DNA from: Limimaricola cinnabarinus | Lineage (GTDB): Bacteria > Pseudomonadota > Alphaproteobacteria > Rhodobacterales > Rhodobacteraceae | Direction of reading: 5' to 3' | NCBI RefSeq assembly: GCF_002723615.1 | Contig: NZ_KZ304964.1 | Location: 1 to 64,000, forward strand | DNA length: 64,000 nt | Shown here: positions 1 to 64,000 of the stretch, in pieces | How positions within the stretch are numbered: position 1 is the first letter of the stretch | How the letters are laid out: each line of letters begins with the position of its first letter | The notes under the pieces: generated by a model | Databases searched by the model: none | Told to the model about the DNA's origin: nothing | Seen by the model: the letters and a program-made list of their open reading frames with translations, nothing else | Position numbers and translations under genes: made by a program

Positions 1-1
1 T

Positions 2-289
2 GCGGAGCTGCTGCGGCTTTGCGCCGGTCATCCGCTGCAGAGCCATGCGGCGGCGGACGGCTTCATGGCCGCCTTCGAGCTCTTGCAGCACGAGGCCTTG
101 GGCAGCGAGGCCGTGCTGGACCTCGTGGCGGCGTGCAGGCAGGCGCCTGTGTCGTCCAGGCCTATCTCGCCGTTCGGGGGTCAGGCCGATCCGGGCGGCG
201 CGGCTGAAGCGAATGCGGTACGGGATGCCGAAGGCGAGGCGTCAGGCAGTGACGCTGCGCCGCCTGCCCTCCCGGAGCCAGGGTTCTGA
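2..289 (+). CDS. Partial hypothetical protein, C-terminal end only
   Basis: The reading frame is open from the window edge to a TGA, giving at least 95 residues. No start can be assigned because the gene begins outside the window. The visible part opens with a hydrophobic, helix-like segment rich in Leu and Ala and closes with a Gly/Ala/Pro/Glu-rich tail. I do not recognise the family. A second, overlapping plus-strand frame (from position 45) is also open here, so even the frame choice is only moderately supported. Confidence 0.35.
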   Translation, partial: AELLRLCAGHPLQSHAAADGFMAAFELLQHEALGSEAVLDLVAACRQAPVSSRPISPFGGQADPGGAAEANAVRDAEGEASGSDAAPPALPEPGF

Positions 290-681
290 TCGGAGCCATC
301 TAGGCTCCATGGCCGAGGAAGGACAGATGGGAGGGGCACGGCAATCACGCCCTTCGCCGCAGGCAGGGTCGAGCTGGAGCGGGATTGGTCCGAACGCGAC
401 ATCGTGCGTTCCGAACATTGCAGATATCGCGGTGGTATTACATCTGGCGCGTCGGGACGATCCTGCCATGGACGCCTGTTCATCAGCCGCGAAATGCCCA
501 TTGCTGCCGAAGCAGGCAGAAAGGTCGACCGGAGGCCACGCAGGTCGAGGCCTTGTGTCCTGACGCGGCCTTCGCCACCAGCGACCGGCCAGGTCTTCTT
601 TGTGCCAGCTTGGTAGCACGTAACCGCAGGCCGGGACCGGCATCAGACGTGTCCCGGCCTGCATTGATGCTGTTCGGTCGA
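290..681. other. Intergenic stretch with no recognised gene
   Basis: Several frames on both strands are open here, as expected for GC-rich DNA, but none gives a recognisable protein or a convincing ribosome binding site. I see no tRNA-like fold, IS end or repeat. It separates two convergently oriented ORFs, so it may hold their transcription ends. Confidence 0.4.
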
Positions 682-1380
682 TCACCCGGACTTGGCGGCC
701 AAGGGTTCGGAGTCCCAACCCGCAAATCCCGCAGGCAGCGCGGCCGGCGGCAGATCGTCGAGGGCAATATCAAGGTAGTCGCGCAGGGTGGTCCCGCTGG
801 CCAGGCAGTGGTCGGCGAGTTCTGCGAGCACGCCGGACAAGGCTTGGACATTCTTTCCAGCCAAGATATCCACCTTCGAGACCAGATCACTCATCCGGAA
901 ATCACGGGCGCGTCCCTCGAGTTCGCCGGGGCTCCAGATCCTGGTCATGTCCGGGTGGCTCATGGCCGTGCGCAATCGCGCTGCGAGCGTTGGGCAGGTC
1001 GCCGCGATCTCGTCCATGCAGGGGCAAAGCTCCGCCTCGTCCTGCGCCTCCTGCAGCGCCACGACGATGGTCCGGTCGGAAATGCCGTATCCGGCTGCTT
1101 CCGAAATCAGCTCGCCATGTGAGATGCACACGTGGCTCCAGAACCGGATGACGGGCCGAAGGTCGAGATGGGCCGGGTCGATCGAGAGGCGTTCGAGCAC
1201 GAGGTCGATGTTGGCCTGCTCGAGGCGGCCCATCTGCTCGATGTCCAACCGCTCCATGGCGGGGTCGGCATCCTGCCCGTCAGACGCGGCGGCGGGCAGG
1301 GTCGTCGCCTGACCTGGTATGGCGGTGCTTGACGTGAGCTCGGTGCGGTCGCTACCGCAAGGGTGGGTCTTGTCGTTCAT
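682..1380 (-). CDS. Hypothetical protein, 232 aa
   Basis: The ATG is preceded by AAGGA at normal spacing, which supports this start. The protein is acidic and soluble, with no signal peptide or membrane segment. A low-complexity N-terminal 40 residues is followed by a mostly helical body with a cluster of Cys and Asp/Glu around residue 120 (sequence ELCPCMDEI). The motif does not identify a family for me. It stands alone, with no partner on the same strand. Composition and the length of the frame support a real gene; the function is unknown. Confidence 0.55.
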   Translation of the reverse strand: MNDKTHPCGSDRTELTSSTAIPGQATTLPAAASDGQDADPAMERLDIEQMGRLEQANIDLVLERLSIDPAHLDLRPVIRFWSHVCISHGELISEAAGYGISDRTIVVALQEAQDEAELCPCMDEIAATCPTLAARLRTAMSHPDMTRIWSPGELEGRARDFRMSDLVSKVDILAGKNVQALSGVLAELADHCLASGTTLRDYLDIALDDLPPAALPAGFAGWDSEPLAAKSG

Positions 1381-2095
1381 GACACGGTCCTTCTTTCGCT
1401 GATCTTGCCCGCGGGGATGCGGTATGAGACCGTGCGTATGGAAACGAGAGCCGGGTGGTCGTGATTGCCGTCGTCGTCACCCGGCTCGCTGTCCAGCCGC
1501 AGTCGGCCAAGATCGACAATCCCATGCGGTGCCGCGACCCGACAATGGGTTCTGGGCCTGCCCGTCTTCTGTTCATGTGGATAACCGGCTTCCGGGCTTT
1601 GAAGCGGTATGCATCAGGCATGCTACATGCCGATCGCCAGACGCTCACTTGGGGTAGCCTCCAAAGGCGCCGGCAGCGGTACTGGATAGCATCGCCGATT
1701 TCTTTGGACTGGCTTTGCCAGTCAGCGCGCCATCCGCCCAGCCCACCGACACCCGTCTGGCCATAAGATCCATACCGCGTCTGAGGAGATGATCCAAATG
1801 GGGTGGTTCAGCGAGGGCCTCGCTCGGTCGGCGGACTCCCTTCAGATGCCGCCTTGTCGACTTCAGGGCTTGAATCATCCACCCCAAACGAAGAGATCGC
1901 ACTGAACTCGTCTGGCGTGCGCTTGCGAACCGATGCACCGGATTGTGCCCCTCTTGCCGGGGTCGCCGCCCGGCTCGCTACGATCCATGCCGGATCGATC
2001 CCGCCGCCCGTCTTGGCGTGTTCCCGAGCCGCCTGCGCGAGAGGATCGCTGCGCGCACGTTCTATGCATTGCACCGCCCCGGTGACCGCGGCTGA
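1381..2095. other. Intergenic/degenerate stretch, no supported gene
   Basis: Overlapping frames of 70-120 codons exist on both strands between 1424 and 2179, but none has a recognisable protein sequence or a good start. The right part abuts an in-frame C-terminal remnant starting at 2096, so part of this stretch may be the decayed N-terminal half of that gene. No repeat or RNA structure stands out. Confidence 0.4.
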
Positions 2096-2266
2096 GTGAT
2101 CCCGGCGTTTCAGTTCGCCAGCGCGACGGAGTTGGCCGGTTTCGCGCAGGTGCTGCCTGCGCTCCGTGCCGATATCCATCCGGTGGAGCTCGAACGCTTT
2201 CTGATGCTGCCGCAGCCCGACCTCGAAGATGCGTCCGAACCGGAAGACGAGCCCGTCATCGCCTGA
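2096..2266 (+). pseudogene. Remnant resembling the C-terminal part of an Xre/MbcA-type antitoxin or DNA-binding protein
   Basis: A 56-codon frame begins immediately after an in-frame TGA (2093-2095). It reads IPAFQF near its start and a leucine-spaced stretch ending LMLPQPDL before an acidic tail. The pattern of PAFQF, then a short helix, then a P(N/Q)P-L segment is typical of the C-terminal part of Xre/MbcA/ParS-type proteins that often accompany RES toxins. The N-terminal helix-turn-helix half is not found in any frame upstream. I read it as a truncated remnant. The family call rests on pattern memory and is tentative. Confidence 0.35.
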
Positions 2267-2561
2267 TCAAGGCCTGACCGACACCGGATCCGCGTTACAG
2301 ATGGCCCGCCCCCCACGGCGCCGGAGGGGGGCGGCTGCGCATGCCGAGGCCTCGGCGCGCCTGATCAGACCATCCGAACCGTTACACTCGAGCCTTGCCG
2401 AGCCCTCCGAAGAGGCGTGCGACCCCGCGATCGGTGGCGATGGAGGCGGGTCTACGGGACCAGATCATCCCGCAGAAGGGAGAGTGGCGCGCCCGGAGCG
2501 AGGCCGTGCCCGCACATGACGATCTGTGAAGGATTCCATAAAAACGTATAAATATCAGGAG

Positions 2562-2854
2562 GTAACAGCGCGTTGTTAAAGCTGGGAGCACTGTAACGCG
2601 TAACACTCCTGTAACGCTTTTTGTAACGCTCCGTGTTACGGTCCAACCCACTGATTCCTATGCCATTTCTTATATATTTATCTATATGTAACAGTAAAAA
2701 TAGATATATATATATATATATAGAAGAAGAGAGAGGAGGAGAGAGAGTAATAGAGAGGTATATATATATATATTCCCCGGGGAGCCGTAACACCGTTACG
2801 CTTTGGGTTAAGGCCATGATCTTGCTGGGAAAAAACCGTAACAGACGCCGTTAC
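2562..2854. repeat. Cluster of GTAAC/GTTAC repeats around a TA-rich tract
   Basis: The pentamer GTAAC occurs on the plus strand at 2562, 2593, 2600, 2611, 2623, 2688, 2787 and 2838. Its complement GTTAC is at 2635, 2795 and 2850. That is eleven copies in about 290 bp, where fewer than one is expected by chance. Four plus-strand copies between 2593 and 2627 sit 7-12 bp apart, and several extend to TGTAACGC. An AT-rich tract lies in the middle. Iterated sites next to an AT-rich region recall an iteron origin or a multi-site protein-binding region, but no replication gene is adjacent. Confidence 0.6.
2700..2772. repeat. Low-complexity tract: TA dinucleotide repeats flanking a GA-rich run
   Basis: A run of alternating TA (about 2704-2722) is followed by a purine run of GA/GAG repeats (about 2723-2758) and then a second TA run (2759-2772). 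A CCCCGGGG palindrome follows at 2775-2782. This is by far the most AT-rich and repetitive DNA in the window, in strong contrast to its surroundings. It sits inside the GTAAC repeat field and could serve as a DNA unwinding element. Confidence 0.7.
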
Positions 2855-2869
2855 CATCCGTTTTGGCTG

Positions 2870-3637
2870 TCACACTCCGGTTCCGGACCCTCGCTTCGCC
2901 CGGTTGGCGACCAGCCCGACCAGTATGGCGAGGGCGGCGAAGGCGTAGGCGGGCCAGGCCTCGCTGTGGCGCGCCACGTAGTTGGCGAAGGCCAGCCCGC
3001 GGGCTTGGTCGACAGCATGGAAGATCGGGTTCCAGGTGACCCATGCGAGGAAGCCGCCGGGCAGGGCGTTGGCGACGAACATCGCGCCCGAGGTGACCAT
3101 GCCCACCCGCATCCAGCCCATCGCCGCCATCGAGGCGAGCCCGGGCGCGCGCGCCTTGATCCGCAGGAGCACCAGCCCGATCCCGAGACCCGAGACCCGA
3201 GATCCAGCTTGCCGCGAGCAGCGGCAGCGGCGCGGTCATCGCGGCCTCGATCGACGAGACCAGCGCGTGGTAGGCGAGGATGAGCCCGGCGGCCGAGACC
3301 AGCTGCAGGTAGGCCGCGCCGATCGAGCCGCCGGTGGCCTGGATCAGCGGGTCGGTGCGGTAGAGCCGCCCGGCGGACAGGACGTCGGCGCTCGACATCG
3401 CCGCGCTCATCGCCTTGGCGTGGAGGTTGAACAGGAAGACCCCGGTCAGCAGGTAGGCCAGCAGGTCGCCGCGCAGCCCGACGCCGCCGAGCCCGGTCAG
3501 GCGCGCCAGCACCAGGAAGCCCCCGACCAGCATCGCGTTCTGCACCGCGGCCTCGATCAGCGCGCGACCGAGGGTCCTGCCTGCCGGGCGATCTCGCGAA
3601 CCGCGGCCTCGCGCAGCGTCCAGCCGATCTCGCGCAT
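2870..3637 (-). pseudogene. Frameshifted ABC-2 type (polysaccharide export) permease
   Basis: Three frames on the minus strand join into one ABC-2 permease. An N-terminal piece starts at the ATG at 3637 (MREIGWTLREAA). It shifts near 3575 to a membrane segment that runs through ALIEAAVQNAML and LLAYLLTGVFLFNLHAKAM. It shifts again near 3190 to the last four hydrophobic segments, ending at the TGA at 2870. The second shift falls in a tandem GAGACCC duplication, a likely slippage site. Families of this type export capsule or O-antigen polysaccharide across the inner membrane with an ATPase partner. No ATPase gene is seen nearby, so this is probably a dead, isolated copy. Confidence 0.6.
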
Positions 3638-4553
3638 CGCCCCGAGCCTGCCTGCCGTGATCTCCCGCGATGCCTTCCGAATCCGAACCGGCCTTACCGT
3701 TGCGGCCGCGCTTCCAGGGGAGGTCCCGCACGGGCTGTGTCTTCTGCGAGCTGGCCGACGACCAAGGCCACCAGAGCCTGCTGCACGTCGTTGCGAACGA
3801 GACCGTGCAGGCCTCCGAGCGATCGTTCAGGTGGTCGGCATGGAGATGCTCGCCGAGTATTGTGCAGCGCCGGTGTCGGTGGAGTTCGGTCTCGAACCTG
3901 GTTGGGCTCGGAAGATCCTGACCGTGTGCCACGACGCAGTACGAGGCGAATGGCGGTCGGAATGCCATAAGCTCCTGAAGGAGATCACCATCGACGGGAA
4001 GTCGGTCGCCTGCGATCGCCGTCAGGGCCGAAAAGAGAGGCCAGGAGTGGGCAAGGATGCGCACATAGCGGAAGGGGACACGGAAAGCCGGAGTTGCGCC
4101 TCCAGCACCCCTCTCCGTGGCTCAGCGGGCCATGCGCAGACAAGGGCGCAGTAACGGGACGAACCGGCTCGACACTTTTCCTCGCAACCCGACCCTTTTC
4201 CGCCAAGGATAAGCTCGGCTCGCTCCCGCTCAGTCTCGAGGTCTGCGACGGCGTGATCCATCGCCTGGTGATCCGCCTCGCTCTCGGCTCACACCTGGCC
4301 TCCGGCGCATCGTGGCGGCCGATCCACGAGGCGTCCATCTACGCCCGGCCCCGCCCAGATCCACGCCGTCTTGCGGCGGGTGATCCCCTGCGAAAGCCCC
4401 AGCGACGTCATTTCACCCAGAATTGCCAGCGTCGTTTTCACGGTGATCCTCATCAAGTCCGCAAGCAGCGTCGAGGAAAGGACCGGCGCGTTGCCTGCCC
4501 GGCAGTTTACGAAACTTTTCCCAGATCCGGCGATCCGGTTTCACGGAAGCAGG
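3638..4553. other. Degenerate stretch without a supported gene
   Basis: Open frames occur on both strands but none reads as a recognisable protein. One minus-strand frame of 54 codons (4453 to 4289, starting MRITVKTTLAILGEM) has protein-like composition but no clear ribosome binding site, and I cannot assign it. The DNA sits between the decayed ABC-2 permease and a short hypothetical gene and looks like eroded mobile-element territory. Confidence 0.35.
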
Positions 4554-4862
4554 TCAGCAAGGCCCGGCCCCATTCCAGTGCCGCGCATTCCGGTGCCGCA
4601 CGGTCGCGACCGGCTCGTCTGACGCCCTCAGGGCGCGAATGAGGCTCAGCACCAATTCGGAACCGGTCGGGTCGACGTCCTGGCTTCCATTCAGTGCAAC
4701 GCGTGGAAGCAGTTCGTCCTTGAAGGTCCAGATGCCCTTGCCTGTACCCGCCATGGCCTTTGCCAGCCCGAGTTCCGGACGCCGAGGGTTGCCGAGCTCG
4801 GGCTCACCCCAAGCCATCGCCTTCAGCCGCGCAGCAAGGACTTCAGGCCGCAGGGAGGTCAA
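4554..4862 (-). CDS. Hypothetical protein, 102 aa
   Basis: This small basic, soluble protein has no signal peptide or membrane segment. It opens MTSLRPEVLAARLKAMAWGE and contains a central charged region with WTFKDELLPR. I do not recognise the family. A perfect 9-bp inverted repeat lies about 37 bp upstream of the start (4899-4920) in AT-rich DNA, the usual place for a promoter and operator, which supports expression from this side. The context is accessory DNA next to a recombinase cassette. Confidence 0.45.
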   Translation of the reverse strand: MTSLRPEVLAARLKAMAWGEPELGNPRRPELGLAKAMAGTGKGIWTFKDELLPRVALNGSQDVDPTGSELVLSLIRALRASDEPVATVRHRNARHWNGAGPC

Positions 4863-4898
4863 GACCGTGCTTGGGGTATTTCACTGCCCCTGAACACC

Positions 4899-4920
4899 AT
4901 ATAACAAGTCATTGTTATAT
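4899..4920. promoter_or_regulatory. Perfect 9-bp inverted repeat, candidate operator
   Basis: ATATAACAA (4899-4907) and TTGTTATAT (4912-4920) flank a 4-bp spacer, GTCA. The repeat lies in a short AT-rich island (about 4895-4935) upstream of the minus-strand gene ending at 4554. It has no T-run expected of a terminator, so a binding site for a dimeric repressor is the simpler reading. The protein that binds it is unknown. Confidence 0.45.
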
Positions 4921-5291
4921 ATAATATATTACATTCTCATGAGGATGCAGATGATCATTTTCAATTGCTTGAGTGGGTTGCCGACGTGTTTCATCCGATC
5001 GTTTGAAAATGGTTCTGAAGGAGGGGCCCCCTCCAATCCGATGATGCACTACAGATGGAATCGGGGTCTCGGTTTCGTTCCGCACCCTTGGATGCAAGGC
5101 GACTGGCACACGTCGCCTCTCTTCCCCTGCCGTTTCGGCCCGAGTTGCACGTTCCCTACAGGCGCTTTCAAACGACCGGTTTCTTCAGTATAGTTGAATT
5201 GGATGGGCCATGTTCTGGCAGCCGCAAGAGGGCTCGATCGATGGTAACGTCCATCTCGCCTGCATTCGCAGGCCGAACCAAAGGATTCAGC

Positions 5292-5555
5292 ATGACCACG
5301 TTCCCAAGCCATCGGACCAAGATCAATCGCGCCATGCGGCTGGCCAAGGTTGGCGAGCACAGGACTACCGCTGAGGCCTTACTTCGTGCCCTCCCCGAGA
5401 GCGTGATAGCACGCGTCACCGGGCATGAGCTCGCCGAGCTTCTCGATGCCGTGTGGAAGCTCTCCCAAAACTCCATAGCGAGTGCGGAAACCGAGATCGA
5501 TAGCGACGGCGGGGTCTGCGACGAGGACAAGCAGGCATTCCGGGAGCTGGCTTAA
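5292..5555 (+). CDS. Hypothetical protein, 87 aa
   Basis: The frame is open further upstream, but the ATG at 5292 begins a protein-like sequence (MTTFPSHRTKINRAMRLAKV). The product is a small, mostly helical, acidic-tailed soluble protein with no motif known to me. It lies 45 bp before a second short gene that overlaps a serine recombinase, so all three may form one transcript within a mobile cassette. Confidence 0.5.
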   Translation: MTTFPSHRTKINRAMRLAKVGEHRTTAEALLRALPESVIARVTGHELAELLDAVWKLSQNSIASAETEIDSDGGVCDEDKQAFRELA

Positions 5556-5600
5556 TGACCGCAGTCGCTGCGGTGCAGATCTAGCGAGAAAGAGATCATC

Positions 5601-5741
5601 ATGGACCTCCCTTCCCCTGCCCTCGAGCCGATGCCGCGCGAGGGGTTCGCCCGGATCGCCGAACATCTGAGCGAGGTGCCGAGCGGCTCGCCATTCCAGG
5701 AGATGGTTGAGGTCGTGTTGTGCGATGAGATGGCGCGCTGA
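5601..5741 (+). CDS. Small ORF of 46 aa, translationally coupled to the recombinase
   Basis: The ATG at 5601 starts MDLPSPALEPMPREGF, and the frame ends in a TGA at 5739-5741 whose last base is the first base of the recombinase start codon (TGATG). That one-base overlap is typical of coupled genes and is the main reason to accept this short ORF. An AGAAAGAGA purine run precedes the start. The peptide is acidic and has no recognised domain. It could be an accessory or regulatory peptide for the recombinase. Confidence 0.45.
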   Translation: MDLPSPALEPMPREGFARIAEHLSEVPSGSPFQEMVEVVLCDEMAR

Positions 5742-6625
5742 TGGCACTCATAGGCTACGCCCGCGTCTCGACCGACCTTCAAGACACTGCGGCACAGCGC
5801 CGCGAACTGAAATCGGCAGGCTGCACCGAGATCCACGAGGAGTTCGCCTCGGGCGCCGCGCGCGCCCGGCCGGTCCTCGCGAAGCTCGTGGCGAACCTCG
5901 GCCGCAGTGATGTGCTGGTCGTGGTGCGCATCGACCGCCTAGCACGCTCGCTGTCGCACCTGCTCGAGGTCATCGAGACGCTGGAAGCCCGCGGGGCGCA
6001 TTTCCGATCTCTGGGCGATCCGATCGACACGACCTCGCCGCAGGGCAAGTTCACGCTGCAGATCCTCGGCGCGACGGCCGAGTTCGAGCGGGCACTGATC
6101 CGCGAGAGGACGATGGCGGGGCTGGCATCGGCACGGGAGAAGGGCCGCGTCGGCGGCAATCCGGGCCTGCGGGACCGCGACCCGGAGGCGATCGCCAAGG
6201 TCAGCCGGGCGCGCGACCGCAGCTACTTCGACAAGCTTAACGAGGAAGCCCAGCAGTGGCTGCCCGCCGTCCGGCAGTTCCGGCCGCGGCTCCCTTGGGA
6301 GGACGTCGTGCGGATCATCAACAGCCGGCATCCAAGCGCGAAGCCTTGGACCGTCGAGCGGCTGCGGCGCGCCGCCGGACGATTCGTGAAAGACGGGCTG
6401 CTGGATCGTGCCGTGCTCGGCCGCGCCCCGCCCGCGCAGAAGGACGACCGACTGCTCGCGATCATAGCGGGCATCAAGAGCTCGGCGCCAGAGATCACGC
6501 TGCAGCAGATCGCGGCGCGGCTCGAGGCGATGCGGGAGCCGACGCCGCGGGGGCGCTCGAAGTGGGCGACGTCGTCGGTGGCGCACCTGCTGGAACGGGC
6601 GCGGCTGGTGGGGCTGATAGAGTGA
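5741..6625 (+). CDS. Serine recombinase (resolvase/invertase family), 294 aa
   Basis: Residues 1-135 form a resolvase catalytic domain: GYARVST carries the nucleophilic serine (Ser10), followed by DRLARS in the conserved arginine region and a helix containing EFERALIRERT. The C-terminal half (about 150-294) is longer than the short helix-turn-helix of Tn3 resolvases and is rich in Arg and Trp, so the DNA-binding part differs from Hin or gamma-delta enzymes. The protein cuts and rejoins DNA at paired sites through a 5-prime phosphoserine link. It overlaps a small upstream ORF by one base and ends just before a truncated LysR gene, consistent with an inserted cassette. Confidence 0.88.
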   Translation: MALIGYARVSTDLQDTAAQRRELKSAGCTEIHEEFASGAARARPVLAKLVANLGRSDVLVVVRIDRLARSLSHLLEVIETLEARGAHFRSLGDPIDTTSPQGKFTLQILGATAEFERALIRERTMAGLASAREKGRVGGNPGLRDRDPEAIAKVSRARDRSYFDKLNEEAQQWLPAVRQFRPRLPWEDVVRIINSRHPSAKPWTVERLRRAAGRFVKDGLLDRAVLGRAPPAQKDDRLLAIIAGIKSSAPEITLQQIAARLEAMREPTPRGRSKWATSSVAHLLERARLVGLIE

Positions 6626-6759
6626 GCACCCACCGGTGGCACCGGCGGAGCGGTCGCTTCTGGTGACGTAGAAGCTTTGATCCTCTGCGCGAAGGCCCAT
6701 AGCTGAAGTAGCCTTGCAATTGAGCCGCCAGAACGAAACCCAATTCCAGAACTGCAGGC

Positions 6760-6968
6760 TGCTCGAAGATCGGCCCGGCCTCGACCGATGGCACGAACAG
6801 CCCGCCCTTGCGCTCGAAAAGGCGCAGCCCGAGCGACTCCTCGGTGTGCTTGACCAGCCGGCTGATGCCGGGCGCCGAGACACCCAGCAGCGTGGCCGCG
6901 CCGTTGATGGTGCCGGTCATCATCACGGCACGCACCACTTCGACCTGACGCAGGGTCATGTCCCGCAT
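6760..6968 (-). pseudogene. 5-prime fragment of a LysR-family regulator
   Basis: The frame starts MRDMTLRQVEVVRAV and encodes a LysR winged helix-turn-helix (residues 4-62, including GAATLLGVSAPGISRLVKHTE), then reaches AGPIFEQ. After this, near 6760, the sequence no longer matches the family. The remaining two thirds, including the effector domain, is missing. The break lies about 130 bp beyond the serine recombinase stop, which suggests the recombinase cassette or an associated deletion truncated it. The regulated genes are unknown; the adjacent sugar symporter is one possibility. Confidence 0.7.
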
Positions 6969-7041
6969 GTCGTACTCCTCCCCGTCCGCCGCACAGGGTT
7001 AGACAACACGGCGGCGGGGCAATTGCGAAATTCGGCCGCTC

Positions 7042-8334
7042 TCAGGCTGGTCGGGCCGCCCCGCCGCGCACGGCGGCGAAGTCGAACAGCCCGTAACCCA
7101 TCACGATCAGAAAGGCCGCGGCCGGCACCACATATGAGAAGGTCGCGCCGGCGACATCGATCACCGCGCCTTGCACCAATGGCAGCAGCGCGCCACCCAG
7201 GATCGCCATCACCAGTCCGGCCGAACCGAACTTGGTATCCTCGCCCAGCCCCTCGAGGGCGATGCCGTAGATGGTCGGGAACATCAGCGACAGGCAGGCC
7301 GAGATCATCACCACGGCCCACAGGCCCGACAGGCCCGGCACCAGCGCGGCATAGAGCGCAAGCCCTGCCCCCGCCAGCGCCAAGCCGGCCAGCAGCAGCG
7401 CAGGTCGGACGAAACCCATCACCCAGACCATCGCGAAGCGCGATACAAGGAACACCAGCAGGCTGGCTTGCAGATACCAGCCGGCCCCGGCCTCGTCGGT
7501 GCCGATCGCCGCCATCGCGTACTGCAGGGTGAAGGTCCAGACGCAGGTCTGGGCCGCGACGTTGAAGAACTGTGCCACCACGCCGAAGCTGTAATGGCGG
7601 TTCTTGAGGAGCCGCTTCAGCGTCGCCCCGAAATGCAGCTCGTGTCCGGCCTCGAGTTCGCGCTCGCTTGGCGTGGGCATGCGGCTGAGCGCGATCGCGA
7701 TCCAGATCGCGACCAGCACCACGGCAAATCCGACATAGGGGACCATCACCGCCTGCAACTCCTCGGCGCGCAGCGCCCGCAGCGCGTCCGCTCCCATCGC
7801 GGCGCGCGCGTCCGCGTCGGCGGTGTTCAGATTGGGCAGGATCAGCGCCGCCGAGAGAAACACGCCAATATTGGTGCCGACCGGATTGAAAGCCTGGGCG
7901 AGGTTGAGTCGGCGCGTGGCGTTGCCCTCCGGTCCCATGGCGATGACGAAGGGGTTGGCCGACGTCTCCAAGATCGACAGCCCGCCCGCCAGCAAGAACA
8001 GCGCTACCAGAAAGAAGCCATAGGTCATGGCGATGCTGGCCGGATAGAACAGGAAGGCGCCTGCGATGGCGCAGCCCAGCCCGACCAGGATGCCGGTCTT
8101 GTAGGAGTAACGTCGATTGATGAAGGCTGCCGGCAGGGCCAGACAGAAATAGGCGCCGTAGTAGGCGAACTGCACCAGCGAGGACTGCAAGGCGCTCATC
8201 GAGAAGATCTTGGAAAAGACTTGCACAAGCGGGTCGGTCATGTTGGCCGCGATGCCCCAAGCGGCAAAACAGGTGACGATGAGCATGAAGGGCAGCTTCA
8301 TGCCGGCATGCAGGAATCGTGTCGGCTGGTTCAT
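7042..8334 (-). CDS. fucP: FucP-type sugar:H+ symporter (MFS), 430 aa
   Basis: About twelve hydrophobic segments span the protein. Family features include a first helix with FAAWGIAANMTDPLV, the stretch QFAYYGAYF, and SILETSANPF in the fifth helix, a hallmark of fucose/glucose-galactose symporters. The start at 8334 is chosen because AGGGAGAAC precedes it; an upstream in-frame start at 8421 would add a hydrophilic leader unlike the family. It should import a hexose or deoxyhexose with protons across the inner membrane. It faces away from the divergent ROK/frc sugar genes and may share their physiology. The exact sugar is not readable from sequence. Confidence 0.85.
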   Translation of the reverse strand: MNQPTRFLHAGMKLPFMLIVTCFAAWGIAANMTDPLVQVFSKIFSMSALQSSLVQFAYYGAYFCLALPAAFINRRYSYKTGILVGLGCAIAGAFLFYPASIAMTYGFFLVALFLLAGGLSILETSANPFVIAMGPEGNATRRLNLAQAFNPVGTNIGVFLSAALILPNLNTADADARAAMGADALRALRAEELQAVMVPYVGFAVVLVAIWIAIALSRMPTPSERELEAGHELHFGATLKRLLKNRHYSFGVVAQFFNVAAQTCVWTFTLQYAMAAIGTDEAGAGWYLQASLLVFLVSRFAMVWVMGFVRPALLLAGLALAGAGLALYAALVPGLSGLWAVVMISACLSLMFPTIYGIALEGLGEDTKFGSAGLVMAILGGALLPLVQGAVIDVAGATFSYVVPAAAFLIVMGYGLFDFAAVRGGAARPA

Positions 8335-8721
8335 GTGTTCTCCCTCTCTAGCCTCCGGGCACCGCGGCCACACGTGGGACCGCGGTTGCGCGGCGCCTTT
8401 TGGAAGCGTCCGCCGGGACATGCCAGTGCCGAAGGGCCCGAGCCGTCGACTGCGGGCATAATATTTCTCGCGGAATGACGAATTAGGGACAGTGTTCCGC
8501 CTATACTGCCTTCGATGCGCTTTTTAGGCGATCGCTTACGCGCCCCATTACTACGGATGAGAGAGCGCTGATTCACAGTGTGGAGTGCGTCGGGCCAATG
8601 CAGATCGGCGCCAGTTGGACCAGCCTACTCGAGTGCTGCACGAACCTACTTCCGGAGAGCTGGACCGCCGGATCTGGGAGGGTTCTCGTAAGCTGCCGGG
8701 TATGCAACGCGAGGAAGACCG
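8335..8721. other. Upstream region of the symporter, no gene
   Basis: The first 90 bp hold the symporter ribosome binding site and presumably its promoter. AT-richer DNA at 8455-8530 may contain promoter elements, but I could not fix a -35/-10 pair. No protein-like frame is convincing in this interval. Confidence 0.35.
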
Positions 8722-8781
8722 ATGCGGACATCTCGGTTCGGCAAACAGCAGATCGCCTTCATCTTGAAGCAGGCGGACAAC
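8722..8781 (+). pseudogene. Fragment of an IS3-type transposase OrfA
   Basis: The frame from the ATG reads MRTSRFGKQQIAFILKQAD, the standard N-terminus of IS3-group OrfA proteins. Matching sequence stops after about 20 residues and no remaining OrfA or OrfB sequence follows. It is a scar of a deleted insertion sequence. A second OrfA-type scrap lies at 13766-13861 on the other side of the sugar transporter genes. Confidence 0.6.
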
Positions 8782-9055
8782 CTTCGGCACTGCGAGATCG
8801 CGCCAAGTGGATGTCGAGCGCGGGCGTTGCCCAGACTGACATGTCCCGTGACTTCGAGCGCGAAGGGCTTCGAGACCAAGGGTGGGCGGCCCGATCTGAT
8901 GCTGCAAACGGTCTCTGCGCTACCGCAACGCAGGCGCATATGGCAGTCGAGCCACGTGCAGGGGCACTGGGTTGCATGAATGGCAATCGACGTGCCATCG
9001 CCCATGACTACAGTAGGGTGGCTCGCCAACGACATCGAGCTTGTCGCACCCGGTC
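8782..9055. other. No recognised gene
   Basis: The interval between the IS3 scrap and the end of the ROK regulator shows only short non-coding-looking frames. It is probably residual insertion-sequence or intergenic DNA. Confidence 0.35.
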
Positions 9056-10255
9056 TCAACCGGTGGTAAACCCCGAATGGGTGTTGAGCAGGAACTGCGC
9101 GAAGATCGGTGCGCAGGCGGCGCCGAGACCGCGCGCATTGCCACCCACCGCGCCAGCCTCGATCCGTGGTGGGATCAAGCCGCGCAGATCGACCCGGTCG
9201 AGCCCCGCCCTGACCCGTTCCACCAAGGATGCGCGCACCTGCTCGGGAAAGCCGCCATCGATCAGCACCGCCTCGAAGTCGATGACCGCGCAGACCGTGG
9301 CGGCGGCGCGCGCCAGCTCTTCGCCCGCCTCGTCGAGCCAGGGCTCGATCACGTCGCTCATGCCGGACCAGTCCTGCGGCAGGCTCCACAGCCGCGCCGG
9401 GTCGTGGCCGGCCGCCTCGAGCCGCCGCTCGAGCATGTGCAACGAGGCCGTGTCGATAAGCTGCGCCGGCCGGCCCGCGGCGTCGCGCGTCGGCAACGAC
9501 CCCATGGCCCCGGCATTGCCGCGCGCGCCCTCGAACACCGAATGGTTCAGCACCACGCCGCCGCCGATGAAGGAGCCCACGAAGAAATAGGCGTAGTCGC
9601 GAAACGCCCGCCCCCTTCCATAGACATGCTCTGCGCGACAGGCGGCGGTGGTGTCGTTGTCGACGAAGACGGGAAAGGCCGAGAACCGGCCGATCTCGGC
9701 GGCGAAATCGAAACCGCGCCAGCCGTCGAGCGCCGCTGGCGGCGCGCCGATCGTCTCGGGCCAGATCCAGAGCTCATGCGGCCGGGCGACGCCGATCCCG
9801 GCGACCCGGTCGCGCAGCCGCGCCGGCAGCCGTGCCAACAGATCCTCGATGCCCGCTTCGAGAAACCGCATGATGCCGGCGGGATCGGGATAACGGTAGG
9901 TGTCGTGCAGCTGGCCACGTGGCTGGCCCAGCAAGTCGACGATCAGCAGATCGGCGCTGCGACGCCCGATCTTGAGCCCGATCGAGAAGGCCCCGTCCGG
10001 ATCGAGCCCCACTGGGACGCGCGGCTTGCCGACGCGCCCACGCTGCGGCGTGCCGCGCAACACCATGCCATCCTCGTCGAGACGGCGCAGGATCACCGAG
10101 ACGGTCTGGGGAGAGAGGCCCGAAAGCCGCGCCAGATCGCTGCCGGGCATGGGACCATGTCGTTGCATCAGGCTGAGCAGCAGCCGCTCGTTGTGATCGC
10201 GCAATCCGCGCTGGTTCGCCCCGCCCGCGAGACTGCGCACTTCGGATCCGTTCAT
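9056..10255 (-). CDS. ROK-family transcriptional regulator (NagC/XylR/FrcR type), 399 aa
   Basis: An N-terminal winged helix-turn-helix (about residues 10-65, including GSDLARLSGLSPQTVSVILRRLD) is followed by a ROK sugar-kinase-fold domain. The glycine-rich GSFIGGGVVLNHSVFEG and GARGNAGAMG segments are conserved ROK features. The cysteine zinc motif of ROK kinases is absent, as is common in regulators. The ATG at 10255 is preferred because GGGAGGATATCGG precedes it. The gene diverges from the frcB-like gene, with an inverted repeat between them, matching the FrcR arrangement of rhizobia. It probably represses the ABC sugar transporter until its sugar binds. Confidence 0.87.
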   Translation of the reverse strand: MNGSEVRSLAGGANQRGLRDHNERLLLSLMQRHGPMPGSDLARLSGLSPQTVSVILRRLDEDGMVLRGTPQRGRVGKPRVPVGLDPDGAFSIGLKIGRRSADLLIVDLLGQPRGQLHDTYRYPDPAGIMRFLEAGIEDLLARLPARLRDRVAGIGVARPHELWIWPETIGAPPAALDGWRGFDFAAEIGRFSAFPVFVDNDTTAACRAEHVYGRGRAFRDYAYFFVGSFIGGGVVLNHSVFEGARGNAGAMGSLPTRDAAGRPAQLIDTASLHMLERRLEAAGHDPARLWSLPQDWSGMSDVIEPWLDEAGEELARAAATVCAVIDFEAVLIDGGFPEQVRASLVERVRAGLDRVDLRGLIPPRIEAGAVGGNARGLGAACAPIFAQFLLNTHSGFTTG

Positions 10256-10297
10256 CCGATATCCTCCCTGCCCCAATCATGCAGCACATTCAATTAG

Positions 10298-10314
10298 TAA
10301 ATCAACTGGATTTA
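10298..10314. promoter_or_regulatory. Inverted repeat in the ROK/frcB divergent promoter
   Basis: TAAATC (10298-10303) and GATTTA (10309-10314) flank AACTG. The site lies in the AT-rich 145-bp gap between the divergent ROK regulator and sugar-binding protein genes, where an operator for the ROK protein is expected. A/T-rich half-sites ending in AAAT or ATTT are common for this regulator family. Binding is inferred, not shown. Confidence 0.5.
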
Positions 10315-10400
10315 TTTATTGACTGGCCGGCAGAATCGACGCTAACGTTCGGTCAATCCGGTGTTGAGGAGCGCCGGTGTCATCTGGGAGGATATTGACG

Positions 10401-11423
10401 ATGAAACGACTTTTCGCGGGGACCGCGCTTGCCTTGATCGCTGCGGGTGCGGCGCAGGCCGAAAGCCACATGCAGGACGTCTCGGCCTGCCTGATCACCA
10501 AGACCGACACCAACCCGTTCTTCGTGAAGATGCGCGAGGGCGCGCAGCAGGCCGCCGACGAACTCGGCATCACCCTGAACAGCTATGCCGGCACCATCGA
10601 CGGTGACCACGAAGCGCAGGTCGACGCGATCGAAACCTGCATCGCCAACGGCGCCTCCGGCATTCTGATCACGCCGTCAGATACTTCGGCGATCGTCAGT
10701 TCGGTACAACAAGCGCGGGACGCGGGCCTTCTGGTGATCGCGCTTGATACGCCGCTCGACCCAATCGACGCCGCCGACGCCACCTTTGCCACCGACAACT
10801 TCCTCGCAGGCGAACTGATCGGCAAATGGGCCGCCGCCAAGCTGGGCGATGAGGCCGCGAACGCCAAGATCGCGATGCTCGACCTCGGCGTCAGCCAGCC
10901 TTCGGTCGACGTGCTGCGCGATCAGGGATTCCTGACCGGCTTCGGCATCGATACCAAGGATCCGAACAAGTGGGGCGATGAGGACGACCCGCGCATCGTC
11001 GGCAACGACGTGACCGCCGGCAACGAGGAAGGCGGTCGCACGGCGATGGAGAACCTTCTCGCCAAGGACCCCGAGATCAACGTCGTCTACACCATCAACG
11101 AGCCCGCCGCCGCGGGGGCCTACGAGGCGCTCAAGGCGATCGGCCGCGAGAACGACGTGCTGATCGTCTCGGTCGATGGCGGCTGCCCCGGCGTCCAGAA
11201 CGTCGCTGACGGCGTCATCGGCGCCACCTCGCAGCAATACCCGCTCGAGATGGCCAGGCTCGGCATCGAGGCGATCGCCCAATATGCCGAGGACGGCACC
11301 TTGCCCGAGAACACCGAAGGCAAGGACTTCTACGACACCGGCGTGAAGCTCGTCACCGACGAGCCGGTCGAGGGTGTCGAGTCGATCTCGGTCGAGGAAG
11401 GCCAGGAGCTCTGCTGGGGCTGA
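10401..11423 (+). CDS. frcB: Sugar ABC transporter periplasmic binding protein (FrcB-like), 340 aa
   Basis: A signal peptide ([16 protein letters not shown], cleavage near AQA-ES) precedes a periplasmic-binding-protein type 1 fold. Sugar-binding features include [17 protein letters not shown] near the N-terminus and [18 protein letters not shown] about residues 73-90. The start at 10401 is set by a GGGAGGATATTGACG ribosome binding site. It captures a monosaccharide, most likely fructose or a related hexose by FrcB resemblance, and feeds the downstream permease. It leads the operon frcB-frcC-frcA and is followed by stable hairpins that may raise its mRNA level over the rest. Confidence 0.86.
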
Positions 11424-11441
11424 GCCCCGCCGGGATCATTC

Positions 11442-11502
11442 CATCCTGCGCGTCTTCGGGCGGCGCAGGATGTCCCTGACGGGGCGGGCCCCGCGCCCGC
11501 CC
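11442..11502 (+). promoter_or_regulatory. Two intercistronic hairpins after the binding-protein gene
   Basis: CATCCTGCGC (11442-11451) pairs with GCGCAGGATG (11463-11472) around a loop with TTCGG. A second, 9-bp GC stem (GGGGCGGGC with GCCCGCCCC, about 11480-11502) follows. No T-run is present, so full termination is unlikely. Such structures after binding-protein genes usually attenuate or protect the upstream message, giving more binding protein than permease. Confidence 0.55.
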
Positions 11503-11562
11503 CGATGACGAGGGGCCGCGCGAGGGGGCGTGCCCTGCCACACGCCACGGGAGGGGCGCGCC

Positions 11563-12627
11563 ATGACAGATAGCGATCACTACGAAACCTCGGTGCGCGA
11601 GAAACGCGCCGAGACGGTGGCAGAGTTTCAGGATCACCGCAGAAGTCCGCTGCACCGCATTCAGCACCTGCTGCACGTCACGCCGGCGCTGGTGCCGCTG
11701 ATCGTGCTGCTGGTCTCGATCATCGTCTTCGGGCTGCTGCTGGGCTCGCGTTTCTTCTCGCCCTTCGCGCTGACGCTGATCCTGCAACAGGTGCAGATCG
11801 TCGGCATTGTCGCCGCCGCGCAGAGCCTCGTGATCCTGACCGCGGGCATCGACCTGTCGGTCGGCGCGATCATGGTGCTGAGCTCGGTGGTGATGGGCCA
11901 GTTCACCTTTCGCTACGGCATCCCCGCCCCCGTTGCCGTCGCCTGCGGCCTTGCCGTCGGCACGGCCTGCGGCTTCCTCAACGGCTGGCTCGTTTCGGTG
12001 ATGCGGCTGCCGCCCTTCATCGTGACGCTGGGCAGCTGGCAGATCTTCCTCGCCACCAACTACCTCTATTCGGCCAACGAGACGATCCGCGCGCAGGAGA
12101 TCGAGGCCGAGGCACCGATCTTGCAGTTTTTCGGCGCCAAGTTCGAGATCGGCGGCGCGGTCTTTACCGTCGGCGTGGTGTTCATGATCGCGCTGATCGT
12201 GTTGCTGGGCTGGGTGCTGCGCCATACCGCCTGGGGCCGGCATGTCTATGCGGTGGGCGACGACGCCGAGGCGGCGCAGCTATCGGGCGTCAACGTCAAG
12301 CGCACCCTCGTCTCCGTCTACATGCTGTCGGGGCTGATCTGCGCCTTCGCCGGCTGGGCGCTGATCGGGCGCATCGGCTCGGTCTCGCCCACGTCCGGCT
12401 ACGATGCCAACATCGAGAGCATCACCGCCGTGGTGATCGGGGGCATCTCGCTCTTCGGCGGACGCGGCTCGATCATGGGTTCGCTGTTCGGCGCGCTGAT
12501 CGTGGGGGTGTTCTCGCTCGGGCTGCGCCTGCTCGGGGCCGACGCGCAGTGGACCTATTTCTTCATCGGCGTGCTGATCATCGCCGCCGTGGCCGTGGAC
12601 CAATGGATCAGGAAGGTGTCGGCATGA
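11563..12627 (+). CDS. frcC: Sugar ABC transporter permease (FrcC-like), 354 aa
   Basis: A soluble N-terminal 45 residues is followed by about nine to ten hydrophobic segments, with the BPD_transp_2 family signature. Characteristic pieces are TAGIDLSVGAIMVLSSVVMG and VVIGGISLFGGRGSIMGSLFGA, which form the conserved ribose/fructose permease loop for ATPase contact. The ATG at 11563 has GGGAGGGGCG just upstream. The protein forms the inner-membrane channel and pairs with the preceding binding protein and the ATPase, whose ATG overlaps this stop codon (ATGA). Confidence 0.88.
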   Translation: MTDSDHYETSVREKRAETVAEFQDHRRSPLHRIQHLLHVTPALVPLIVLLVSIIVFGLLLGSRFFSPFALTLILQQVQIVGIVAAAQSLVILTAGIDLSVGAIMVLSSVVMGQFTFRYGIPAPVAVACGLAVGTACGFLNGWLVSVMRLPPFIVTLGSWQIFLATNYLYSANETIRAQEIEAEAPILQFFGAKFEIGGAVFTVGVVFMIALIVLLGWVLRHTAWGRHVYAVGDDAEAAQLSGVNVKRTLVSVYMLSGLICAFAGWALIGRIGSVSPTSGYDANIESITAVVIGGISLFGGRGSIMGSLFGALIVGVFSLGLRLLGADAQWTYFFIGVLIIAAVAVDQWIRKVSA

Positions 12628-13418
12628 ACATCGAACAGAAACGCGAACCCATCCTCAAGGGCCGAAATCTCGTCAAGCGTTACGGCAAGGTGGTCGCCCT
12701 CGATCACTGCGACTTCGACCTCTACCCGGGCGAGATCCTCGCGGTGATCGGCGATAACGGCGCCGGCAAATCGACGCTGATCAAGGCGCTTTCGGGCGCG
12801 GTACAGCCCGACGAGGGCGAGGTCACGCTGGAAGGCCGGCAGGTCCATTTCCACTCGCCCAACGACGCGCGCCATGCCGGCATCGAGACGGTCTACCAGC
12901 AGCTGGCGATGTCGCCCGCCCTGTCGATCGCCGACAACATGTTCATGGGGCGCGAGCTGCGCAAACCGGGATTCCGGGGCAAGTGGCTGCGCCAGCTCGA
13001 TCGCCCGGCGATGGAGAAGTTCGCCCGCCAGAAGCTGAACGACCTCGGGCTGATGACGATCCAGAACATCAACCAGGCGGTCGAGACGCTGTCGGGCGGG
13101 CAACGGCAGGGCGTGGCAGTGGCGCGCGCGGCGGCCTTCGGCTCCAAGGTGATCATCCTCGACGAACCCACCGCCGCGCTTGGCGTCAAGGAGAGCCGGC
13201 GGGTGCTGGAGTTGATCCTCGACGTAAAGTCGCGCGGCATCCCGATCATCCTGATCTCGCACAACATGCCGCACGTGTTCGAACTGGCGGACCGGATCCA
13301 CGTGCATCGCCTGGGCCAGCGGCTTTGCGTCATCGACCCAAAGAAGCATTCGATGTCCGACGCCGTTGCTTATATGACGGGCGCGAAGGAACCAGAAGAC
13401 GAGTTCGAGGCCGCGTGA
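12624..13418 (+). CDS. frcA: Sugar ABC transporter ATP-binding protein (FrcA-like), 264 aa
   Basis: This is a single ABC domain with Walker A GDNGAGKST (residues 43-51), signature LSGGQRQ (about 156), Walker B VIILDEPTAAL (about 176) and a switch histidine in LISHNM. The one-domain size separates it from double-domain RbsA-type proteins and matches FrcA. Its start overlaps the permease stop by four bases. It drives sugar import together with the two preceding proteins. No fructokinase gene (frcK) follows, unlike rhizobial frc operons, and the downstream DNA is IS-scarred, so the operon end may have been lost. Confidence 0.9.
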   Translation: MNIEQKREPILKGRNLVKRYGKVVALDHCDFDLYPGEILAVIGDNGAGKSTLIKALSGAVQPDEGEVTLEGRQVHFHSPNDARHAGIETVYQQLAMSPALSIADNMFMGRELRKPGFRGKWLRQLDRPAMEKFARQKLNDLGLMTIQNINQAVETLSGGQRQGVAVARAAAFGSKVIILDEPTAALGVKESRRVLELILDVKSRGIPIILISHNMPHVFELADRIHVHRLGQRLCVIDPKKHSMSDAVAYMTGAKEPEDEFEAA

Positions 13419-13765
13419 CGAATGGCGTTGCGGACCGCCCAGATGCACCGACCGCGCAATTCGATCCAGCGTGACGGGAAAGCTGATCGGGCCGTGACAC
13501 CCCAAAACCGACGAAGATGCGGTAGTAAAGGCCCGTCCCCCCGGCAGTTCGAGGCGAACTCGGCTGCGTACATCCGTGGCGGCCTGGGCCTTCCACCACC
13601 GCCCAACATGGCTGGCCATACTTCCGAGTGGGGTGGTCGCTGCCAGCGCGAAACCAGTAGCCGTGCTGGCAATCAGCAAATATAGCTACTGCCTGACGCA
13701 CGATGTGCGAAGATAAGAAAATCGGCTGTAATGGGAGGGTAAGCTGGCTGCGGACGGCATAAGGG
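13419..13765. other. Non-coding or eroded stretch downstream of the sugar operon
   Basis: No frame here reads as a known protein. It separates the ATPase gene from an IS3-type orfA scrap. Loss of a distal operon gene by an IS-mediated deletion is possible, but no fragment of such a gene is visible. Confidence 0.35.
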
Positions 13766-13861
13766 TCATCTAAGTATTCCCGATCGTAAGTATTTCCGCT
13801 CAGTGAGCTGCACGACTGCGTCCTGCTTGAACTCGTCGTTGAATCTGTTGCTGCTCAGCAA
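13766..13861 (-). pseudogene. Fragment of an IS3-type transposase OrfA
   Basis: The minus-strand frame from a TTG reads LLSSNRFNDEFKQDAVVQLTE, matching the OrfA N-terminal motif (R-F/Y-x-x-E-F-K-x-x-A-V). It ends in a stop after 31 residues, in ERKYLRSGILR. No other part of the element is present. Confidence 0.65.
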
Positions 13862-13934
13862 TTGCCTCTTTGTCTCCAGATTGGCGAAGAATACGCCCAC
13901 GAACCAAGGGGCCTTTTAGTTCCGAGGCAGCCCC

Positions 13935-14846
13935 TTACCCGGCCGTTCCGCGCTGCATCGGAAACGCCCCAGTTGGAATTGCTGGCCCCGGGGCATGGAA
14001 CTCCCGGCGATAGCTGGTCGGCGTGCGACCGGTGGTGGCGCGGAATGTCCGCGCGAAGTGGGCGGCGTCGTGAAAGCCGCATCTCTCGGCGATGGAGGCC
14101 ATCGGCAGGTCGGTGCGGTTGAGCATCGCCGAGGCCCGACCGACCCGCAGGCGGGTGACGTATTCGCTAATCGACAGCCCGGTGCTGCGCTTGAAGATGC
14201 GCTGAAGCTGGCTTTCGGACAGATGTGCGGTCTCGCAGAGCGGCGCGAGACGGATCGGCTGGTCGAAGCGCGCATGGAGATCGGCCAGCACCCGCTCCAT
14301 CCGGCGGCGGTCGCGGGACATCTCGGCCGCGTCCATGGCACCCGGCGAAAGCGTGCGGCGGTCGGGGGCGGCGGCGAGATTTAGCAGTAGGCCGGTCAGT
14401 TCAAGCGCGCGCTCGGCCTGCGGCCGGTCGCAGAGCCGGAGCATCCGGCTCCGCAGCGCCGCTGCCGTCGCCGGGCCGAAATGCACGCCCTGCGAGGCCT
14501 CGCCCAGTAGCGCGCCGATGGCGCCGAGCTCGGGCATCAGCGCGAGCAGGCCGCGCGCCCAGTCGACGGTGAACCAGCATATGATGGCGCGGTGTTCCGT
14601 GGCGCCCTCGGCCAAGTGATGCGACTGCCAGGCATGCGGCAGATCGGGACCGATCAGTGCCAGGTCGCCATCGGCATAGGGCGCCACGTCGCCGCCCACG
14701 AAGCGCGTGCCGTGCCCGCCGAGGGTCAGCGTCAGCTCGTATTCCGGGTGGTGATGCCAGTTGAAGGCGAACTCCGGCAGCCGCCGGTCGTAGACCAGGC
14801 AGGACTGGCCCGCCGGAATCGTCACTTTTTCGAACCACGGCCGCAT
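13935..14846 (-). CDS. AraC-family transcriptional regulator, 303 aa
   Basis: An N-terminal cupin-type sensing domain (about residues 1-150, with HHHPEYELTLTLGGHGTRF) is followed by two helix-turn-helix motifs in the C-terminal 100 residues. The second contains IAERCGFHDAAHFARTFRATTG and ends in the family pattern TPTSYRREF. It is divergent from the GMC oxidoreductase gene, with about 115 bp between the starts, so it probably activates that gene and the shikimate-dehydrogenase-like gene behind it. The ligand is likely a small metabolite, possibly a sugar or cyclitol, but the sequence does not say which. Confidence 0.86.
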   Translation of the reverse strand: MRPWFEKVTIPAGQSCLVYDRRLPEFAFNWHHHPEYELTLTLGGHGTRFVGGDVAPYADGDLALIGPDLPHAWQSHHLAEGATEHRAIICWFTVDWARGLLALMPELGAIGALLGEASQGVHFGPATAAALRSRMLRLCDRPQAERALELTGLLLNLAAAPDRRTLSPGAMDAAEMSRDRRRMERVLADLHARFDQPIRLAPLCETAHLSESQLQRIFKRSTGLSISEYVTRLRVGRASAMLNRTDLPMASIAERCGFHDAAHFARTFRATTGRTPTSYRREFHAPGPAIPTGAFPMQRGTAG

Positions 14847-14960
14847 GATGCCCTCCTCGATGATGCGGTGATCCTACAAAAAGCTGCCGGAGTCGGGAAT
14901 GGTACGGTCCCGGGCGCCCCGGTAGTCTGGCGCTTGCAAGGGGAGCGAGGGGTATCGGAC

Positions 14961-16493
14961 ATGCCGAGCCGGATGGACAATCCCGATGTCGTGGTGATCG
15001 GCAGCGGCGTCGGCGGCGGATCCGTGGCGCTCAAGCTGGCCGAGGCGGGGCTGCGGGTGCTGATCCTCGAACGCGGCGGGCCGCTTCCCAACGAGCCCGC
15101 GTTGAACGACGCCGAGGCGGTCTTCGTGCAAAACCGATATCGCACCACCGAGGAATGGCAGGACGGTACGGGCCGCCGCTACCGCCCCGGTCAGTACTAC
15201 TTCCTGGGCGGGCACACCAAGTTCTACGGCACCGCCATGTTCCGCTTCCGCGAATGCGATTTCGACGCGGTGCCGCATGAGGACGCGATCTCCCCGGCCT
15301 GGCCTATCAGCTATGCCGACCTCGAGCCGCATTACGCCGAGGCCGAGCGGCTGTTCGGCGTGCGCGGGCAGGCCGGGGCCGATCCGACCGAGCCGCCCCG
15401 CAGCGGCGGCTACGCGCACGCGCCGGTGCCGCACGAACCGCTGATCCGGCGCATGGCCGACCGGCTCGAGCGGGCCGGCCTGACACCGTTCCCGATGCCG
15501 TCCGCGATCGATTACGGCCCCGGCGGCGCCTGCCGGCGCTGCGGCACCTGCGATGCGTTCGGCTGCCGCTTCGGCGCCAAGGGGGATGCCGAGACCCGGC
15601 TGCTGGGACGGCTGCGCGGCCGCGCCAATGTCGAGATCCGCACCGAGGTCAGGGTGACCCGGCTGATCCACGACGCCGAGGGCCGCCGGATCGTCGCCGC
15701 CGAGGTCGAGGAGCACGGCGCGCCCGACCGGATCAAGGCGCCGCTTTTCGTGCTCAGCGCCGGCGCGATCAATTCGGCGCTGATCCTGCTGCGCTCGGCC
15801 AGCGCGCGCTGTCCCGACGGGCTGGCCAACCGCTCGGGCGTGGTCGGGCGCTACCTGATGAACCACCACCTGACCGGGCTGATGGGCGTGCTGCCCTGGA
15901 CGGTGAACGACACGAGGTTTCCCAAGACCCTGTCGGTGAACGACTTCTACCACGGCATCGCGGGCGATCCGCTGGCGCGCGGCAACATCCAGATGCTGGG
16001 CAACATCAGGGGGCCGATGATCCGCGCCGCCTATCCGCGCACGCCGCGCGCCGCGGCCGACTGGCTGGGCCGCCACAGCGTCGACTGGTTGGTGATGTCC
16101 GAGGACCCGCCGCGGGCGTCGAGCCGGGTGCGGCTGTTGGCCGACGGCACGCCGGAGGTGACCTGGCACCCGGCCGACCGAAAGGCGCATGACCGGTTCG
16201 TGCGCCACGCCCGCGGGCTGCTGCGCCGGATCGGCTTCCCGCTCGTGCTGCGCCACAGCTTCGGCATCGAGGCGCCGTCGCATCAATGCGGCACCGTCCG
16301 GATGGGCGCCGATCCCGCCAGCTCGGCGCTCGACCCGTTCTGCCGTGCGCATGATCATCCGAACCTCTACGTCGTCGATGCCGGCTGCTTCCCGTCCTCG
16401 GCAGCCGTTAACCCCGCGCTGACCGTGGCCGCCCAGGCGCTGCGGGTCGGTGCGCATCTGTCCTCGAGCTTCGCCGCCATCGCGGCCGCCTGA
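14961..16493 (+). CDS. GMC-family FAD oxidoreductase, 510 aa
   Basis: The N-terminal dinucleotide-binding motif GSGVGGGSVALKL (about residues 14-26) binds FAD. The C-terminal signature VVDAGCFPSSAAVNPALTVAAQAL is the GMC C-domain, preceded by HQCGTVRMG. A CRRCGTCDAFGC cluster near residue 195 resembles the Cys-rich motif of gluconate/2-keto-sugar dehydrogenases, which may hold an iron-sulfur centre. The ATG at 14961 is chosen over longer frames because GGGAGCGAGGGG precedes it. It probably oxidises an alcohol group of a sugar, cyclitol or sugar acid. It sits between an AraC gene and a shikimate-dehydrogenase-like gene, 15 bp upstream of the latter. Confidence 0.82.
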   Translation: MPSRMDNPDVVVIGSGVGGGSVALKLAEAGLRVLILERGGPLPNEPALNDAEAVFVQNRYRTTEEWQDGTGRRYRPGQYYFLGGHTKFYGTAMFRFRECDFDAVPHEDAISPAWPISYADLEPHYAEAERLFGVRGQAGADPTEPPRSGGYAHAPVPHEPLIRRMADRLERAGLTPFPMPSAIDYGPGGACRRCGTCDAFGCRFGAKGDAETRLLGRLRGRANVEIRTEVRVTRLIHDAEGRRIVAAEVEEHGAPDRIKAPLFVLSAGAINSALILLRSASARCPDGLANRSGVVGRYLMNHHLTGLMGVLPWTVNDTRFPKTLSVNDFYHGIAGDPLARGNIQMLGNIRGPMIRAAYPRTPRAAADWLGRHSVDWLVMSEDPPRASSRVRLLADGTPEVTWHPADRKAHDRFVRHARGLLRRIGFPLVLRHSFGIEAPSHQCGTVRMGADPASSALDPFCRAHDHPNLYVVDAGCFPSSAAVNPALTVAAQALRVGAHLSSSFAAIAAA

Positions 16494-16508
16494 CACGGAG
16501 ACCTCCCC

Positions 16509-17360
16509 ATGCCGCATGATTTCCTGCAACCCTTGGTCGGCTCCTTCGCCATGCCCGCGGGCGAGAACCCCACCGTGGCGATGATCGAGGCCGCGTTCCG
16601 GCATCACGGACTGAACTGGCGCTACATCAACTGCGAGGTGGCGCCACGGGACCTCGGCGACGCCGTCAGGGGGGCGCGGGCGATGGGCTGGCGCGGCTTC
16701 AACTGCTCGATCCCGCACAAGGTGACGGTCATCGAGCATCTCGACGGCCTCGGCCGCTCAGCGGAGATCATCGGGGCGGTGAACACAGTCGTGCGGCACG
16801 AGGACGGGCGGCTGATCGGCGAGAATACCGACGGCAAGGGATTTGTCCGGGCGTTGTCCGAGGTGACCGAGCCGTCGGGCCAGCGCGCGGTACTGTTCGG
16901 CGCCGGCGGCGCGGCCCGGGCCGTCGCGGTCGAGATGGCACTGGCGGGCGTCTCCCACATCACCGTGGTCAACCGCAGCCCCGCCCGCGGCGAGGCCGTG
17001 GCTCGACTGATCGACGACCGGACCCCCGCCTCGGCGGAGTACCGGCCCTGGGAGGGCAGCTTCCGTGTCCCGCAGGGCACCAGGCTTGTCGTCAACGCCA
17101 CGTCGGTTGGTCTCTACCCCGATGTCGATGCCACGCCGGACATCGATCACGACAGCCTGACGCCGGACATGGTCGTGGCCGACGGCATCCACAACCCGCC
17201 GCTGACGAAACTCTTGAGGGCGGCGCAGGCGCGCGGCTGCAAGACCGCGGACGGTCTGGGCATGCTCGTCGGTCAGGGGGTGATCGGCCTGAAACACTGG
17301 ACCGGCATCGATGCCGATGCCGGTGTCATGCGGCGGGCGCTTCGGGATCTTGGCCTATAG
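16509..17360 (+). CDS. Shikimate/quinate dehydrogenase-like protein, 283 aa
   Basis: The N-terminal substrate domain includes NCSIPHKVTVI, with the catalytic Lys in the motif that is NVTxPxK in AroE, and ENTDGKGFVRAL, holding the substrate-binding Asp. The C-terminal half is a Rossmann domain with GAGGAARAVAVE (about residue 127) and NRSPARGE, and closes with GLGMLVGQG. The polar pair at the substrate pocket entrance differs from canonical AroE (GSFAMPAGENP instead of GxPixHSxSP), so a related polyol, quinate or cyclitol may be the true substrate. It is the second gene after the GMC oxidoreductase and is probably co-transcribed, suggesting a short catabolic pathway under the AraC regulator. 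Confidence 0.82.
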   Translation: MPHDFLQPLVGSFAMPAGENPTVAMIEAAFRHHGLNWRYINCEVAPRDLGDAVRGARAMGWRGFNCSIPHKVTVIEHLDGLGRSAEIIGAVNTVVRHEDGRLIGENTDGKGFVRALSEVTEPSGQRAVLFGAGGAARAVAVEMALAGVSHITVVNRSPARGEAVARLIDDRTPASAEYRPWEGSFRVPQGTRLVVNATSVGLYPDVDATPDIDHDSLTPDMVVADGIHNPPLTKLLRAAQARGCKTADGLGMLVGQGVIGLKHWTGIDADAGVMRRALRDLGL

Positions 17361-17450
17361 GCGGTCAGGTTCAAGAACTATCGCCGGACAATAACTTCGG
17401 CCCCACGGCGGACCCGCATCCTGAGGGACAGAGCCAACGCAAAGCTTCGC

Positions 17451-17471
17451 CGGGGGCACTATCTGCCCCCG
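17451..17471 (+). terminator. Possible hairpin terminator after the AroE-like gene
   Basis: CGGGGGCA (17451-17458) pairs with TGCCCCCG (17464-17471) around CTATC. It lies 90 bp past the stop of the last gene of the GMC operon. No T-run follows, so it may be a weak or factor-assisted terminator. Confidence 0.35.
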
Positions 17472-17612
17472 GGCACTGGTGGGTCCGGGCCGTGCCAATT
17501 GCGACGCCGCGATGTCGCCAGCGGAGTGGGCCCAAGCGGATACAAAGCTCTCGGAAGCTGAAAGTACGGACGTGCGTCGAGCGCAACCGCCGCACTGTGC
17601 GGACGCTCATGA

Positions 17613-17639
17613 TGTCCGATAATCTTGCCTTATCGGACA
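17613..17639. repeat. 10-bp inverted repeat with 7-bp spacer, candidate recombination core site
   Basis: TGTCCGATAA (17613-17622) and TTATCGGACA (17630-17639) flank TCTTGCC. Perfect arms of 9-11 bp around a 6-8 bp spacer are the geometry of tyrosine-recombinase crossover sites. The repeat lies only about 50-70 bp before a tyrosine-recombinase N-terminal fragment, where an attachment or autoregulatory site is often found. A LexA- or LysR-type operator is an alternative. Confidence 0.5.
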
Positions 17640-17688
17640 CGACGATGATACATGCTTCGGCATGCGCGGATCTTCTGAGAGCCCCGAT

Positions 17689-17868
17689 ATGCGGCTCGCC
17701 CTGCCCCATCAAATTGCAGGCTCGGCCAGCCTTGACCGCATCGTCGACACGGCCTGCGGCTATGCCGACCACGCGGTCGTCGAGAACACCCGAACCGCCT
17801 ACACGCGCGATTGGGCGGCCTTTGCCCGTTGGTGCCGGATGAAGGGTGCGAAAGCCCCGCCTGCTGGT
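17689..17868 (+). pseudogene. N-terminal fragment of a tyrosine recombinase (integrase)
   Basis: The frame reads through LDRIVDTACGYADHAVVEN and TRTAYTRDWAAFARWC, the SAM-like core-binding domain of phage/plasmid integrases. Similarity is lost after MKGAKAPPA, and no catalytic domain with the R-H-R-Y residues is found downstream before the LysR gene. The gene is therefore truncated and inactive. Its retained 5-prime end carries the inverted repeat at 17613-17639. Confidence 0.65.
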
Positions 17869-18025
17869 CAGAGGGCCACACGGTCCGTGGTCCGCGGCCT
17901 CGAGGGAAGCTGTCGCTACAGTCGCACGGTTCGTGGATTCCGCAACGACAATGTCGAGATGTCGCGGACCTCTCGAACCACGTTGCCAAACATGGCATCA
18001 GCCGATGTTCGGGGCATCCGCCGCG

Positions 18026-19072
18026 CTACGGATCCTGTCCGGGCGCGCCGACCGGATCGAACGGATCTTCGTCGCCCCCCTGGATTTCGATCGCGCCGGC
18101 CAGCATCGGCGCGGCCTTCCCGAAATCCGGCACAAGCGTCTGGTGTAGCAGTGAGCGGCATTCGCTCGCCAGCTGCGCCGGGAGATTGCCGAGCTCTTCG
18201 CTTCTGGTGACCATGTAGATCTGCCGCGCGAGGCTGGCGAAGGGCAAGGGCGCGATGTCGATGCCCGAAACCAGCGAGCCCGCATCCAGCAGGCTCAGCG
18301 GCGTCGACAGCGTCCAGCCGCCGTTCTGCGCCACCGTGGCGATGACGGAGCGGGTGGATTCGAACGAAAACCGCCGCTGCGCATGAAATCCGACCCGCTT
18401 GAGATGCGCCGAGACCAGCCGCCCCATCGGCATGGCCTCGGAATATTGCACCAGCGGCAACCGGGTCAGCGTCTCGCGCCAATCCGCCTTGCGGTCATAC
18501 TGGCCCTTGGCCGAGATCAGCACGAACTGCTCGCGTAGGAGCGGCAGGATGGTGAACCTGTGCATGGTGGTGGGCAGGATGCCCGTCACCGCGATATCGA
18601 CATCCCGCGCCAGCAGCTTTTCCGTCACCTGATCCGAACGGCCCGAGAAGGTGGAGATGAAGCATTGCGGCAGCTGGCGTTGCAGCGACGAGGCGAGGAC
18701 CGGGGTCAGCGAGGCGTCGAGATCGTCGATGATGCCGAGGTTCAAGACCGGCAGGCTGCGCAGGTTGAACTCCGCGAGATTGGCCTCCGCCGCCGAGACG
18801 GTCGACATGATACGGTGCGCATGGGTGCTCAGCACTTGCCCCGCGGGGGTGAGAAGGATCGGCCTGCCGTCGCGGTCGAAGAGCTTCGCGCCGACGTTCT
18901 GCTCCAGCGCGGTGATCTGCTGCGACACGTTCGATTTGCTCACCCCGAGCTTTTGCGCGGCACCCGCGACCGAGCGCGCTTCCTCCAGCGCGATGAAGGC
19001 GCGCAGCCCGCGCAGCGTCAGCCGCGTGATCGGCCTGTCCGGAATGGGAGGGGGTGTCGGTGTTTTTGCCAT
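18026..19072 (-). CDS. LysR-family regulator, divergent from the demethylation operon, 348 aa
   Basis: After a Pro/Thr-rich leader, residues about 16-75 form the winged helix-turn-helix (VAGAAQKLGVSKSNVSQQITALE), followed by a LysR substrate domain. The start at 19072 has AAGGCACGACG upstream; a longer frame to 19120 adds no conserved sequence. The protein carries about 30 extra residues at each end compared with typical LysR proteins; the last 25 are acidic and proline-rich. It diverges from the dimethylglycine-dehydrogenase-like gene, with about 340 bp between starts, and most likely controls that operon in response to its substrate. Confidence 0.83.
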   Translation of the reverse strand: MAKTPTPPPIPDRPITRLTLRGLRAFIALEEARSVAGAAQKLGVSKSNVSQQITALEQNVGAKLFDRDGRPILLTPAGQVLSTHAHRIMSTVSAAEANLAEFNLRSLPVLNLGIIDDLDASLTPVLASSLQRQLPQCFISTFSGRSDQVTEKLLARDVDIAVTGILPTTMHRFTILPLLREQFVLISAKGQYDRKADWRETLTRLPLVQYSEAMPMGRLVSAHLKRVGFHAQRRFSFESTRSVIATVAQNGGWTLSTPLSLLDAGSLVSGIDIAPLPFASLARQIYMVTRSEELGNLPAQLASECRSLLHQTLVPDFGKAAPMLAGAIEIQGGDEDPFDPVGAPGQDP

Positions 19073-19322
19073 CGTCGTGCCTTGGGGGGTCCGTTGCGCG
19101 GGACTGTGCCTTCGCATCAAGCGCCGGTCGACCTCGAATCGTGCCGCGCGTCGCGGTGGCGGCGGCGTGGGGTGGTGCGATGCCGCCCTGGGGCGGCGAT
19201 TCCGGCTTTGATCGCGGCGCAGGCAGCCTGATCGAAATTCCCTCGCTCGGAGAGCGCGGCGGTACCGGGTTCGCCCGCAAGGCCCGCCGGAGGGCCGCTT
19301 CGTTCAGGATATTTCCCGGTAG

Positions 19323-19341
19323 TGTTCTGTTTGCCTGAACA
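19323..19341. promoter_or_regulatory. Candidate LysR operator upstream of the demethylase gene
   Basis: TGTTC (19323-19327) and GAACA (19337-19341) form an inverted repeat with a 9-bp spacer, containing a T-N11-A LysR-type core. It lies about 75 bp before the demethylase start in the divergent promoter region. A further GTTCAGG half-site occurs about 20 bp upstream. Assignment to the neighbouring LysR protein is inferred from position. Confidence 0.4.
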
Positions 19342-19415
19342 TAGCATCGCCGCGATTGACCCAGCGACACATCGCCGCGCTACTTGTCACAAATCCGAAA
19401 TGGTCAGAGGGCAAA

Positions 19416-21836
19416 ATGAAAAATCAGACTCGTGTCGTCGTCATTGGCGGCGGTATCGCCGGATGCTCCACCCTTTACCATCTGACCCAGGAGGGATGGA
19501 CAGATGTGGTGCTCGTCGAGAGAAACGAGCTGACATCCGGTACCACGTGGCATTCGGCGGCGCAGGTCACCAATTTCGGTGCGACGCAGACCATGGTCGG
19601 GCTCAAGACCCATTCCATCAAGCTTTACAAGGAACTGGCCGACGACCCTGAATATCCGATCAATTACCATCATGCAGATGGCGGCATTCGACTGGCCAAT
19701 ACCGAACGGCAAATGGAAGGCTATCGCCATTTCGCCAGCGTCGCGAAAGGCATGGGCGTCGATTTCGAAATCATCGATGCCGAGGAATGCGCGAAACGAC
19801 ACCCGCTCATTTCCACCGACAACCTTCTTGGCGGCCTTTGGGACCCGCTCGACGGCGACATCGACCCCGCGCAGCTGTGCCAGGCATTGGCGCGCCGCGC
19901 CCGCCTCGCCGGAGCCGAGGTCTACCGCAACACCCCGGTCACCGGGCTGACCCAGCACAAGGACGACAGCTGGACCGTGCACACCGAGCATGGCGACATC
20001 AATTGCGAGATCGTCGTCAACGCCTGCGGCTACCGGGTGAACGAGGTCGGCGCGATGATGGGCGTGCACCATCCCGTCGCCTCGATGGAGCACCAGTATT
20101 TCCTGACCGAGCCGATCAAGGCGATCGAGGAGGCGGGCTTCCGCATGCCGCTGCTGCGCTGCCCGATCAGCGATTACTACTGCCGCCAGGAGAAGAACGG
20201 CCTGCTGGTCGGCTTCTACGAGCAGGACTGCAAGACCTGGGGAATGGACGGGATCGACCCGAACTTCGTCAACGCGCTGTGCCCCGACGATCTCGACCGG
20301 GTGATGGACGTGCTCGAAGGCGCCTTCGAGCGAATGCCGGCGCTGATGGATGTGGGCATCCACTCCGTCGTCAACGGCCCGATCACCTACACCATCGACG
20401 GCGCGCCGCTGGTCGGCCCGATCCCCGGCAAACGCAACGCGTTTTGCATCATCGGCCTGCGCGCCGGTCTTGGCGAAGGCGGCGGCCATGGCTGGCTGCT
20501 GGCGCAGCAGATCGTGCATGGCGAGGCCTGCTACGACACCTGGGTCATCGACCCGCGCCGCTTCACCGGCCATGCCAACGTCGAGCTGACCGCATTGAAG
20601 GCGATCGAGGACTACCAGAACGAGTTCCGCTTCCACTTCCCGCATGAGCACCGCCCCGCGGGCCGCCCGGCCAAGACCACGCCGCTGACCCCGATCCTCG
20701 CCGCCGAGGGCGCCGAGTTCGGCACCGTCAATGGCTGGGAGCGCGTGGCCTATATCAAGCCGAGCCCCGATTTCGAGGAAACCCACAGCTTCAGGTTCAA
20801 CGAGACCTTCCCCGTCGTGGCCAAGGAGATCGAAGCGGTGCGCACGGGCGTCGGCATGGCGGAGGTCAACGGCTTCAACCGCTTCGAGATCACCGGCCCC
20901 GGCGCGCGCGACTGGCTCGACACCATGGTCTGCGGCCGCATCCCGCGCAAGGATGGCAAGGTCGGCCTGACCTACCTCTTGAACCACCAAGGCAACGTGA
21001 AGGCCGAGGCGACGCTCGCCAATCTCGACGCTGATACCGTCTGGTACGGCTCCGCCGCGGCTTCCGAATACCATGACATGGACTGGCTGGAGGCGCATCT
21101 GCCCAAAGACGGCTCGGTGCAGATCCACTCGCTCACCAACGACTGGACGATCCTCGTGATCGCGGGACCCAAAGCGCGCGATGTTCTGTCCGGCGTGTCG
21201 CGTGGCGACTGGTCCAAGGCGGCCTTCCCGTGGCTCTCGGTGCGCCGCGCCTTCGTCGGCATCGCGCCCGCCGTGGTCATGTCGGTCAGCTTCTCGGGCG
21301 AGCTTGCCTACGAGATCCACGTGCCCAACAACCAGCTCTATGCCGCCTATCTGGCGCTGCGGGCCGAGGGTGAAAAGCACGGGATGACGCTGTTCGGCGG
21401 CCACGCGGTGGAATCGATGCGGCTAGAGAAGGGCTATCGCCACTGGAAGGCGGACCTGATCACCGAGTTCAACCCGATCGAAAGCGGGCTCGACCGTTTC
21501 GTGAAGATCGACAAGCCGGAGTTCATCGGCAAGGCGGCGCTCGAAGAGCAGCTCGCGGGCGGGCTGAAGCAACGCTTCGTCACCTTGGCGCTCGACTGCG
21601 ACCATGCGCCTGCGCATGGCGGCGACGCCATCCTCGCCAATGGCAAGCCCATCGGGACCATCACCTCCGCCGGATGGGGCCACCGGATCGGCAAGAACCT
21701 CGCCATGGGGTTCCTGCACCCGGAATACGCCGAAGTGGGCACGGAGTTGCAGGTCGAGGTGATCGGCGAACCGGTCGCGGCGACCGTGATGGATCCGGGG
21801 CTCTACGACCCCGAGAACATCCGCATCAAGGGCTGA
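19416..21836 (+). CDS. Dimethylglycine/sarcosine dehydrogenase-like FAD demethylase with GcvT-type folate domain, 806 aa
   Basis: Residues about 1-380 are a DAO-fold FAD domain with [16 protein letters not shown] at residues 8-23 and [14 protein letters not shown], whose region carries the covalent flavin His in related enzymes. Residues about 425-806 form an FAO_M/GcvT-like domain that binds tetrahydrofolate ([11 protein letters not shown] and [18 protein letters not shown]). The start at 19416 has AGAGGGCAAA upstream. The enzyme removes an N-methyl group and transfers it to THF as methylene-THF. It heads an operon with etfB, etfA, folD and purU, which accept the electrons and the C1 unit. 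The substrate could be dimethylglycine, sarcosine or another N-methyl amine. The TauT-like transporter downstream hints at an N-methylated sulfonate or betaine. Confidence 0.85.
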
Positions 21837-21906
21837 TCCGAACGCGGCATTGACGCGAGCCGAGGCCTGGCCCGGCTCGCCCTCCCCCAAGACAGTAGGA
21901 AACGAA

Positions 21907-22665
21907 ATGAAGATACTCGTGCCGGTAAAACGGGTGATGGACTACAACGTGCAGCCCCGCGTGAAGGCGGATGGCAGCGGCGTCGACCTCGCCAACGTGA
22001 AGATGTCAATGAACCCCTTCGACGAGATCGCGGTCGAGGAAGCGATCCGGCTCAAGGAGGCGGGCACGGCGACGGAGGTGATCGTCGTCTCGATCGGCGT
22101 GAAGCAGGCGCAGGACGCGCTGCGCACGGCTCTGGCCATGGGGGCGGATCGCGCGATCCTCGTGACTGCTGCCGACGACGTGCACAACGATATCGAGCCG
22201 CTCGCCGTGGCCCGGATCCTCGCCAAGGTCGCTGAGGCCGAAGGGGCCGATCTGGTCGTCACCGGCAAGCAGGCGATCGACAACGACATGAACGCCACCG
22301 GCCAGATGCTGGCCGCACGGCTCGGCTGGGGTCAGGCGATGTTCGCCTCCAAGCTTGAAGTCGAAGGCGGCGTCGCCAAGGTGACGCGAGAGGTCGATGG
22401 CGGTCTGCAGACCATCGAGGTGCCGCTCCCGGCCATCGTCAGCGCGGACCTGCGCCTCAACGAGCCGCGCTACGCCTCGCTGCCCAACATCATGAAAGCC
22501 AAGAAGAAGCCGCTCGTGGAGGCGACCGCCGCCGATTACGGCGTCGACGTGAGCCCGCGGCTCGAAGTCGTCTCGGTGCGCGAGCCGCAGGGCCGGCAGG
22601 CCGGGATCAAGCTCGGCTCGGTCAACGAGCTGGTCGGTCAACTCAAGGAAGCGGGGATCATCTGA
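21907..22665 (+). CDS. etfB: Electron transfer flavoprotein beta subunit, 252 aa
   Basis: It opens with the typical [20 protein letters not shown] and contains [19 protein letters not shown] and [20 protein letters not shown], both strongly conserved in EtfB. The length matches the family. It binds AMP and pairs with EtfA to carry electrons from flavin dehydrogenases to ETF-quinone oxidoreductase. Placed directly behind the demethylase, it is probably a dedicated electron acceptor rather than the housekeeping copy. Its stop overlaps the etfA start by one base. Confidence 0.93.
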
Positions 22666-23591
22666 TGGCGGTTCTACTTGTTGCGGACATCACCAAGGGC
22701 GAATTGAACCGCGACGCCACGGCCAAGGCCGTGAGCGCGGTGCGGGATCTGGGCGCTGTGACGCTGCTTTGCGCCGGGGCCACGCCCGAGGCGGCAGCCG
22801 TGGCCGCGAAGATCGACGGCATCGCCCGCGTGCTGCTGGCCGAGGGCGCGCCATACGAGCGCCAGATGGCCGAGCCGCTGGCGGCACTGATCGCGGTGCT
22901 CGCGGGTGATTTCGAGCACATTGCCGCGCCCGCCACCTCCGGCGCCAAGAACGCGATGCCGCGTGTCGCGGGGCTTCTCGACGTGATGGTGATCCCCGAC
23001 GTGCTCAAGGTGATCGACGCCGAAACTTTCGAGCGGCCGATCTACGCCGGCAATGCGATCCAGACCGTGCGTTCCAAGGACGCGACCAAGGTGCTGACCA
23101 TCCGCACCACCGGCTTCGACGCCGCGGGCGATGGCGGCGCGGCGCAGGTCGAGACCCTGGCCGAGGTCGCCGATCCCGGCCTCGCGCGCTGGCTCTCAGA
23201 CGAGGTCTCGAAGAGCGACCGGCTGGAGCTGACCTCGGCGGGCCGCGTGGTCTCGGGTGGGCGCGGCGTCGGTTCGGAGGAGAACTTCGCGCTGGTCGAG
23301 GGGCTGGCCGACAGTCTCGGCGCCGCCGTCGGTGCGAGCCGCGCCGCCGTCGATGCGGGCTATGCGCCGAACGACTGGCAGGTCGGGCAGACCGGCAAGG
23401 TCGTCGCCCCCGATCTCTACGTCGCGGTGGGCATCTCGGGCGCGATCCAGCACCTCGCGGGGATGAAGGACAGCAAGATCATCGTCGCCATCAACAAGGA
23501 CGAGGAGGCGCCGATCTTCCAGGTCGCCGATTACGGCCTCGTCGGCGATCTGTTCGATCTCGTGCCCGAGCTGACGGGGGCGCTGAAATGA
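22665..23591 (+). CDS. etfA: Electron transfer flavoprotein alpha subunit, 308 aa
   Basis: The C-terminal FAD-binding domain shows [18 protein letters not shown] and [20 protein letters not shown], then [20 protein letters not shown] and [10 protein letters not shown], all classic EtfA sequence. Length is normal. It overlaps etfB by one base (TGATG) and its stop overlaps the folD start. EtfAB shuttles the two electrons released by the demethylase into the respiratory chain. Confidence 0.94.
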
Positions 23592-24499
23592 ACATCCGCG
23601 AGACCACGCTTAGCGCCCGCATCGACGGCAAGGCCTTTGCCGCCGATGTGCGGACCCATGTCGCCGATCACGTGGCGGAGCTGAACTCCGAGCATGGGAT
23701 CACGCCCGGCCTCGCGGTGGTGCTGGTGGGCGAGGACCCGGCCTCGGAGGTCTATGTGCGCAACAAGGCGCGCCAGACCCGCGAGACCGGCATGACCGGC
23801 TTCGAGCACAAGCTTTCGGCCGAGACGAGCCAGGCGGATCTGCTGGCGCTGCTGGCGCGGCTCAACGCCGATCCCGCCGTGCACGGCATCCTCGTGCAGC
23901 TGCCGCTGCCGCGCCATATCGACACAGAGGCGGTGCTGGCGGCGATCGACCCGGCCAAGGACGTCGACGGCTTCCACATCTCCAACGTGGGCCTTCTGGG
24001 CACCGGGCAGAAGGCGCTGGTCCCCTGCACGCCGCTGGGTTGTCTGATGATGCTGCGCGACCGGCTGGGCAGCCTCAAGGGGCTGAACGCGGTGGTGGTC
24101 GGGCGCTCGAACATCGTCGGCCGCCCCATGGCGCAGCTTCTTTTGCGCGATGATTGCACCGTGACCGTGGCGCACCGCCATTCGCGCGATCTCGCCGAGA
24201 TCTGCCGCGGCGCGGACATCCTCGTAGTCGCCGTCGGCCGGCCCGGGATGATCAAGGGCGACTGGATCAAGCCCGGGGCCACGGTGATCGACGTCGGCAT
24301 CAACCGGATCGAGGCCGAGGGCGGCAAGACCCGGCTGGTTGGCGATGTCGATTTCGACGCGGCGGCGCGGGTCGCGGGCGCGATCACGCCCGTGCCCGGC
24401 GGCGTCGGCCCGATGACCATCGCCTGCCTGTTGTCCAACACGCTGACCGCCTGCTGCCGCGCGCACGGCCTGCCCGAGCCGGACGGCCTGACCGCCTGA
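23588..24499 (+). CDS. folD: Methylene-THF dehydrogenase/methenyl-THF cyclohydrolase, 303 aa
   Basis: Conserved FolD motifs are present: [20 protein letters not shown] with the YxxxK catalytic pair (Tyr and Lys in YVRNK), VDGFH, and [18 protein letters not shown] in the Rossmann NADP site, ending [13 protein letters not shown]. It converts methylene-THF to methenyl- and then formyl-THF. Together with purU it routes the demethylase product to formate. This is most likely a second, pathway-specific folD. It overlaps etfA by four bases (ATGA). Confidence 0.95.
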
Positions 24500-24539
24500 C
24501 CGCCCGATCGCCCCCCCCAATTCCCGGAGAGAGACGCAC

Positions 24540-25424
24540 ATGTCCAAGTTCTGCCTGACCGTGACCTGCCAATCGGCCCGCGGCGTCGTCGCGGCGATCG
24601 CCGGCTACCTGTCCGAACAGGGCTGCAACATCACCGACAGCTCGCAATTCGACGACCCTGAGACCGGCGGCTTCTTCATGCGCGTGAGCTTCGTGTCGGA
24701 GACCGGCGCGACGCGCGATGAGCTCGAACAGGGCTTTGCCAAGGCCGCGCAGGGCTTTGGCATGGAGTACATGTTCCACGACGAGGCCCGCAAGATGCGG
24801 GTCGTCGTCATGGTCTCGCGCTTTGGCCATTGCCTAAACGACCTGCTCTATCGCTGGAAGATCGGCGCGCTGCCGATCGACATCGTCGCGGTGGTCTCGA
24901 ACCACATGGACTACCAGAAACTCGTGGTGAACCACGACATCCCGTTCCACTGCATCAAGGTGACCAAGGCCAACAAGCCCGACGCCGAGGCGCGGATCAT
25001 GGCGGTGGTGGAGGAGGCCGAGGCCGATCTGATCGTGCTGGCGCGCTACATGCAGATCCTGTCCGACGACATGTGCCGAGCGATGTCGGGGCGGATCATC
25101 AACATCCACCACTCCTTCCTGCCCAGCTTCAAGGGCGCCAATCCCTACAAGCAGGCGTTCCAGCGCGGGGTGAAGCTGATCGGCGCGACCTCGCATTACG
25201 TCACCGCCGATCTCGACGAAGGCCCGATCATCGAGCAGGACATCGTCCGCGTCACCCATGCGCAATCGGCCGAGGATTACGTTTCGCTTGGTCGCGACGT
25301 CGAGGCGCAGGTTCTGGCCCGCGCGGTCCATTCCCATGCCAACCGCCGGGTCTTTCTTAACGGCGACAAGACCGTCGTCTTTCCGGCCTCCCCTGGCTCC
25401 TATTGCAGCGAGCGGATGGGCTGA
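24540..25424 (+). CDS. purU: Formyltetrahydrofolate deformylase, 294 aa
   Basis: An ACT domain (about residues 1-80) precedes a formyltransferase-like hydrolase domain containing SRFGHCLNDLLYRWKIGALP and INIHHSFLPSFKGANPY with the catalytic His, ending in GATSHYVTADLDEGPIIEQD and its catalytic Asp. A GGAGAGA site precedes the ATG. It hydrolyses 10-formyl-THF to formate and THF, recycling free folate for the demethylase. The pair folD-purU next to a THF-dependent demethylase is a known arrangement in methylated-amine catabolism. Confidence 0.94.
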   Translation: MSKFCLTVTCQSARGVVAAIAGYLSEQGCNITDSSQFDDPETGGFFMRVSFVSETGATRDELEQGFAKAAQGFGMEYMFHDEARKMRVVVMVSRFGHCLNDLLYRWKIGALPIDIVAVVSNHMDYQKLVVNHDIPFHCIKVTKANKPDAEARIMAVVEEAEADLIVLARYMQILSDDMCRAMSGRIINIHHSFLPSFKGANPYKQAFQRGVKLIGATSHYVTADLDEGPIIEQDIVRVTHAQSAEDYVSLGRDVEAQVLARAVHSHANRRVFLNGDKTVVFPASPGSYCSERMG

Positions 25425-25544
25425 GAGCTCTATCGTCCGGCAGGGCCCCGCCGTGCCGGATCCCCACGACAGAAATCGGACAAACCGATCGTCATCCCCC
25501 GTGGCCTCCAACCGGCCGCACCCAGACCCAACACGGAGAGAGCC

Positions 25545-26540
25545 ATGACACGTATTTTCAGCCTGCCGATCCTCGCCCTATCCGGCCTCATCACCGGGAC
25601 CGCCGCCTCCGCGCAGGACGGGCTCACAGTCGCCTATTTCACCGAATGGCCGATGCCGTTCCAATACGCCAAGGCCGAAGGGATCTATGACGAGACGCTC
25701 GGCTTGCCGGTGAACTGGGTCCGCTTCGATTCCGGCACCGCCATGTCCGCCGCCATGGCCGCGGGCAACGTGCAGATCGCGATCAGCCAGGGCGTGCTGC
25801 CCTTCATCGGCGCGGCCTCGGCGGGCCAGGACCTGCGCATTGTCGACATCGCCGCCTCCTATGCCGATAACGAGAACTGCGTCGTCGCCGCCGCGCTTGA
25901 GATCGACGCCGAGAACGCGGCGGAGCTTGAGGGCACGCGCGTCGCCGTGCCGGTCGGCACCGGGGCGCAATACACCTTTTTGCAGCTGATGGAGCATCTG
26001 GAGGTCGACACCTCGACCATGTCGATCGTCGACATGGCCCCCGCCGAGGGCGCCGCCGCCTTCTCGCGCGGCGATGTCGACATGGCCTGCGGCTGGGGCG
26101 GCGCGCTGGGGCGGATGATGGAATACGGCAACGTGCTGCTGACCGGCGCCGAAAAGGAGGAGGTCGGCATTCTCTCCTTCGACCTGACCACCACCATGGC
26201 CGGGTTCGCCACCTCCCAGCCCGGGCTGCTTGAAGAGTTCCTCGCCGTCACCGCCGAGATGAACGCCAAGTGGAACGCGGGCGAGGACCGGGCCGAAATG
26301 CTGCCGGTCATCGCACAAGACGCCGGCATGGAAGACGCCACCGCGGGCGAGGTGATCGACGATTTCACCTTCATCCCGGTCGATGCGCTGCTGTCCGAAA
26401 AGTGGCTGGGCGGGCGCGTCGGCAGCTATATCGACGGTGCTGCGGCCTTCTTCCACGAGCATGGCTCCGTGCCTACGCTTCTGCCCAGCTACGGCGATCT
26501 GATCATCACGGCGCCGCTGCAGGACATCGCCACCAACTGA
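25545..26540 (+). CDS. NitT/TauT-family ABC transporter binding protein, 331 aa
   Basis: A signal peptide (MTRIFSLPILALSGLITG, cleavage near ASAQD) precedes a type 2 periplasmic-binding fold. FTEWPMPFQYAKAEGIYDET, WVRFDSGTAMSAAMAAGNVQ and VAVPVGTGAQYTFLQ resemble TauA and SsuA-type proteins. It captures an organic anion for the ATPase and permease that follow. The ligand could be a sulfonate such as taurine or an N-methylated analogue, given the demethylase genes upstream. Conserved TauA ligand positions cannot be verified by eye. It is followed by a strong hairpin and then the ATPase gene. Confidence 0.82.
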   Translation: MTRIFSLPILALSGLITGTAASAQDGLTVAYFTEWPMPFQYAKAEGIYDETLGLPVNWVRFDSGTAMSAAMAAGNVQIAISQGVLPFIGAASAGQDLRIVDIAASYADNENCVVAAALEIDAENAAELEGTRVAVPVGTGAQYTFLQLMEHLEVDTSTMSIVDMAPAEGAAAFSRGDVDMACGWGGALGRMMEYGNVLLTGAEKEEVGILSFDLTTTMAGFATSQPGLLEEFLAVTAEMNAKWNAGEDRAEMLPVIAQDAGMEDATAGEVIDDFTFIPVDALLSEKWLGGRVGSYIDGAAAFFHEHGSVPTLLPSYGDLIITAPLQDIATN

Positions 26541-26546
26541 ACCGGC

Positions 26547-26566
26547 GGAGGCGCGAAAGCGCCTCC
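26547..26566 (+). promoter_or_regulatory. Intercistronic hairpin after the binding-protein gene
   Basis: GGAGGCGC (26547-26554) pairs with GCGCCTCC (26559-26566) around a GAAA tetraloop, six bases past the stop codon. This is a very stable GNRA-loop hairpin without a clean T-run, typical of differential expression of a binding protein over its membrane partners. Confidence 0.6.
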
Positions 26567-26600
26567 CTCCCCCCTGCCTCACCGACAAGGGAATGCCCGG

Positions 26601-27407
26601 ATGTCCGGATTGACGCTGAACAATATCTCCATGCGCTTCGATTTGCCCAATGGAAGCCACGTGCAGGCCCTGCAGGACGTGTCCTTGCATCTCGCCAAGG
26701 GCGAGCTGCTGTCGGTCCTCGGGCCGTCGGGCTGCGGCAAGACCACGCTTCTCAACATCGTGGCGGGCTTTCTCGCTCCCACCGCGGGCGAGATCACGCT
26801 CAATGGCCACGCCGTGCGCGGCCCCGATGCCGAGCGCGGCATGGTGTTTCAGGAAGGCGCGCTGTTCGAATGGATGAACGTGCGCGACAACGTCTCCTTC
26901 GGGCCGCGCATGGCCGGACGCCGCAAAGCCGACTACCTGCCCGAGGTCGACCGCCTGCTCGAGATCGTCGGGCTCAAGGATTTCCGCGACAAGGCGATCT
27001 ACGAGCTGTCGGGCGGCATGCAGCAGCGCGTGGCGCTGGCCCGCTGCCTTGCCAACGACCCGGACGTGATCTTGATGGACGAGCCTTTGGGCGCGCTCGA
27101 CGCGCTCACCCGCGAAAAGATGCAGGCGCTGGTCCTCAAGCTGTGGAAGGAGACAGGCAAGACCGTGATGCTCATCACCCATTCGGTCGAGGAGGCGCTG
27201 CTTCTGGGCGAGCGGCTGATCGTCATGGCCCCGCGCCCGGGCCGCATCCACAAGGAATACCGCCTGCCCTTTGCCGAGCTGGGGGCCGGGATGGACCTGA
27301 GGGAGGTGAAGAAACATCCTGATTTCGGCACGACGCGGGAGGATATCCTATCGATGATCTGGAACATGGAAGAAGAAATCATGGGTCACATGGAGCCCGC
27401 ATCATGA
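26601..27407 (+). CDS. NitT/TauT-family ABC transporter ATPase, 268 aa
   Basis: Walker A is GPSGCGKTT (about residues 47-55), the signature [14 protein letters not shown] (about 140), Walker [16 protein letters not shown] (about 160) and a switch His in [13 protein letters not shown]. The pattern GGMQQRV and the C-terminal MAPRPGRIHKEYRLPF are standard for SsuB/TauB/NrtD. It energises import with the neighbouring binding protein and permease, and its stop overlaps the permease start. Confidence 0.9.
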   Translation: MSGLTLNNISMRFDLPNGSHVQALQDVSLHLAKGELLSVLGPSGCGKTTLLNIVAGFLAPTAGEITLNGHAVRGPDAERGMVFQEGALFEWMNVRDNVSFGPRMAGRRKADYLPEVDRLLEIVGLKDFRDKAIYELSGGMQQRVALARCLANDPDVILMDEPLGALDALTREKMQALVLKLWKETGKTVMLITHSVEEALLLGERLIVMAPRPGRIHKEYRLPFAELGAGMDLREVKKHPDFGTTREDILSMIWNMEEEIMGHMEPAS

Positions 27408-28636
27408 CCGGTATCGCGATCCTCCTCGTTTACGTGCTGGCCTTCGTGCTGGCCGCCGCCGCCGCCGGGCTGCTGCGGCGCGGCCGCGCCCGGCGCGCCG
27501 ATTTCAGCAGCCTCAAGACCGTGACCTTCGGCGACGAGAGCGCGATCCGCCCCGATCGCCTCGCCTCCATCGCCTCGGTCGTGGTGATCTTTCTGCTCTG
27601 GGGCGCCTTCACCGGCTCCAAGCTGGTGCCGCTGCACGTGTCCGGCCCTTTCGCGGGCGAGACCTCCTTCACCTACCAGTCCGAAGGCACGGGCGGGCAG
27701 CTCAGCGACGGCCGGGTGCGGATCACCGTCGGCCCGGACGGCACGCTTCCCGCCGGGGCCGAGACCTCCGACGATGTCGCCGTCGCGGTGCAGAGCGGGC
27801 GCAACAAGCTGATCCAGCTGCCGGGCGACGCGCGCGTGGTCTCTGTCAACGGCACCGAGATCGCGCCGGGCGGGGCTGTGCCGGTCGAAGACGGCACCGT
27901 GTCGATGACCTCCAAGGGCACGCTGAGCTTCGCCGCCGAAAGGGGCCTGCAGATGGAGCCGATCTGGCTGCCCTCGCCCGAAGCCGTGGTCGGCCGCTTC
28001 ATCGAGATCATGGCCAATGGCTACCAGAACTATTCGCTGTGGGAGCATATCGGCGCTTCGCTGCTGCGGGTGCTCGCGGGCTTTACCCTAGGCGCGCTGG
28101 TGGGGATTCCGCTGGGCTACGCGATGGGCCTGTCGGGCTGGTTTCGCGGATGGTTCGACCCGATCGTGGAGTTCATGCGCCCGGTGCCGCCGCTGGCGCT
28201 GATCCCGCTCGTCATCATCTGGTTCGGGATCTGGGAGACCGGCAAGGTGGTGCTGCTGTTCCTCGCCGCATTGTGGGTGATGGCCATCGCGGCGCGGGCG
28301 GGGGTGTCTGGCGTCAGGATCTCCAAGATCCACGCCGCCTATTCGCTCGGCGCGTCGAAATGGCAGATCCTGCGCCACGTGATCGTGCCCAACTCCCTGC
28401 CCGAGATCTTCACCGGGGCGCGGGTGGCGATGGGCGTGTGCTGGGGCACCGTCGTCGCCGCAGAACTGGTCGCAGCACAGATGGGCGCCGGCATGATGAT
28501 CATCGCCGCCGCGAAGTTCCAGCTGACCGACATCGTGATGATGGGCATCATCCTGATCGGCCTGATCGGCTTTGGCATCGACCTGCTGATGCGCCAGGCC
28601 GAGACCCGGCTGGTGCCCTGGAAAGGTCGCAGCTAG
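27404..28636 (+). CDS. NitT/TauT-family ABC permease with an unusual N-terminal periplasmic insertion, 410 aa
   Basis: The C-terminal 230 residues are a standard SsuC/TauC permease: LLRVLAGFTLGALVGIPLGY, FMRPVPPLALIPLVIIWFGI and the EAA loop ISKIHAAYSLGASKWQILRH. The N-terminal part is odd. A first hydrophobic segment and a second at about residues 55-70 (SVVVIFLLWGAFTGS) are followed by a soluble, beta-rich stretch of about 100 residues, with no cysteines, between helices. That makes the protein about 140 residues longer than common TauC. The insert could assist ligand delivery. It is the last gene of the operon and a bidirectional terminator follows. Confidence 0.83.
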   Translation: MTGIAILLVYVLAFVLAAAAAGLLRRGRARRADFSSLKTVTFGDESAIRPDRLASIASVVVIFLLWGAFTGSKLVPLHVSGPFAGETSFTYQSEGTGGQLSDGRVRITVGPDGTLPAGAETSDDVAVAVQSGRNKLIQLPGDARVVSVNGTEIAPGGAVPVEDGTVSMTSKGTLSFAAERGLQMEPIWLPSPEAVVGRFIEIMANGYQNYSLWEHIGASLLRVLAGFTLGALVGIPLGYAMGLSGWFRGWFDPIVEFMRPVPPLALIPLVIIWFGIWETGKVVLLFLAALWVMAIAARAGVSGVRISKIHAAYSLGASKWQILRHVIVPNSLPEIFTGARVAMGVCWGTVVAAELVAAQMGAGMMIIAAAKFQLTDIVMMGIILIGLIGFGIDLLMRQAETRLVPWKGRS

Positions 28637-29142
28637 GCCACCCGCCACCGAAATGTGCGAAGGCCCGCGCGTAACACGAGCGGGCCTTCGCACATTTGCG
28701 AGGGGGCGCGGTTCGATGCCAGCCTGCGCCTTGCCTCAGCGACGCGATACCTGCGCGGCGGACGCGCCTTGCGCTGTTCCTCGACGCTGATCACGCCGTC
28801 GCCGTTCTCGTCAGCCGCGTCGAACCGTTCGGCCTCGCGCTTCAGCATATCGGCGCGCGAGACGGGCTCGGATGTGCCTTGGCGCTCGGGCGCCGGGCGC
28901 TGATCACGTCCCTGCCCCCGCGCGTCGTTCGGGCGGCCTTCGGGCCGGGCCTCTTCGGGCGTCATCTGGCCATCATGGTTCTTGTCGGCGGCATCGAACC
29001 GCTCGCCCGCCATCTTGAGCGCCTCGGCACGCGACAGTGGCTTCATCTCGCGCGGCGGCGGCTGCGCGAAGGCCGCGCTGGCGGCCATGCCCGTCAGGGT
29101 GGCGATTGTGGCGATGATGCCGATCTTGCTTGCGAATTTCAT
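28633..29142 (-). CDS. EF-hand domain protein, probably periplasmic, 169 aa
   Basis: A signal peptide (MKFASKIGIIATIATLTG up to AFAQ) is followed by two EF-hand loops, FDAADKNHDGQMTPEEA (about residues 47-63) and FDAADENGDGVISVEEQ (about 108-124), each with the DxNxDG pattern that binds calcium. The linker is Arg/Pro-rich. The ATG at 29142 is selected by AAGGACGACGAGA upstream. The last 15-20 residues are encoded by the strong hairpin at 28651-28697, and the stop codon overlaps the convergent permease stop, so the natural end of the gene may have been altered. It belongs to neither neighbouring operon by strand. Confidence 0.72.
   Translation of the reverse strand: MKFASKIGIIATIATLTGMAASAAFAQPPPREMKPLSRAEALKMAGERFDAADKNHDGQMTPEEARPEGRPNDARGQGRDQRPAPERQGTSEPVSRADMLKREAERFDAADENGDGVISVEEQRKARPPRRYRVAEARRRLASNRAPSQMCEGPLVLRAGLRTFRWRVA
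28651..28697. terminator. Perfect 18-bp hairpin, bidirectional terminator between convergent genes
   Basis: AAATGTGCGAAGGCCCGC (28651-28668) pairs perfectly with 28680-28697, with an 11-base loop. The arms end in AAA on one side and TTT on the other. It lies between convergent transcription units: the TauT-like permease ends at 28636, and the EF-hand gene reads in from the right. This placement is ideal for a terminator acting in both directions. Confidence 0.75.
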
Positions 29143-29414
29143 TCTCGTCGTCCTTGCGAATGGAACGTCCACCCCCGGTCTTCGCGGCGCTGCGCCGCGC
29201 CGGGATTGCCCCTCGGATGGCGCAGTTCGGGCGCGGAAAACAGCACGGTATTGTCGCGAGATGTATGCGCCGCGACATCGCGCCCATGGCCCGATCCGCG
29301 TGGCGCGCGCCGCTCATCCCCCTGCCGGACAAGGCGCGAAGCCCCGGCGCGGAGTGCGGTCGAACGAGGCGTTCAGCCCCTGCGCCGGATACAATTGAGA
29401 TGCCCCTCACCGCC
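29143..29414. other. Short intergenic stretch
   Basis: This holds the EF-hand ribosome binding site and probable promoter at its left end. The remainder shows no protein-like frame in the expected orientation and no hairpin before the convergent LysR stop. Confidence 0.4.
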
Positions 29415-30308
29415 CTATCCGCCGACCAATTCGGTCCAGACCGCCTCCTCGGAGCTGCTTTTGGACCCGGCGAGCCGCATCGCGGTGATCGCCAGATCGC
29501 AGCTTGGCAGATCGTCCGAAAAATCGATCAGCCCGCCATCGGCGATCCGGTCGCGGGCGAGGCTTTCGGGGATCCAGGCGGTGCCGATGCCGACCTGCGC
29601 CATTTCCTGCGCCGCCAGCGTCAGCGCCGTTTCCACACGCTGCACCGCCTGCAGCGGCGGCGGCAGCTTTGGCAGGATCAGCAGGTTCATCACCTGCCCC
29701 AGAAACACCGCGTCGGGGTAGGAGACGATCGGCAAGAGCCCCATCGCCCGGTCGCGCAGATGATCCGCCCGCCGCGCCGCCGCATGAACCGGGATCAGCC
29801 GGTCCTGTCCGAGCTCGAACGTCTCGAGGTAGTCGGCCTCGACCTCGGGCGCGATCCCCTCGATCCGGTAGACCAGCGCGATATCGGCCTTGCGCGCGAG
29901 AAGCTGGCCGTAGCAGTCGTCGAAATTGGCCGAGCGCAGGCGGATCGTGATCGAGGCGTCGCGTGCCAGCACGCCCTGCAGCAGCCGCGGCGTGCGCGAG
30001 GTGGTCAGCGCGTGCTGGCTGGCCAGCACCACGTGGCTGTCAGCTATCTGGCTGCCGCTGCGCAGATCGGCGACTAGCTGGCGCAGCGTGCGGATGATCT
30101 GAAGAATTCGGTCGCGCTGTGCCTCGGTGGTGCGTTGCAGCTGCACCGGCTTGCGGCTGCGGTCGAACAACTCGACCCCGACATGGTCCTCGATCTGCCG
30201 GATGCGGCGAGAAAAGGCAGATTGCGTTAAAAGGCGGCGTTCGGCGGCCTCCGAGAAGGATCCGGTCTCCGCCACGGCGATCAGATCTTCCAACCATTCC
30301 AAGCGCAT
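29415..30308 (-). CDS. LysR-family regulator of the sulfonate operon, 297 aa
   Basis: Residues 1-60 form the winged helix-turn-helix (MRLEWLEDLIAVAETGSFSE, AERRLLTQSAFSRRIRQIE), and residues 90-290 a LysR effector domain. The ATG at 30308 is preferred because GGGGGACCCTTGC precedes it; longer in-frame starts lack such a site. It diverges from the cuyA-like gene with 117 bp between starts and an inverted repeat in between. Control of cysteate/sulfonate catabolic genes by a divergent LysR regulator is common. I infer that a sulfonate or intermediate is the coinducer. Confidence 0.85.
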   Translation of the reverse strand: MRLEWLEDLIAVAETGSFSEAAERRLLTQSAFSRRIRQIEDHVGVELFDRSRKPVQLQRTTEAQRDRILQIIRTLRQLVADLRSGSQIADSHVVLASQHALTTSRTPRLLQGVLARDASITIRLRSANFDDCYGQLLARKADIALVYRIEGIAPEVEADYLETFELGQDRLIPVHAAARRADHLRDRAMGLLPIVSYPDAVFLGQVMNLLILPKLPPPLQAVQRVETALTLAAQEMAQVGIGTAWIPESLARDRIADGGLIDFSDDLPSCDLAITAMRLAGSKSSSEEAVWTELVGG

Positions 30309-30346
30309 GCAAGGGTCCCCCCTAAGTTGCACATCATGCATATTAT

Positions 30347-30363
30347 AATGCGGATTTCGCATT
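30347..30363. promoter_or_regulatory. Inverted repeat in the LysR/cuyA divergent promoter
   Basis: AATGCG (30347-30352) and CGCATT (30358-30363) flank GATTT. Additional TGCAT elements are at 30337 and near 30364, and an AT-rich TATTATAAT block at 30341-30349 may serve as a -10 element. The location midway between divergent regulator and structural gene fits a LysR binding site with a neighbouring activation site. Confidence 0.5.
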
Positions 30364-30425
30364 TGCATAGCGGATTTTGAAGGCGCAACATCCATTTAAC
30401 GAATTTTTCAGAACGGGAGCGTCTC

Positions 30426-31451
30426 ATGCATCTGGCCCGGTTTCCCCGCGTCCATCTCGCCCACCTGCCCACCCCGCTGGAGCGGCTCGACCGCCTGAGC
30501 GCCGAGCTCGGCGGACCCGAGATCTGGATCAAGCGCGACGACTGCACCGGCCTGTCGAGCGGCGGCAACAAGACCCGCAAGCTCGAATTCCTGATGGCCG
30601 AGGCGCAGGCCATGGGCGCCGAGATGGTGATGACCCAAGGCGCCACCCAGTCGAACCACGCGCGCCAGACGGCGGCCTTCGCCTCCAAGCTCGGGATGCG
30701 CTGCCACCTGCTGCTCGAGGACCGCACCGGCTCCAAGGACCACAACTACAACCGCAACGGCAACGTGCTGCTCGACCATCTGCACGGCGCCACCACCGAG
30801 ACCCGCGGCCCCGATCTCGACATGCATGCCGAGATGGAAGCGGTGGCCGAGAATTTCCGCAAGGACGGCGCCAAGGTCTACACCATCCCCGGCGGCGGCT
30901 CGAACGCCACCGGCGCGCTCGGCTATGTCAACTGCGCCTTCGAGCTGGTGGGCCAGGCCAATGACGCCGGCATGGTGATCGACCACATCGTCACCGCCAC
31001 CGGCTCCGCCGGCACCCAGGCCGGGCTGATCACCGGGCTCAAGGCGATCAACGCGCAGATCCCGCTTCTGGGCATCGGCGTGCGTGCGCCGCGGGAAAAG
31101 CAGGAGGAGAACGTCTACAAGCTGGCCCGCCTGACCGCCGAAAAGCTCGGCTGCGAGGGCATCGTCGCTCGCGAGGACGTCGTCGCCAATTGCGACTATG
31201 TCGGCGAAGGCTACGGCATCCCGCGCGAGGACACGATCGAGGCGATCCGCATGTTCGCCGAGCTCGAAGGCATCCTGCTCGACCCGGTCTATTCCGGCAA
31301 GGGCGCGGCCGGGCTGATCGACCAGATCCGCAAGGGCCGCTTCAAGAAGGGCGAGCGGGTGGTGTTCCTGCACACCGGCGGGGCGGCGGCGCTGTTCGGC
31401 TACGACGCGGTGTTCGAGCGCGCCCCCGGCGACAAGATGGCGGCGGAGTAA
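30426..31451 (+). CDS. cuyA: L-cysteate sulfo-lyase (CuyA) / D-cysteine desulfhydrase family, 341 aa
   Basis: It opens [20 protein letters not shown] and carries the PLP-binding lysine in [12 protein letters not shown] (Lys49 by position), then [14 protein letters not shown] and the phosphate loop [11 protein letters not shown]. These match the CuyA branch of the PLP-fold ACC-deaminase/D-cysteine desulfhydrase family known from Ruegeria and Paracoccus. CuyA cleaves L-cysteate to pyruvate, ammonium and sulfite. Neighbours strongly support the sulfonate role: tauABC, an HpsN-type dehydrogenase and a sulfate/sulfite exporter are in the same operon. D-cysteine desulfhydrase is the main alternative. 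The next gene starts four bases after its stop. Confidence 0.85.
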
Positions 31452-31455
31452 ACCC

Positions 31456-32667
31456 ATGGCCGAGACGCGTTTCACCGGCAGCTTCACCCAGCAGGAGCCG
31501 ATCCCGGAGGAGGGCATCTCGGCGGCGCTGGAGCTGCTTCGCACGGGGCGGCTGCACCGCTACAACACCATGCCGGGCGAGACGTCGCTCGCCGCCCGGC
31601 TGGAGGCGGCCTATGCCGCGTGGCAGGGCGCGCGCTACTGTCTCGCGCTGGCCTCGGGCGGGCAGGCGATGCAGATCGCGCTGCGCGCCTGCGGCGTGCG
31701 GCCCGGCGACAAGGTTCTCTCGAACGCCTTCACCCTCGCCCCCGTGCCCGGCGCCGTGGCCGCCGTGGGTGCCGAGACGGTGCTGGTCGAGATCACCGAG
31801 GATCTGGTGATCGACCTCGACGATCTCGCCGTCAAGGCCCGAGCTTCCGGCGCGCGGCATCTCTTGTTGTCGAACATGCGCGGCCATCTGTGCGACATGG
31901 ATCGGCTGATGCGGGTTGCCGAAGGCTGCGGCCTCACCGTGATCGAGGATTGCGCCCACACCATGGGGGCCAAGTGGAACGGCCGCCGCTCGGGCAATTT
32001 CGGCGCCATGGGCTGCTTCAGCACCCAGACCTACAAGCACATGAATTCCGGCGAAGGCGGGTTTCTCACCACCGACGACCCCGAGCTGATGGCCCGCGCG
32101 ATCATCATGTCGGGCTCCTACATGCTCTACGAGCGCCACGGTGCCGCGCCGCCGCCCGAGGTGTTCGAGAGGATCCGGCTGGAGACGCCGAACATGTCGG
32201 CGCGGATGGACAATCTGCGCGCCGCGATCCTGCTGCCGCAGCTCGACCGGCTCGACGATGCCATCGCCCGCTGGAACGCGCTGCACGACCGGATGGCCGA
32301 GCGGCTCGCCGCCCTGCCCGGCGTGGCGCTGCCAGAGCGGCCCGCGCCCGAGTTCCATGTCGGCTCCTCGATCCAGTTCCGCCTGCCGGGGCTGGGGGCG
32401 GAAGGGGCGCGGCAGTTACTGTCCGAGACGGCGGCGCGCGGGGTCGAGCTGAAATGGTTCGGCGCGGACGAGCCCATGGGCTTCACCTCGAACCACGCGA
32501 GCTGGCGCTACCTGCGCGCGCAATCCCTGCCCCGTACCGACGCGATCCTCGCGGAGCTGTTCGACATGCGGTTGCCGCTGACCTTCGCCCCGTCCGATTG
32601 CGACGCGATCGCCCAGCATCTCGGCGCGGCCCTCGCAGCGCTGCGCAGCCCGGAGGGCGCGGCATGA
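31456..32667 (+). CDS. DegT/DnrJ/EryC1-family PLP aminotransferase, 403 aa
   Basis: Family features are VIEDCAHTMGAKWNG with the PLP-binding Asp165 and FSTQTYKHMNSGEGGFLTT with the Schiff-base Lys194. Substrate loops in the middle (NMSARMDNLRAAIL) are also conserved. The length is close to the family norm. Most members act on sugars, but the position between a cysteate lyase and an amino-acid racemase in a sulfonate operon points to an amino or keto sulfonate substrate, for example interconversion of cysteate and sulfopyruvate. That is inference; no known sulfonate transaminase is of this family to my knowledge. It is coupled to the next gene by an ATGA overlap. Confidence 0.8.
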   Translation: MAETRFTGSFTQQEPIPEEGISAALELLRTGRLHRYNTMPGETSLAARLEAAYAAWQGARYCLALASGGQAMQIALRACGVRPGDKVLSNAFTLAPVPGAVAAVGAETVLVEITEDLVIDLDDLAVKARASGARHLLLSNMRGHLCDMDRLMRVAEGCGLTVIEDCAHTMGAKWNGRRSGNFGAMGCFSTQTYKHMNSGEGGFLTTDDPELMARAIIMSGSYMLYERHGAAPPPEVFERIRLETPNMSARMDNLRAAILLPQLDRLDDAIARWNALHDRMAERLAALPGVALPERPAPEFHVGSSIQFRLPGLGAEGARQLLSETAARGVELKWFGADEPMGFTSNHASWRYLRAQSLPRTDAILAELFDMRLPLTFAPSDCDAIAQHLGAALAALRSPEGAA

Positions 32668-33383
32668 GCCCGAAGCGGATCGGCATATTGGGGGGCATGG
32701 GGCCCGAGGCGACGGTGCTGCTGATGCAGAGACTGATCGCCGCGACACCGGCGCGCGACGACGCGGACCACATCCCGCTTCTCGTCGACATGAACCCGCA
32801 GGTGCCCTCGCGCATCGCCCGGCTGATCGAGGGACGCGGCGAAGATCCCGGCCCGGTGCTCGCCGCGATGGCGCGCGGGCTGGAGGCGGGCGGCGCGACC
32901 GCCCTGGCCATGCCCTGCAACACCGCGCATCACTACGCGCCGGAGATCCGCGCCGCCGTCTCGGTCCCCTTCATCGACATGATCGCCCTCTCGGTCGGTC
33001 ACGCGGCGCGGCTGGCCGGGCCAAGCGGCAAGGTGGGGCTTCTGGGTTCGCCCGCGCTGCGCCGGATCGGGATCTTCGACCGCGCTTGCGCCGAGGCCGG
33101 GCTGATCCTGCTGCACCCGGCGGACGAGGAGGCGCTCCTGGCCGCGATCCGCGCGATCAAGGCGCACGGTCCGGACGAGGAGAGCCGGGCGGCGCTGCAC
33201 GCAGCCTCGGCCGACCTCGCGGAACGTGGGGCCGCGCTGCAGCTTGTCGCCTGCACCGAGTTTTCGCTCATCGCCGAGGCGCTCGTGCCCGGGGCCGAAG
33301 GCATCGATACGCTCGACCGCCTGGTTGATGGCATCCGCGCCGCCGCGACGGGAGCGCGAAACAAGGCCGAAACCGCGGCCTGA
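32664..33383 (+). CDS. Aspartate/glutamate racemase family protein, 239 aa
   Basis: The sequence opens MSPKRIGILGGMGPEATVLL, with the two catalytic cysteines in MPCNTAHHY (Cys85) and VACTEFSLI (Cys197), as in PLP-independent Asp/Glu racemases. Both are intact. The enzyme inverts the alpha carbon of an acidic amino acid by two-base catalysis. Cysteate is a sulfonate analogue of aspartate, so a D/L-cysteate racemase that feeds the L-specific CuyA two genes upstream is an attractive reading. It overlaps the aminotransferase by four bases and precedes tauA. Confidence 0.82.
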   Translation: MSPKRIGILGGMGPEATVLLMQRLIAATPARDDADHIPLLVDMNPQVPSRIARLIEGRGEDPGPVLAAMARGLEAGGATALAMPCNTAHHYAPEIRAAVSVPFIDMIALSVGHAARLAGPSGKVGLLGSPALRRIGIFDRACAEAGLILLHPADEEALLAAIRAIKAHGPDEESRAALHAASADLAERGAALQLVACTEFSLIAEALVPGAEGIDTLDRLVDGIRAAATGARNKAETAA

Positions 33384-33438
33384 CACCCATGCAGAACGGC
33401 GCGGGACAGCGTCGATGCATCCAACAGAGGAGTAGACC

Positions 33439-34422
33439 ATGAAGAAGACGATGCGCGTGGCGCTTGCACTCACCACCAGTCTCACCGCCGGATCGGCGCT
33501 GGCCGAGACGGTCACCATCGGCCATTTCGGCAACCCCACCCCGATGCAGGTCGCCCGCGCGGAAGGTAAGTTCGAAGAGGCCACCGGTTGGGACATCGAA
33601 TGGCGCAAGTTCGCCTCCGGCTCCGAGGTGATCGCCGCCATGGCCTCGGGCGACATCAAGCTCGCCGAACTCGGTTCCTCGCCCCTGGCCATCGCCACCA
33701 GCCAGGGTGTCGATCTCGAGATGTTCATGCTGGCGCAGGTGCTGGGCTCGGCCGAGAGCCTGATCGCCCGCGACGGTAGCGAGATCGAGACGCTTGAGGA
33801 TCTCTCGGGCAAGCGGGTCGCGGTGCCGGTCGGCTCGACCGCGCATTTCTCGCTGATGGGCGCGCTCGATCACGCCGGGGTCGAAGCCTCGGATCTGACG
33901 CTTCTCAACATGCCGCCCGACCAGATCGCCGCCGCTTGGGAGCAGGGCGCGATCGACGCGGCCTTTATCTGGCAGCCCGTGCAGAACCAGATCGCCGAGA
34001 CCGGCACCCGGCTTGCCACCTCGGCCGATACCGCCGAATGGGGCTATCCGACCTTCGACGGCTGGGTGGTGAACGCCGCGTTCGCCGCCGAGAACGCCGA
34101 GGCCGTGACCGCCTTCGCCAAGACCATGGACGAGGCCAACGCCGCCTATCTCGCCGATCCCGCCGCCTGGACGCCCGAAAGCGAGCCGGTGCAGACCATC
34201 GCCGCCGAGACCGGCGCCGATGCCGCGCAGATCCCCACCATCCTCGAAGGCTTCACCTTCGTGCCGCTCTCCGAGCAGCTGGGCGAGACCTGGCTCGGCG
34301 GCGCGCCCGAGACGATGCGTTCGACCGCGCAGTTCCTCAAGGATGCGGGCCGCATCGACCGGGTGGCCGAGGATTACTCGGGTTTCGTCAATACCGAGAT
34401 CGGCACCGCCGCCACGCAATGA
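33439..34422 (+). CDS. tauA: Taurine ABC transporter binding protein (TauA-like), 327 aa
   Basis: A signal peptide ([18 protein letters not shown] up to ALA) is followed by a TauA-type fold: [60 protein letters not shown] and [17 protein letters not shown] align by eye with E. coli TauA. A GAGGAG site precedes the ATG. It binds a small aliphatic sulfonate in the periplasm. In this operon the ligand could be taurine, cysteate, DHPS or cysteinolic acid. A GC hairpin follows before tauB. Confidence 0.87.
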
Positions 34423-34433
34423 CGCCCCGCCTT

Positions 34434-34454
34434 CCGGCCCCCGCGCGGGGCCGG
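34434..34454 (+). promoter_or_regulatory. Intercistronic hairpin after tauA
   Basis: CCGGCCCC (34434-34441) pairs with GGGGCCGG (34447-34454) around CGCGC, 11 bases past the tauA stop. There is no T-run. It resembles the hairpins after the two other binding-protein genes in the window and probably tunes relative expression of the transporter subunits. Confidence 0.55.
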
Positions 34455-34484
34455 GACGCTCAGACCCCGACGAGGAGTGGTCCA

Positions 34485-35273
34485 ATGGGACTCAACATCA
34501 ATTCCGCCTCCGTGGTGTTTCCCGCGGCCGAGGGAAGGCCGCCGGTCGAGGCGCTGCGCGGCATCGACCTGGCCATCGCCGAGGGCGATTTCGTGGTGGC
34601 GCTCGGCGCCTCCGGCTGCGGCAAATCCACGCTTCTGAACCTGATCGCGGGCTTTCTCGCCCCCAGCTCGGGCGAGATCCTGCTCGACGGCAACCCGGTC
34701 ACCGGGCCGGGCGCCGACCGCTCGGTCGTGTTCCAGAAACACGCTCTGCTGCCTTGGCTCAACGTGATCGAGAACGTCGCCTTCGGGCTCAAGATGCAGG
34801 GCGTGGCCGAGGCCAAGCGCCGCGCCGTCGCCGAAGAGTTCGTGAAGCTTCTGGGTCTCGACGGCTTCCAGAAATCCCCGGTCTACCGGCTTTCGGGCGG
34901 CATGCAGCAGCGCGTCGGCATCGCCCGCGCGCTGACCTGCGACCCCAAGGTGCTCTTGATGGACGAGCCCTTGGGCGCGCTTGATGCGCTGACCCGCGAA
35001 AAGGCACAGGAGCTGATCCTCAGGATCTGGAACGATACCGGCAAGTCGGTCTTCTTCATTACCCACAGCGTCGAGGAGGCGCTGTTCATGGGGACCAAGC
35101 TGATCGTGATGTCGCCCCGCCCGGGCCGCATCTCGCACCGCTTCGACCTGCCGTTTTCGCGCCGCGTGCTCGCGGGCGAGCCGGCGCGGCAGGTCAAGGC
35201 CTCCCCCGAATTCATCCGGCTGCGCGAGGAGGTGCTCGGCATCATCTTCGCCGACGAGGAGGAAGCGGCATGA
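34485..35273 (+). CDS. tauB: Taurine/sulfonate ABC transporter ATPase (TauB-like), 262 aa
   Basis: Walker [10 protein letters not shown] (about residues 42-50), signature [14 protein letters not shown], Walker [16 protein letters not shown] and switch [13 protein letters not shown] are all present, with the [16 protein letters not shown] tail of the TauB/SsuB group. The start at 34485 follows GAGGAGTGG. It powers sulfonate import with TauA and TauC. The stop overlaps the permease start by four bases. Confidence 0.9.
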
Positions 35274-36163
35274 TCGAGACCGTGAAACACCGCCCCCACG
35301 TCGCCGAAAAGGCCCGCATCAACCCGCGCAGCGGCGTCTTCGCCTGGCTCGCGCGCAGCCGTCCCACCAAGCCCGGCGAAACCTATGGCGTGCCGGGTCA
35401 AGGCGACACGATGTGGCTTTCGGTGGCCTCCATCCTGTTTTTGCTCTTCGTCTGGTGGGCGGTGACCGCTCTGGGGCTGGTCAAGCCGCTCTTCGTGCCG
35501 AGCCCGCAGGCTATCGTCGCCAAGTTCGTCGATGTCTGGCAGAACGGCTTCACCAACACCTCCTTCCTCGAACATGCCGCGGTCTCGACCGCCCGCGTCT
35601 TCGGCGCCTTCCTTCTGGCCTGCGCAATCGGCATTCCGCTCGGCCTCGCCATGGGGATGAGCCCGGTGATGCGCGGGCTGTTCGATCCGCCGATCGAGTT
35701 CTACCGCCCGATCCCGCCGCTGGCCTACCTGCCGCTGATGATCATCTGGTTCGGCATCGGCGAGACCTCCAAGGTGCTGCTGATCTTCCTGTCGGTCTTC
35801 GCGCCCGTGGCGCTTGGCGCCCGCGCCGGCGTCCGCTCCGCCGCGATCGAGCAGATCCACGCCGCCTACAGCTTCGGTGCCTCGCGCTGGCAGGTGCTGC
35901 GCCACGTGATCCTGCCCTCGGCCCTGCCCGAGATCCTGACCGCGATGCGCATCGGCGTCGGCTTCGGCTGGACCACGCTGGTCGCCGCCGAGATGGTCGC
36001 CGCGACAAAGGGGCTTGGCTACATGGTGCTCTCGGCCAGCCAGTTCCTGCAGACCCCCACCGTCATCATGGGGATCATCGTGATCGCCGCGATCGCCTAT
36101 GCCTTCGACCTGCTGATGCGCTGGATCGAACGCAAGGTCGTCCCCTGGAAAGGCAAGATGTGA
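35270..36163 (+). CDS. tauC: Taurine/sulfonate ABC transporter permease (TauC-like), 297 aa
   Basis: Six hydrophobic segments are seen. Conserved TauC sequence includes [20 protein letters not shown] and the EAA-type loop [20 protein letters not shown], with the carboxy-terminal [12 protein letters not shown]. The first 45 residues are cytoplasmic and basic. The size is standard, unlike the longer permease in the neighbouring operon. It completes the TauABC importer and is followed after 8 bp by the HpsN/HisD-type gene. Confidence 0.9.
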
Positions 36164-36171
36164 GAGACGAC

Positions 36172-37485
36172 ATGACCGTGACCCATCTCAAGGCCGCGAA
36201 ACACCGCCCCGAAAGCGACCAGGCCGACACCCGCGCCACCGTCGAGGCCATGCTGGCCGAGATCCGCGCGGGCGGCGAGGCCCGCGTCGCCAGCTATGCC
36301 AGCGAGCTCGATCGTTGGGACGGCCCGCTGCTGGTGGACCACGACACCCGCCGCGCCGCCGCCGCCCGGCTGCCCGAAAGCCTCAAGGAGGACATCCGCT
36401 TCGCCCATGCCAATATCCGCCGTTTCGCCGAGGCGCAGATGCGGACGGTGCAGGGCTGCGAGGTCGAAATCCTGCCCGGGCTCATCGCCGGGCAGCGGCA
36501 GATCCCGGTTTCGGCGGCGGGCTGCTACGTGCCCGGCGGGCGCTACAGCCACATCGCCTCGGCGCTGATGACCATCACCACCGCCAAGGTGGCGGGGGTG
36601 GGCCACATCACCGCCTGCTCGCCGCCGCGACCGGGCGAAGGCATCCCGGCGGCGATCCTCTACGCCATGGATCTGTGCGGCGCCGACGCGATCCTGAACC
36701 TGGGCGGCGTGCAGGGCGTGGCGGCGATGGCGGAGGGGCTCTACGGCCTGCCGCGCGTCGACATTCTCGTCGGCCCCGGCAACCAATACGTGGCCGAGGC
36801 CAAGCGCATCCTCTTCGGCGAGATCGGCATCGACATGTTCGCCGGCCCCACCGACAGCATGGTGCTGGCCGACGCGACCGCCGATCCGGAGATCGTCGCC
36901 GTCGATCTCGTCAGCCAGGCCGAGCATGGCTGGAACTCGCCGGTCTGGCTCGCCACCACCGACCGCGCCCTGGCCGAAAAGGTGATGCAGATCGTACCCG
37001 GGCTGATCGACGCGTTGCCCGAGCCCAACGCCTCGAGCGCCCGCGCCGCATGGGCCGATTTCGCAGAGGTGATACTCTGCGAGGATCGCGAGGCGATGGC
37101 GCGCGTCGCCGATGACTATGCGCCGGAGCACTTGCATGTGCAGGCCGCGGATCTCGACTGGTGGCTCGAGCGGCTGCGCGCCTATGGCTCGCTGTTCCTC
37201 GGCGAGGAGACCACCGTCGCCTATGGCGACAAGGCCTCGGGTCCGAACCACGTGCTGCCGACGTCGGGGGCGGCGCGCTACACCGGCGGGCTGTCGGTGC
37301 ACAAGTTCATGAAGACGGTGACCTGGCAGCGCGCCGACCGCGCCGCCTCGCGCCAACTTGGCGGGGCGACCGCCCGGATCAGCCGGGTCGAGGGGATGGA
37401 GGGCCATGCCCGCGCCGCTGACATCAGGCTCGAGCGCTACGCCGCGACCGAGCCCGGCCCCGCCGCTGCCAAAACGGCGGTCTGA
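36172..37485 (+). CDS. hpsN: HisD-fold alcohol dehydrogenase, HpsN (sulfopropanediol dehydrogenase) type, 437 aa
   Basis: The sequence is a HisD-family enzyme with zinc and catalytic features: YVPGGRYSHIASA (about 119-131), ILVGPGNQYVAEAK (198-211), VSQAEHGWNS (247-256; Gln249 and His252 at the HisD zinc-ligand positions), GDKASGPNHVLPTSGAARYT and MEGHARAAD near the C-terminus. The variant YVPGGRYSH and the sulfonate neighbourhood separate it from true histidinol dehydrogenase and match HpsN, which oxidises (R)-2,3-dihydroxypropane-1-sulfonate to sulfolactate in two NAD-linked steps. Because HisD enzymes act on an amino alcohol, the 2-amino analogue cysteinolic acid is also a plausible substrate here. 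It is the seventh gene from cuyA. Confidence 0.84.
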   Translation: MTVTHLKAAKHRPESDQADTRATVEAMLAEIRAGGEARVASYASELDRWDGPLLVDHDTRRAAAARLPESLKEDIRFAHANIRRFAEAQMRTVQGCEVEILPGLIAGQRQIPVSAAGCYVPGGRYSHIASALMTITTAKVAGVGHITACSPPRPGEGIPAAILYAMDLCGADAILNLGGVQGVAAMAEGLYGLPRVDILVGPGNQYVAEAKRILFGEIGIDMFAGPTDSMVLADATADPEIVAVDLVSQAEHGWNSPVWLATTDRALAEKVMQIVPGLIDALPEPNASSARAAWADFAEVILCEDREAMARVADDYAPEHLHVQAADLDWWLERLRAYGSLFLGEETTVAYGDKASGPNHVLPTSGAARYTGGLSVHKFMKTVTWQRADRAASRQLGGATARISRVEGMEGHARAADIRLERYAATEPGPAAAKTAV

Positions 37486-37540
37486 CCCGATCGGGCGTCC
37501 GGGCTAGGGCCCGGGCGCGCCCCGATCCGACGGAGACAAG

Positions 37541-38563
37541 ATGATGAACGTGACCGCCCTCGCGCCCGCAGCCCTGCGGGCGCCCGTCCTGCGCCTGCCT
37601 GTCCTGCTGCCCGGCTTCACCATTGCCGCCGTGGTTGCTATCGCAGCCAAGTTCATCTCCGAGCATTACGGCGCGCCCGCGATGCTGATGGCGCTGCTCT
37701 TGGGCATGACGTTGCAATTCCTGTCGCTCGAAGGGCGCTGTGTCGAGGGGATCGGTTTTACCGCCCGGCAGGTGCTGCGCTTTGGCGTGGCGCTCTTGGG
37801 GGCGCGGATTTCGGTGGAGCTGCTGCTTGATCTCGGGGCGGGGCTGATCGGGCTGATCGTGGCAGCGGTGGCCGCGACGATCCTGTTCGGCTTTCTAGCG
37901 GGCAAGGCCTTGGGCAAGGGCTGGCGCTTCGGCCTGCTCACAGGGGGCGCGGTGGCGATCTGCGGCGCCTCGGCCGCCATGGCCATCGCCGCGGTGCTGC
38001 CGCGCGATGAGAATTCGGAAACGGATCTGAGCTTCACCGTGCTCGGCGTCACCGTGCTGTCGACGATGGCGATGATCGCCTATCCGCTGCTGACCGGCTG
38101 GTTCGGCTTCGACACACGCACCACCGGCGTTTTCCTCGGCGCGACGATCCACGACGTGGCGCAGGTCGTCGGCGCGGGTTTTTCGATCTCGTCCGAGGCG
38201 GGCGAGACCGCCACGCTGGTCAAGCTCATTCGCGTCACCCTGCTCGCGCCCGTCGTGCTGCTGTTTTCGCTGGCGATCCGCGCCCGCGGCCTGGGCGACA
38301 GCGTCTCGGGCCGCAGGCCGCCGCTGATGCCGGGCTTCGTAGTCGGCTTTCTGGCGCTGGCGGCGCTGAACTCGCTGGGTCTCGTGCCCGCCGCGCTGGC
38401 GGATCTGCTGGCGGACGCATCGGGCTGGGCGCTGCTGATCGCCATTGCGGCGGTGGGGATGAAGACCTCGCTGGCCACGGTGCTTCAGGTGGGCGGAGCC
38501 GCCATCGCGCTCATTGCCGCCGAGACGGTCTTCCTCGCGGTGATCTTCGTCGCAGCCCTTTGA
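37541..38563 (+). CDS. YeiH/UPF0324-family putative sulfate/sulfite exporter, 340 aa
   Basis: About ten hydrophobic segments are seen. Family motifs include LLGMTLQFLSLEGRCVEGIG, GVALLGARISVELLLDLG and GGAVAICGASAAMAIAAVLP, as well as GATIHDVAQVVGAGFSISSE. The family (Pfam Cons_hypoth698) is annotated as a putative sulfate exporter and is commonly found with sulfonate degradation genes, where it would remove sulfite or sulfate released by desulfonation. A CGGAGACAAG site precedes the ATG. It lies 55 bp after the HpsN-type gene and closes the operon, which fits disposal of CuyA-derived sulfite. Confidence 0.84.
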   Translation: MMNVTALAPAALRAPVLRLPVLLPGFTIAAVVAIAAKFISEHYGAPAMLMALLLGMTLQFLSLEGRCVEGIGFTARQVLRFGVALLGARISVELLLDLGAGLIGLIVAAVAATILFGFLAGKALGKGWRFGLLTGGAVAICGASAAMAIAAVLPRDENSETDLSFTVLGVTVLSTMAMIAYPLLTGWFGFDTRTTGVFLGATIHDVAQVVGAGFSISSEAGETATLVKLIRVTLLAPVVLLFSLAIRARGLGDSVSGRRPPLMPGFVVGFLALAALNSLGLVPAALADLLADASGWALLIAIAAVGMKTSLATVLQVGGAAIALIAAETVFLAVIFVAAL

Positions 38564-39281
38564 GACCCCGATGCGGCGGACCGCGCCGGGACCTTCGGGG
38601 CCCGACCGATCACGGGCCTGCACTGCCGGATGCGTTTGAGGCGCGGGCTTCCGACCCCACTTCATGGCGAGACGCCCCCCTGCCCTGCCAGGCAAGGCGA
38701 ATGGCATACGAGGTCGGATCGGCGGAGGCGCAGGTCTTCACCGGATCAATCACGTCCGTCGCCATGCGCGACGGGGCGGGCCTACGAGCCGTGGCCCAAG
38801 GCCGCGGAGTCTGTGACCTCCCGGTTCGTGGCGCTGGCCCGCAGGCCATGAACATCGCTGCGAAGCCGGGCGATTCTCCCAAACCGCGCGATCAGGCAAG
38901 CCACGCTCGATCGAATCAGTCCTCCGCCACCTGGCTTCCAGTGGAACTTCACATCCATACAAAGAAGGAAATTCCTTATAAACAGTGCCTTAAACAAGAA
39001 CACTCGTGCAACGCACGGTCTAACCACGACTTCAATACATTTTTGTGATTGCTTAAATGGGGGCAATTGTGCATCCCTGCTTACAGCATTGCCTATAGAG
39101 AGGCTGGACGACGATGCCGTTGTAGACGCCGATACCAAACAAGACGAGAGCCCGATCAGTTGGCGCTGATCGAGCTCTCTATAAGTCTTGGCTGCTAAAA
39201 GCCCTATACACCCCCTTTTTAGCAGCCGCTCCGATCCCTTTGCAAGCCTTTGTAGCTTGCGAGATTGCGAAAGTGCGCGAA
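38564..39281. other. Replication control region upstream of rep, with stacked inverted repeats
   Basis: No protein-like frame is convincing in this gap. The DNA becomes AT-richer after 38940. It contains a 6-bp palindrome AAGGAA-A-TTCCTT (38965-38977), a two-step hairpin (GAGAG-CCC-GATCAG with CTGATC-GAG-CTCTC, 39146-39179) and a longer-spaced inverted repeat GGCTGCTAAAA (39190-39200)/TTTTAGCAGCC (39217-39227). The last two lie just before the replication gene and could belong to an origin, a transcription attenuator or an antisense-RNA copy control. Confidence 0.5.
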
Positions 39282-40217
39282 ATGCTTGGATTCAACCCCG
39301 CAGCCACCGGCTTTACCGCCCTCCCCCAGGAGCTACTGGCCCTTCCGATGAGCGACGGCGCCTTTCGGACGCTGGTGCTGCTTTGCTCGCACGCCTCGTC
39401 CGAGACCGGCGAATGCTACCCCTCGCAGGCGCAGCTCGCCGCGATGATGGGCAAGAGCAAGGGCAGCGTTTCGGCCCATGTGAAGGAGCTGCGCGGTCTC
39501 GGTCTGGTTCGGACCGAAACGCAGACCTGTCGCCATGGCGGCAATTACCGCCTGCGCTACCTCGTCACCTTCTGGCGCGATTGGCGGGCCGCGTTGCGGC
39601 GTCGAAAGGGGGCACCTTCGGTTCAGCCCGTTGAACGCCCCGTTCAGCCCGCCGAACGCCATAAGAAGAAAAACCATATCCAAGTAAACCACACCCCCGC
39701 ACGACATCCTGCCCCCGCCGCGACACAGGCGACCGATCGCCCGGCCGATGCGGCTGTCGTATCGGTGGTGGATGATCTTGTTCGGGATTGGCGCGCCGCC
39801 AAGGGGAGCGCACCGTTTCCACGGTTCGAGACGGAGGTTCCACAGAAGCTGATCGACGCGACTCGACGCATGGTCCGAAGCATGACGGCACCGCAGAGCC
39901 GCCCTACCCTGCCTGAGATCCGTGTGTCACTGCGCAGGATCTGGCAGGACAAGGGCATCGCAATCGAAGAACCACTGCTCGAAGGCCAGTCGCATCTGCT
40001 GGAGCGTGCCGCCGATCCGCGCGGCCTGCTGCAACGGCTTCGCGCGCATCTCGCCGCGCAATGGCCGCGCCACTGGCGCCGCATGTCGACGCCGACGCAG
40101 TTCGAGGCAATGATCGCCAGCCTGCCGCCACCACCGGTGGATATCGAAGCCAAGCTACGGCTATTGGCGAGCGATCTCCGACGGCATGCCGCGCTGCAGG
40201 CGAGGTCTGCCGCGTGA
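39282..40217 (+). CDS. Plasmid replication initiator-like winged-helix protein, about 311 aa
   Basis: The N-terminal 100 residues are a winged helix of replication-protein type: LSDGAFRTLVLL-like sequence (MSDGAFRTLVLLCSHASSET) followed by CYPSQAQLAAMMGKSKGSVS and an HVKELRGLGLV recognition helix. The middle (about 125-165) is a basic, proline-rich linker, and the C-terminal part is helical and Arg-rich. The start is uncertain: ATG 39282 begins MLGFNPAATGF, while GTG 39273 and TTG 39240 would lengthen it. Location directly upstream of parA and parB is the best functional evidence. It is not a typical RepC or DnaA-like initiator. Confidence 0.7.
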   Translation: MLGFNPAATGFTALPQELLALPMSDGAFRTLVLLCSHASSETGECYPSQAQLAAMMGKSKGSVSAHVKELRGLGLVRTETQTCRHGGNYRLRYLVTFWRDWRAALRRRKGAPSVQPVERPVQPAERHKKKNHIQVNHTPARHPAPAATQATDRPADAAVVSVVDDLVRDWRAAKGSAPFPRFETEVPQKLIDATRRMVRSMTAPQSRPTLPEIRVSLRRIWQDKGIAIEEPLLEGQSHLLERAADPRGLLQRLRAHLAAQWPRHWRRMSTPTQFEAMIASLPPPPVDIEAKLRLLASDLRRHAALQARSAA

Positions 40218-40233
40218 TTACCACGGTAATCAC
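40214..40233. repeat. 20-bp palindrome, candidate parS or par operator, copy 1
   Basis: GTGATTACCACGGTAATCAC spans the rep stop codon and has 9-bp arms around AC. A nearly identical perfect palindrome occurs 163 bp downstream at 40377. Both are preceded by CGC. They bracket the short gap between rep and parA, the usual position of the partition promoter, so they are likely ParB- or ParA-binding sites or the centromere itself. Confidence 0.65.
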
Positions 40234-40376
40234 ACGGGCCCCACGGGCCAGCCGAGCGGCCGGACCGCAGCGCGAAGGCAACGGTTTCTCGCCCGGTGCC
40301 CATTCAATGCGAATATCTCGTCAGCTTGAGCTGACGCGGCTACATGAATGGCACAGGATCGAACTCGACATTTCGC

Positions 40377-40396
40377 GTGATTACCGCGGTAATCAC
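40377..40396. repeat. 20-bp palindrome, candidate parS or par operator, copy 2
   Basis: GTGATTACCGCGGTAATCAC is a perfect palindrome, differing from the copy at 40214 only at one central base. It lies 26 bp before the preferred parA start codon (40422), a position suited to autorepression by ParA or ParB. If translation began further upstream at 40344 the palindrome would be coding, giving VITAVIT, which is a reason to prefer the later start. Confidence 0.65.
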
Positions 40397-40421
40397 CCCA
40401 TACAAAAAGGCGCCAACCCGA

Positions 40422-41756
40422 ATGCTGCGAACATTCATAGGTGAACTCTCTGGCACGATGCAGGTCGTCAACAGCCGGTTGAGGCGAGATCTGACGATGC
40501 GTTCGCGGGTCGAAAAGAAATTCTCGATGCGCGAGGTGGGCGACCTGCTCGGACTCACCAAGAACTACTACGAAAGCATCCTGCCCAAGAGCGCCGAGGA
40601 GGAGGAGAGCTTTCCCACGGGTGTCCGCGATGGCCGCGAGCGTCATTATACGCTCGACGAGCTGATGCTGATCCGCGCGCATCTGCAAAGCCTGCCGAAC
40701 CGGCGCCGCCCCTACCTGCATTGGCGTCAGCCGGGCGACCCGCTGAAGATCGTGACCTTCGGAGCGCAGAAAGGCGGTACCGGCAAGAGCCTGTCCGCCG
40801 CACATTTCGCGCAGTATCTGACTATGAATTACGGGCTGCGCGTCGGCCTCATCGATTGCGATCCGCAGGCGACCGCCAGCCTCTATTTCGCCGATGACGA
40901 GTCGCATCTCTTCGACCCCGAGATAGCCACCGTCGCCGCCTTCATGGGCGTGTCGGAGCCCGGCGAGACCGATCTCGTGACCCGGCCCACCGCCGAACTC
41001 GACGCGATGTGGCAGCCGACGCCATGGGCCGGCATCCGGCTGATCCCCGGCGGCAGCGATATCCAAAACGGTGACATCAGCCTGTTCCTGCTAGCACAGC
41101 GCGCGCAGATCCCAGTGCATTCGGTGCTGAAGAACGCCATCGAGCGGTGGGATGAGGAGTATGGCCCCAAAACGCGTTTTGCCGACCTGCGTCGTGCCGA
41201 TGGCAGCTTCAACCTCGATCGCTACACGAAGGCGCTGCGCGAAACGGTCGATGTGATCGTTATCGACCAGCAGCCCAGCCTGACGCTGATGCAGCTCAAC
41301 GGCCTTGTCGCCGCAACATCGGTGATCGTGCCGCAGACGATGAAAGGCTTTGATCTCAGCACGCTCAGCACCTATTCGCAGAACATCGCCGAGTATCTCG
41401 ACTATATTGAGGAGACCTCGGCCGAGGCGATCGGGATCGGCCGCCACGTGGTGCTGCCGACGATCGTACAGGAGGCGAACGACAAGGATGTCGACCAGAT
41501 CGTCGATCTGTACCAGCGGGCGCCGGAGCTGTTTCTGCAGGTCTGGTATCCACGCTCCGACGCGGTGGCCAACGCCGCTGAAGAGTACAAGAGCATCTAC
41601 GAATACGACCCGCCCCGGTCGCGCCGGGCCTCGACCAAGACCTTCATCGACAGCGCCAACGCGGTGAATGACGCGCTAGTAGATGTGGTCTGGGGTAGCG
41701 CCCTGCCAAGCCGTGGCTATGCGAGAGACTTCATCAAGGCGAGGTGGCAGGAATGA
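40422..41756 (+). CDS. parA: Plasmid partition ATPase ParA, 444 aa
   Basis: This is a type Ia ParA. The N-terminal 100 residues include a MerR-like helix-turn-helix (FSMREVGDLLGLTKNYYESI), and the ATPase domain carries the deviant Walker A KGGTGKS (residues 117-123). DCDPQATASLYF and VIVIDQQPSLTLMQLNG follow as Walker A-prime and B regions. The start at 40422 has AAAAGGCG upstream and leaves the palindrome at 40377-40396 in the promoter. It moves plasmid copies apart together with ParB, whose start overlaps its stop (ATGA). The N-terminal domain normally represses the par operon. Confidence 0.9.
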   Translation: MLRTFIGELSGTMQVVNSRLRRDLTMRSRVEKKFSMREVGDLLGLTKNYYESILPKSAEEEESFPTGVRDGRERHYTLDELMLIRAHLQSLPNRRRPYLHWRQPGDPLKIVTFGAQKGGTGKSLSAAHFAQYLTMNYGLRVGLIDCDPQATASLYFADDESHLFDPEIATVAAFMGVSEPGETDLVTRPTAELDAMWQPTPWAGIRLIPGGSDIQNGDISLFLLAQRAQIPVHSVLKNAIERWDEEYGPKTRFADLRRADGSFNLDRYTKALRETVDVIVIDQQPSLTLMQLNGLVAATSVIVPQTMKGFDLSTLSTYSQNIAEYLDYIEETSAEAIGIGRHVVLPTIVQEANDKDVDQIVDLYQRAPELFLQVWYPRSDAVANAAEEYKSIYEYDPPRSRRASTKTFIDSANAVNDALVDVVWGSALPSRGYARDFIKARWQE

Positions 41757-42790
41757 GAAAGCGCAAGCTGAACGCGAAACCTTTGGCCTCCGACGAGATC
41801 GAGAAACGACAGTCCACGGCGCCCACGGCCAAGGCGGTGCCGCTCGGCGGCCAGTGGGGCGGCGCCATCAAGGGGCAGATCGCCGTGACCCGGCGCGAGC
41901 TCGACGCCGCCCGCGAGCGGCTGGCGACGGTGCGCGAGGGTGTGCTGCGCGGCGTGATCGCGCTGGAGATCGACCCGGACGCGATCGTGGATGCGGTTGG
42001 CACCGACAGGGTCGGCGATTGGAGCGACGACGCCGATTTCGACGCGCTGGTGCGCAACATCCGCGAGCGCGGCCAGACCCAGCCGATCCGGGTGCGGCCC
42101 GAGGATCCGGCTTGGCGACCGGCCGAGGCCAATCCGCTTGCCATCGATGAGGCCGCGCGCTTCGTGCTGCAATCGGGGCGGCGGCGGCTCGCCGCCTGCC
42201 GCAAGCTCGGCCTGCCGGTGCGCGCCCTGATCGCCACGGATATCGCCCAGGCCCTCGGCCAAGGTGCCGACGCGCTGACCGCCGCAGGCGGCAGCGTCGA
42301 GGCGTTGGCCGATCTCGAGGAGCGCTTTGCCGAAAACACGATGCGACAGGCGCTGTCGCCGATCGAGCAGCTGCTGTCGGTGGGCGAGATCGCGGCGCTA
42401 TTGCCCCAGATGAGCCAGCGCGCTATCGCCAGCCGGCTCAACGTGCCGCAGGCCACGGTCTCGATCGGGCTGACCTGCTTTCGCAACCGCGATGAGCTGC
42501 TGCAGCGGGCGCCGACGGATGCCACGCATCGCGATCTGCGGATACTCGCACCGACGCTGGGGCAGGGGGGGCAGGCCGTGGCAGCCATGCCCGACGATGC
42601 CAGACCGAAGCCTACCCGACCCCGTGCGAGGGGGCGCAAGCTGCATCTGCCGCAGGGCGGGTCCGTCGCGGTGAAGGAGACGGCGCGCGGCATGACGCTG
42701 GCCGTCCGCAACATCAGCGTTCCCGAGCAGCGGCGTGCCGAGTTCGAGCGTGATCTTCTGGCGCTGCTCGGTCGCTATGAGCGGGAGTAG
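41753..42790 (+). CDS. parB: Plasmid partition protein ParB, 345 aa
   Basis: A ParB/Spo0J N-terminal domain is seen around residues 85-150 (LVRNIRERGQTQPIRVRPED, then LQSGRRRLAACRKLGLPVRA), followed by a helix-turn-helix region at about 190-250 (ENTMRQALSPIEQLLSVGEI, ASRLNVPQATVSIGLTCF). The C-terminus would dimerise. It should bind the centromere, for which the two 20-bp palindromes upstream of parA are the obvious candidates, and activate ParA ATPase. It overlaps parA by four bases and ends the replication/partition operon. Confidence 0.9.
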   Translation: MRKRKLNAKPLASDEIEKRQSTAPTAKAVPLGGQWGGAIKGQIAVTRRELDAARERLATVREGVLRGVIALEIDPDAIVDAVGTDRVGDWSDDADFDALVRNIRERGQTQPIRVRPEDPAWRPAEANPLAIDEAARFVLQSGRRRLAACRKLGLPVRALIATDIAQALGQGADALTAAGGSVEALADLEERFAENTMRQALSPIEQLLSVGEIAALLPQMSQRAIASRLNVPQATVSIGLTCFRNRDELLQRAPTDATHRDLRILAPTLGQGGQAVAAMPDDARPKPTRPRARGRKLHLPQGGSVAVKETARGMTLAVRNISVPEQRRAEFERDLLALLGRYERE

Positions 42791-43869
42791 CGATCGCCGG
42801 TGAGGCGCTCGCGCTGGGGCCTAACATCGTTTCCCGGACCTGAAGCAACACTGGCAGCGTGACAACTTTGTCCGAGGCACAGTTGGCCCCCGGCCAACTG
42901 GCGCAGCAGCAGCGCCGCCGCCTGCGCACCGAGCCGCAGCCGGTCCTGTCGCACGGTGGTAAGCGGTGGGAACACGAAGTCGGCGGTCTGGATGTCGTTG
43001 AAGCCGATCAGCGACACGTCGTCGGGCACTCGCAGCCCGCGCGCATCCAGCGTCGAAGCAAGGGCGATGGCAAGCTGGTCCGAGGCGCTGATCACCGCCG
43101 TGGGGTAGGGGCGAGCGCCACGAACTCCGCTGCCGCGCGCCCGGCCTCGAGCGAGAAATCCCGAGATCCGAACCGCGCCCCAGGAAGCGCCAACCCATGC
43201 GAGGCCAGCGCCTCGACCACCCCGGCGCGGAGCTCGGTGTCGAGCACCTTGCCCTTGAGGTCCGAGAGAAAGGTGATGTCGCGATGCCTGAGAGCGGCGA
43301 GGTGATCGACCGCCAGCCGCATGCCCGCGCGGTTGTCGCTGCGCACCGAGGGAAAGCCGCCCGCGGCCGGCCATTAGTAAGCAAAGACGACGCGGGATGC
43401 GATGTCGGGCGCTTTGAGTTCGGCCCGCGTCGCTTGCGGCAGCAAGCCGTCGAAGCAGACCAGCCCATCGACCCGCGCCTCGCGCAGATGCGGCAGCAGC
43501 GACTGGCCGCCGCGCAGGACAGAGCGGCTGTCAGCGACGAGCAGGTCGGTGCCCTGCGCCGAAAGCGTCTCCTGCAACCCGGCGAAGATCGCCGAGAAGA
43601 ACGGGTTGCCTAGATCCGGCATAATGGCGCGCATCGAATTGGCGCGTTGACGCCGCAGGTTGCGGACTATGGAGTTCACCCGATAGCCGTGCCGGTCGAC
43701 CACCGCCATCACGCGCCTGGCGTGTGGTCTCCAACACTCGTTCGGGATGCGACAGGGTGCGGCTGACCGTGGCGGTCGATACGCTGCTGAGGCGGGCGAT
43801 ATGCTTGATGCTGAGCGATTTCTCCCTTGGCGCGGCCTGGCGTGGTTCCGCACCGTCCATGTAATCCAT
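42791..43869 (-). pseudogene. Broken LacI-family regulator
   Basis: Minus-strand pieces in three frames make one LacI protein. The N-terminal helix-turn-helix (SIKHIARLSSVSTATVSRTL) starts at the ATG at 43869. Next come a dimerisation/ligand segment (RAIMPDLGNPFFSAIFAGLQ), a stop near 43377, then MRLAVDHLAALRHRDITFLS and, after another shift, PTAVISASDQLAIALASTL with GFNDIQTADFVFPPLTTVRQ, ending near 42790. At least three disruptions are present, so the gene is dead. Its start codon overlaps the stop of an IS256-type remnant, placing the IS right at its promoter. Confidence 0.75.
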
Positions 43870-44655
43870 TACATTTCTGTTGACAGGTATTTCACGCCGT
43901 ATTTCTCGACGAAGACGTCCAGCGCGGCCTCGGCGGCGACATGGGTCTCGGCCTGCCAGATCTCGCGCAGGTCGGTTTTGACGGCAGGCTGGAGAGACTT
44001 GGGGGCCTTGTTCAGCACGTTCGACGTCTTGTGAACCCAGCACCTCTGTTGCCTGGTGCTGGGGAAGACCTCATTGAGCGCCTTCCAGAACCCGAGCGCG
44101 CCGTCGCCGACAGCAAGTTCGGGCGCGCAGGTCAGGCCGCGCGCCTTGAGGTCGACCAGCAGTTCGCGCTAGCTCTGCGCGTTCTCGCGCAGGCCGACTT
44201 GAAAGCCCACGAGCTCTTTCTTTCTTTCCTTCCGGCGTCGCGCCAATGAGAACCAGCATGCATTCGGCTTGCGGCTCCATCCGGACCTGGAGATAGAGGA
44301 CCGGCAGCAATGCATCGAGGCTGCGGGAGCGTCGTGCCCATCGGGGCAGGATCGCGGAGGTGAACCGGATCTTGTCTGCTTCGTTCTCCGCGGACCGATC
44401 CCGGACCTTCGGCCGCCTCACCCCGAGCCCGCCGATCCCGGTCTGGATCTCACGCTCGGGGCCGTAGCCATGCCGAACCACGCGCTGGCGCCCATCCGGC
44501 AGGCGGGTCTCGGCAAGCTCTGCGACAAAGGCATCCGCCTCCGCCCGCAAGGCCGCAGCCAGCATCCGGCGCGCCCCCTCGCGGGCAATCTCGGTCAGGG
44601 GATCGTCCAGCGAATGGGGCTGACGAAGCGGGATGATGTCGGTATCGTTCTTCAT
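43869..44655 (-). pseudogene. Truncated, mutated IS256-family transposase
   Basis: The start (MKNDTDIIPLRQPHSLDDPL at 44655, with GGAGCGATACGCC upstream) and segments such as YGPEREIQTGIGGLGVRRPK and SAILPRWARRSRSLDALLPVLY, then CWVHKTSNVLNKAPKSLQP, identify an IS256/MULE transposase. An AAAG duplication near 44220 shifts the frame. A stop codon replaces a Trp just downstream (NAQS-stop). The C-terminal third, with the last catalytic Glu, is missing after EKYGVKY, where the sequence joins the LacI start. The left IS end lies near 44745. Confidence 0.75.
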
Positions 44656-44757
44656 GGCGTATCGCTCCTTCGGGAGGTTCTGACAGGCTTCAGCACCCGC
44701 CACGATACGCCGCCTTCTCAGACCGCATCACCCATTTTCAGCCATAGCTCGGACATG

Positions 44758-44800
44758 ACCGCCTCAAGCTTGAACTCGCGGCTGAACGTTCGTCTCTTCA
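44758..44800 (-). pseudogene. Fragment of an IS3-type OrfA interrupted by the IS256 element
   Basis: The frame from 44800 reads MKRRTFSREFKLEAV, the standard OrfA start. It then runs directly into DNA that belongs to the IS256-type left end (sequence MSELWLKMGDAV, stop). No further orfA sequence exists on the other side within the window. This indicates an IS256-type insertion or a deletion into an older IS3-type element. Confidence 0.6.
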
Positions 44801-45046
44801 TCTGAGGTCTCTAATCCCATGGTCACGATCTTATCATCGTGTCCACGAGACCGGCAGCAGCCCATTGATATTGACGTCGCTTCCCGCATGACCTTTCGGG
44901 GCGAGGACGGATCACCCCTGCTCCAAGCTTCGATCAGGTTGGGATGATAGCATGGGAAGGCTTGCGGAGCGCTGGGAAAGCGCTCTCCGCTCTCTCGGTT
45001 AAGCAGTTGCGCCGGGTTTCCAGAAGACAGGTTGAAACGCGCCCCT

Positions 45047-45105
45047 TTACGCAGACTTACGTTCGCATTACGCAGATTACGTATAGATAACGTATGGGCG
45101 CGTAA
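45047..45105. promoter_or_regulatory. Phased TTACG repeats upstream of the P-loop ATPase gene
   Basis: TTACG occurs at 45047, 45057, 45068 and 45077, spaced 10, 11 and 9 bp, so on about one DNA face. The complement CGTAA closes the series at 45101-45105, overlapping the ATG, and an imperfect palindrome (TACGTATAGATAACGTA) lies at 45078-45094. GCAGA follows two of the boxes. The array lies immediately before the ATPase start and is probably its operator. No Shine-Dalgarno sequence is visible between it and the ATG. Confidence 0.5.
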
Positions 45106-46232
45106 TGACCAGTTCTCTCCATGTACCCCGTGCGGAGGATGCCGCCCGCGTCGCCTCACTGCTGACGCCCGATCCGCTTACAGGCTCGCTCGCCGGACTG
45201 TTCCTCGCGGCCCCGCGCCGGACCGGGAAAACCACCTTCCTGCGGTCGGACCTCCTTCCGCACCTTGAAAACGAGAACTATGCCGTCATCTACGTCGACC
45301 TGTGGTCCGATCGGTCCGCCGACCCGGCCGACCTCATCATCTCGCGGATCAAGACCGCGCTGGAGCAGCATGACGGCCTGATCTCGCGCATGCGCAAGAC
45401 CAGCCCCGTCGATCGGGTTGGCATGCTGGGGTTTTCAGTCGGGCTGAAGGACAGCGGTCCATGGTCCGGCACCATCTCCGATGCCCTTGAGGATCTGATC
45501 AAGGCGACCGACAAGGATCTGGTGGTCATCATCGACGAGGCGCAGCAGGCGGTCGAGACCGATGCCGGGCTCAACGCCATGTTCGCGTTGAAGGCCGCGC
45601 GCGACGCGATCAACCAGGCGCCGGGTGACCAGCACCTCTACCTCCTGATGACGGGCTCGCACCGCGACAAGCTGTCGACCCTTGTGCAGAACCGGCAGGC
45701 CCCGTTCTTCGGTGGCACCGTCAGGCCCTTCCCCCCGCTCGGGTCGTCTTACATCGCCAGCATGGCCGCGCGCGTGAACGAGGCCCTTGCCGAGACCGCG
45801 AAGCTTTCTCCGGAGGATCTCGAAGCGGCCTTCAAGGTCGTCGGACGGCGGCCGGAATTGCTGACCGACTGCCTGCGGGATCTGATCTTTGCGCCCGAAG
45901 GCGCCGGGCCGGAAGCGCTGAAACGCATCGCGTCGGAACGAAAGGCGCAAGCCGAAATCGACACGCTCTCGGAGATTGCCTCGATGACCCCGCTCCAGCA
46001 AGGGATCCTGCGGATCATGGCCAGGAAGGGACTGGCGTTCCAGCCCTTCTCGGAGGAAACGCGCGAAGCCCTGAAGGATGTCCACCGCGGTCGAGTGCCG
46101 GCCGTGACGACGGTCCAGACGGCTCTCATAGCGCTGCGGGAAAAGGGTTTCGTCTGGCGCCGGGAGTATGGCCAATACATTCTCGACAATGCGGACATCG
46201 CGGTCGCCTTGGCCCGATCGGACGACGCCTGA
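45105..46232 (+). CDS. P-loop ATPase (AAA/STAND-like) of unknown role, 375 aa
   Basis: Walker A is APRRTGKTTF (about residues 36-45) and Walker B is LVVIIDEAQQAV (about 140-151), with a sensor-like LLMTGSHRDKL at about 180. The fold resembles the archaeal-ATPase/STAND group, with a C-terminal winged helix (about 300-375, PLQQGILRIMARKGLAF and ALIALREKGFVWRREY). There is no second domain with toxin or nuclease signature. It is monocistronic, preceded by phased TTACG repeats, and surrounded by IS remnants, a common setting for plasmid-maintenance or defence genes. The function cannot be stated. Confidence 0.75.
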   Translation: MTSSLHVPRAEDAARVASLLTPDPLTGSLAGLFLAAPRRTGKTTFLRSDLLPHLENENYAVIYVDLWSDRSADPADLIISRIKTALEQHDGLISRMRKTSPVDRVGMLGFSVGLKDSGPWSGTISDALEDLIKATDKDLVVIIDEAQQAVETDAGLNAMFALKAARDAINQAPGDQHLYLLMTGSHRDKLSTLVQNRQAPFFGGTVRPFPPLGSSYIASMAARVNEALAETAKLSPEDLEAAFKVVGRRPELLTDCLRDLIFAPEGAGPEALKRIASERKAQAEIDTLSEIASMTPLQQGILRIMARKGLAFQPFSEETREALKDVHRGRVPAVTTVQTALIALREKGFVWRREYGQYILDNADIAVALARSDDA

Positions 46233-46284
46233 CGAGGCATGGCCGTTTCAGGCAAAGCCGAAGCGACTGGAGCGGACGAAGACG

Positions 46285-46937
46285 TCATCTCTCGAAGCAG
46301 GATCTGTCCGACAGAAGCACCGTGTCCATCTGCACATCCCAAGGCATTGGAAAGATGGCCGGCATGAGGCAGCCCACAAAACCCACCCCGATGGCGCGTG
46401 GACGCGGTTCTAGCGCAGCCAGGGTGCGGTCATAGTAGCCGCCGCCATTCCCGAGGCGGTAAAGCGCCTTGTCCACTCCGACGAGCGAGGCGACAACGAT
46501 GTCGGGCCGCACGGGTTGACCCTCGGCAGGCACGGGTATGCTCTAAAACCGCGTGTCATTCGGCAACCGGGCGACCAGGCGTGAAATTCGAGCGGTGCGT
46601 GTTTCTTAACGACCACCGGCATCGCGATCCGCGCGCCTGCGGAGTGGCTGGCCGTCATCCATGGACGAAGGTCGGGCTCTCCCCGGATCGGCCAGTATCC
46701 CGCGATCGTCATGCCCGGCTCCGCCGTGACCACGCGGTGTAGGCCCTCCATCAATGCGACGGTTGCCGGAGCTCGGTCCTCTGAGGCCAAGGCTCGGGCT
46801 GCCATGAGCCGTGCCCTCTCTGCGCGCCGAAACCGCGCCACGTCACACGCCGTCTCGGGTTCGACGGAATGCCCACCAACGAGCAGATGGGCAAAACAGG
46901 GCGCGCTGCCGCCATCTGGCTCATCTTCCGTCATCAT
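46285..46937 (-). pseudogene. Frameshifted 5-formyltetrahydrofolate cyclo-ligase family gene
   Basis: The N-terminal frame (MMTEDEPDGGSAPCFAHLLV, RRAERARLMAARALASEDRA, AGYWPIRGEPDLRPWM) and the C-terminal frame (SIPVPAEGQPVRPDIVVAS, YRLGNGGGYYDRTLAAL) together cover a normal cyclo-ligase, including the GxGxGYYDR substrate motif. The frames break at a TTTT run near 46540, followed at once by a stop codon where Trp is expected. The family converts 5-formyl-THF to methenyl-THF. This copy appears inactive unless the break is a sequencing error. Confidence 0.72.
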
Positions 46938-47185
46938 CGTGACCGTGCGCCTCCCTGCTGCAGCATCAGCATATCGTCGCCTCGGATGAAACCGAATGAG
47001 GCTCAAGAGAGCCAGCCATCATTCATATTGCAACCGGCAGGTCGACCGACTGCCGCCCCTGAAGAACAGGACCAGAACCACTTTGCGTAGATCAAGGCAC
47101 TCCTGACCGGGGAATGTCGAGGGTGGGTTCGATATGTAGCGCCGGGCACTGCCAGCGTCGGGTCGATTGCAGCAAAACAGAACGA
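46938..47185. other. Short gap without a gene
   Basis: No convincing frame, repeat or RNA structure is seen between the cyclo-ligase remnant and the stop of the CBS-domain gene. It should contain the end of the upstream minus-strand operon. Confidence 0.35.
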
Positions 47186-47473
47186 CTAAGCCGCCGCTCG
47201 CTCTTCAGCGTCACTTAGCAGTAGCCGGATCATGTCGGAGCGGGGCACGATGCCGACGAGCCGCCCGTTCTTCTCGACCGGTATGACCTCGCTTCCCTGA
47301 ACGGCCAGCCGGTTCAACAGAACCCCGGCCGCCAGATCATGCGGGATGGCGCAATCGGCTGCGCGCATGACGTCGGCGACGGTGCATGGGGCAACGTTCT
47401 GCTGTTGCGCTTCAAAGCCGCTCCCGGCTGCCATCGGGCCAAGGAGATCGGATTGAAACACGAGGCCGCGCAA
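47186..47473 (-). CDS. Short CBS-domain protein, probably the 3-prime part of a larger gene, 95 aa
   Basis: The frame MRGLVFQSDLLG to PVEKNGRLVGIVPRSDMIRL covers one CBS motif and the end of another (FQSDLL; VEKNGRLVGIVPRSDMI). CBS domains normally occur in pairs, so the protein looks shortened at its N-terminus, like the C-terminal end of an HPP-CBS protein. It lies 44 bp downstream of the epimerase-VKOR gene on the same strand and may be co-transcribed. Alone it could bind adenine nucleotides as a dimer. Confidence 0.55.
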   Translation of the reverse strand: MRGLVFQSDLLGPMAAGSGFEAQQQNVAPCTVADVMRAADCAIPHDLAAGVLLNRLAVQGSEVIPVEKNGRLVGIVPRSDMIRLLLSDAEERAAA

Positions 47474-47517
47474 CCGCTGTCAGTTATAGAGGATCTCGTG
47501 TTTTCTGATGGCGGCCC

Positions 47518-49971
47518 TCACACCAAGAGACGTGACCAGCTGCCATAGGAATGCCGGATCGGCCCGCGCGGGACGCTCGCAGCGATCAGCACCAGCCCGG
47601 CCAGGATGTCGGCGCCCTTCTGCAGCCAGCTGCCATCCATGACCAGCGCCGCGATCACCAGCGCCGCGCCGAGGCAGATGTTGAGAAAGCGAACCGGTCG
47701 CGCGCTCTCGGCCATCGCGGTCACCGCCACGGTCAGGGCGAGCGCGCCGATCAGATGATCGGTATCGGCGAGGCTCCCTTCGGTGCCGAGTGTCAGTCGC
47801 GTGAACATCAGCCACAGCCCAACCGCCGCGCTCACGGCAAGGCCCGGGGTTACGCCGATCCCGCCGCCCAGCATCTCGCCGATCACCGCGCCGGGCGGGC
47901 GCTCGAAGCTTTCGACTCGCTGCCCGTCATCCGCGCCCTCATCCGTGTCGCCCGTCAGGAACACCCGCAGCATCGGCCGGCCCGCGCGCTTGCGCCGGAC
48001 CAAGAACTGGCAGGTCGCGATCAGCTCATCGACCGAATAGGGGATCTGGATCAGCATCGCGGCCGCGGTGATCAGGCACAGGCTGCACCAGGTGCCGAGG
48101 AGGATCGGCTGGATGATGATGAAGGTGATCGACACCACGCCGAGCGGCACGATCATGATGCCGAAGACCAGCACCAGCCAGGGCATGGTGCGCCAGCGGC
48201 TGGCCGATCCGATCAGCCCGATCAGGATCTCGAGCTGGTAAGTCAGCGCGCCGAGGCCCGCATCTGGCACCGGCCATGCCCGCGAGACATCAGAGGTGAT
48301 GATCTCCTCAGTGCCGTTCTTCGGATCCTCGGGGGCGCCGGCGAAGAACGGCTCCCACACGCCGTCGACATGGCCGAGCTGATAGGCCGCGAGATAGCGC
48401 GACACCAGATAGCCGAAGATGGCGAGGGCGATGATCGGGATCCTCTGGGTCCAGTCCGACGGCGAGTAATCCCAGCCCTTGGGCACCGCCGGCCCGCGGC
48501 TCGCGGCGATCCGGCCTACGCCGGGCGGGGGCCGCATGCAGACGGCGAGGGCGAAGACGAACATGCCGGAAAGCGATCCGTTGAGATAGGCGGCCGCGCT
48601 CTCGGTCCAGAACAGCAGCGGCGCCGCCATGCCCCACAGCCCCACCGCCGCCACCGCCCAGCGGAGCAGCGCCAGGCGCCAGGACAGGACGAGAAGGCTG
48701 CCCGCCATCACCAGGAGCCCCGAGACGACATCGCTGATCGTCATTCCGAGGCCGCCATAGCCGACCACCATCGGCGAGGCCAGAAGCCACGCCCCCATGC
48801 CGGCATTGAGGAAATGCGCCCAGAGATTGCGCGCATGCACGGCGCGGAACCGATCCTCGTGACAGGCGCGAAGCTCCTCGGCATCGCGGCCCTCCTCGGC
48901 CACGGCCTGAAGCCAGGGGGGCGGCGTCAGCCCGTTCGCCGCGTACCAGCCAGCCGGGTCGACCTTGAGGCGTTCGACCATCTTCGGCAGCGTCTCGCGC
49001 AGCGCGTGACGCGGCTCCCAGCCGAGAAGCGACTTGGCGCGCGAGATGTCGAGCTCGTAATGGTCATCGGCCATCCGCACCATGAACGGCTTGATGAACG
49101 GCTCCTCGCCCTGGTCGATGTCGTCCGGGATGACGGGCTCGGCCTTGGTCTCGAGCCAGGCACCCGCCGCCGCGAGCGGCTTGGGCACCGAAAGCGTGGT
49201 CCAGTCCTCCTCGCCATGGATGAGGCGGGCCAGAATGTGCTGCAATTCGTCATAGGGCACCGCCTCGGGCTCGCCGACCAGGATCACCGCATCGTCCGGC
49301 AGCTCCGCGCGCCGGTCCACCGCGCGGGCGAAGGCGTCGAGCATGTCCTCGCGATGCAGGAAGGATTGGCCCGTGTGCAGGTCGCCCGAATAGGCATGGG
49401 ATTTCGGATCCCGCTCGTAGATCCGGCGGACCTGTTCGGCCAGCGTCGGAACCGCCGTCTCCTCGTCGTAGAGCCCGGCGAGATGCAACAGCAGATAGGG
49501 CATTGCGCCATGGCGGTCGCGAATGACCTCCTCGGCCTTCGCCTTGGAGGCCGGGTAGGCCCATTTCGGATCGATGGCGGTCGCCTCGTTGATCGGCAGG
49601 CCCGGGGCGCCGGGACGGTGCACCAGCATCGTCCCGGAGTAGATGAACCGCTCCACCTCGTAGTCCTGCAGCGCGTCGAGCAGCTTCGCCGTGCCCTCGA
49701 CATTGACCTTGTCGTAGAGCGGGTTGTCCTCGCCGGAGAAATCGAAATAGGCCGCGAGATGGATCACGGCCGCGAAGCGCCGCCCGTGCCGGTCGGCGAT
49801 CCGTTCGAGGACCCGCTCGATCGAGGCGCTGTCGGTGATGTCGAGGGCAAAGACCCCCGGGCCATCCTCGCGATCGAGCCCGACCACCTCGTAATCCACA
49901 AGACGCTCGCGCAGCGCCGATCCAATGCTGCCGGCTGCTCCGGTGATGAGAACGCGGGGCTTCTCGGTCAT
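47518..49971 (-). CDS. NAD-dependent epimerase/dehydratase fused to SPW-type and VKOR membrane domains, 817 aa
   Basis: Residues 1-300 form an extended SDR domain: NAD motif TGAAGSIGSALRERL (about residues 10-24), YPASKAKAEE with the catalytic Tyr and Lys, preceded by STATE-like YSGTMLV. Residues about 375-470 hold four hydrophobic segments of SPW-repeat type. Residues about 500-650 are a vitamin K epoxide reductase domain, with CSLCLITAAAMLIQIP giving the CxxC pair. The C-terminal 120 residues add another hydrophobic SPW-like bundle. The start at 49971 has GGGAGGCCTT upstream. The membrane part could transfer electrons between quinone and thiols; the role of the fused epimerase is unknown. 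Confidence 0.78.
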   Translation of the reverse strand: MTEKPRVLITGAAGSIGSALRERLVDYEVVGLDREDGPGVFALDITDSASIERVLERIADRHGRRFAAVIHLAAYFDFSGEDNPLYDKVNVEGTAKLLDALQDYEVERFIYSGTMLVHRPGAPGLPINEATAIDPKWAYPASKAKAEEVIRDRHGAMPYLLLHLAGLYDEETAVPTLAEQVRRIYERDPKSHAYSGDLHTGQSFLHREDMLDAFARAVDRRAELPDDAVILVGEPEAVPYDELQHILARLIHGEEDWTTLSVPKPLAAAGAWLETKAEPVIPDDIDQGEEPFIKPFMVRMADDHYELDISRAKSLLGWEPRHALRETLPKMVERLKVDPAGWYAANGLTPPPWLQAVAEEGRDAEELRACHEDRFRAVHARNLWAHFLNAGMGAWLLASPMVVGYGGLGMTISDVVSGLLVMAGSLLVLSWRLALLRWAVAAVGLWGMAAPLLFWTESAAAYLNGSLSGMFVFALAVCMRPPPGVGRIAASRGPAVPKGWDYSPSDWTQRIPIIALAIFGYLVSRYLAAYQLGHVDGVWEPFFAGAPEDPKNGTEEIITSDVSRAWPVPDAGLGALTYQLEILIGLIGSASRWRTMPWLVLVFGIMIVPLGVVSITFIIIQPILLGTWCSLCLITAAAMLIQIPYSVDELIATCQFLVRRKRAGRPMLRVFLTGDTDEGADDGQRVESFERPPGAVIGEMLGGGIGVTPGLAVSAAVGLWLMFTRLTLGTEGSLADTDHLIGALALTVAVTAMAESARPVRFLNICLGAALVIAALVMDGSWLQKGADILAGLVLIAASVPRGPIRHSYGSWSRLLV

Positions 49972-50319
49972 AAGGCCTCCCCTCGCGCAACGTGTGCTGA
50001 CTCGACGCGGTTCCACCGAGGCCCGCAACGCTGCGCCGGGACGGGCCTTGCGTTGCGCGTTGCAGGGTATCCCGGGATCACCCAAGATAGCTCGGGATGA
50101 ATGGCACATCCCACCCGCTGCGCCTTCGGAAAGGTCCACGGGGAACCTGCAGCCGCAGGGTCAAGTTGCACCTGAAGGGAGCAATCTGCCGGAGACGTTC
50201 GTAATCGGCATTCACGCCATGCTTGCGGATGCCCCCCCGAGGAAGGGGAAGCATTTGCCGGTAAGTGAAAACGGTCTTTTCCGATTGGTAGCGCTTCCGC
50301 CGAACGGGGTCATCTGCTG
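49972..50319. other. Divergent promoter region between the epimerase-VKOR gene and the CaCA exchanger
   Basis: This gap separates two divergent starts. It holds the ribosome binding site of the left gene near 49975. It must include at least two promoters, but I cannot place them with confidence. No hairpin, IS end or protein-like frame stands out. Confidence 0.4.
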
Positions 50320-51351
50320 ATGGGTGTTCTTGAAGAGCTGCCGCTGGCTGCGAACCTTGCTGTCTTCATCGTCGCCGCGATCATCGTCTGGATCGCGGGC
50401 ACCCGACTGTCCGCCTACGCCGATGCCATCGCGCGCCGAACCGGCATCGGGCAAGCGGCCTTGGGCGTGCTCCTTCTCGGGGGCGTAACCTCACTGCCGG
50501 AGATCGCGGTGGCTGGCAGCGCCGCCATTTCCGGGGCGGGCGCGCTCGCGGTCAACAACCTCCTAGGCGGTTTCACCATGCAGGTCGCGATCCTGGCTGT
50601 CGCCGATGCCATCTATCGCCGCGGCGCGCTGACCACCGCCGTGCCGGACCCGACGGTGATCCTGCAAGGCACCCTAGGCATCGTGCTGATGGCCTTCGTG
50701 ATCATCGGCATTGCCGTGGGCGACGTGCCGGTGCTCGGCGCCGGACTATGGTCATGGATCATCTTCGGCAGCTTTCTCTACGCCCTGCGCCTTGTGACGC
50801 AGGCCGAGGGCAATCTCGACTGGGAGGTGGTGGGCCAGCCGCCGGCGGAAGAGCTGCCGGATGTCGAGCACCCAGACATGTCGTCGCGCCGCCTCACTTT
50901 TATGACCGTCGTGGTTGCTTTAGCGATCTTCGTGGCCGGCTGGGCGCTGTCCTCCGCTTCCGAGGCGTTGGCGGAACAGACCGGGATGGGACAGAGCTTC
51001 TTCGGCGCGGTCTTCGTCGCCATCGCGACCTCGCTTCCGGAGATCTCGACAGTGCTCGCGGCGATGCGACTCAAGCGTTTCGTCATGGCGGTCTCGGACA
51101 TCTTCGGTACCAACCTTTTCGACATCGCGCTGATCCTGTTGGTCGACCTGGCCTATTTTGGCCCGCCGGTGCTGGGCGAGGCCGGCAGCTTTTCGATCGT
51201 CGCCGGGGCCTTGGGAATCCTAGTGACGGCGATCTACATGGCTGGCCTTCTCGAGCGCCGTGATCCGGCAGTCGGGGGCATCGGCCTTGATTCTATCGCG
51301 GTCGCCGTCTGCTACCTAGGCGGGGTCGCCTTGCTGTTCGGATTGCGGTGA
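50320..51351 (+). CDS. CaCA-family sodium/calcium (or related cation) exchanger, 343 aa
   Basis: The two alpha repeats typical of the family are present: GVTSLPEIAVAGSAAISGAG (about residues 54-73) with NNLLGG, and ATSLPEISTVLAAMRLKRFV (about 235-254) with SDIFGTNLFD. Each repeat keeps the acidic transport residue in SLPE. About ten hydrophobic segments separate around a short cytoplasmic loop (residues 160-190, acidic). The protein exchanges Ca2+ or another cation for Na+ or H+ across the inner membrane. It is monocistronic on the plus strand. Its substrate ion cannot be settled by eye. Confidence 0.83.
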   Translation: MGVLEELPLAANLAVFIVAAIIVWIAGTRLSAYADAIARRTGIGQAALGVLLLGGVTSLPEIAVAGSAAISGAGALAVNNLLGGFTMQVAILAVADAIYRRGALTTAVPDPTVILQGTLGIVLMAFVIIGIAVGDVPVLGAGLWSWIIFGSFLYALRLVTQAEGNLDWEVVGQPPAEELPDVEHPDMSSRRLTFMTVVVALAIFVAGWALSSASEALAEQTGMGQSFFGAVFVAIATSLPEISTVLAAMRLKRFVMAVSDIFGTNLFDIALILLVDLAYFGPPVLGEAGSFSIVAGALGILVTAIYMAGLLERRDPAVGGIGLDSIAVAVCYLGGVALLFGLR

Positions 51352-51526
51352 ACCGACGCTCGGCTTTGTCCGGGGCGGTGACGCTCTGAACCGGGATCGA
51401 GGAGCGGCGGACGTGGTCGAAGCCGCATGCCTGGCGTCCAAGTCCATCCCCTTCTGGCGGGACAACTTTGTCGCCCCCGGTTTTGTTGCTAGCCTGCTTC
51501 CATTGGTTGTTTGCTCGCTGAGGTGA

Positions 51527-51897
51527 ATGGCTTTGGACACATCAACTGGAAACCGGCTCCTCGATGGGCTTCCCAAGGCGGTCCTCGCGGAACTCAGACC
51601 CTGCCTCGACGCCGTGGATCTGCCGCTCAGGTCGCGGCTCGAGTGCCAGAATCAAAACGGCACGCATGCCTACTTCCCGACGGCAGGCATCGCCTCCGTG
51701 GTGACCAGCGGTCGTGAATTTCCCGGTTCCGAGGCGGGCATGGCGGGCCACGAGGGGATGACCGGCACCTCGCTGATCCTCGGAGACGACCGCAGCATGC
51801 ACGATGTCGTTGTGCAGGTTGCCGGACAGAGGTGGCGCATGGAGACCGACGCGTTTCGGGCCGCCATGGAGATTTCCGACGTCCGACGCCGAAGTTT
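51527..51897 (+). pseudogene. Truncated Crp/Fnr-type regulator
   Basis: The ATG at 51527 has GAGG upstream and begins MALDTSTGNRLLDGLPKAV. The next 110 residues resemble a cNMP-binding-like sensory domain (YFPTAGIASVVTSGREFPGS, MAGHEGMTGTSLILGDDRSM, RWRMETDAFRAAM). The sequence leaves the family after EISDVRRRSL, so the C-terminal winged helix is missing. Without DNA-binding sequence it is presumably inactive. The next ORF starts about 30 bp later. Confidence 0.6.
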
Positions 51898-51928
51898 AGC
51901 CTCTCGCAGCAAGTGTTGATCGGCCGTC

Positions 51929-52265
51929 ATGAACTACGCCCTCCATATCTGGTCCGACCTCTGCGCCTCGGGCCATGGCTGGCTTGCGGGTTACTGCGAT
52001 GAACCATCCGGCTACTGGCTGGAGGTGGTGCCCTGCCGCAGCCACGCCGCGGACAGCACGATCACGGTCGGCGTCACGGCCGAGGTCGCCCTGCCCGGCC
52101 AGCTGAGCACGTTCCCGCAGGTGCCCCGGACGGCGCGCTACATAGGCGTGAACTACAGCTATTATCTCGGTGCGCCGCTACCGCCCATCAATGGCGGCGT
52201 GAACCAGCACGGCGTCGCGGTGCGCGATGTCTGGTCTTCCTCTCGGCCCGAGCTTGTGGCGATCC
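51929..52265 (+). pseudogene. N-terminal fragment of a peptidase C69/C45-type hydrolase
   Basis: The frame begins MNYALHIWSDLCASGHGWLAG and includes PQVPRTARYIGVNYSYYLGA and NGGVNQHGVAVRDVWSSSRP, which follow the pattern of C69 dipeptidase-like NTN hydrolases (the N-E/Q-HGVA element is typical). At RPELVAI the sequence runs into an IS3-type OrfA fragment in the opposite orientation, so the rest of the enzyme is lost. The catalytic N-terminal Cys of the family is not clear here, so the family call is moderate. Confidence 0.5.
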
Positions 52266-52429
52266 TCGCGCCGGCAGAGCTCGGCAATGCTGTCCTCGCC
52301 GCGCAGCCCCTCCAAAACAATGCGAAGCTTTTCATCAGCCGAATGATGCTTCCAGGTGCGCCGACGGATGTCCTTCACCAGCGACTCCGCCGCTGGTCTG
52401 ACTGTTCCGGGTTTCTGTCTCATCTCCAC
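52266..52429 (-). pseudogene. 5-prime fragment of an IS3-type transposase OrfA
   Basis: From 52429 the frame reads MEMRQKPGTVRPAAESLVKD, then RRRTWKHHSADEKLRIVLEG and LRGEDSIAELCRRE, a characteristic OrfA N-terminal half with its helix-turn-helix. It stops at the junction with the C69-type hydrolase fragment at 52266. The IS left end would lie near 52490. Only about 230 bp of the element remain. Confidence 0.75.
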
Positions 52430-52517
52430 TCCTCGGTGGTTACGATGAGCCAGAAACCCTCCGGTACAAAATCAATTCAGATATCCCAGAGGCGCTGACG
52501 AGGGACAGTCGCGGGGT

Positions 52518-53816
52518 TCAGGCGATCTCCCGCACCGCAGCGGCCGCCTGCTCGACCTCTTCCTGCGTGTTCCTGATGCTGGGGGTCAGCCGGACCAGCG
52601 CCGATGGATACGGCGCGACGGAGGCGACGATGGAGCGTTTTCTCAGCCGGGACACGACCGCTTCGGAGCCGAGCCCCTCCACGTCGAAGGCCACGATTCC
52701 AGAGGACAGTTCCGCATCACGGGGCGTGTGGACCTTGACCCCATCGATCGAAGACAGCGCCTCCTTCAGCACGGACGCGAGTTCATGCGTGCGTATGGCG
52801 ATGTCTTCCCGGCCGATCCGTGCATGCAACTCGAATGCCTCGGGTAGGGACCAGCAATGTTCGAACGGCTTGAAGCCGCCGGGTGTCATGCGCGGGCCGT
52901 TGTTACCGGCCGGAATATCTTCCTCGCGATACCATGCCGAGAAGACCGTGCTGTCGTCGAAGGTCGGGATCGTCGGCCGGGTGAGCGCGAGTCCCCGCTC
53001 GCTGATGGCGGCGATCCCGGTCCCTCGCGGGCCGAAGAGCCATTTGTGGCAACCGGCCGCATAGAAATCGACGCCGAGTTCGAAGAAGTTCTCGGTCTCC
53101 ACGCCGAAGCCGTGCACGGCATCTAGGCCGAACAGCAGTTGCTCGTCCTCGTCACGCGCGGCATTCGCTTCTCGCACCACGCCTGCGATCTCGGCGACGG
53201 GGATCTTCAAGCCGGTGCTCGAATGCACCCATGTCAGCGCCAGCATCCGCGTTTCTGGCCGAATTTCGGCGCGAATGCGGTCGACGATTTCCTGCCGCGT
53301 CGTTTCGCGCACGTCGTCGAACAGGGAGATCCGCCGGATCGTGACCCCTGTGCGCTCCGACAGGTGGCGCAGGGCATGGTGGGTGACGTAGTAGTCCTCG
53401 TCGGTGGTCAGGACTTCGTCGCCGGGGCCAAGATCGAGGGCAGAATAGATCAGCCCGATCCCCATCGTCGTACTGTCCGTGAGGGCGATGTGCGCAGGGT
53501 TCATGCCCAGATAATCGGCCGCCGCGCTGCGGCTCGCCTCGGTCAGGGCGTCACCGTTTTCTTCCAGATATTCGACGGGATCGGCGTCGAGGTTGCGGCG
53601 ATGCTTCTCGATGGCTTCACGCACCGGCGCAGGATGCGACGTCAGGAGCATGGTGCTCATATGGACACGGTCGGGTGAGAGGTCGAAGAGTTCCCGGACC
53701 GCAATCCAATCGGCAAGGCCACTCTGAGCGCGCGCTCTCGCCAACCAAGGTGGCCCCACGAGCCCAGCCCCTATGGCCGCAGACATCGCGAAAAGACCTC
53801 GACGGGTAATCGACAT
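52518..53816 (-). CDS. Exported class V aminotransferase (isopenicillin-N epimerase-like), 432 aa
   Basis: A Tat-type leader (SITRRGLFAMSAAIGAGLVG) is followed by a PLP class V fold. LTDSTTMGIGLIYSALDLG covers the PLP phosphate region, LLFGLDAVHGFGVE carries the PLP-ring Asp and His, and AAGCHKWLFGPRGTGI carries the Schiff-base lysine. The twin arginines at residues 5-6 suggest export of the folded, cofactor-loaded enzyme to the periplasm. It stands alone on the minus strand between IS remnants. Members act as cysteine desulfurase, epimerase or lyase; this one cannot be assigned further. Confidence 0.83.
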   Translation of the reverse strand: MSITRRGLFAMSAAIGAGLVGPPWLARARAQSGLADWIAVRELFDLSPDRVHMSTMLLTSHPAPVREAIEKHRRNLDADPVEYLEENGDALTEASRSAAADYLGMNPAHIALTDSTTMGIGLIYSALDLGPGDEVLTTDEDYYVTHHALRHLSERTGVTIRRISLFDDVRETTRQEIVDRIRAEIRPETRMLALTWVHSSTGLKIPVAEIAGVVREANAARDEDEQLLFGLDAVHGFGVETENFFELGVDFYAAGCHKWLFGPRGTGIAAISERGLALTRPTIPTFDDSTVFSAWYREEDIPAGNNGPRMTPGGFKPFEHCWSLPEAFELHARIGREDIAIRTHELASVLKEALSSIDGVKVHTPRDAELSSGIVAFDVEGLGSEAVVSRLRKRSIVASVAPYPSALVRLTPSIRNTQEEVEQAAAAVREIA

Positions 53817-53958
53817 GACAAGTCCTTGAGCAAAGCATCGACTCCAAGTTTCAACGGAGGCTTGAGAACGGGCGTTCCCGGGGCTGGCTCACGTTATCGT
53901 AATTTTCCAAGGAGTTTTGCCATGACATCGGACGCATCACTGATACGGCATTCGCTAA
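53817..53958. promoter_or_regulatory. Upstream region of the class V aminotransferase
   Basis: This short gap between the aminotransferase start and the IS5-type element holds the expected promoter. ATAATTTTCCAAGG-like AT-richer sequence occurs near 53890-53915. No defined operator is seen. The IS end at 53959 may have cut off upstream control sequence. Confidence 0.3.
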
Positions 53959-55006
53959 GCCTTGTTGCACAAATTTCTTGCTGACCGGACTTCCCCTTTC
54001 CCCGGATACACTTAGCCCACGGCCTTTCTGACGGGTATGCCGAGAGCGGTATATCCATTCATGATGGCAATGCGGATCTGGACCTCGGCGACCTGGCGAT
54101 CGAAGTCCCGCGCCATGAGGCGCTGCCCCAGCAGCTTCATGCAGTTCATTTTTATCTCGGCGCGGCTTCGGCGGTGGTATCCACTCCAGTTTCGCCAGAT
54201 CGCTCGCCCCAGATATTTCGACGCGCGCAGGGCTTCGTTACGTGCCACCGCACCGGCCGTGGTCGGCTTTCAGGGTTTGGCGTTCTTGCGGGGCGGGATG
54301 ACGGCGTAGGCGCCTCTATCCGCGATGGCATCGTGGCATTTGCGCGTGTCATAGGCCCCGTCTGCGGTCACGCTGCCGATCTCCTGCTCAGGTGGGATCT
54401 GGCTGAGCAGATCAGGCAGCACCGGCGCATCGCCGATGTGGTTCCCGGCGACCTCGACCGCCCGGACCTCCAGCGTCTGCTCGTCGATCCCGAGGTGGAT
54501 CTTGCGCCAGACGCGCCGTTTGATGCCACCATGCTTGCGCGCGTGCCACTTGCCTTCGCCCTCAACCTTGATCCCGGTGCTGTCGACCAGCAGGTGCAGC
54601 GGGCCTCTGAAGCCGCGATAGGCAATGTTTACAGCGAGGGTCTTCTGGCGACGCGACAGGGTGCTGAAATCTGGCACCGTCCAGTCTAAGCCGACCAGCT
54701 TCAACAGGCTCTCCACGAAACCCGTGGTCTGGCGCAACGCCATGCCGAACAGCACCTTCATAGTGAGACAGCTCTGGACGGCGGCATCGCTGTAGGTCGG
54801 CTGGCGACCGCGCTTACCGGTGGGCGCAGCGTCCCACTTCATCTCGGGGTCGAACCAGATCGTCAGCGAGCCTCGGCGCTTGAGCGCCTCATTATAGGAC
54901 GGCCAGTTCGTCGTCTTGTAGGTCGCGGGGGTGGGCTTGCTCATGCCCACAACCTACCACTCTGGATTCATGAAATGAATCCTATACGGGCTTTGTGCAA
55001 CAAGGC
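53959..55006 (-). mobile_element. IS5-family insertion sequence, about 1.05 kb, complete ends
   Basis: Terminal inverted repeats GCCTTGTTGCACAAA (53959-53973) and TTTGTGCAACAAGGC (54992-55006) match perfectly over 15 bp. The interval contains one transposase gene on the minus strand. Length and ends fit the IS903-like branch of IS5. Flanking bases show no obvious target-site duplication, suggesting that deletion or recombination rearranged one or both sides. Confidence 0.85.
54012..54950 (-). pseudogene. IS5-family transposase with an internal nonsense codon
   Basis: The start at 54950 reads MGMSKPTPATYKTTNWPSYN. The DDE motifs lie in LLVDSTGIKVEGEGKWHARK and GSVTADGAYDTRKCHDAI, and the final Glu region is in YHRRSRAEIKMNCMKLLG. 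The frame is intact apart from one stop codon, TGA at 54267-54269, where related transposases have Trp (KNAKPW). The downstream part continues in the same frame to 54012. A single G-to-A change therefore separates this gene from a full transposase. Readthrough could give low activity, but it is most likely inactive. Confidence 0.82.
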
Positions 55007-55009
55007 CCC

Positions 55010-55137
55010 CGAGCGCCCCCCGTCTCGGGCCATCGCAGCCGACAGAACCGCCGATACGCGGCGTCTTCTCCTTCTTCGTAGATCGTCTTGAGCGACAGGG
55101 TTCGGGCGGCAGCGGAAAGCAGGAAATGCTGGGACAT
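55010..55137 (-). pseudogene. 5-prime fragment of an IS1595-type transposase
   Basis: From the ATG at 55137 the frame reads MSQHFLLSAAARTLSLKTIY, then EEGEDAAYRRFCRLRWPETG, the typical opening of IS1595-type transposases just before their zinc-ribbon. It ends at the right end of the IS5-type element. The zinc ribbon and DDE domain are absent. Confidence 0.65.
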
Positions 55138-55199
55138 GGTCGCCTCGCTACGCGAAACATGTTCCCATCCTGTTCCCGCCCGGTCTCCAAAGGCGGGGT

Positions 55200-55397
55200 T
55201 TGGTGCATCTGCTACCTAAGACCGAATGCCTAAACGAGCACCTGTTCTCGAACCTACGCCATGCCCGCCAACTGATCGAGGCCTGGCGGGACGACTACAA
55301 CCACCACCGCCCCCATACGAGCCTCGACGGGCTGACGCCTCGCGAGTATCACCAACGGGCTGAAGACGACCAAACCCTGAACAGAGCTAACCTATAA
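55200..55397 (+). pseudogene. 3-prime fragment of an IS3-family OrfB transposase
   Basis: The frame contains ECLNEHLFSNLRHARQLIEA and WRDDYNHHRPHTSLDGLTPR, the conserved end of IS3-family integrase-type OrfB, which includes the final catalytic Glu region. The upstream two thirds with the other two acidic residues is missing. A stop codon at 55395 ends the remnant. Confidence 0.8.
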
Positions 55398-55421
55398 ACG
55401 AGGACTCGCAAGGGAGCAGGT

Positions 55422-55607
55422 CAGCCGACGCTCTGCGCCTGCCTCGGAGTAGGCGTGAACGCCATCCTCACCGCGATCAAGAGCAGCTGGGCGATGAGCG
55501 TCGAGGCGATCGGTGCCCCGCTCGGGGTGGGCACGAGCTGCGGCGGCTGCCGTCCCGAGCTCGCGGCGCTGGTCGCCGCAGCCCAGCAGCCGCGTGCGGC
55601 TGAGTGA
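55422..55607 (+). pseudogene. 3-prime fragment of an assimilatory nitrate reductase-type gene (BFD-like iron-sulfur domain)
   Basis: The frame reads TLCACLGVGVNAILTAIKSS and continues to GTSCGGCRPELAALVAAAQQ before a TGA. The C-x-C and C-x-x-C pairs and the GTxCGxCRPE element match the BFD-type [2Fe-2S] domain that ends NasA and some nitrite reductases. Everything upstream is missing and is replaced by the IS3 orfB remnant. A nitrogen-assimilation gene end next to the urease block suggests that a nas locus once stood here and was mostly deleted by IS activity. Confidence 0.6.
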
Positions 55608-55862
55608 GGCCGGGTTCCGCGGTCCACTCGGGATTTCGCGTCATGCGGGCCTGGGAGGGTCGGAGCGCTCACCAGAGGGGCAGGTTCGACGCGACTGCCC
55701 AAACGCGATGCAAAGGAAGAACGGAGAGCGGCGAAAGCCCACGCAGAGCCTTGCAGGACGGTCATGACAGGGTCGCGGCGGTGGGGCTGGTCGGGTCGCC
55801 GATCTGGCTCCACCATCGGCTTGCAAGCGATGCCGCATCGCGGCGAAACCATGGAGGCCGAC
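55608..55862. other. Gap upstream of the DUF1127 gene
   Basis: Frames in this gap do not read as known proteins. It contains the promoter region of the small DUF1127 gene. A GGAGG site at 55853-55857 sets the start of that gene. Confidence 0.35.
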
Positions 55863-56087
55863 ATGCCCCGGACTTTCGAAGACCACAACTTCCCGACCCT
55901 CTACGGCCGCTTTGCGGCGCTGCGCGGCGATCTTGCCGCCTCGACCGAGCGGCGGTGTATCTATCGCCGAACCGTGGCCGAACTGTCGCGGCTCTCTGAC
56001 CGCGATCTCGCCGATCTCGGCTGCGACCGGGAGGGGATCGTGCAGATGGCGCGCGACGCGGCGCGTCGCGCGGTTCCGCGCGCTTGA
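55863..56087 (+). CDS. DUF1127-family small protein, 74 aa
   Basis: The C-terminal half contains RTVAELSRLSDRDLADLGCD, the defining DUF1127 (YjiS-like) motif, followed by an Arg-rich end. The N-terminal half (MPRTFEDHNFPTLYGRFAAL) is less conserved. ATG 55863 is chosen over the in-frame ATG at 55851 because GGAGG lies six bases upstream of it and would be within the coding region of the longer form. Such proteins are common in Rhodobacteraceae, and some act in RNA turnover or phosphate and carbon responses. The role here is unknown. Confidence 0.72.
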   Translation: MPRTFEDHNFPTLYGRFAALRGDLAASTERRCIYRRTVAELSRLSDRDLADLGCDREGIVQMARDAARRAVPRA

Positions 56088-56136
56088 AACCTGCGCGGTG
56101 CCGCCCGTGCGGCGCCGTCACCCCCTTCCCCGAGGT

Positions 56137-56766
56137 TCAGGCTGGGTGCGGCTGCGCCAGCCCGCCGATCCGGCGCAGGTGATCGAGCACTTCCTCCACG
56201 CCCTTGCCATGGCGCAGGGAACAGAATTCGAAGGGACGCGGCCCGCGCATCCGGGCCGCGTCCCGTTCCATCACCTCAAGCGAGGCGCCGACATGCGGCG
56301 CGAGGTCGGTCTTGTTGATCACCAGCAGGTCCGAGCGGGTGATCGCGGGACCTCCCTTGCGCGGGATCTCTTCTCCGGCGGCGACGTCGATCACGTAGAC
56401 CGTCACGTCGGCCAGCTCCGGCGAGAAGGTGGCCGAGAGGTTGTCGCCGCCCGACTCGATCAGCACCGCCTCCAGCCCCGGATGCCGCCGTTCCAGCTCG
56501 GCCACGGCGGCGAGGTTGAGGCTCGCATCCTCGCGGATCGCGGTATGCGGGCAGCCGCCGGTTTCGACGCCGATCACCCGGTCGCCGGGGAGAATCTGCA
56601 TCCGCATCAACGCTTCGGCATCTTCTTGGGTGTAGATGTCATTGGTGATGACGCCAATGGAATGCGCGGGCGCCAGCGCGCGGGCGAGCGCGGCGGTCAG
56701 GGTCGTCTTGCCGGCGCCGACGGGGCCGCCGATGCCGATGCGCAGGGGGCCGTTCATGGAGGTCAT
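56137..56766 (-). CDS. ureG: Urease accessory GTPase UreG, 209 aa
   Basis: The P-loop GGPVGAGKT (residues 13-21), [18 protein letters not shown] with the metal-binding CPH motif, and [14 protein letters not shown] as the guanine-specificity NKxD motif are all intact. Length is normal. UreG uses GTP to deliver nickel to the urease active site with UreD, UreF and UreE. It is the last gene of the minus-strand ure operon and overlaps the stop of ureF by four bases. Confidence 0.96.
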
Positions 56767-57404
56767 GTCGCGAAGATCCTGGGTTGCTGGGTCTCGTGGC
56801 GCATCGCGGCGATGTCGCCGAGAAAGGTAGTAGAGGAGAGATCATCGAGTGAGCTTCGGGCGGCCGTCTCGGCAATCCCGGCGCAGAGCGGCGCAAGGGC
56901 GGCTTGCAGTCGCTGCCCCTCGGTCTGGCCCAGCGGCATCAGACGCTGCGCCGCCGAGACGAGATTGGCGGCGAAGGCCTGGAGATACATTGCAAGGGCC
57001 GGGCGCAGCGGCAGGCCGTGTCGCGCCGCCGCCACGCCGAGCGCGACGGGGTAGGCGAGGTGGGCGCCCGAGGCGTCTGAGACCTGCGACTCAGTGCGCG
57101 CGAATGCCGCGCCCTGCCGCGCGGTCTCGATCAGCCGCTCATGGCTCGCGGTGATCGCGCGGGCGGTGGCATCGATGGCATGGGCCTGATCCGGCGCGGC
57201 ATGGGCGGCGGCGAAGAGCAGCGCGTCGTTGAAGCCTGTGCCATGCTCCAGCGTGTCGCGCAGCCAGTCCTCGAGGCTGTCGCGATCCCGCACCCAACCA
57301 TCCGCGATGGCGCGCTCGAGCCCGTGCGAATAGGCGAAGGCGCCGACCGGGTAGCCGGGCGAGAGCCAGCGCGCGAGGGTCAGCGCCTGAAGATCAGTGA
57401 GCAT
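56763..57404 (-). CDS. ureF: Urease accessory protein UreF, 213 aa
   Basis: The protein opens [20 protein letters not shown] with the conserved [10 protein letters not shown] segment and a C-terminal [20 protein letters not shown] typical of UreF. It is all helical and soluble. The start at 57404 lies within the end of ureE; a longer frame to 57443 would add a short non-conserved leader. UreF bridges UreD and UreG on apo-urease and controls GTPase action during nickel insertion. Confidence 0.92.
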
Positions 57405-57864
57405 GGGCGGTCGCCACATGCTCATGCGCATGGGTGCGGCCATGCCCGTAGGCGCCGCCCTCGGGGGTGAAGGGCCCGGTGGTGTCGCGCAGATCGGCGC
57501 CCAGATGCGCCAGCATGTGGGCGATGACGTGATCGCGGCGGATCACGAGGCAATCGGGGCGGATCTCGCAGGGCGTGTGCCGGTTGCCGACATGCCAGGC
57601 CAGACGCACGAGATCGCCGCGCGCTTCGGTGAGCGGTTCGGGCGCGGCGTCGATGCGCACGCGGCGGCCGTCGGACAGCTCCAGCGCGTCGCCCGCTTCG
57701 AGCGAGGTGGTCTGCGCGAGGTCGACGAGGAAGGGGCGGCCCGAGGCCATCTCAAGACGCTTGCGGCGCAGGAATCGGCCCTCGTAATCGAGCGCGCAGC
57801 TCTCATGCGGGCCGGACCATTGGCCCTTGCGGTGCAGAATCCGGGCGGCGGGAAGGTCGGTCAT
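57394..57864 (-). CDS. ureE: Urease accessory protein UreE, 156 aa
   Basis: The N-terminal peptide-binding domain is followed by a C-terminal metallochaperone domain with GNRHTPCEI and DHVIAHMLAHLGADL. The protein ends in a His-rich tail ([16 protein letters not shown]), the nickel-storing feature of UreE. It donates nickel to UreG. It overlaps ureF and lies 9 bp past ureC on the same strand. Confidence 0.93.
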   Translation of the reverse strand: MTDLPAARILHRKGQWSGPHESCALDYEGRFLRRKRLEMASGRPFLVDLAQTTSLEAGDALELSDGRRVRIDAAPEPLTEARGDLVRLAWHVGNRHTPCEIRPDCLVIRRDHVIAHMLAHLGADLRDTTGPFTPEGGAYGHGRTHAHEHVATAHAH

Positions 57865-57873
57865 CGGATCACC

Positions 57874-59583
57874 TCAGAACAGGAAGTAGCGCTGCGCCAT
57901 CGGCAGCACCTCGGCGGGCGCGCAGGTCAGTAGCACCCCGTCGGCGCGCACCTCGTAGGTCTCGGGGTGGACCTCGATGGCGGGCAGCGCGTCGTTGAGC
58001 TTCAGGTCGCGCTTGGTGACATGGCGGGTGTCGTCCACAGCGATCGTCTGCTTGGCGAGACCGAGCCGGTCTCGCAGCCCGCCCTCCTGCGCCGCCTTCG
58101 AGACGAAGGTGACGCCCGCATGCTCGACCGCGCGGCCATAGGCGCCGAACATCTGGCGCAGATGGACCGGCTGCGGTGTCGGGATCGAGGCGTTGGGGTC
58201 GCCCATCTGCGCCATGACGATCTGCCCGCCCAAGAGCACCATCTCGGGCTTCACGCCGAAGAAGGCGGGGTGCCAGAGCACGAGGTCGGCGCGCTTGCCC
58301 GGCTCGATCGAGCCGATCTCGTGGGCGAGGCCATGGGCGAGGGCGGGGTTGATCGTGTATTTGGCGATGTAGCGGCGGGCGCGGTGGTTGTCGTTCTCGC
58401 CGGTCTCCTCCGGCAGTCGCCCGCGCTGGCGCTTCATCTTGTCGGCGGTCTGCCATGTGCGGATCAGCACCTCGCCGACCCGGCCCATGGCCTGGCTGTC
58501 CGACGCGATGATCGAGAAGGCGCCCATGTCGTGGAGCACGTCCTCGGCGGCGATGGTCTCGCGCCGGATCCGGCTTTCGGCGAAGGCGATGTCCTCTGGC
58601 ACGCGCTTGTCGAGGTGGTGGCAGACCATCAACATGTCGAGATGCTCCTCGACCGTGTTGACGGTGAAGGGCCGGGTCGGGTTGGTCGAGGCGGGGAGGA
58701 CGTTGAGCTCGCCACAGATCTTGATGATGTCGGGGGCGTGGCCGCCGCCCGCGCCCTCGGTGTGGAAGGCATGGATGGTGCGCCCGGCGATGGCGCGCAC
58801 GGTGTTCTCGACGAAGCCCGCCTCGTTGAGCGTGTCGGTGTGGATCATCACCTGCACGCCGGTCTCGTCGGCCACCCGTAGGCAGCAATCGATGGCGGCG
58901 GGGGTGGTGCCCCAATCCTCGTGCAGCTTGAGCGCGCAGGCCCCCGCGAGGATCTGCTCGTGCAGCGCCTCGGGGAGCGAGGCGTTGCCTTTGCCCGCGA
59001 AGGCGAGGTTCATCGGGAAGGCATCGGCCGATTGCAGCATCCGCGCCATGTGCCACGGCCCCGGCGTGCAGGTGGTGGCGAGCGTGCCATGCGCGGGGCC
59101 AGTGCCGCCGCCGAGCATGGTGGTGACGCCGGAGGCGAGCGCCTCCTCGATCTGCTGCGGGCAGATGTAGTGGATGTGGCTGTCGAAGCCGCCGGCGGTG
59201 AGGATGCGGCCCTCGCCCGCGATCACCTCGGTGCCGGGGCCGGCGATGATGTCGACACCGGGCTGGGTATCGGGGTTGCCCGCCTTGCCGATGGCATGGA
59301 TGCGGCCGTCCCTCAGTCCGACATCGGCCTTGTAGATGCCGGTGTGGTCGAGGATCAGCGCGTTGGTGATCAGCGTGTCCACCGCGCCCTCGGCGCGCGT
59401 GCGCTGGCTCTGGCCCATGCCGTCGCGGATGGTCTTGCCGCCGCCGAACTTCACCTCCTCGCCATAGGTGGTGAGATCGCGCTCGACCTCGATCACGAGG
59501 TCGGTATCGGCGAGGCGGAGCCTGTCGCCCGTGGTGGGGCCGTACATGGAGGCGTAGTCGCCCCGGGGAATGCGTGTGGCCAT
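57874..59583 (-). CDS. ureC: Urease alpha subunit UreC, 569 aa
   Basis: The sequence contains all active-site elements: [14 protein letters not shown] with nickel ligands His136 and His138, [11 protein letters not shown] with the lysine that is carbamylated (Lys219), and [10 protein letters not shown] and MVCHHLD for further ligands and the flap. The length of 569 matches the family. Urease hydrolyses urea to ammonia and carbamate in the cytoplasm. It is flanked by ureB upstream (stop and start touching) and ureE downstream. Confidence 0.97.
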
Positions 59584-59888
59584 CAGAGGTCTCCCATCAC
59601 GTCGCCCTGGAAGCCATAGACCTTCCGGTCGCCGCCGATCTCGATCAGCCGCACCTCGCGGCGCTGGCCCGGCTCGAAGCGCATGGCGGTCCCAGAGGCG
59701 ATGTCGAGCCGCCGCCCGCGCGCGGCGGCGCGGTCAAATTCGAGGCCGGGATTGGTCTCGGCGAAGTGGAAATGGCTGCCGACCTGCACGGGCCGGTCGC
59801 CGGTATTGGCGACCATCAGCGTGATGGCCTCGCGGCCCGCGTTCAGTTCGATCTCGCCCGAGCGGGGCATCAGCTCGCCCGGGATCAT
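59583..59888 (-). CDS. ureB: Urease beta subunit UreB, 101 aa
   Basis: The sequence [20 protein letters not shown] followed by [20 protein letters not shown] is the standard beta-subunit core, ending [10 protein letters not shown]. Length is normal for a three-subunit urease. It packs against UreC. Its stop overlaps the ureC start by one base, and its own start overlaps the end of a small membrane-protein gene by four bases. Confidence 0.95.
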
Positions 59889-60034
59889 GCGCGCCTCCCC
59901 CGGATCAGCGCCGCCATCAGCAGCGCCGCGCCCGCCAGCAGGGCGGCCCAGCCGGTCGGAACATGGGTGCCGCCCGCATGGGCGATCGCGGGGGCGGGCA
60001 GGATGAGCGGGGTGGCGAAGAGGATGCGGGTCAT
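59885..60034 (-). CDS. Small membrane protein encoded between ureA and ureB, 49 aa
   Basis: The peptide begins [20 protein letters not shown], a signal-like segment, then [20 protein letters not shown] as a second hydrophobic stretch before a basic end (IRGRRA). An AAAGGA site precedes tandem ATGs; the second (60034) has the better spacing. It ends overlapping the ureB start, so it is cotranslated within the urease operon. It could influence nickel or urea entry, but there is no known family I can name with confidence. Confidence 0.6.
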
Positions 60035-60053
60035 CATCGGTCCTTTCGGCATA

Positions 60054-60356
60054 TCAGCGGATCGGGTCATGCACGGTGACGAGCTTGGTGCCATCGGGGA
60101 AGGTCGCCTCGACCTGCACCTCCTCGATCATCTCCGGCACGCCCTCCATGCATTGCGCGCGGGTCACCACCTCGGCCCCCGCCTGCATCATGTCGGCGAC
60201 GGAGCGGCCATCGCGCGCGCCCTCGACCACGGCGTCGGTGATCAGTGCGATCGCCTCGGGGTGGTTGAGCCGGACGCCGCGCGACAGCCTGCGGCGCGCC
60301 ACCTCGGCGGCCATGGCGACCAGCAGCTTGTCCTTTTCGCGGGGGGTGAGGTTCAT
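60054..60356 (-). CDS. ureA: Urease gamma subunit UreA, 100 aa
   Basis: [20 protein letters not shown] opens the protein, followed by [20 protein letters not shown] and [20 protein letters not shown], the canonical gamma-subunit sequence. Length is exactly that of the family. It is one base after the ureD stop and upstream of the small membrane gene, so it is in the same operon. Confidence 0.97.
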
Positions 60357-60357
60357 C

Positions 60358-61368
60358 TCAAAGTCTCCATGAGGCGGGCAGGGTGCCGTCGGTCAGCCGG
60401 TCGAGCACCGGCAGCAGTGCCGCGCGCAGCGCGAAGCCGTCCTCGGCCAGAAGCCGCAGCACCAGAAGATCGGGGGCACGCAGGCTGGCGCCGGCGGTGG
60501 CAGGCAGGGCGGCGCGGATCGGGGTGAGATGCGCCTCGGCCTCGGGCGCGGCGAAGATCAGCCCGGCCATCGCGCCCGCGCCGGAGGCCACCGCCGGGCG
60601 GGCGAGATGCGCGGTGACGTCGCCCGAGAAGCGCTGCGCGTCGAGATAGAGCGGCATGCCGTCGCGGCGGATTTCAATCCGGTCGCGGAAGCGCGCGTCG
60701 CGCAGCCGCTCGCCCATGGCGGCGCGGCCGAAAATCACCGGCTCGACGATCAGCGCGCGGGCGCCGGGGGCGAGGTCGAGCGTCAGACGGCGGTCGAGAT
60801 CGCAGCCCTCGTAGAGGATCGTCTCCTGCGGCAGCCAGTCGAGCCGCGCGCCGGGCGCGACGGTGAGCCTATTGCGGATTTCGGCCGCCGGGCCGCCGGA
60901 GCTGAGATAGGCGCGTTCGGCGGCCTGCGTGGTGAGCCGCAGATGCGCGCCCGGCCCCGCTTCGGCCTCGATGGCAAGGCTGTCACCGCCGGTGGCGCCG
61001 CCGGAGGTGTTGAGCGTCACCGCCTCGACCACGCCCGCGCGGCGGGGAAACAGCGCCCGGAGCGCGCCCTCCTGGCGCAGCAGCGACAGGCGGCTGGTGC
61101 CGCCTTTGGCCCGCGCCGCGATGCGCAGCGCGCCGCGTGCGCGGGGCGGGGCGACATATGGTAATTGGTGCAGGATGGCGGCTCTCCCGGTTCGTGTCGT
61201 GCCACCTTGTTGCGCCCTCCCGAAGCGGGACTGCCAGAGCTTGCGCCGTTTCGCCGCGCCGCGGCAGAGCGGCTGCCGCCGATTGCGGCAAGGTCGCAGG
61301 CATATGCATAAAATGCGGGCATGTTTGCGGGCGGGGGCCGAATTGCCGCCCCGGGGATTTGCCACCAC
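60358..61368 (-). CDS. ureD: Urease accessory protein UreD (UreH), start uncertain
   Basis: Conserved UreD sequence covers about residues 75-336: [73 protein letters not shown] and [10 protein letters not shown]. The frame is open from a GTG at 61368 but the first 65 residues do not look like UreD. No ATG, GTG or TTG lies in frame nearer to the conserved part, so the true start may be a rarer codon or lie elsewhere. UreD binds apo-urease with UreF and UreG for nickel delivery. It leads the ure operon and diverges from urtA. Confidence 0.88.
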
Positions 61369-61561
61369 CGCGCCGCCGGACAGAGATTGGGCGCATCCGC
61401 CGCCGGGCCGATCAGGGCCGGTCAGGGCGGGAAGTGGGGACGGCCGCAGGAATTGCAGCTCTCGACGTCCGCCCCCGGGTGCAACGATGTTGCGGGACGA
61501 AATCTAGTGTCGGCGGCCCGGCCGGGCAATGCCGACCCCGCGTCCCGCGGGAGACAGTGAC
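61369..61561. promoter_or_regulatory. Divergent urease/urt promoter region
   Basis: This gap and the 3-prime-most 200 bases of the ureD frame lie between the divergent ureD and urtA genes and must contain both promoters. I looked for a sigma-54 element (TGGCAC-N5-TTGCA type), as nitrogen control would predict, but could not find a convincing one by eye. No strong inverted repeat was seen. Confidence 0.35.
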
Positions 61562-62848
61562 ATGACCACGCAGATTTCCACCCTCGCCATGGCCGCAGCA
61601 TTCGGGCTGGCCGCCCTCCCCGCCGCGGCGCAGGACGCGTCCTGCCCGATCAAGGTTGGCGTGCTTCACTCGCTCTCGGGCACGATGGCGATCTCCGAGA
61701 CGACGCTGAAGGACACCGTGCTGATGCTGGTCGAGGACCAGAACGCCAAGGGCGGCCTTCTGGGTTGCGACCTCGAGGCGGTCGTCGTCGACCCGGCCTC
61801 CGACTGGCCGCTCTTTGCCGAGAAGGCGCGCGAGCTTCTGTCGGTGCACGAGGTCGACGTGATCTTCGGCAACTGGACGAGCGTGAGCCGCAAGTCGGTG
61901 CTGCCGGTGGTCGAGGAACTCAACGGGCTGCTGTTCTATCCGGTCCAGTACGAGGGCGAGGAAAGCTCGAAGAACGTCTTTTACACCGGCGCTGCGCCGA
62001 ACCAGCAGGCGATCCCCGCGACCGATTACATGATCGAGGAGATGGGCGTCGAGAAGTTCGCGCTGCTGGGCACCGACTACGTCTATCCGCGCACCACCAA
62101 CAACATCCTCGAGGCCTATCTCAAGGATCAGAGCGTGGCGGATGCCGATATCTTCGTCAACTACACCCCCTTCGGCCATTCCGACTGGTCCAAGATCGTC
62201 TCCGACGTGATCGCGCTCGGCGCCGACGGCAAGAAGGTCGGCGTGATCTCGACCATCAACGGCGACGCCAATATCGGTTTCTACAAGGAGCTGGCGGCGC
62301 AGGGCGTCTCGGCCGAGGACATCCCCGTCATCGCCTTCTCTGTGGGCGAGGAGGAGCTCTCGGGTCTCGACACCTCGAACCTCGTCGGCCACCTCGCGGC
62401 ATGGAACTACTTCCAGTCGGCCGAGAGCGAGGCCAACGAGGCCTTCGTCGCCAAGTGGAAGGAGAAGATGGGCGAAAGCCGGGTCACCAACGATCCGATG
62501 GAGGCGCATTACATCGGCTTCAACATGTGGGCGCAGGCGGTCGAGGAGGCCGGCAGCACCGAGGTCGACGCGGTGCGCGACGCGATGTACGGCCAGACCT
62601 TTGCCAACCTGACCGGCTCCACCGCCGAGATGCTGCCCAACCATCACCTGACCAAGCCGGTGCTGATCGGCGAGATCACCGAGGATGGCCAGTTCGACAT
62701 CCTGACCCAGACCGACCCGGTGCCGGGCGACGCCTGGACCGACTTTCTGCCCGAGAGCGCGCTTTTGACCTCGGATTGGCAGGCGCTCGATTGCGGCATG
62801 TACAACACGCAGACCGAGACCTGCGTGCAGACCAAGTCGAACTACTGA
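61562..62848 (+). CDS. urtA: Urea ABC transporter binding protein UrtA, 428 aa
   Basis: A signal peptide (MTTQISTLAMAAAFGLAALP to AAAQD) precedes a Leu/Ile/Val-binding-protein fold. Family pieces are VGVLHSLSGTMAISETTLKD, FGNWTSVSRKSVLPVVEELN, GLLFYPVQYEGEESSKNVFY and NDPMEAHYIGFNMWAQAVEE, which are typical of UrtA. The ATG at 61562 is chosen by the signal peptide. It binds urea in the periplasm and feeds urtBCDE. Divergent placement from the urease genes gives a full urea uptake-and-use block. Confidence 0.94.
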   Translation: MTTQISTLAMAAAFGLAALPAAAQDASCPIKVGVLHSLSGTMAISETTLKDTVLMLVEDQNAKGGLLGCDLEAVVVDPASDWPLFAEKARELLSVHEVDVIFGNWTSVSRKSVLPVVEELNGLLFYPVQYEGEESSKNVFYTGAAPNQQAIPATDYMIEEMGVEKFALLGTDYVYPRTTNNILEAYLKDQSVADADIFVNYTPFGHSDWSKIVSDVIALGADGKKVGVISTINGDANIGFYKELAAQGVSAEDIPVIAFSVGEEELSGLDTSNLVGHLAAWNYFQSAESEANEAFVAKWKEKMGESRVTNDPMEAHYIGFNMWAQAVEEAGSTEVDAVRDAMYGQTFANLTGSTAEMLPNHHLTKPVLIGEITEDGQFDILTQTDPVPGDAWTDFLPESALLTSDWQALDCGMYNTQTETCVQTKSNY

Positions 62849-62900
62849 CCACGGATAGGCCGGGGCGCGGCGCGCCCCGGCCACCCAGGGGGGCTATCGG

Positions 62901-64000
62901 ATGACACGGATATTCAAGACGGCGCTGGCGGCGCTGTGGCTGACGCTCGGGGCCGTCGCCGCGCAGGCAGGGCCGGTGCAGGATCTTCTGCAAGAGCAGG
63001 GCGATCTGATCGAGCAAAGCTCGCGCCGCACCATTCAGCCCGCGATCGAGGCCATCGTCGCCAGCGGCCTGCCACGGGTGCAGCCGGTGCTTCAGGCCTG
63101 GCAGGACAAGGCGCTCTGGCGCGACGGCGAGGGGCGCTTCTGGCGGGTGATCGAGGAGGGCGGGGCCGAAATCCTTGTCGATGTCGACACCGGCGAGAGG
63201 ATCGGCCCGGCAGAGACCGACGCCATGGCACAGATCAAGCCCAACAGCGGCATCCGCGCGCTCATCGGCACGGCGCTGGTGCAGTTCCAGCTCAGCGATC
63301 CCGACCCGGCGCGGCGCCGCGAGGCGCTGGTGTCGATCTCGCGCGATCCCGAGCCCGAGCTGCTGGCCCCGCTGCGCGCCGCGATCGAGACCGAGACCGA
63401 CGCCGACCTGCACGCCCGCAAGATCCGGCTCGAGCGGCTCCTCACCATGCGCTTCGGCACGGATGAGGCCGGGCGTGTCGCCGCGATCGAGGCGCTGTCG
63501 ACCGATACCGCCGTCGAGACGCGCGCCGCGCTCAACCCGCTCTTGACGACGCGCCTCGCCGTGGTGCCCGCGGGCGCCACGCCCGAGGGCAACCTCGCCC
63601 GCGCGCTGCAGCCTGGCGGCGAAGAGCTTTCGATCACCGCCGCCTATGCGCGGCTGGTCGACGCGGGGCTGGCACCCGCCCGCCCTAGCGCGGCCGATAT
63701 CCGCGCGGCGCTAGAGGCCCACCGCGAGGGCGGCCGGGTCGGCGGTGTGGCGCTGGAGACGCTCGGCGATCCGGCGGCGCGCGCGCGGGCCTATGACGCG
63801 CTGGCGCGCGAGGGCCTCGTACCGCCGCGCGTCGAGGAGAGCGACGTGGCGGCGATGCTCGGGGCGCATGATTTCTTCGACGTCTATGCCGAGCCTTCGG
63901 CCGCCGTCACCGACGCCGCCCGCGCCGCGATCACCTCGATCGGCATTCGTGTCGGCGCGCTGCAGGGTGTCGACATCGGGCTCGACGCGCTGTCGCTGGC
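62901..64000 (+). CDS. urtB: Urea ABC transporter permease UrtB, N-terminal part, cut by window end
   Basis: The ATG at 62901 begins MTRIFKTALAALWLTLGAVA, a signal-like segment, followed by a long soluble region with repeated helical units and the RxIGPAETDAMAQIKPN-type stretch typical of UrtB N-terminal domains. The frame is open to the window end (366 codons). The membrane permease domain starts only at the very end (ITSIGIRVGALQGVDIGLDALSLA). It forms the urea channel with UrtC. Later urt genes would be outside the window. Confidence 0.9.
   Translation, partial: MTRIFKTALAALWLTLGAVAAQAGPVQDLLQEQGDLIEQSSRRTIQPAIEAIVASGLPRVQPVLQAWQDKALWRDGEGRFWRVIEEGGAEILVDVDTGERIGPAETDAMAQIKPNSGIRALIGTALVQFQLSDPDPARRREALVSISRDPEPELLAPLRAAIETETDADLHARKIRLERLLTMRFGTDEAGRVAAIEALSTDTAVETRAALNPLLTTRLAVVPAGATPEGNLARALQPGGEELSITAAYARLVDAGLAPARPSAADIRAALEAHREGGRVGGVALETLGDPAARARAYDALAREGLVPPRVEESDVAAMLGAHDFFDVYAEPSAAVTDAARAAITSIGIRVGALQGVDIGLDALSL

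Follow-up and report, generated by a model that had tools for sequence, protein, structure and literature searches.

A candidate operon for cysteinolic acid degradation in Limimaricola cinnabarinus

Gene content and order of the operon

The window analyzed here is a 64,000-nucleotide stretch of Limimaricola cinnabarinus DNA. It carries the genes cuyA-degT-cuyB-tauABC-hpsN-yeiH next to a divergent LysR gene, and each of them is an intact open reading frame at the place given below. A separate gene caller, whose training set consisted of relatives of the operon genes, confirmed the eight genes from cuyA to yeiH, all on the plus strand. Adjacent genes either overlap by 4 bp or are separated by gaps of 4 to 62 bp. 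The LysR-type regulator gene (29415..30308, minus strand; HTH_1 and LysR_substrate domains, start taken from the gene caller) is divergent from cuyA across an intergenic region of 117 bp, and a LysR gene was found at the same place in many relatives. The first-pass annotation had named a TauABC importer, a HisD-fold dehydrogenase, a racemase, CuyA, DegT, YeiH, and LysR. All of these were present and intact; the interval that it gave for the operon (30426 to 38563) encloses cuyA to yeiH but leaves out the LysR gene.

Two of the products were recognized by NCBIfam equivalog models at scores above the cut-offs. CuyA (30426..31451, 341 amino acids [aa]), a pyridoxal phosphate (PLP)-dependent enzyme with K49 as the PLP lysine by motif, matched the "D-cysteate sulfo-lyase" model NF052482 (550 bits; cut-off, 450), and CuyB (32664..33383, 239 aa) matched the "cysteate racemase CuyB" model NF052483 (281 bits; cut-off, 190). 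The two cysteines of CuyB, C85 and C197, were kept in all 62 aligned sequences of over 200 aa. Between the two genes lies a DegT/DnrJ/EryC1 aminotransferase gene (31456..32667, 403 aa; PF01041, 189 bits), for which no NCBIfam model scored above its cut-off; the PLP lysine K194 was kept in 16/16 sequences. The importer consists of a sulfonate (taurine-type) substrate-binding protein, TauA (33439..34422; TIGR01729, 316 bits; cut-off, 304), an ATPase, TauB (34485..35273), and a permease, TauC (35270..36163). The top models for TauB and TauC were PRK11248 (336 bits) and PRK10160 (325 bits), below the cut-offs of 357 and 342 bits, respectively. The last gene (37541..38563) encodes an exporter of the YeiH family that probably carries sulfite or sulfate, as judged from PF03601, whose threshold was reached (214 bits), the score with TIGR00698 being below the cut-off (129 versus 233 bits).

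The first-pass annotation had proposed a comparison of gene order in relatives. The full order, including LysR, recurs at locus L046 and in Limimaricola soesokkakensis and L. cinnabarinus (L205 and L217), and many other relatives have the same order minus yeiH or degT. Therefore, the arrangement is more than chance.

The HpsN-like dehydrogenase and its genomic neighborhoods

The HisD-fold gene (36172..37485, plus strand; PF00815) has an alternative GTG start at 36160. Its product is 65% identical to RpHpsN, an (R)-DHPS dehydrogenase, and 39% identical to the genome's own HisD. When compared with solved structures, it gave 596 bits with the (R)-DHPS dehydrogenase of PDB entry 8wwe and 240 bits with the best HisD. 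It also passed the HisD model TIGR00069 (430 bits; cut-off, 244), but this model fails to discriminate, because HpsN-type relatives in cuy clusters pass it too. Since a separate true HisD is encoded elsewhere in the genome and the match to 8wwe is much the closer one, histidinol dehydrogenase was rejected as the identity of this enzyme.

The zinc, catalytic, and sulfonate-binding residues of CpHpsN (H126, Q248, H251, H411, E318, H319, D352, and K353) are all kept in the window's enzyme, and the position of Ser226 in CpHpsN is occupied by Thr, as in RpHpsN. Across the cuy clade, the sulfonate residues H126 and K353 (CpHpsN numbering) were kept in 44/44 and 43/44 rows, respectively, and they differ in HisD. 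We looked for residues separating DHPS from cysteinolic acid as substrates. The first shell of the active site gave none: it is identical in cuy-linked HpsNs and DHPS dehydrogenases, so the sequence is compatible with DHPS as a substrate too. Three candidate sites (165, 321, and 336) fall outside the contacts named in the excerpts of PMC11382572, and CpHpsN, a proven DHPS enzyme, has several of the residues that characterize the cuy clade.

On the tree of these enzymes, one change suffices to separate the cuy-linked HpsNs from the hpsO/P-linked ones. In the careful tree, the support was 97/72 for the cuy side and 100/99 for the main hpsOP side, which holds 43 of the 45 hpsOP rows. The window's enzyme was placed on the cuy side and not in the clade of RpHpsN and the hpsO/hpsP-linked enzymes; the dehydrogenase initially described as being of HpsN type is thus HpsN-like, but it belongs to a clade next to HpsN and not to HpsN as such. 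A perfect split was expected in the wider tree as well and was broken by three exceptions. Two Paracoccus cuy operons have an HpsN inside the hpsOP side, and the HpsN of the cuy cluster of Pseudomonas sp. MPC6 groups with CpHpsN. As judged from a quickly built tree, clusters with cuyA-degT-cuyB seem to have acquired HpsN-type genes on three or more separate occasions. The careful and wide trees leave out five rows (the HisD outgroup and the long branches L073, L176, L045, and L071), and the genomes in the wide tree overlap in part (e.g., L088 with L228).

The neighborhoods of these genes showed a similar division. Among 60 cuyB neighborhoods, cuyA was found in 50 and an HpsN-like gene in 32 (two of the latter, at L036 and L092, were missed in the gene calling and are absent from every tree), and the hpsO, hpsP, SlcD-like, ComC-like, and SuyB-like clusters were found in none. 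The remaining 28 had no HpsN-like gene nearby, some of them ending at contig ends. At 60 other HpsN loci, picked by hand among the matches listed, the hpsO and hpsP clusters were each present in at least 42, these counts being lower bounds. Of 80 named loci of P0002 kin, 43 had cuyA and/or cuyB, 22 had hpsO and/or hpsP, none had both types, and 15 had neither. At the genome level, no hpsP match at an E value of ≤1e-60 was found in 35 of the 43 genomes having the cuy clade, and each of the other 8 has, in addition, an HpsN from the opposite side of the tree. CuyB above the cut-off was missing in 9 of these 43 genomes.

Proposed cysteinolic acid route and the upstream demethylation module

The finding of CuyA and CuyB above their cut-offs, with an HpsN-type enzyme alongside, supports the first-pass reading of the cluster as a C3-sulfonate catabolic operon ending at cysteate. 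As the substrate, an amino-alcohol analogue of DHPS would best account for an HpsN-type enzyme lying beside CuyA and CuyB without a sulfolactate dehydrogenase. We consider it probable, from the gene content, that the operon degrades cysteinolic acid to sulfite through oxidation by the HpsN-like enzyme, CuyB, and CuyA. The reactions of CuyB and CuyA and the mechanism and stereochemistry of HpsN are taken from the literature; we infer the substrate and its enantiomer, the enzyme cofactors, the role of DegT, the control by LysR, and the cargo of TauABC and YeiH.

TauABC would import cysteinolic acid (2-amino-3-hydroxypropane-1-sulfonate), and the HpsN-like enzyme, with zinc and NAD, would oxidize its CH2OH group to a carboxylate in two steps. 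According to the excerpts of PMC11382572, HpsN is R specific (CpHpsN favors R a millionfold), L-cysteate, which is (R)-cysteic acid, binds HpsN in the manner of the product sulfolactate, and D-cysteate is the preferred substrate of CuyA, produced by CuyB from L-cysteate. With the stereochemistry of HpsN kept, (R)-cysteinolic acid would give L-cysteate, CuyB would convert it to D-cysteate, and CuyA would cleave D-cysteate to pyruvate, ammonia, and sulfite; this order is expected from the R specificity of HpsN and the preference of CuyA. YeiH would export the sulfur product, and LysR would control the operon. Cysteinolic acid, proposed by the first-pass annotation as the D form, is plausible as the substrate, but the stereochemistry given there is not supported. 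The same holds for two further assignments: CuyA, taken there as an L-cysteate sulfo-lyase, is a D-cysteate enzyme by its NCBIfam name and by the preference cited above, and the racemase is expected to work from L- to D-cysteate and not in the opposite direction. A racemase would be superfluous for CuyA if the oxidation yielded D-cysteate directly. DegT most likely would aminate a 2-keto C3-sulfonate that feeds the same route, either sulfopyruvate, giving L-cysteate, or 2-oxo-3-hydroxypropanesulfonate, giving cysteinolic acid. At one locus (L035), degT is present with no HpsN nearby, so it does not depend on the company of the dehydrogenase gene.

As described in the excerpts of PMC8703288, algae contain cysteinolic acid as an abundant solute, its level can exceed that of DMSP in some phytoplankton, and bacteria living with algae may feed on it. 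Excerpted literature also places it inside some bacteria of this group, so related genes need not all be catabolic. No genes for its breakdown are named in the literature passages considered here, and the operon gives a candidate enzyme and clade. We propose an HpsN-like gene with cuyA/cuyB and without hpsO/hpsP as the marker set. In the 11 of 15 cuyB-carrying plasmid records whose annotations were checked (all but H5, H7, H12, and H14), the products are currently annotated as histidinol dehydrogenase, D-cysteine desulfhydrase, and amino acid racemase.

Upstream of the operon lies a demethylation module, on which the first-pass annotation was silent, as it was on a role for DegT. It comprises a LysR gene (18026..19120, minus strand; 64% identity to the LysR in the equivalent position of P. 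seriniphilus) and, on the plus strand, a dimethylglycine dehydrogenase (DMGDH)-like FAD/GcvT enzyme gene (19416..21836), etfB, etfA, folD, and purU for electron and C1 disposal (21907..25424), and a second TauABC-type importer (25545..28636), all possible partners of the operon. The DMGDH-like enzyme is similar over its full length (residues 2 to 797, 513 bits) to a solved DMGDH in the PDB. P. seriniphilus and Pseudomonas sp. MPC6 also have the etfB-etfA-folD-purU set, and in 8 of 45 genomes, including the window's, the binding protein of the second importer is encoded no more than 15 kb from the module (0.44 expected).

The recurrent linkage of this DMGDH/C1 module to cuyB and HpsN hints at an N-methylated cysteinolic acid (mono- to trimethyl) that would enter by the second TauABC, lose its methyl groups to the DMGDH-like enzyme acting together with ETF, FolD, and PurU, and then follow the cysteinolic acid route. 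This extension, whose odds overlap with those of the route itself, is offered tentatively. In P. seriniphilus, DMGDH-etfBA-folD-purU-tauA2B2C2-cuyA-degT-cuyB-hpsN is contiguous on one strand and adjoined by GbcAB-like genes, and Pseudomonas sp. MPC6 has the same enzymes and a glycine-betaine-type transporter in one cluster in another order. A DMGDH orthologue (at least 65% identity, leaving out 17 records at 42% or less) is present on 10 plasmid records, and 6 of these also carry cuyB, which occurs on 15 of 72,556 records. Linkage within 15 kb was found in 6 of 29 genomes (0.28 expected; 5 of 28 without the window's own), DMGDH matches at 42 to 45% identity being left out. At loci picked away from the module, however, DMGDH was the only one of the 17 tested window genes present in 17/20 cases, and in 11/20 an MttB homologue (65 to 84% identity) was nearby, an arrangement that fits the use of glycine betaine. 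A separate clade was expected for the DMGDH enzymes adjacent to cuy genes; the tree did not bear this out, and 4 of 38 rows are near hpsO/hpsP-type HpsNs. In L. soesokkakensis, no tauC2 was found in the ~2 kb upstream of LysR. A close GbcA is lacking from the window's genome (112 bits; cut-off, 670), whose MttB lies on another contig than the operon. A literature search that paired cysteinolic with named methylated sulfonates gave no paper. It is possible, but doubtful, that the whole 18- to 38.6-kb island is one pathway for N-methylated cysteinolic acid, perhaps the trimethyl betaine, with import by sulfonate-type ABC transporters, methyl groups removed and burned to formate, and then conversion to cysteate and desulfonation; in relatives, MttB- or GbcAB-type enzymes may help to strip the methyl groups. 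We know of no description of N-methylated cysteinolic acids as a class of algal sulfonate osmolytes. The link to the demethylation module hints that a new class of methylated sulfonates may exist.

Competing readings and known systems

A CuyA-type route for DHPS is unlikely to be the function of the operon. In such a route, the HpsN-like enzyme would form (R)-sulfolactate from (R)-DHPS, a dehydrogenase encoded at an unlinked site would make sulfopyruvate, and DegT would transaminate this to L-cysteate for CuyB and CuyA. In single-query searches of the window's genome, no hpsP match at an E value of ≤1e-60, no close SlcD (best match, 33%) or ComC (34%), and no SuyB match (a search with no positive control) were found. 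Those clusters are also absent from the 60 cuyB neighborhoods, and the eight cuy-clade genomes with hpsP have a second HpsN. In favor of DHPS are the similarity to RpHpsN (65% identity), first-shell residues that match those of DHPS dehydrogenases, a DegT gene adjoining hpsNOP-slcD (L271), and a genome (G083) with cuyA-degT-cuyB (L035) and, elsewhere (L127), hpsNOP with an SlcD-like gene (c15). A DHPS route via CuyA is described in PMC11382572, whose excerpts call the R. pomeroyi aminotransferase and racemase genes unknown; the operon offers candidates for both. The racemase candidate in R. pomeroyi, SPO_RS20085, is 62% identical to the window's CuyB.

That the substrate is (S)-cysteinolic acid, with D-cysteate going straight to CuyA and CuyB only admitting external L-cysteate, we regard as improbable, given the millionfold R preference of CpHpsN cited above and the kept ligand residues. 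The linkage of the HpsN-like gene with cuyB in 32/60 loci is also beyond what a dispensable racemase suggests. On the other side, CuyA is D specific by name, and the historic names of the natural compound, as excerpted, can be reasoned to read as (S); a natural (S) enantiomer would misfit an R-specific enzyme and count against the cysteinolic acid route as we propose it.

Very improbable is a plain L-cysteate or taurine-type operon with the HisD-fold gene as a passenger or a histidinol dehydrogenase. The 28 cuyB loci without HpsN nearby and the match of TauA to a taurine model would fit it, but the 32 linked copies, the apparent separate recruitments of HpsN, the separate HisD, and the kept sulfonate residues argue against it. 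Taurine degradation was rejected because the operon contains no supporting enzymes for it. Biosynthesis by the reversed enzyme, from cysteate to cysteinolic acid, is hardly credible: excerpted sources report cysteinolic acid from Pelagibaca bermudensis and R. pomeroyi, and also as the head group of a roseobacter lipid, but CuyA of the same operon destroys cysteate, importer and exporter genes suit use and not synthesis, and HpsN enzymes are described in excerpts as oxidizing.

The preferred cysteinolic acid operon can be compared with four known systems. HisD shares its fold with the window's enzyme, and both would carry out a two-step oxidation of a 2-amino alcohol, as proposed for the latter; HisD has two tyrosines at the sulfonate positions, whereas the window's enzyme has His and Lys. 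Glycine betaine and dimethylglycine demethylation, with DMGDH, GbcAB, and MttB, resembles the upstream module and its partner genes in relatives, but here the module is joined to sulfonate genes and sulfonate-type importers. The CuyB-CuyA cysteate pathway (excerpts of PMC11382572, citing Liu et al. 2024 JBC) shares both enzymes with the window, in which an HpsN-like dehydrogenase, a DegT aminotransferase, and a TauABC importer are added. With the hpsNOP DHPS operons of R. pomeroyi and Cupriavidus (excerpts of PMC11131964 and PMC11382572), the window has in common the HpsN fold and the zinc, catalytic, and sulfonate-binding residues; unlike them, it has no hpsO, hpsP, TRAP, LacI, SuyAB, or SlcD in the operon, and its enzyme lies on the other side of the tree.

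Operon content and gene neighbourhoods

The operon (30426-38563) consisted of eight + strand genes, in the order cuyA-degT-cuyB-tauABC-hpsN-like-yeiH, with a divergent LysR gene (29415-30308, - strand) beside it. All genes named in the first-pass annotation were found intact. In NCBIfam, CuyA matched the D-cysteate sulfo-lyase model at 550 bits (cut-off, 450) and CuyB the cysteate racemase model at 281 bits (cut-off, 190), and TauA passed the model for taurine binding proteins. Both cysteines of the Asp/Glu racemase fold were present in CuyB, as that annotation had stated. The DegT enzyme kept the PLP lysine, and its nearest solved relatives, 3-amino-5-hydroxybenzoate synthase and aminocyclitol and sugar aminotransferases, all scored 107 bits or less. 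The HisD-fold protein (36172-37485) passed the general hisD domain model, which HpsN-like proteins from two other cuy clusters passed as well. Among solved structures, its best match was the (R)-DHPS dehydrogenase 8wwe (596 bits), with the sulfopropanediol 3-dehydrogenase 8v35 at 507 bits and true HisD proteins at no more than 240 bits. It was 65% identical to RpHpsN of R. pomeroyi and 55% to CpHpsN of Cupriavidus; identity to the HisD of the same genome, encoded by a separate gene on a different contig, was 39%.

Across 295 genomes of the family, CuyB scored over the cut-off at 60 places in 58 genomes. Leaving aside the window, the neighbourhoods of 59 such places were compared, together with that of one place just under the cut-off. 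cuyA was found at 50 of these 60 loci, degT at 12 and degT together with an HpsN-like gene at 9. The comparison of gene order across Rhodobacteraceae proposed in the first-pass annotation gave an HpsN-like gene at 32 of the 60 loci and the full order in the two closest named genomes, those of Limimaricola soesokkakensis and L. cinnabarinus (HpsN-like proteins 93% and 89% identical, respectively). Gene clusters at 40% identity, identified by Pfam and named SlcD, ComC and SuyB from family and context, showed no hpsO, hpsP, SlcD-like, ComC-like or SuyB-like member at any of the 60 cuyB loci; among 60 other HpsN loci, hpsO and hpsP were each found in 42. Of 80 named loci of P0002 kin, 41 carried cuyA and cuyB, 2 cuyB alone, 18 hpsO and hpsP, 4 one of the latter two and 15 neither context; none carried both cuy-type and hpsO/hpsP-type genes. 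The module was also present in Ancylobacter, Shinella, Ensifer, Mesorhizobium and a Pseudomonas plasmid. The operon is a real, conserved catabolic module, misannotated in the records viewed.

Genes just downstream (39273-41756) encode a helix-turn-helix protein and a protein resembling RepA/ParA (TIGR03453 at 124 bits, under the cut-off of 348), and the operon may be located on a plasmid or chromid. The window also held a match to the 5'ureB sRNA (RF02514; 59142-59431; 103 bits; gathering threshold, 40).

Phylogeny of the HpsN-like proteins

In a 94-row tree, the labels for HpsNs beside cuyA/cuyB (cuy) and beside hpsO/hpsP (hpsOP) were separated by a single change. One side (SH-aLRT, 87) held 12 rows of neither context and all 32 cuy rows, namely 30 from cuyB loci, the window and the cuyA-linked locus L182. 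The opposite side held RpHpsN and 43 of the 45 hpsOP rows, and the other two (L147 and L173) branched outside both. In a careful tree built after removal of long branches, the cuy side had support of 97/72 and the main hpsOP side 100/99. Besides the window's own, 43 genomes were represented on the cuy side. An hpsP match at an E value of 1e-60 or below was absent from 35 of them, and each of the 8 with a match had an additional HpsN from the other side. CuyB over the cut-off was absent from nine cuy-clade genomes. At six loci (L157, L168, L169, L175, L176 and L177), a cuy-clade HpsN had no adjoining cuyA or cuyB; it was mostly divergent from a LysR gene, with flanks (such as MeaB and LepA) that hold HpsN-cuyA-cuyB in relatives.

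A quick 177-row tree grouped 77 of 80 cuy-linked rows, with no hpsOP row among them. The three exceptions, from two Paracoccus plasmids and Pseudomonas sp. MPC6, had HpsNs of the hpsOP or Cupriavidus side; on the Paracoccus plasmids (L286 and L290), the HpsN adjoining cuyA-degT-cuyB fell on the hpsOP side. In these cases HpsN chemistry appears to have been recruited separately into cuyA-degT-cuyB clusters, and they show that function does not strictly follow the HpsN clade.

Substrate and proposed route

The window protein retained the zinc- and sulfonate-binding residues of CpHpsN and the catalytic E318, H319 and D352, each of which was also present in 43 or 44 of the 44 cuy-clade rows; Ser226 was replaced by Thr in both the cuy and hpsOP groups. 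Since the sulfonate positions differ in HisD, the substrate is, judging from these residues, very probably a C3-sulfonate. The residues made no choice between a hydroxyl and an amino group at C2, because DHPS enzymes keep the same ones. Position 321, adjoining E318 and H319, was H in 32 of 44 cuy-clade rows, T in 38 of 43 hpsOP rows and E in CpHpsN.

If the substrate were DHPS, sulfolactate would be a dead end unless distant dehydrogenases act on it, because single queries of the window's genome gave no close match to SlcD or ComC (best, 33% and 34%) and no match to hpsP or to SuyB, the last without a control, so that this empty result alone shows little. Oxidation of an alcohol directly to cysteate fits the operon, and cysteinolic acid is the leading candidate for its substrate. 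Replacing CH2OH by COOH leaves the CIP priority order unchanged, and therefore (R)-cysteinolic acid would be oxidized by the HpsN-like enzyme to (R)-cysteate, which is L-cysteate. CuyB would then convert L- to D-cysteate, supplying CuyA. The first-pass annotation had the racemase working from D- to L-cysteate; the opposite is expected, as CuyA prefers the D form. This preference, and the interconversion of L- and D-cysteate by CuyB, are stated in passages of PMC11382572 (citing Denger et al. 2009 and Liu et al. 2024), where HpsN is also described as preferring (R)-DHPS about a million-fold and as inhibited by L-cysteate, or (R)-cysteic acid (IC50, 2.4 mM), which binds in a mode resembling that of (R)-sulfolactate. 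Historical names for the algal compound, among the references of PMC8703288, can be read as denoting the (S) form.

DegT is conserved, yet dispensable for this minimal route. The contexts of degT-tauABC divergent from hpsNOP-slcD in Paracoccus sp. UBA889 (L271) and of degT without HpsN (L035) suggest that the enzyme is an aminotransferase of sulfopyruvate or L-cysteate. Another reaction suited to a DegT enzyme would be the formation of cysteinolic acid by amination of 2-oxo-3-hydroxypropanesulfonate.

The upstream module and comparison with known systems

Directly upstream of the operon (19416-28636) lay genes for a dimethylglycine-dehydrogenase-like (DMGDH) FAD/GcvT protein, ETF, FolD, PurU and a second TauABC-type importer. 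Among the 29 genomes with both, 6 had DMGDH no more than 15 kb from cuyB or a cuy-clade HpsN (0.28 expected); for the importer this was so in 8 of 45 (0.44 expected). The expected values assume random placement in a 4-Mb genome; without the window's genome, the counts were 5 of 28 and 7 of 44. On a P. seriniphilus plasmid (L289 8099-27687; NZ_CP067131.1 72098-91686), the DMGDH module, second importer and cuyA-degT-cuyB-hpsN formed one contiguous run, adjoining GbcA- and GbcB-like genes that were both under their models' cut-offs; genes for a TauE exporter and one more TauA-type binding protein lay beside it. Pseudomonas sp. MPC6 (L304; plasmid NZ_CP034782.1 238478-265886) carried cuyA-yeiH-hpsN-degT-TRAP-cuyB-DMGDH-SBP-etfBA-purU-folD and a glycine-betaine-type transporter, all in the same direction; a TauE exporter was encoded nearby, as was a sulfite oxidase with cytochrome c. 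The distance from DMGDH to cuyB was 0.1-17 kb in Leisingera, R. pomeroyi, Ruegeria sp. SCSIO 43209 and Mesorhizobium sp. 131-2-1. This DMGDH (at least 65% identity) was present in 10 plasmid records, 6 of which also had cuyB; cuyB itself occurred in 15 of 72,556 plasmid records.

However, DMGDH was widespread (93 of 295 genomes), formed no cuy-specific clade in the tree and lay near hpsO/hpsP-type HpsNs in 4 of 38 rows. Of 20 DMGDH loci picked by hand away from the module and checked for 17 window genes, 17 had no other such gene and 3 had the importer, one with PurU as well; 11 of the 20 held an MttB homologue (65-84% identity), as for glycine betaine use. These observations count against a specific link. 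The island would thus either degrade N-methylated cysteinolic acid or gather genes for two algal osmolytes.

Cysteinolic acid is described as a widespread algal solute possibly consumed by bacteria (PMC8703288), two literature passages report it inside marine bacteria, and roseobacters are credited with making and metabolizing C3 sulfonates including it (PMC11631085, citing the review of Burchill and Williams 2022); these passages name no genes for its breakdown. A route may already be proposed in that review, and so we do not claim the idea as unpublished. In R. pomeroyi, for which the structure of RpHpsN has been reported (PMC11131964), the aminotransferase and the CuyB gene are called unknown in PMC11382572. 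On the megaplasmid of strain DSS-3, SPO_RS20085 (L285 5453-8699) adjoins a DMGDH-like gene, and its 62% identity to the window CuyB makes it a candidate for that CuyB.
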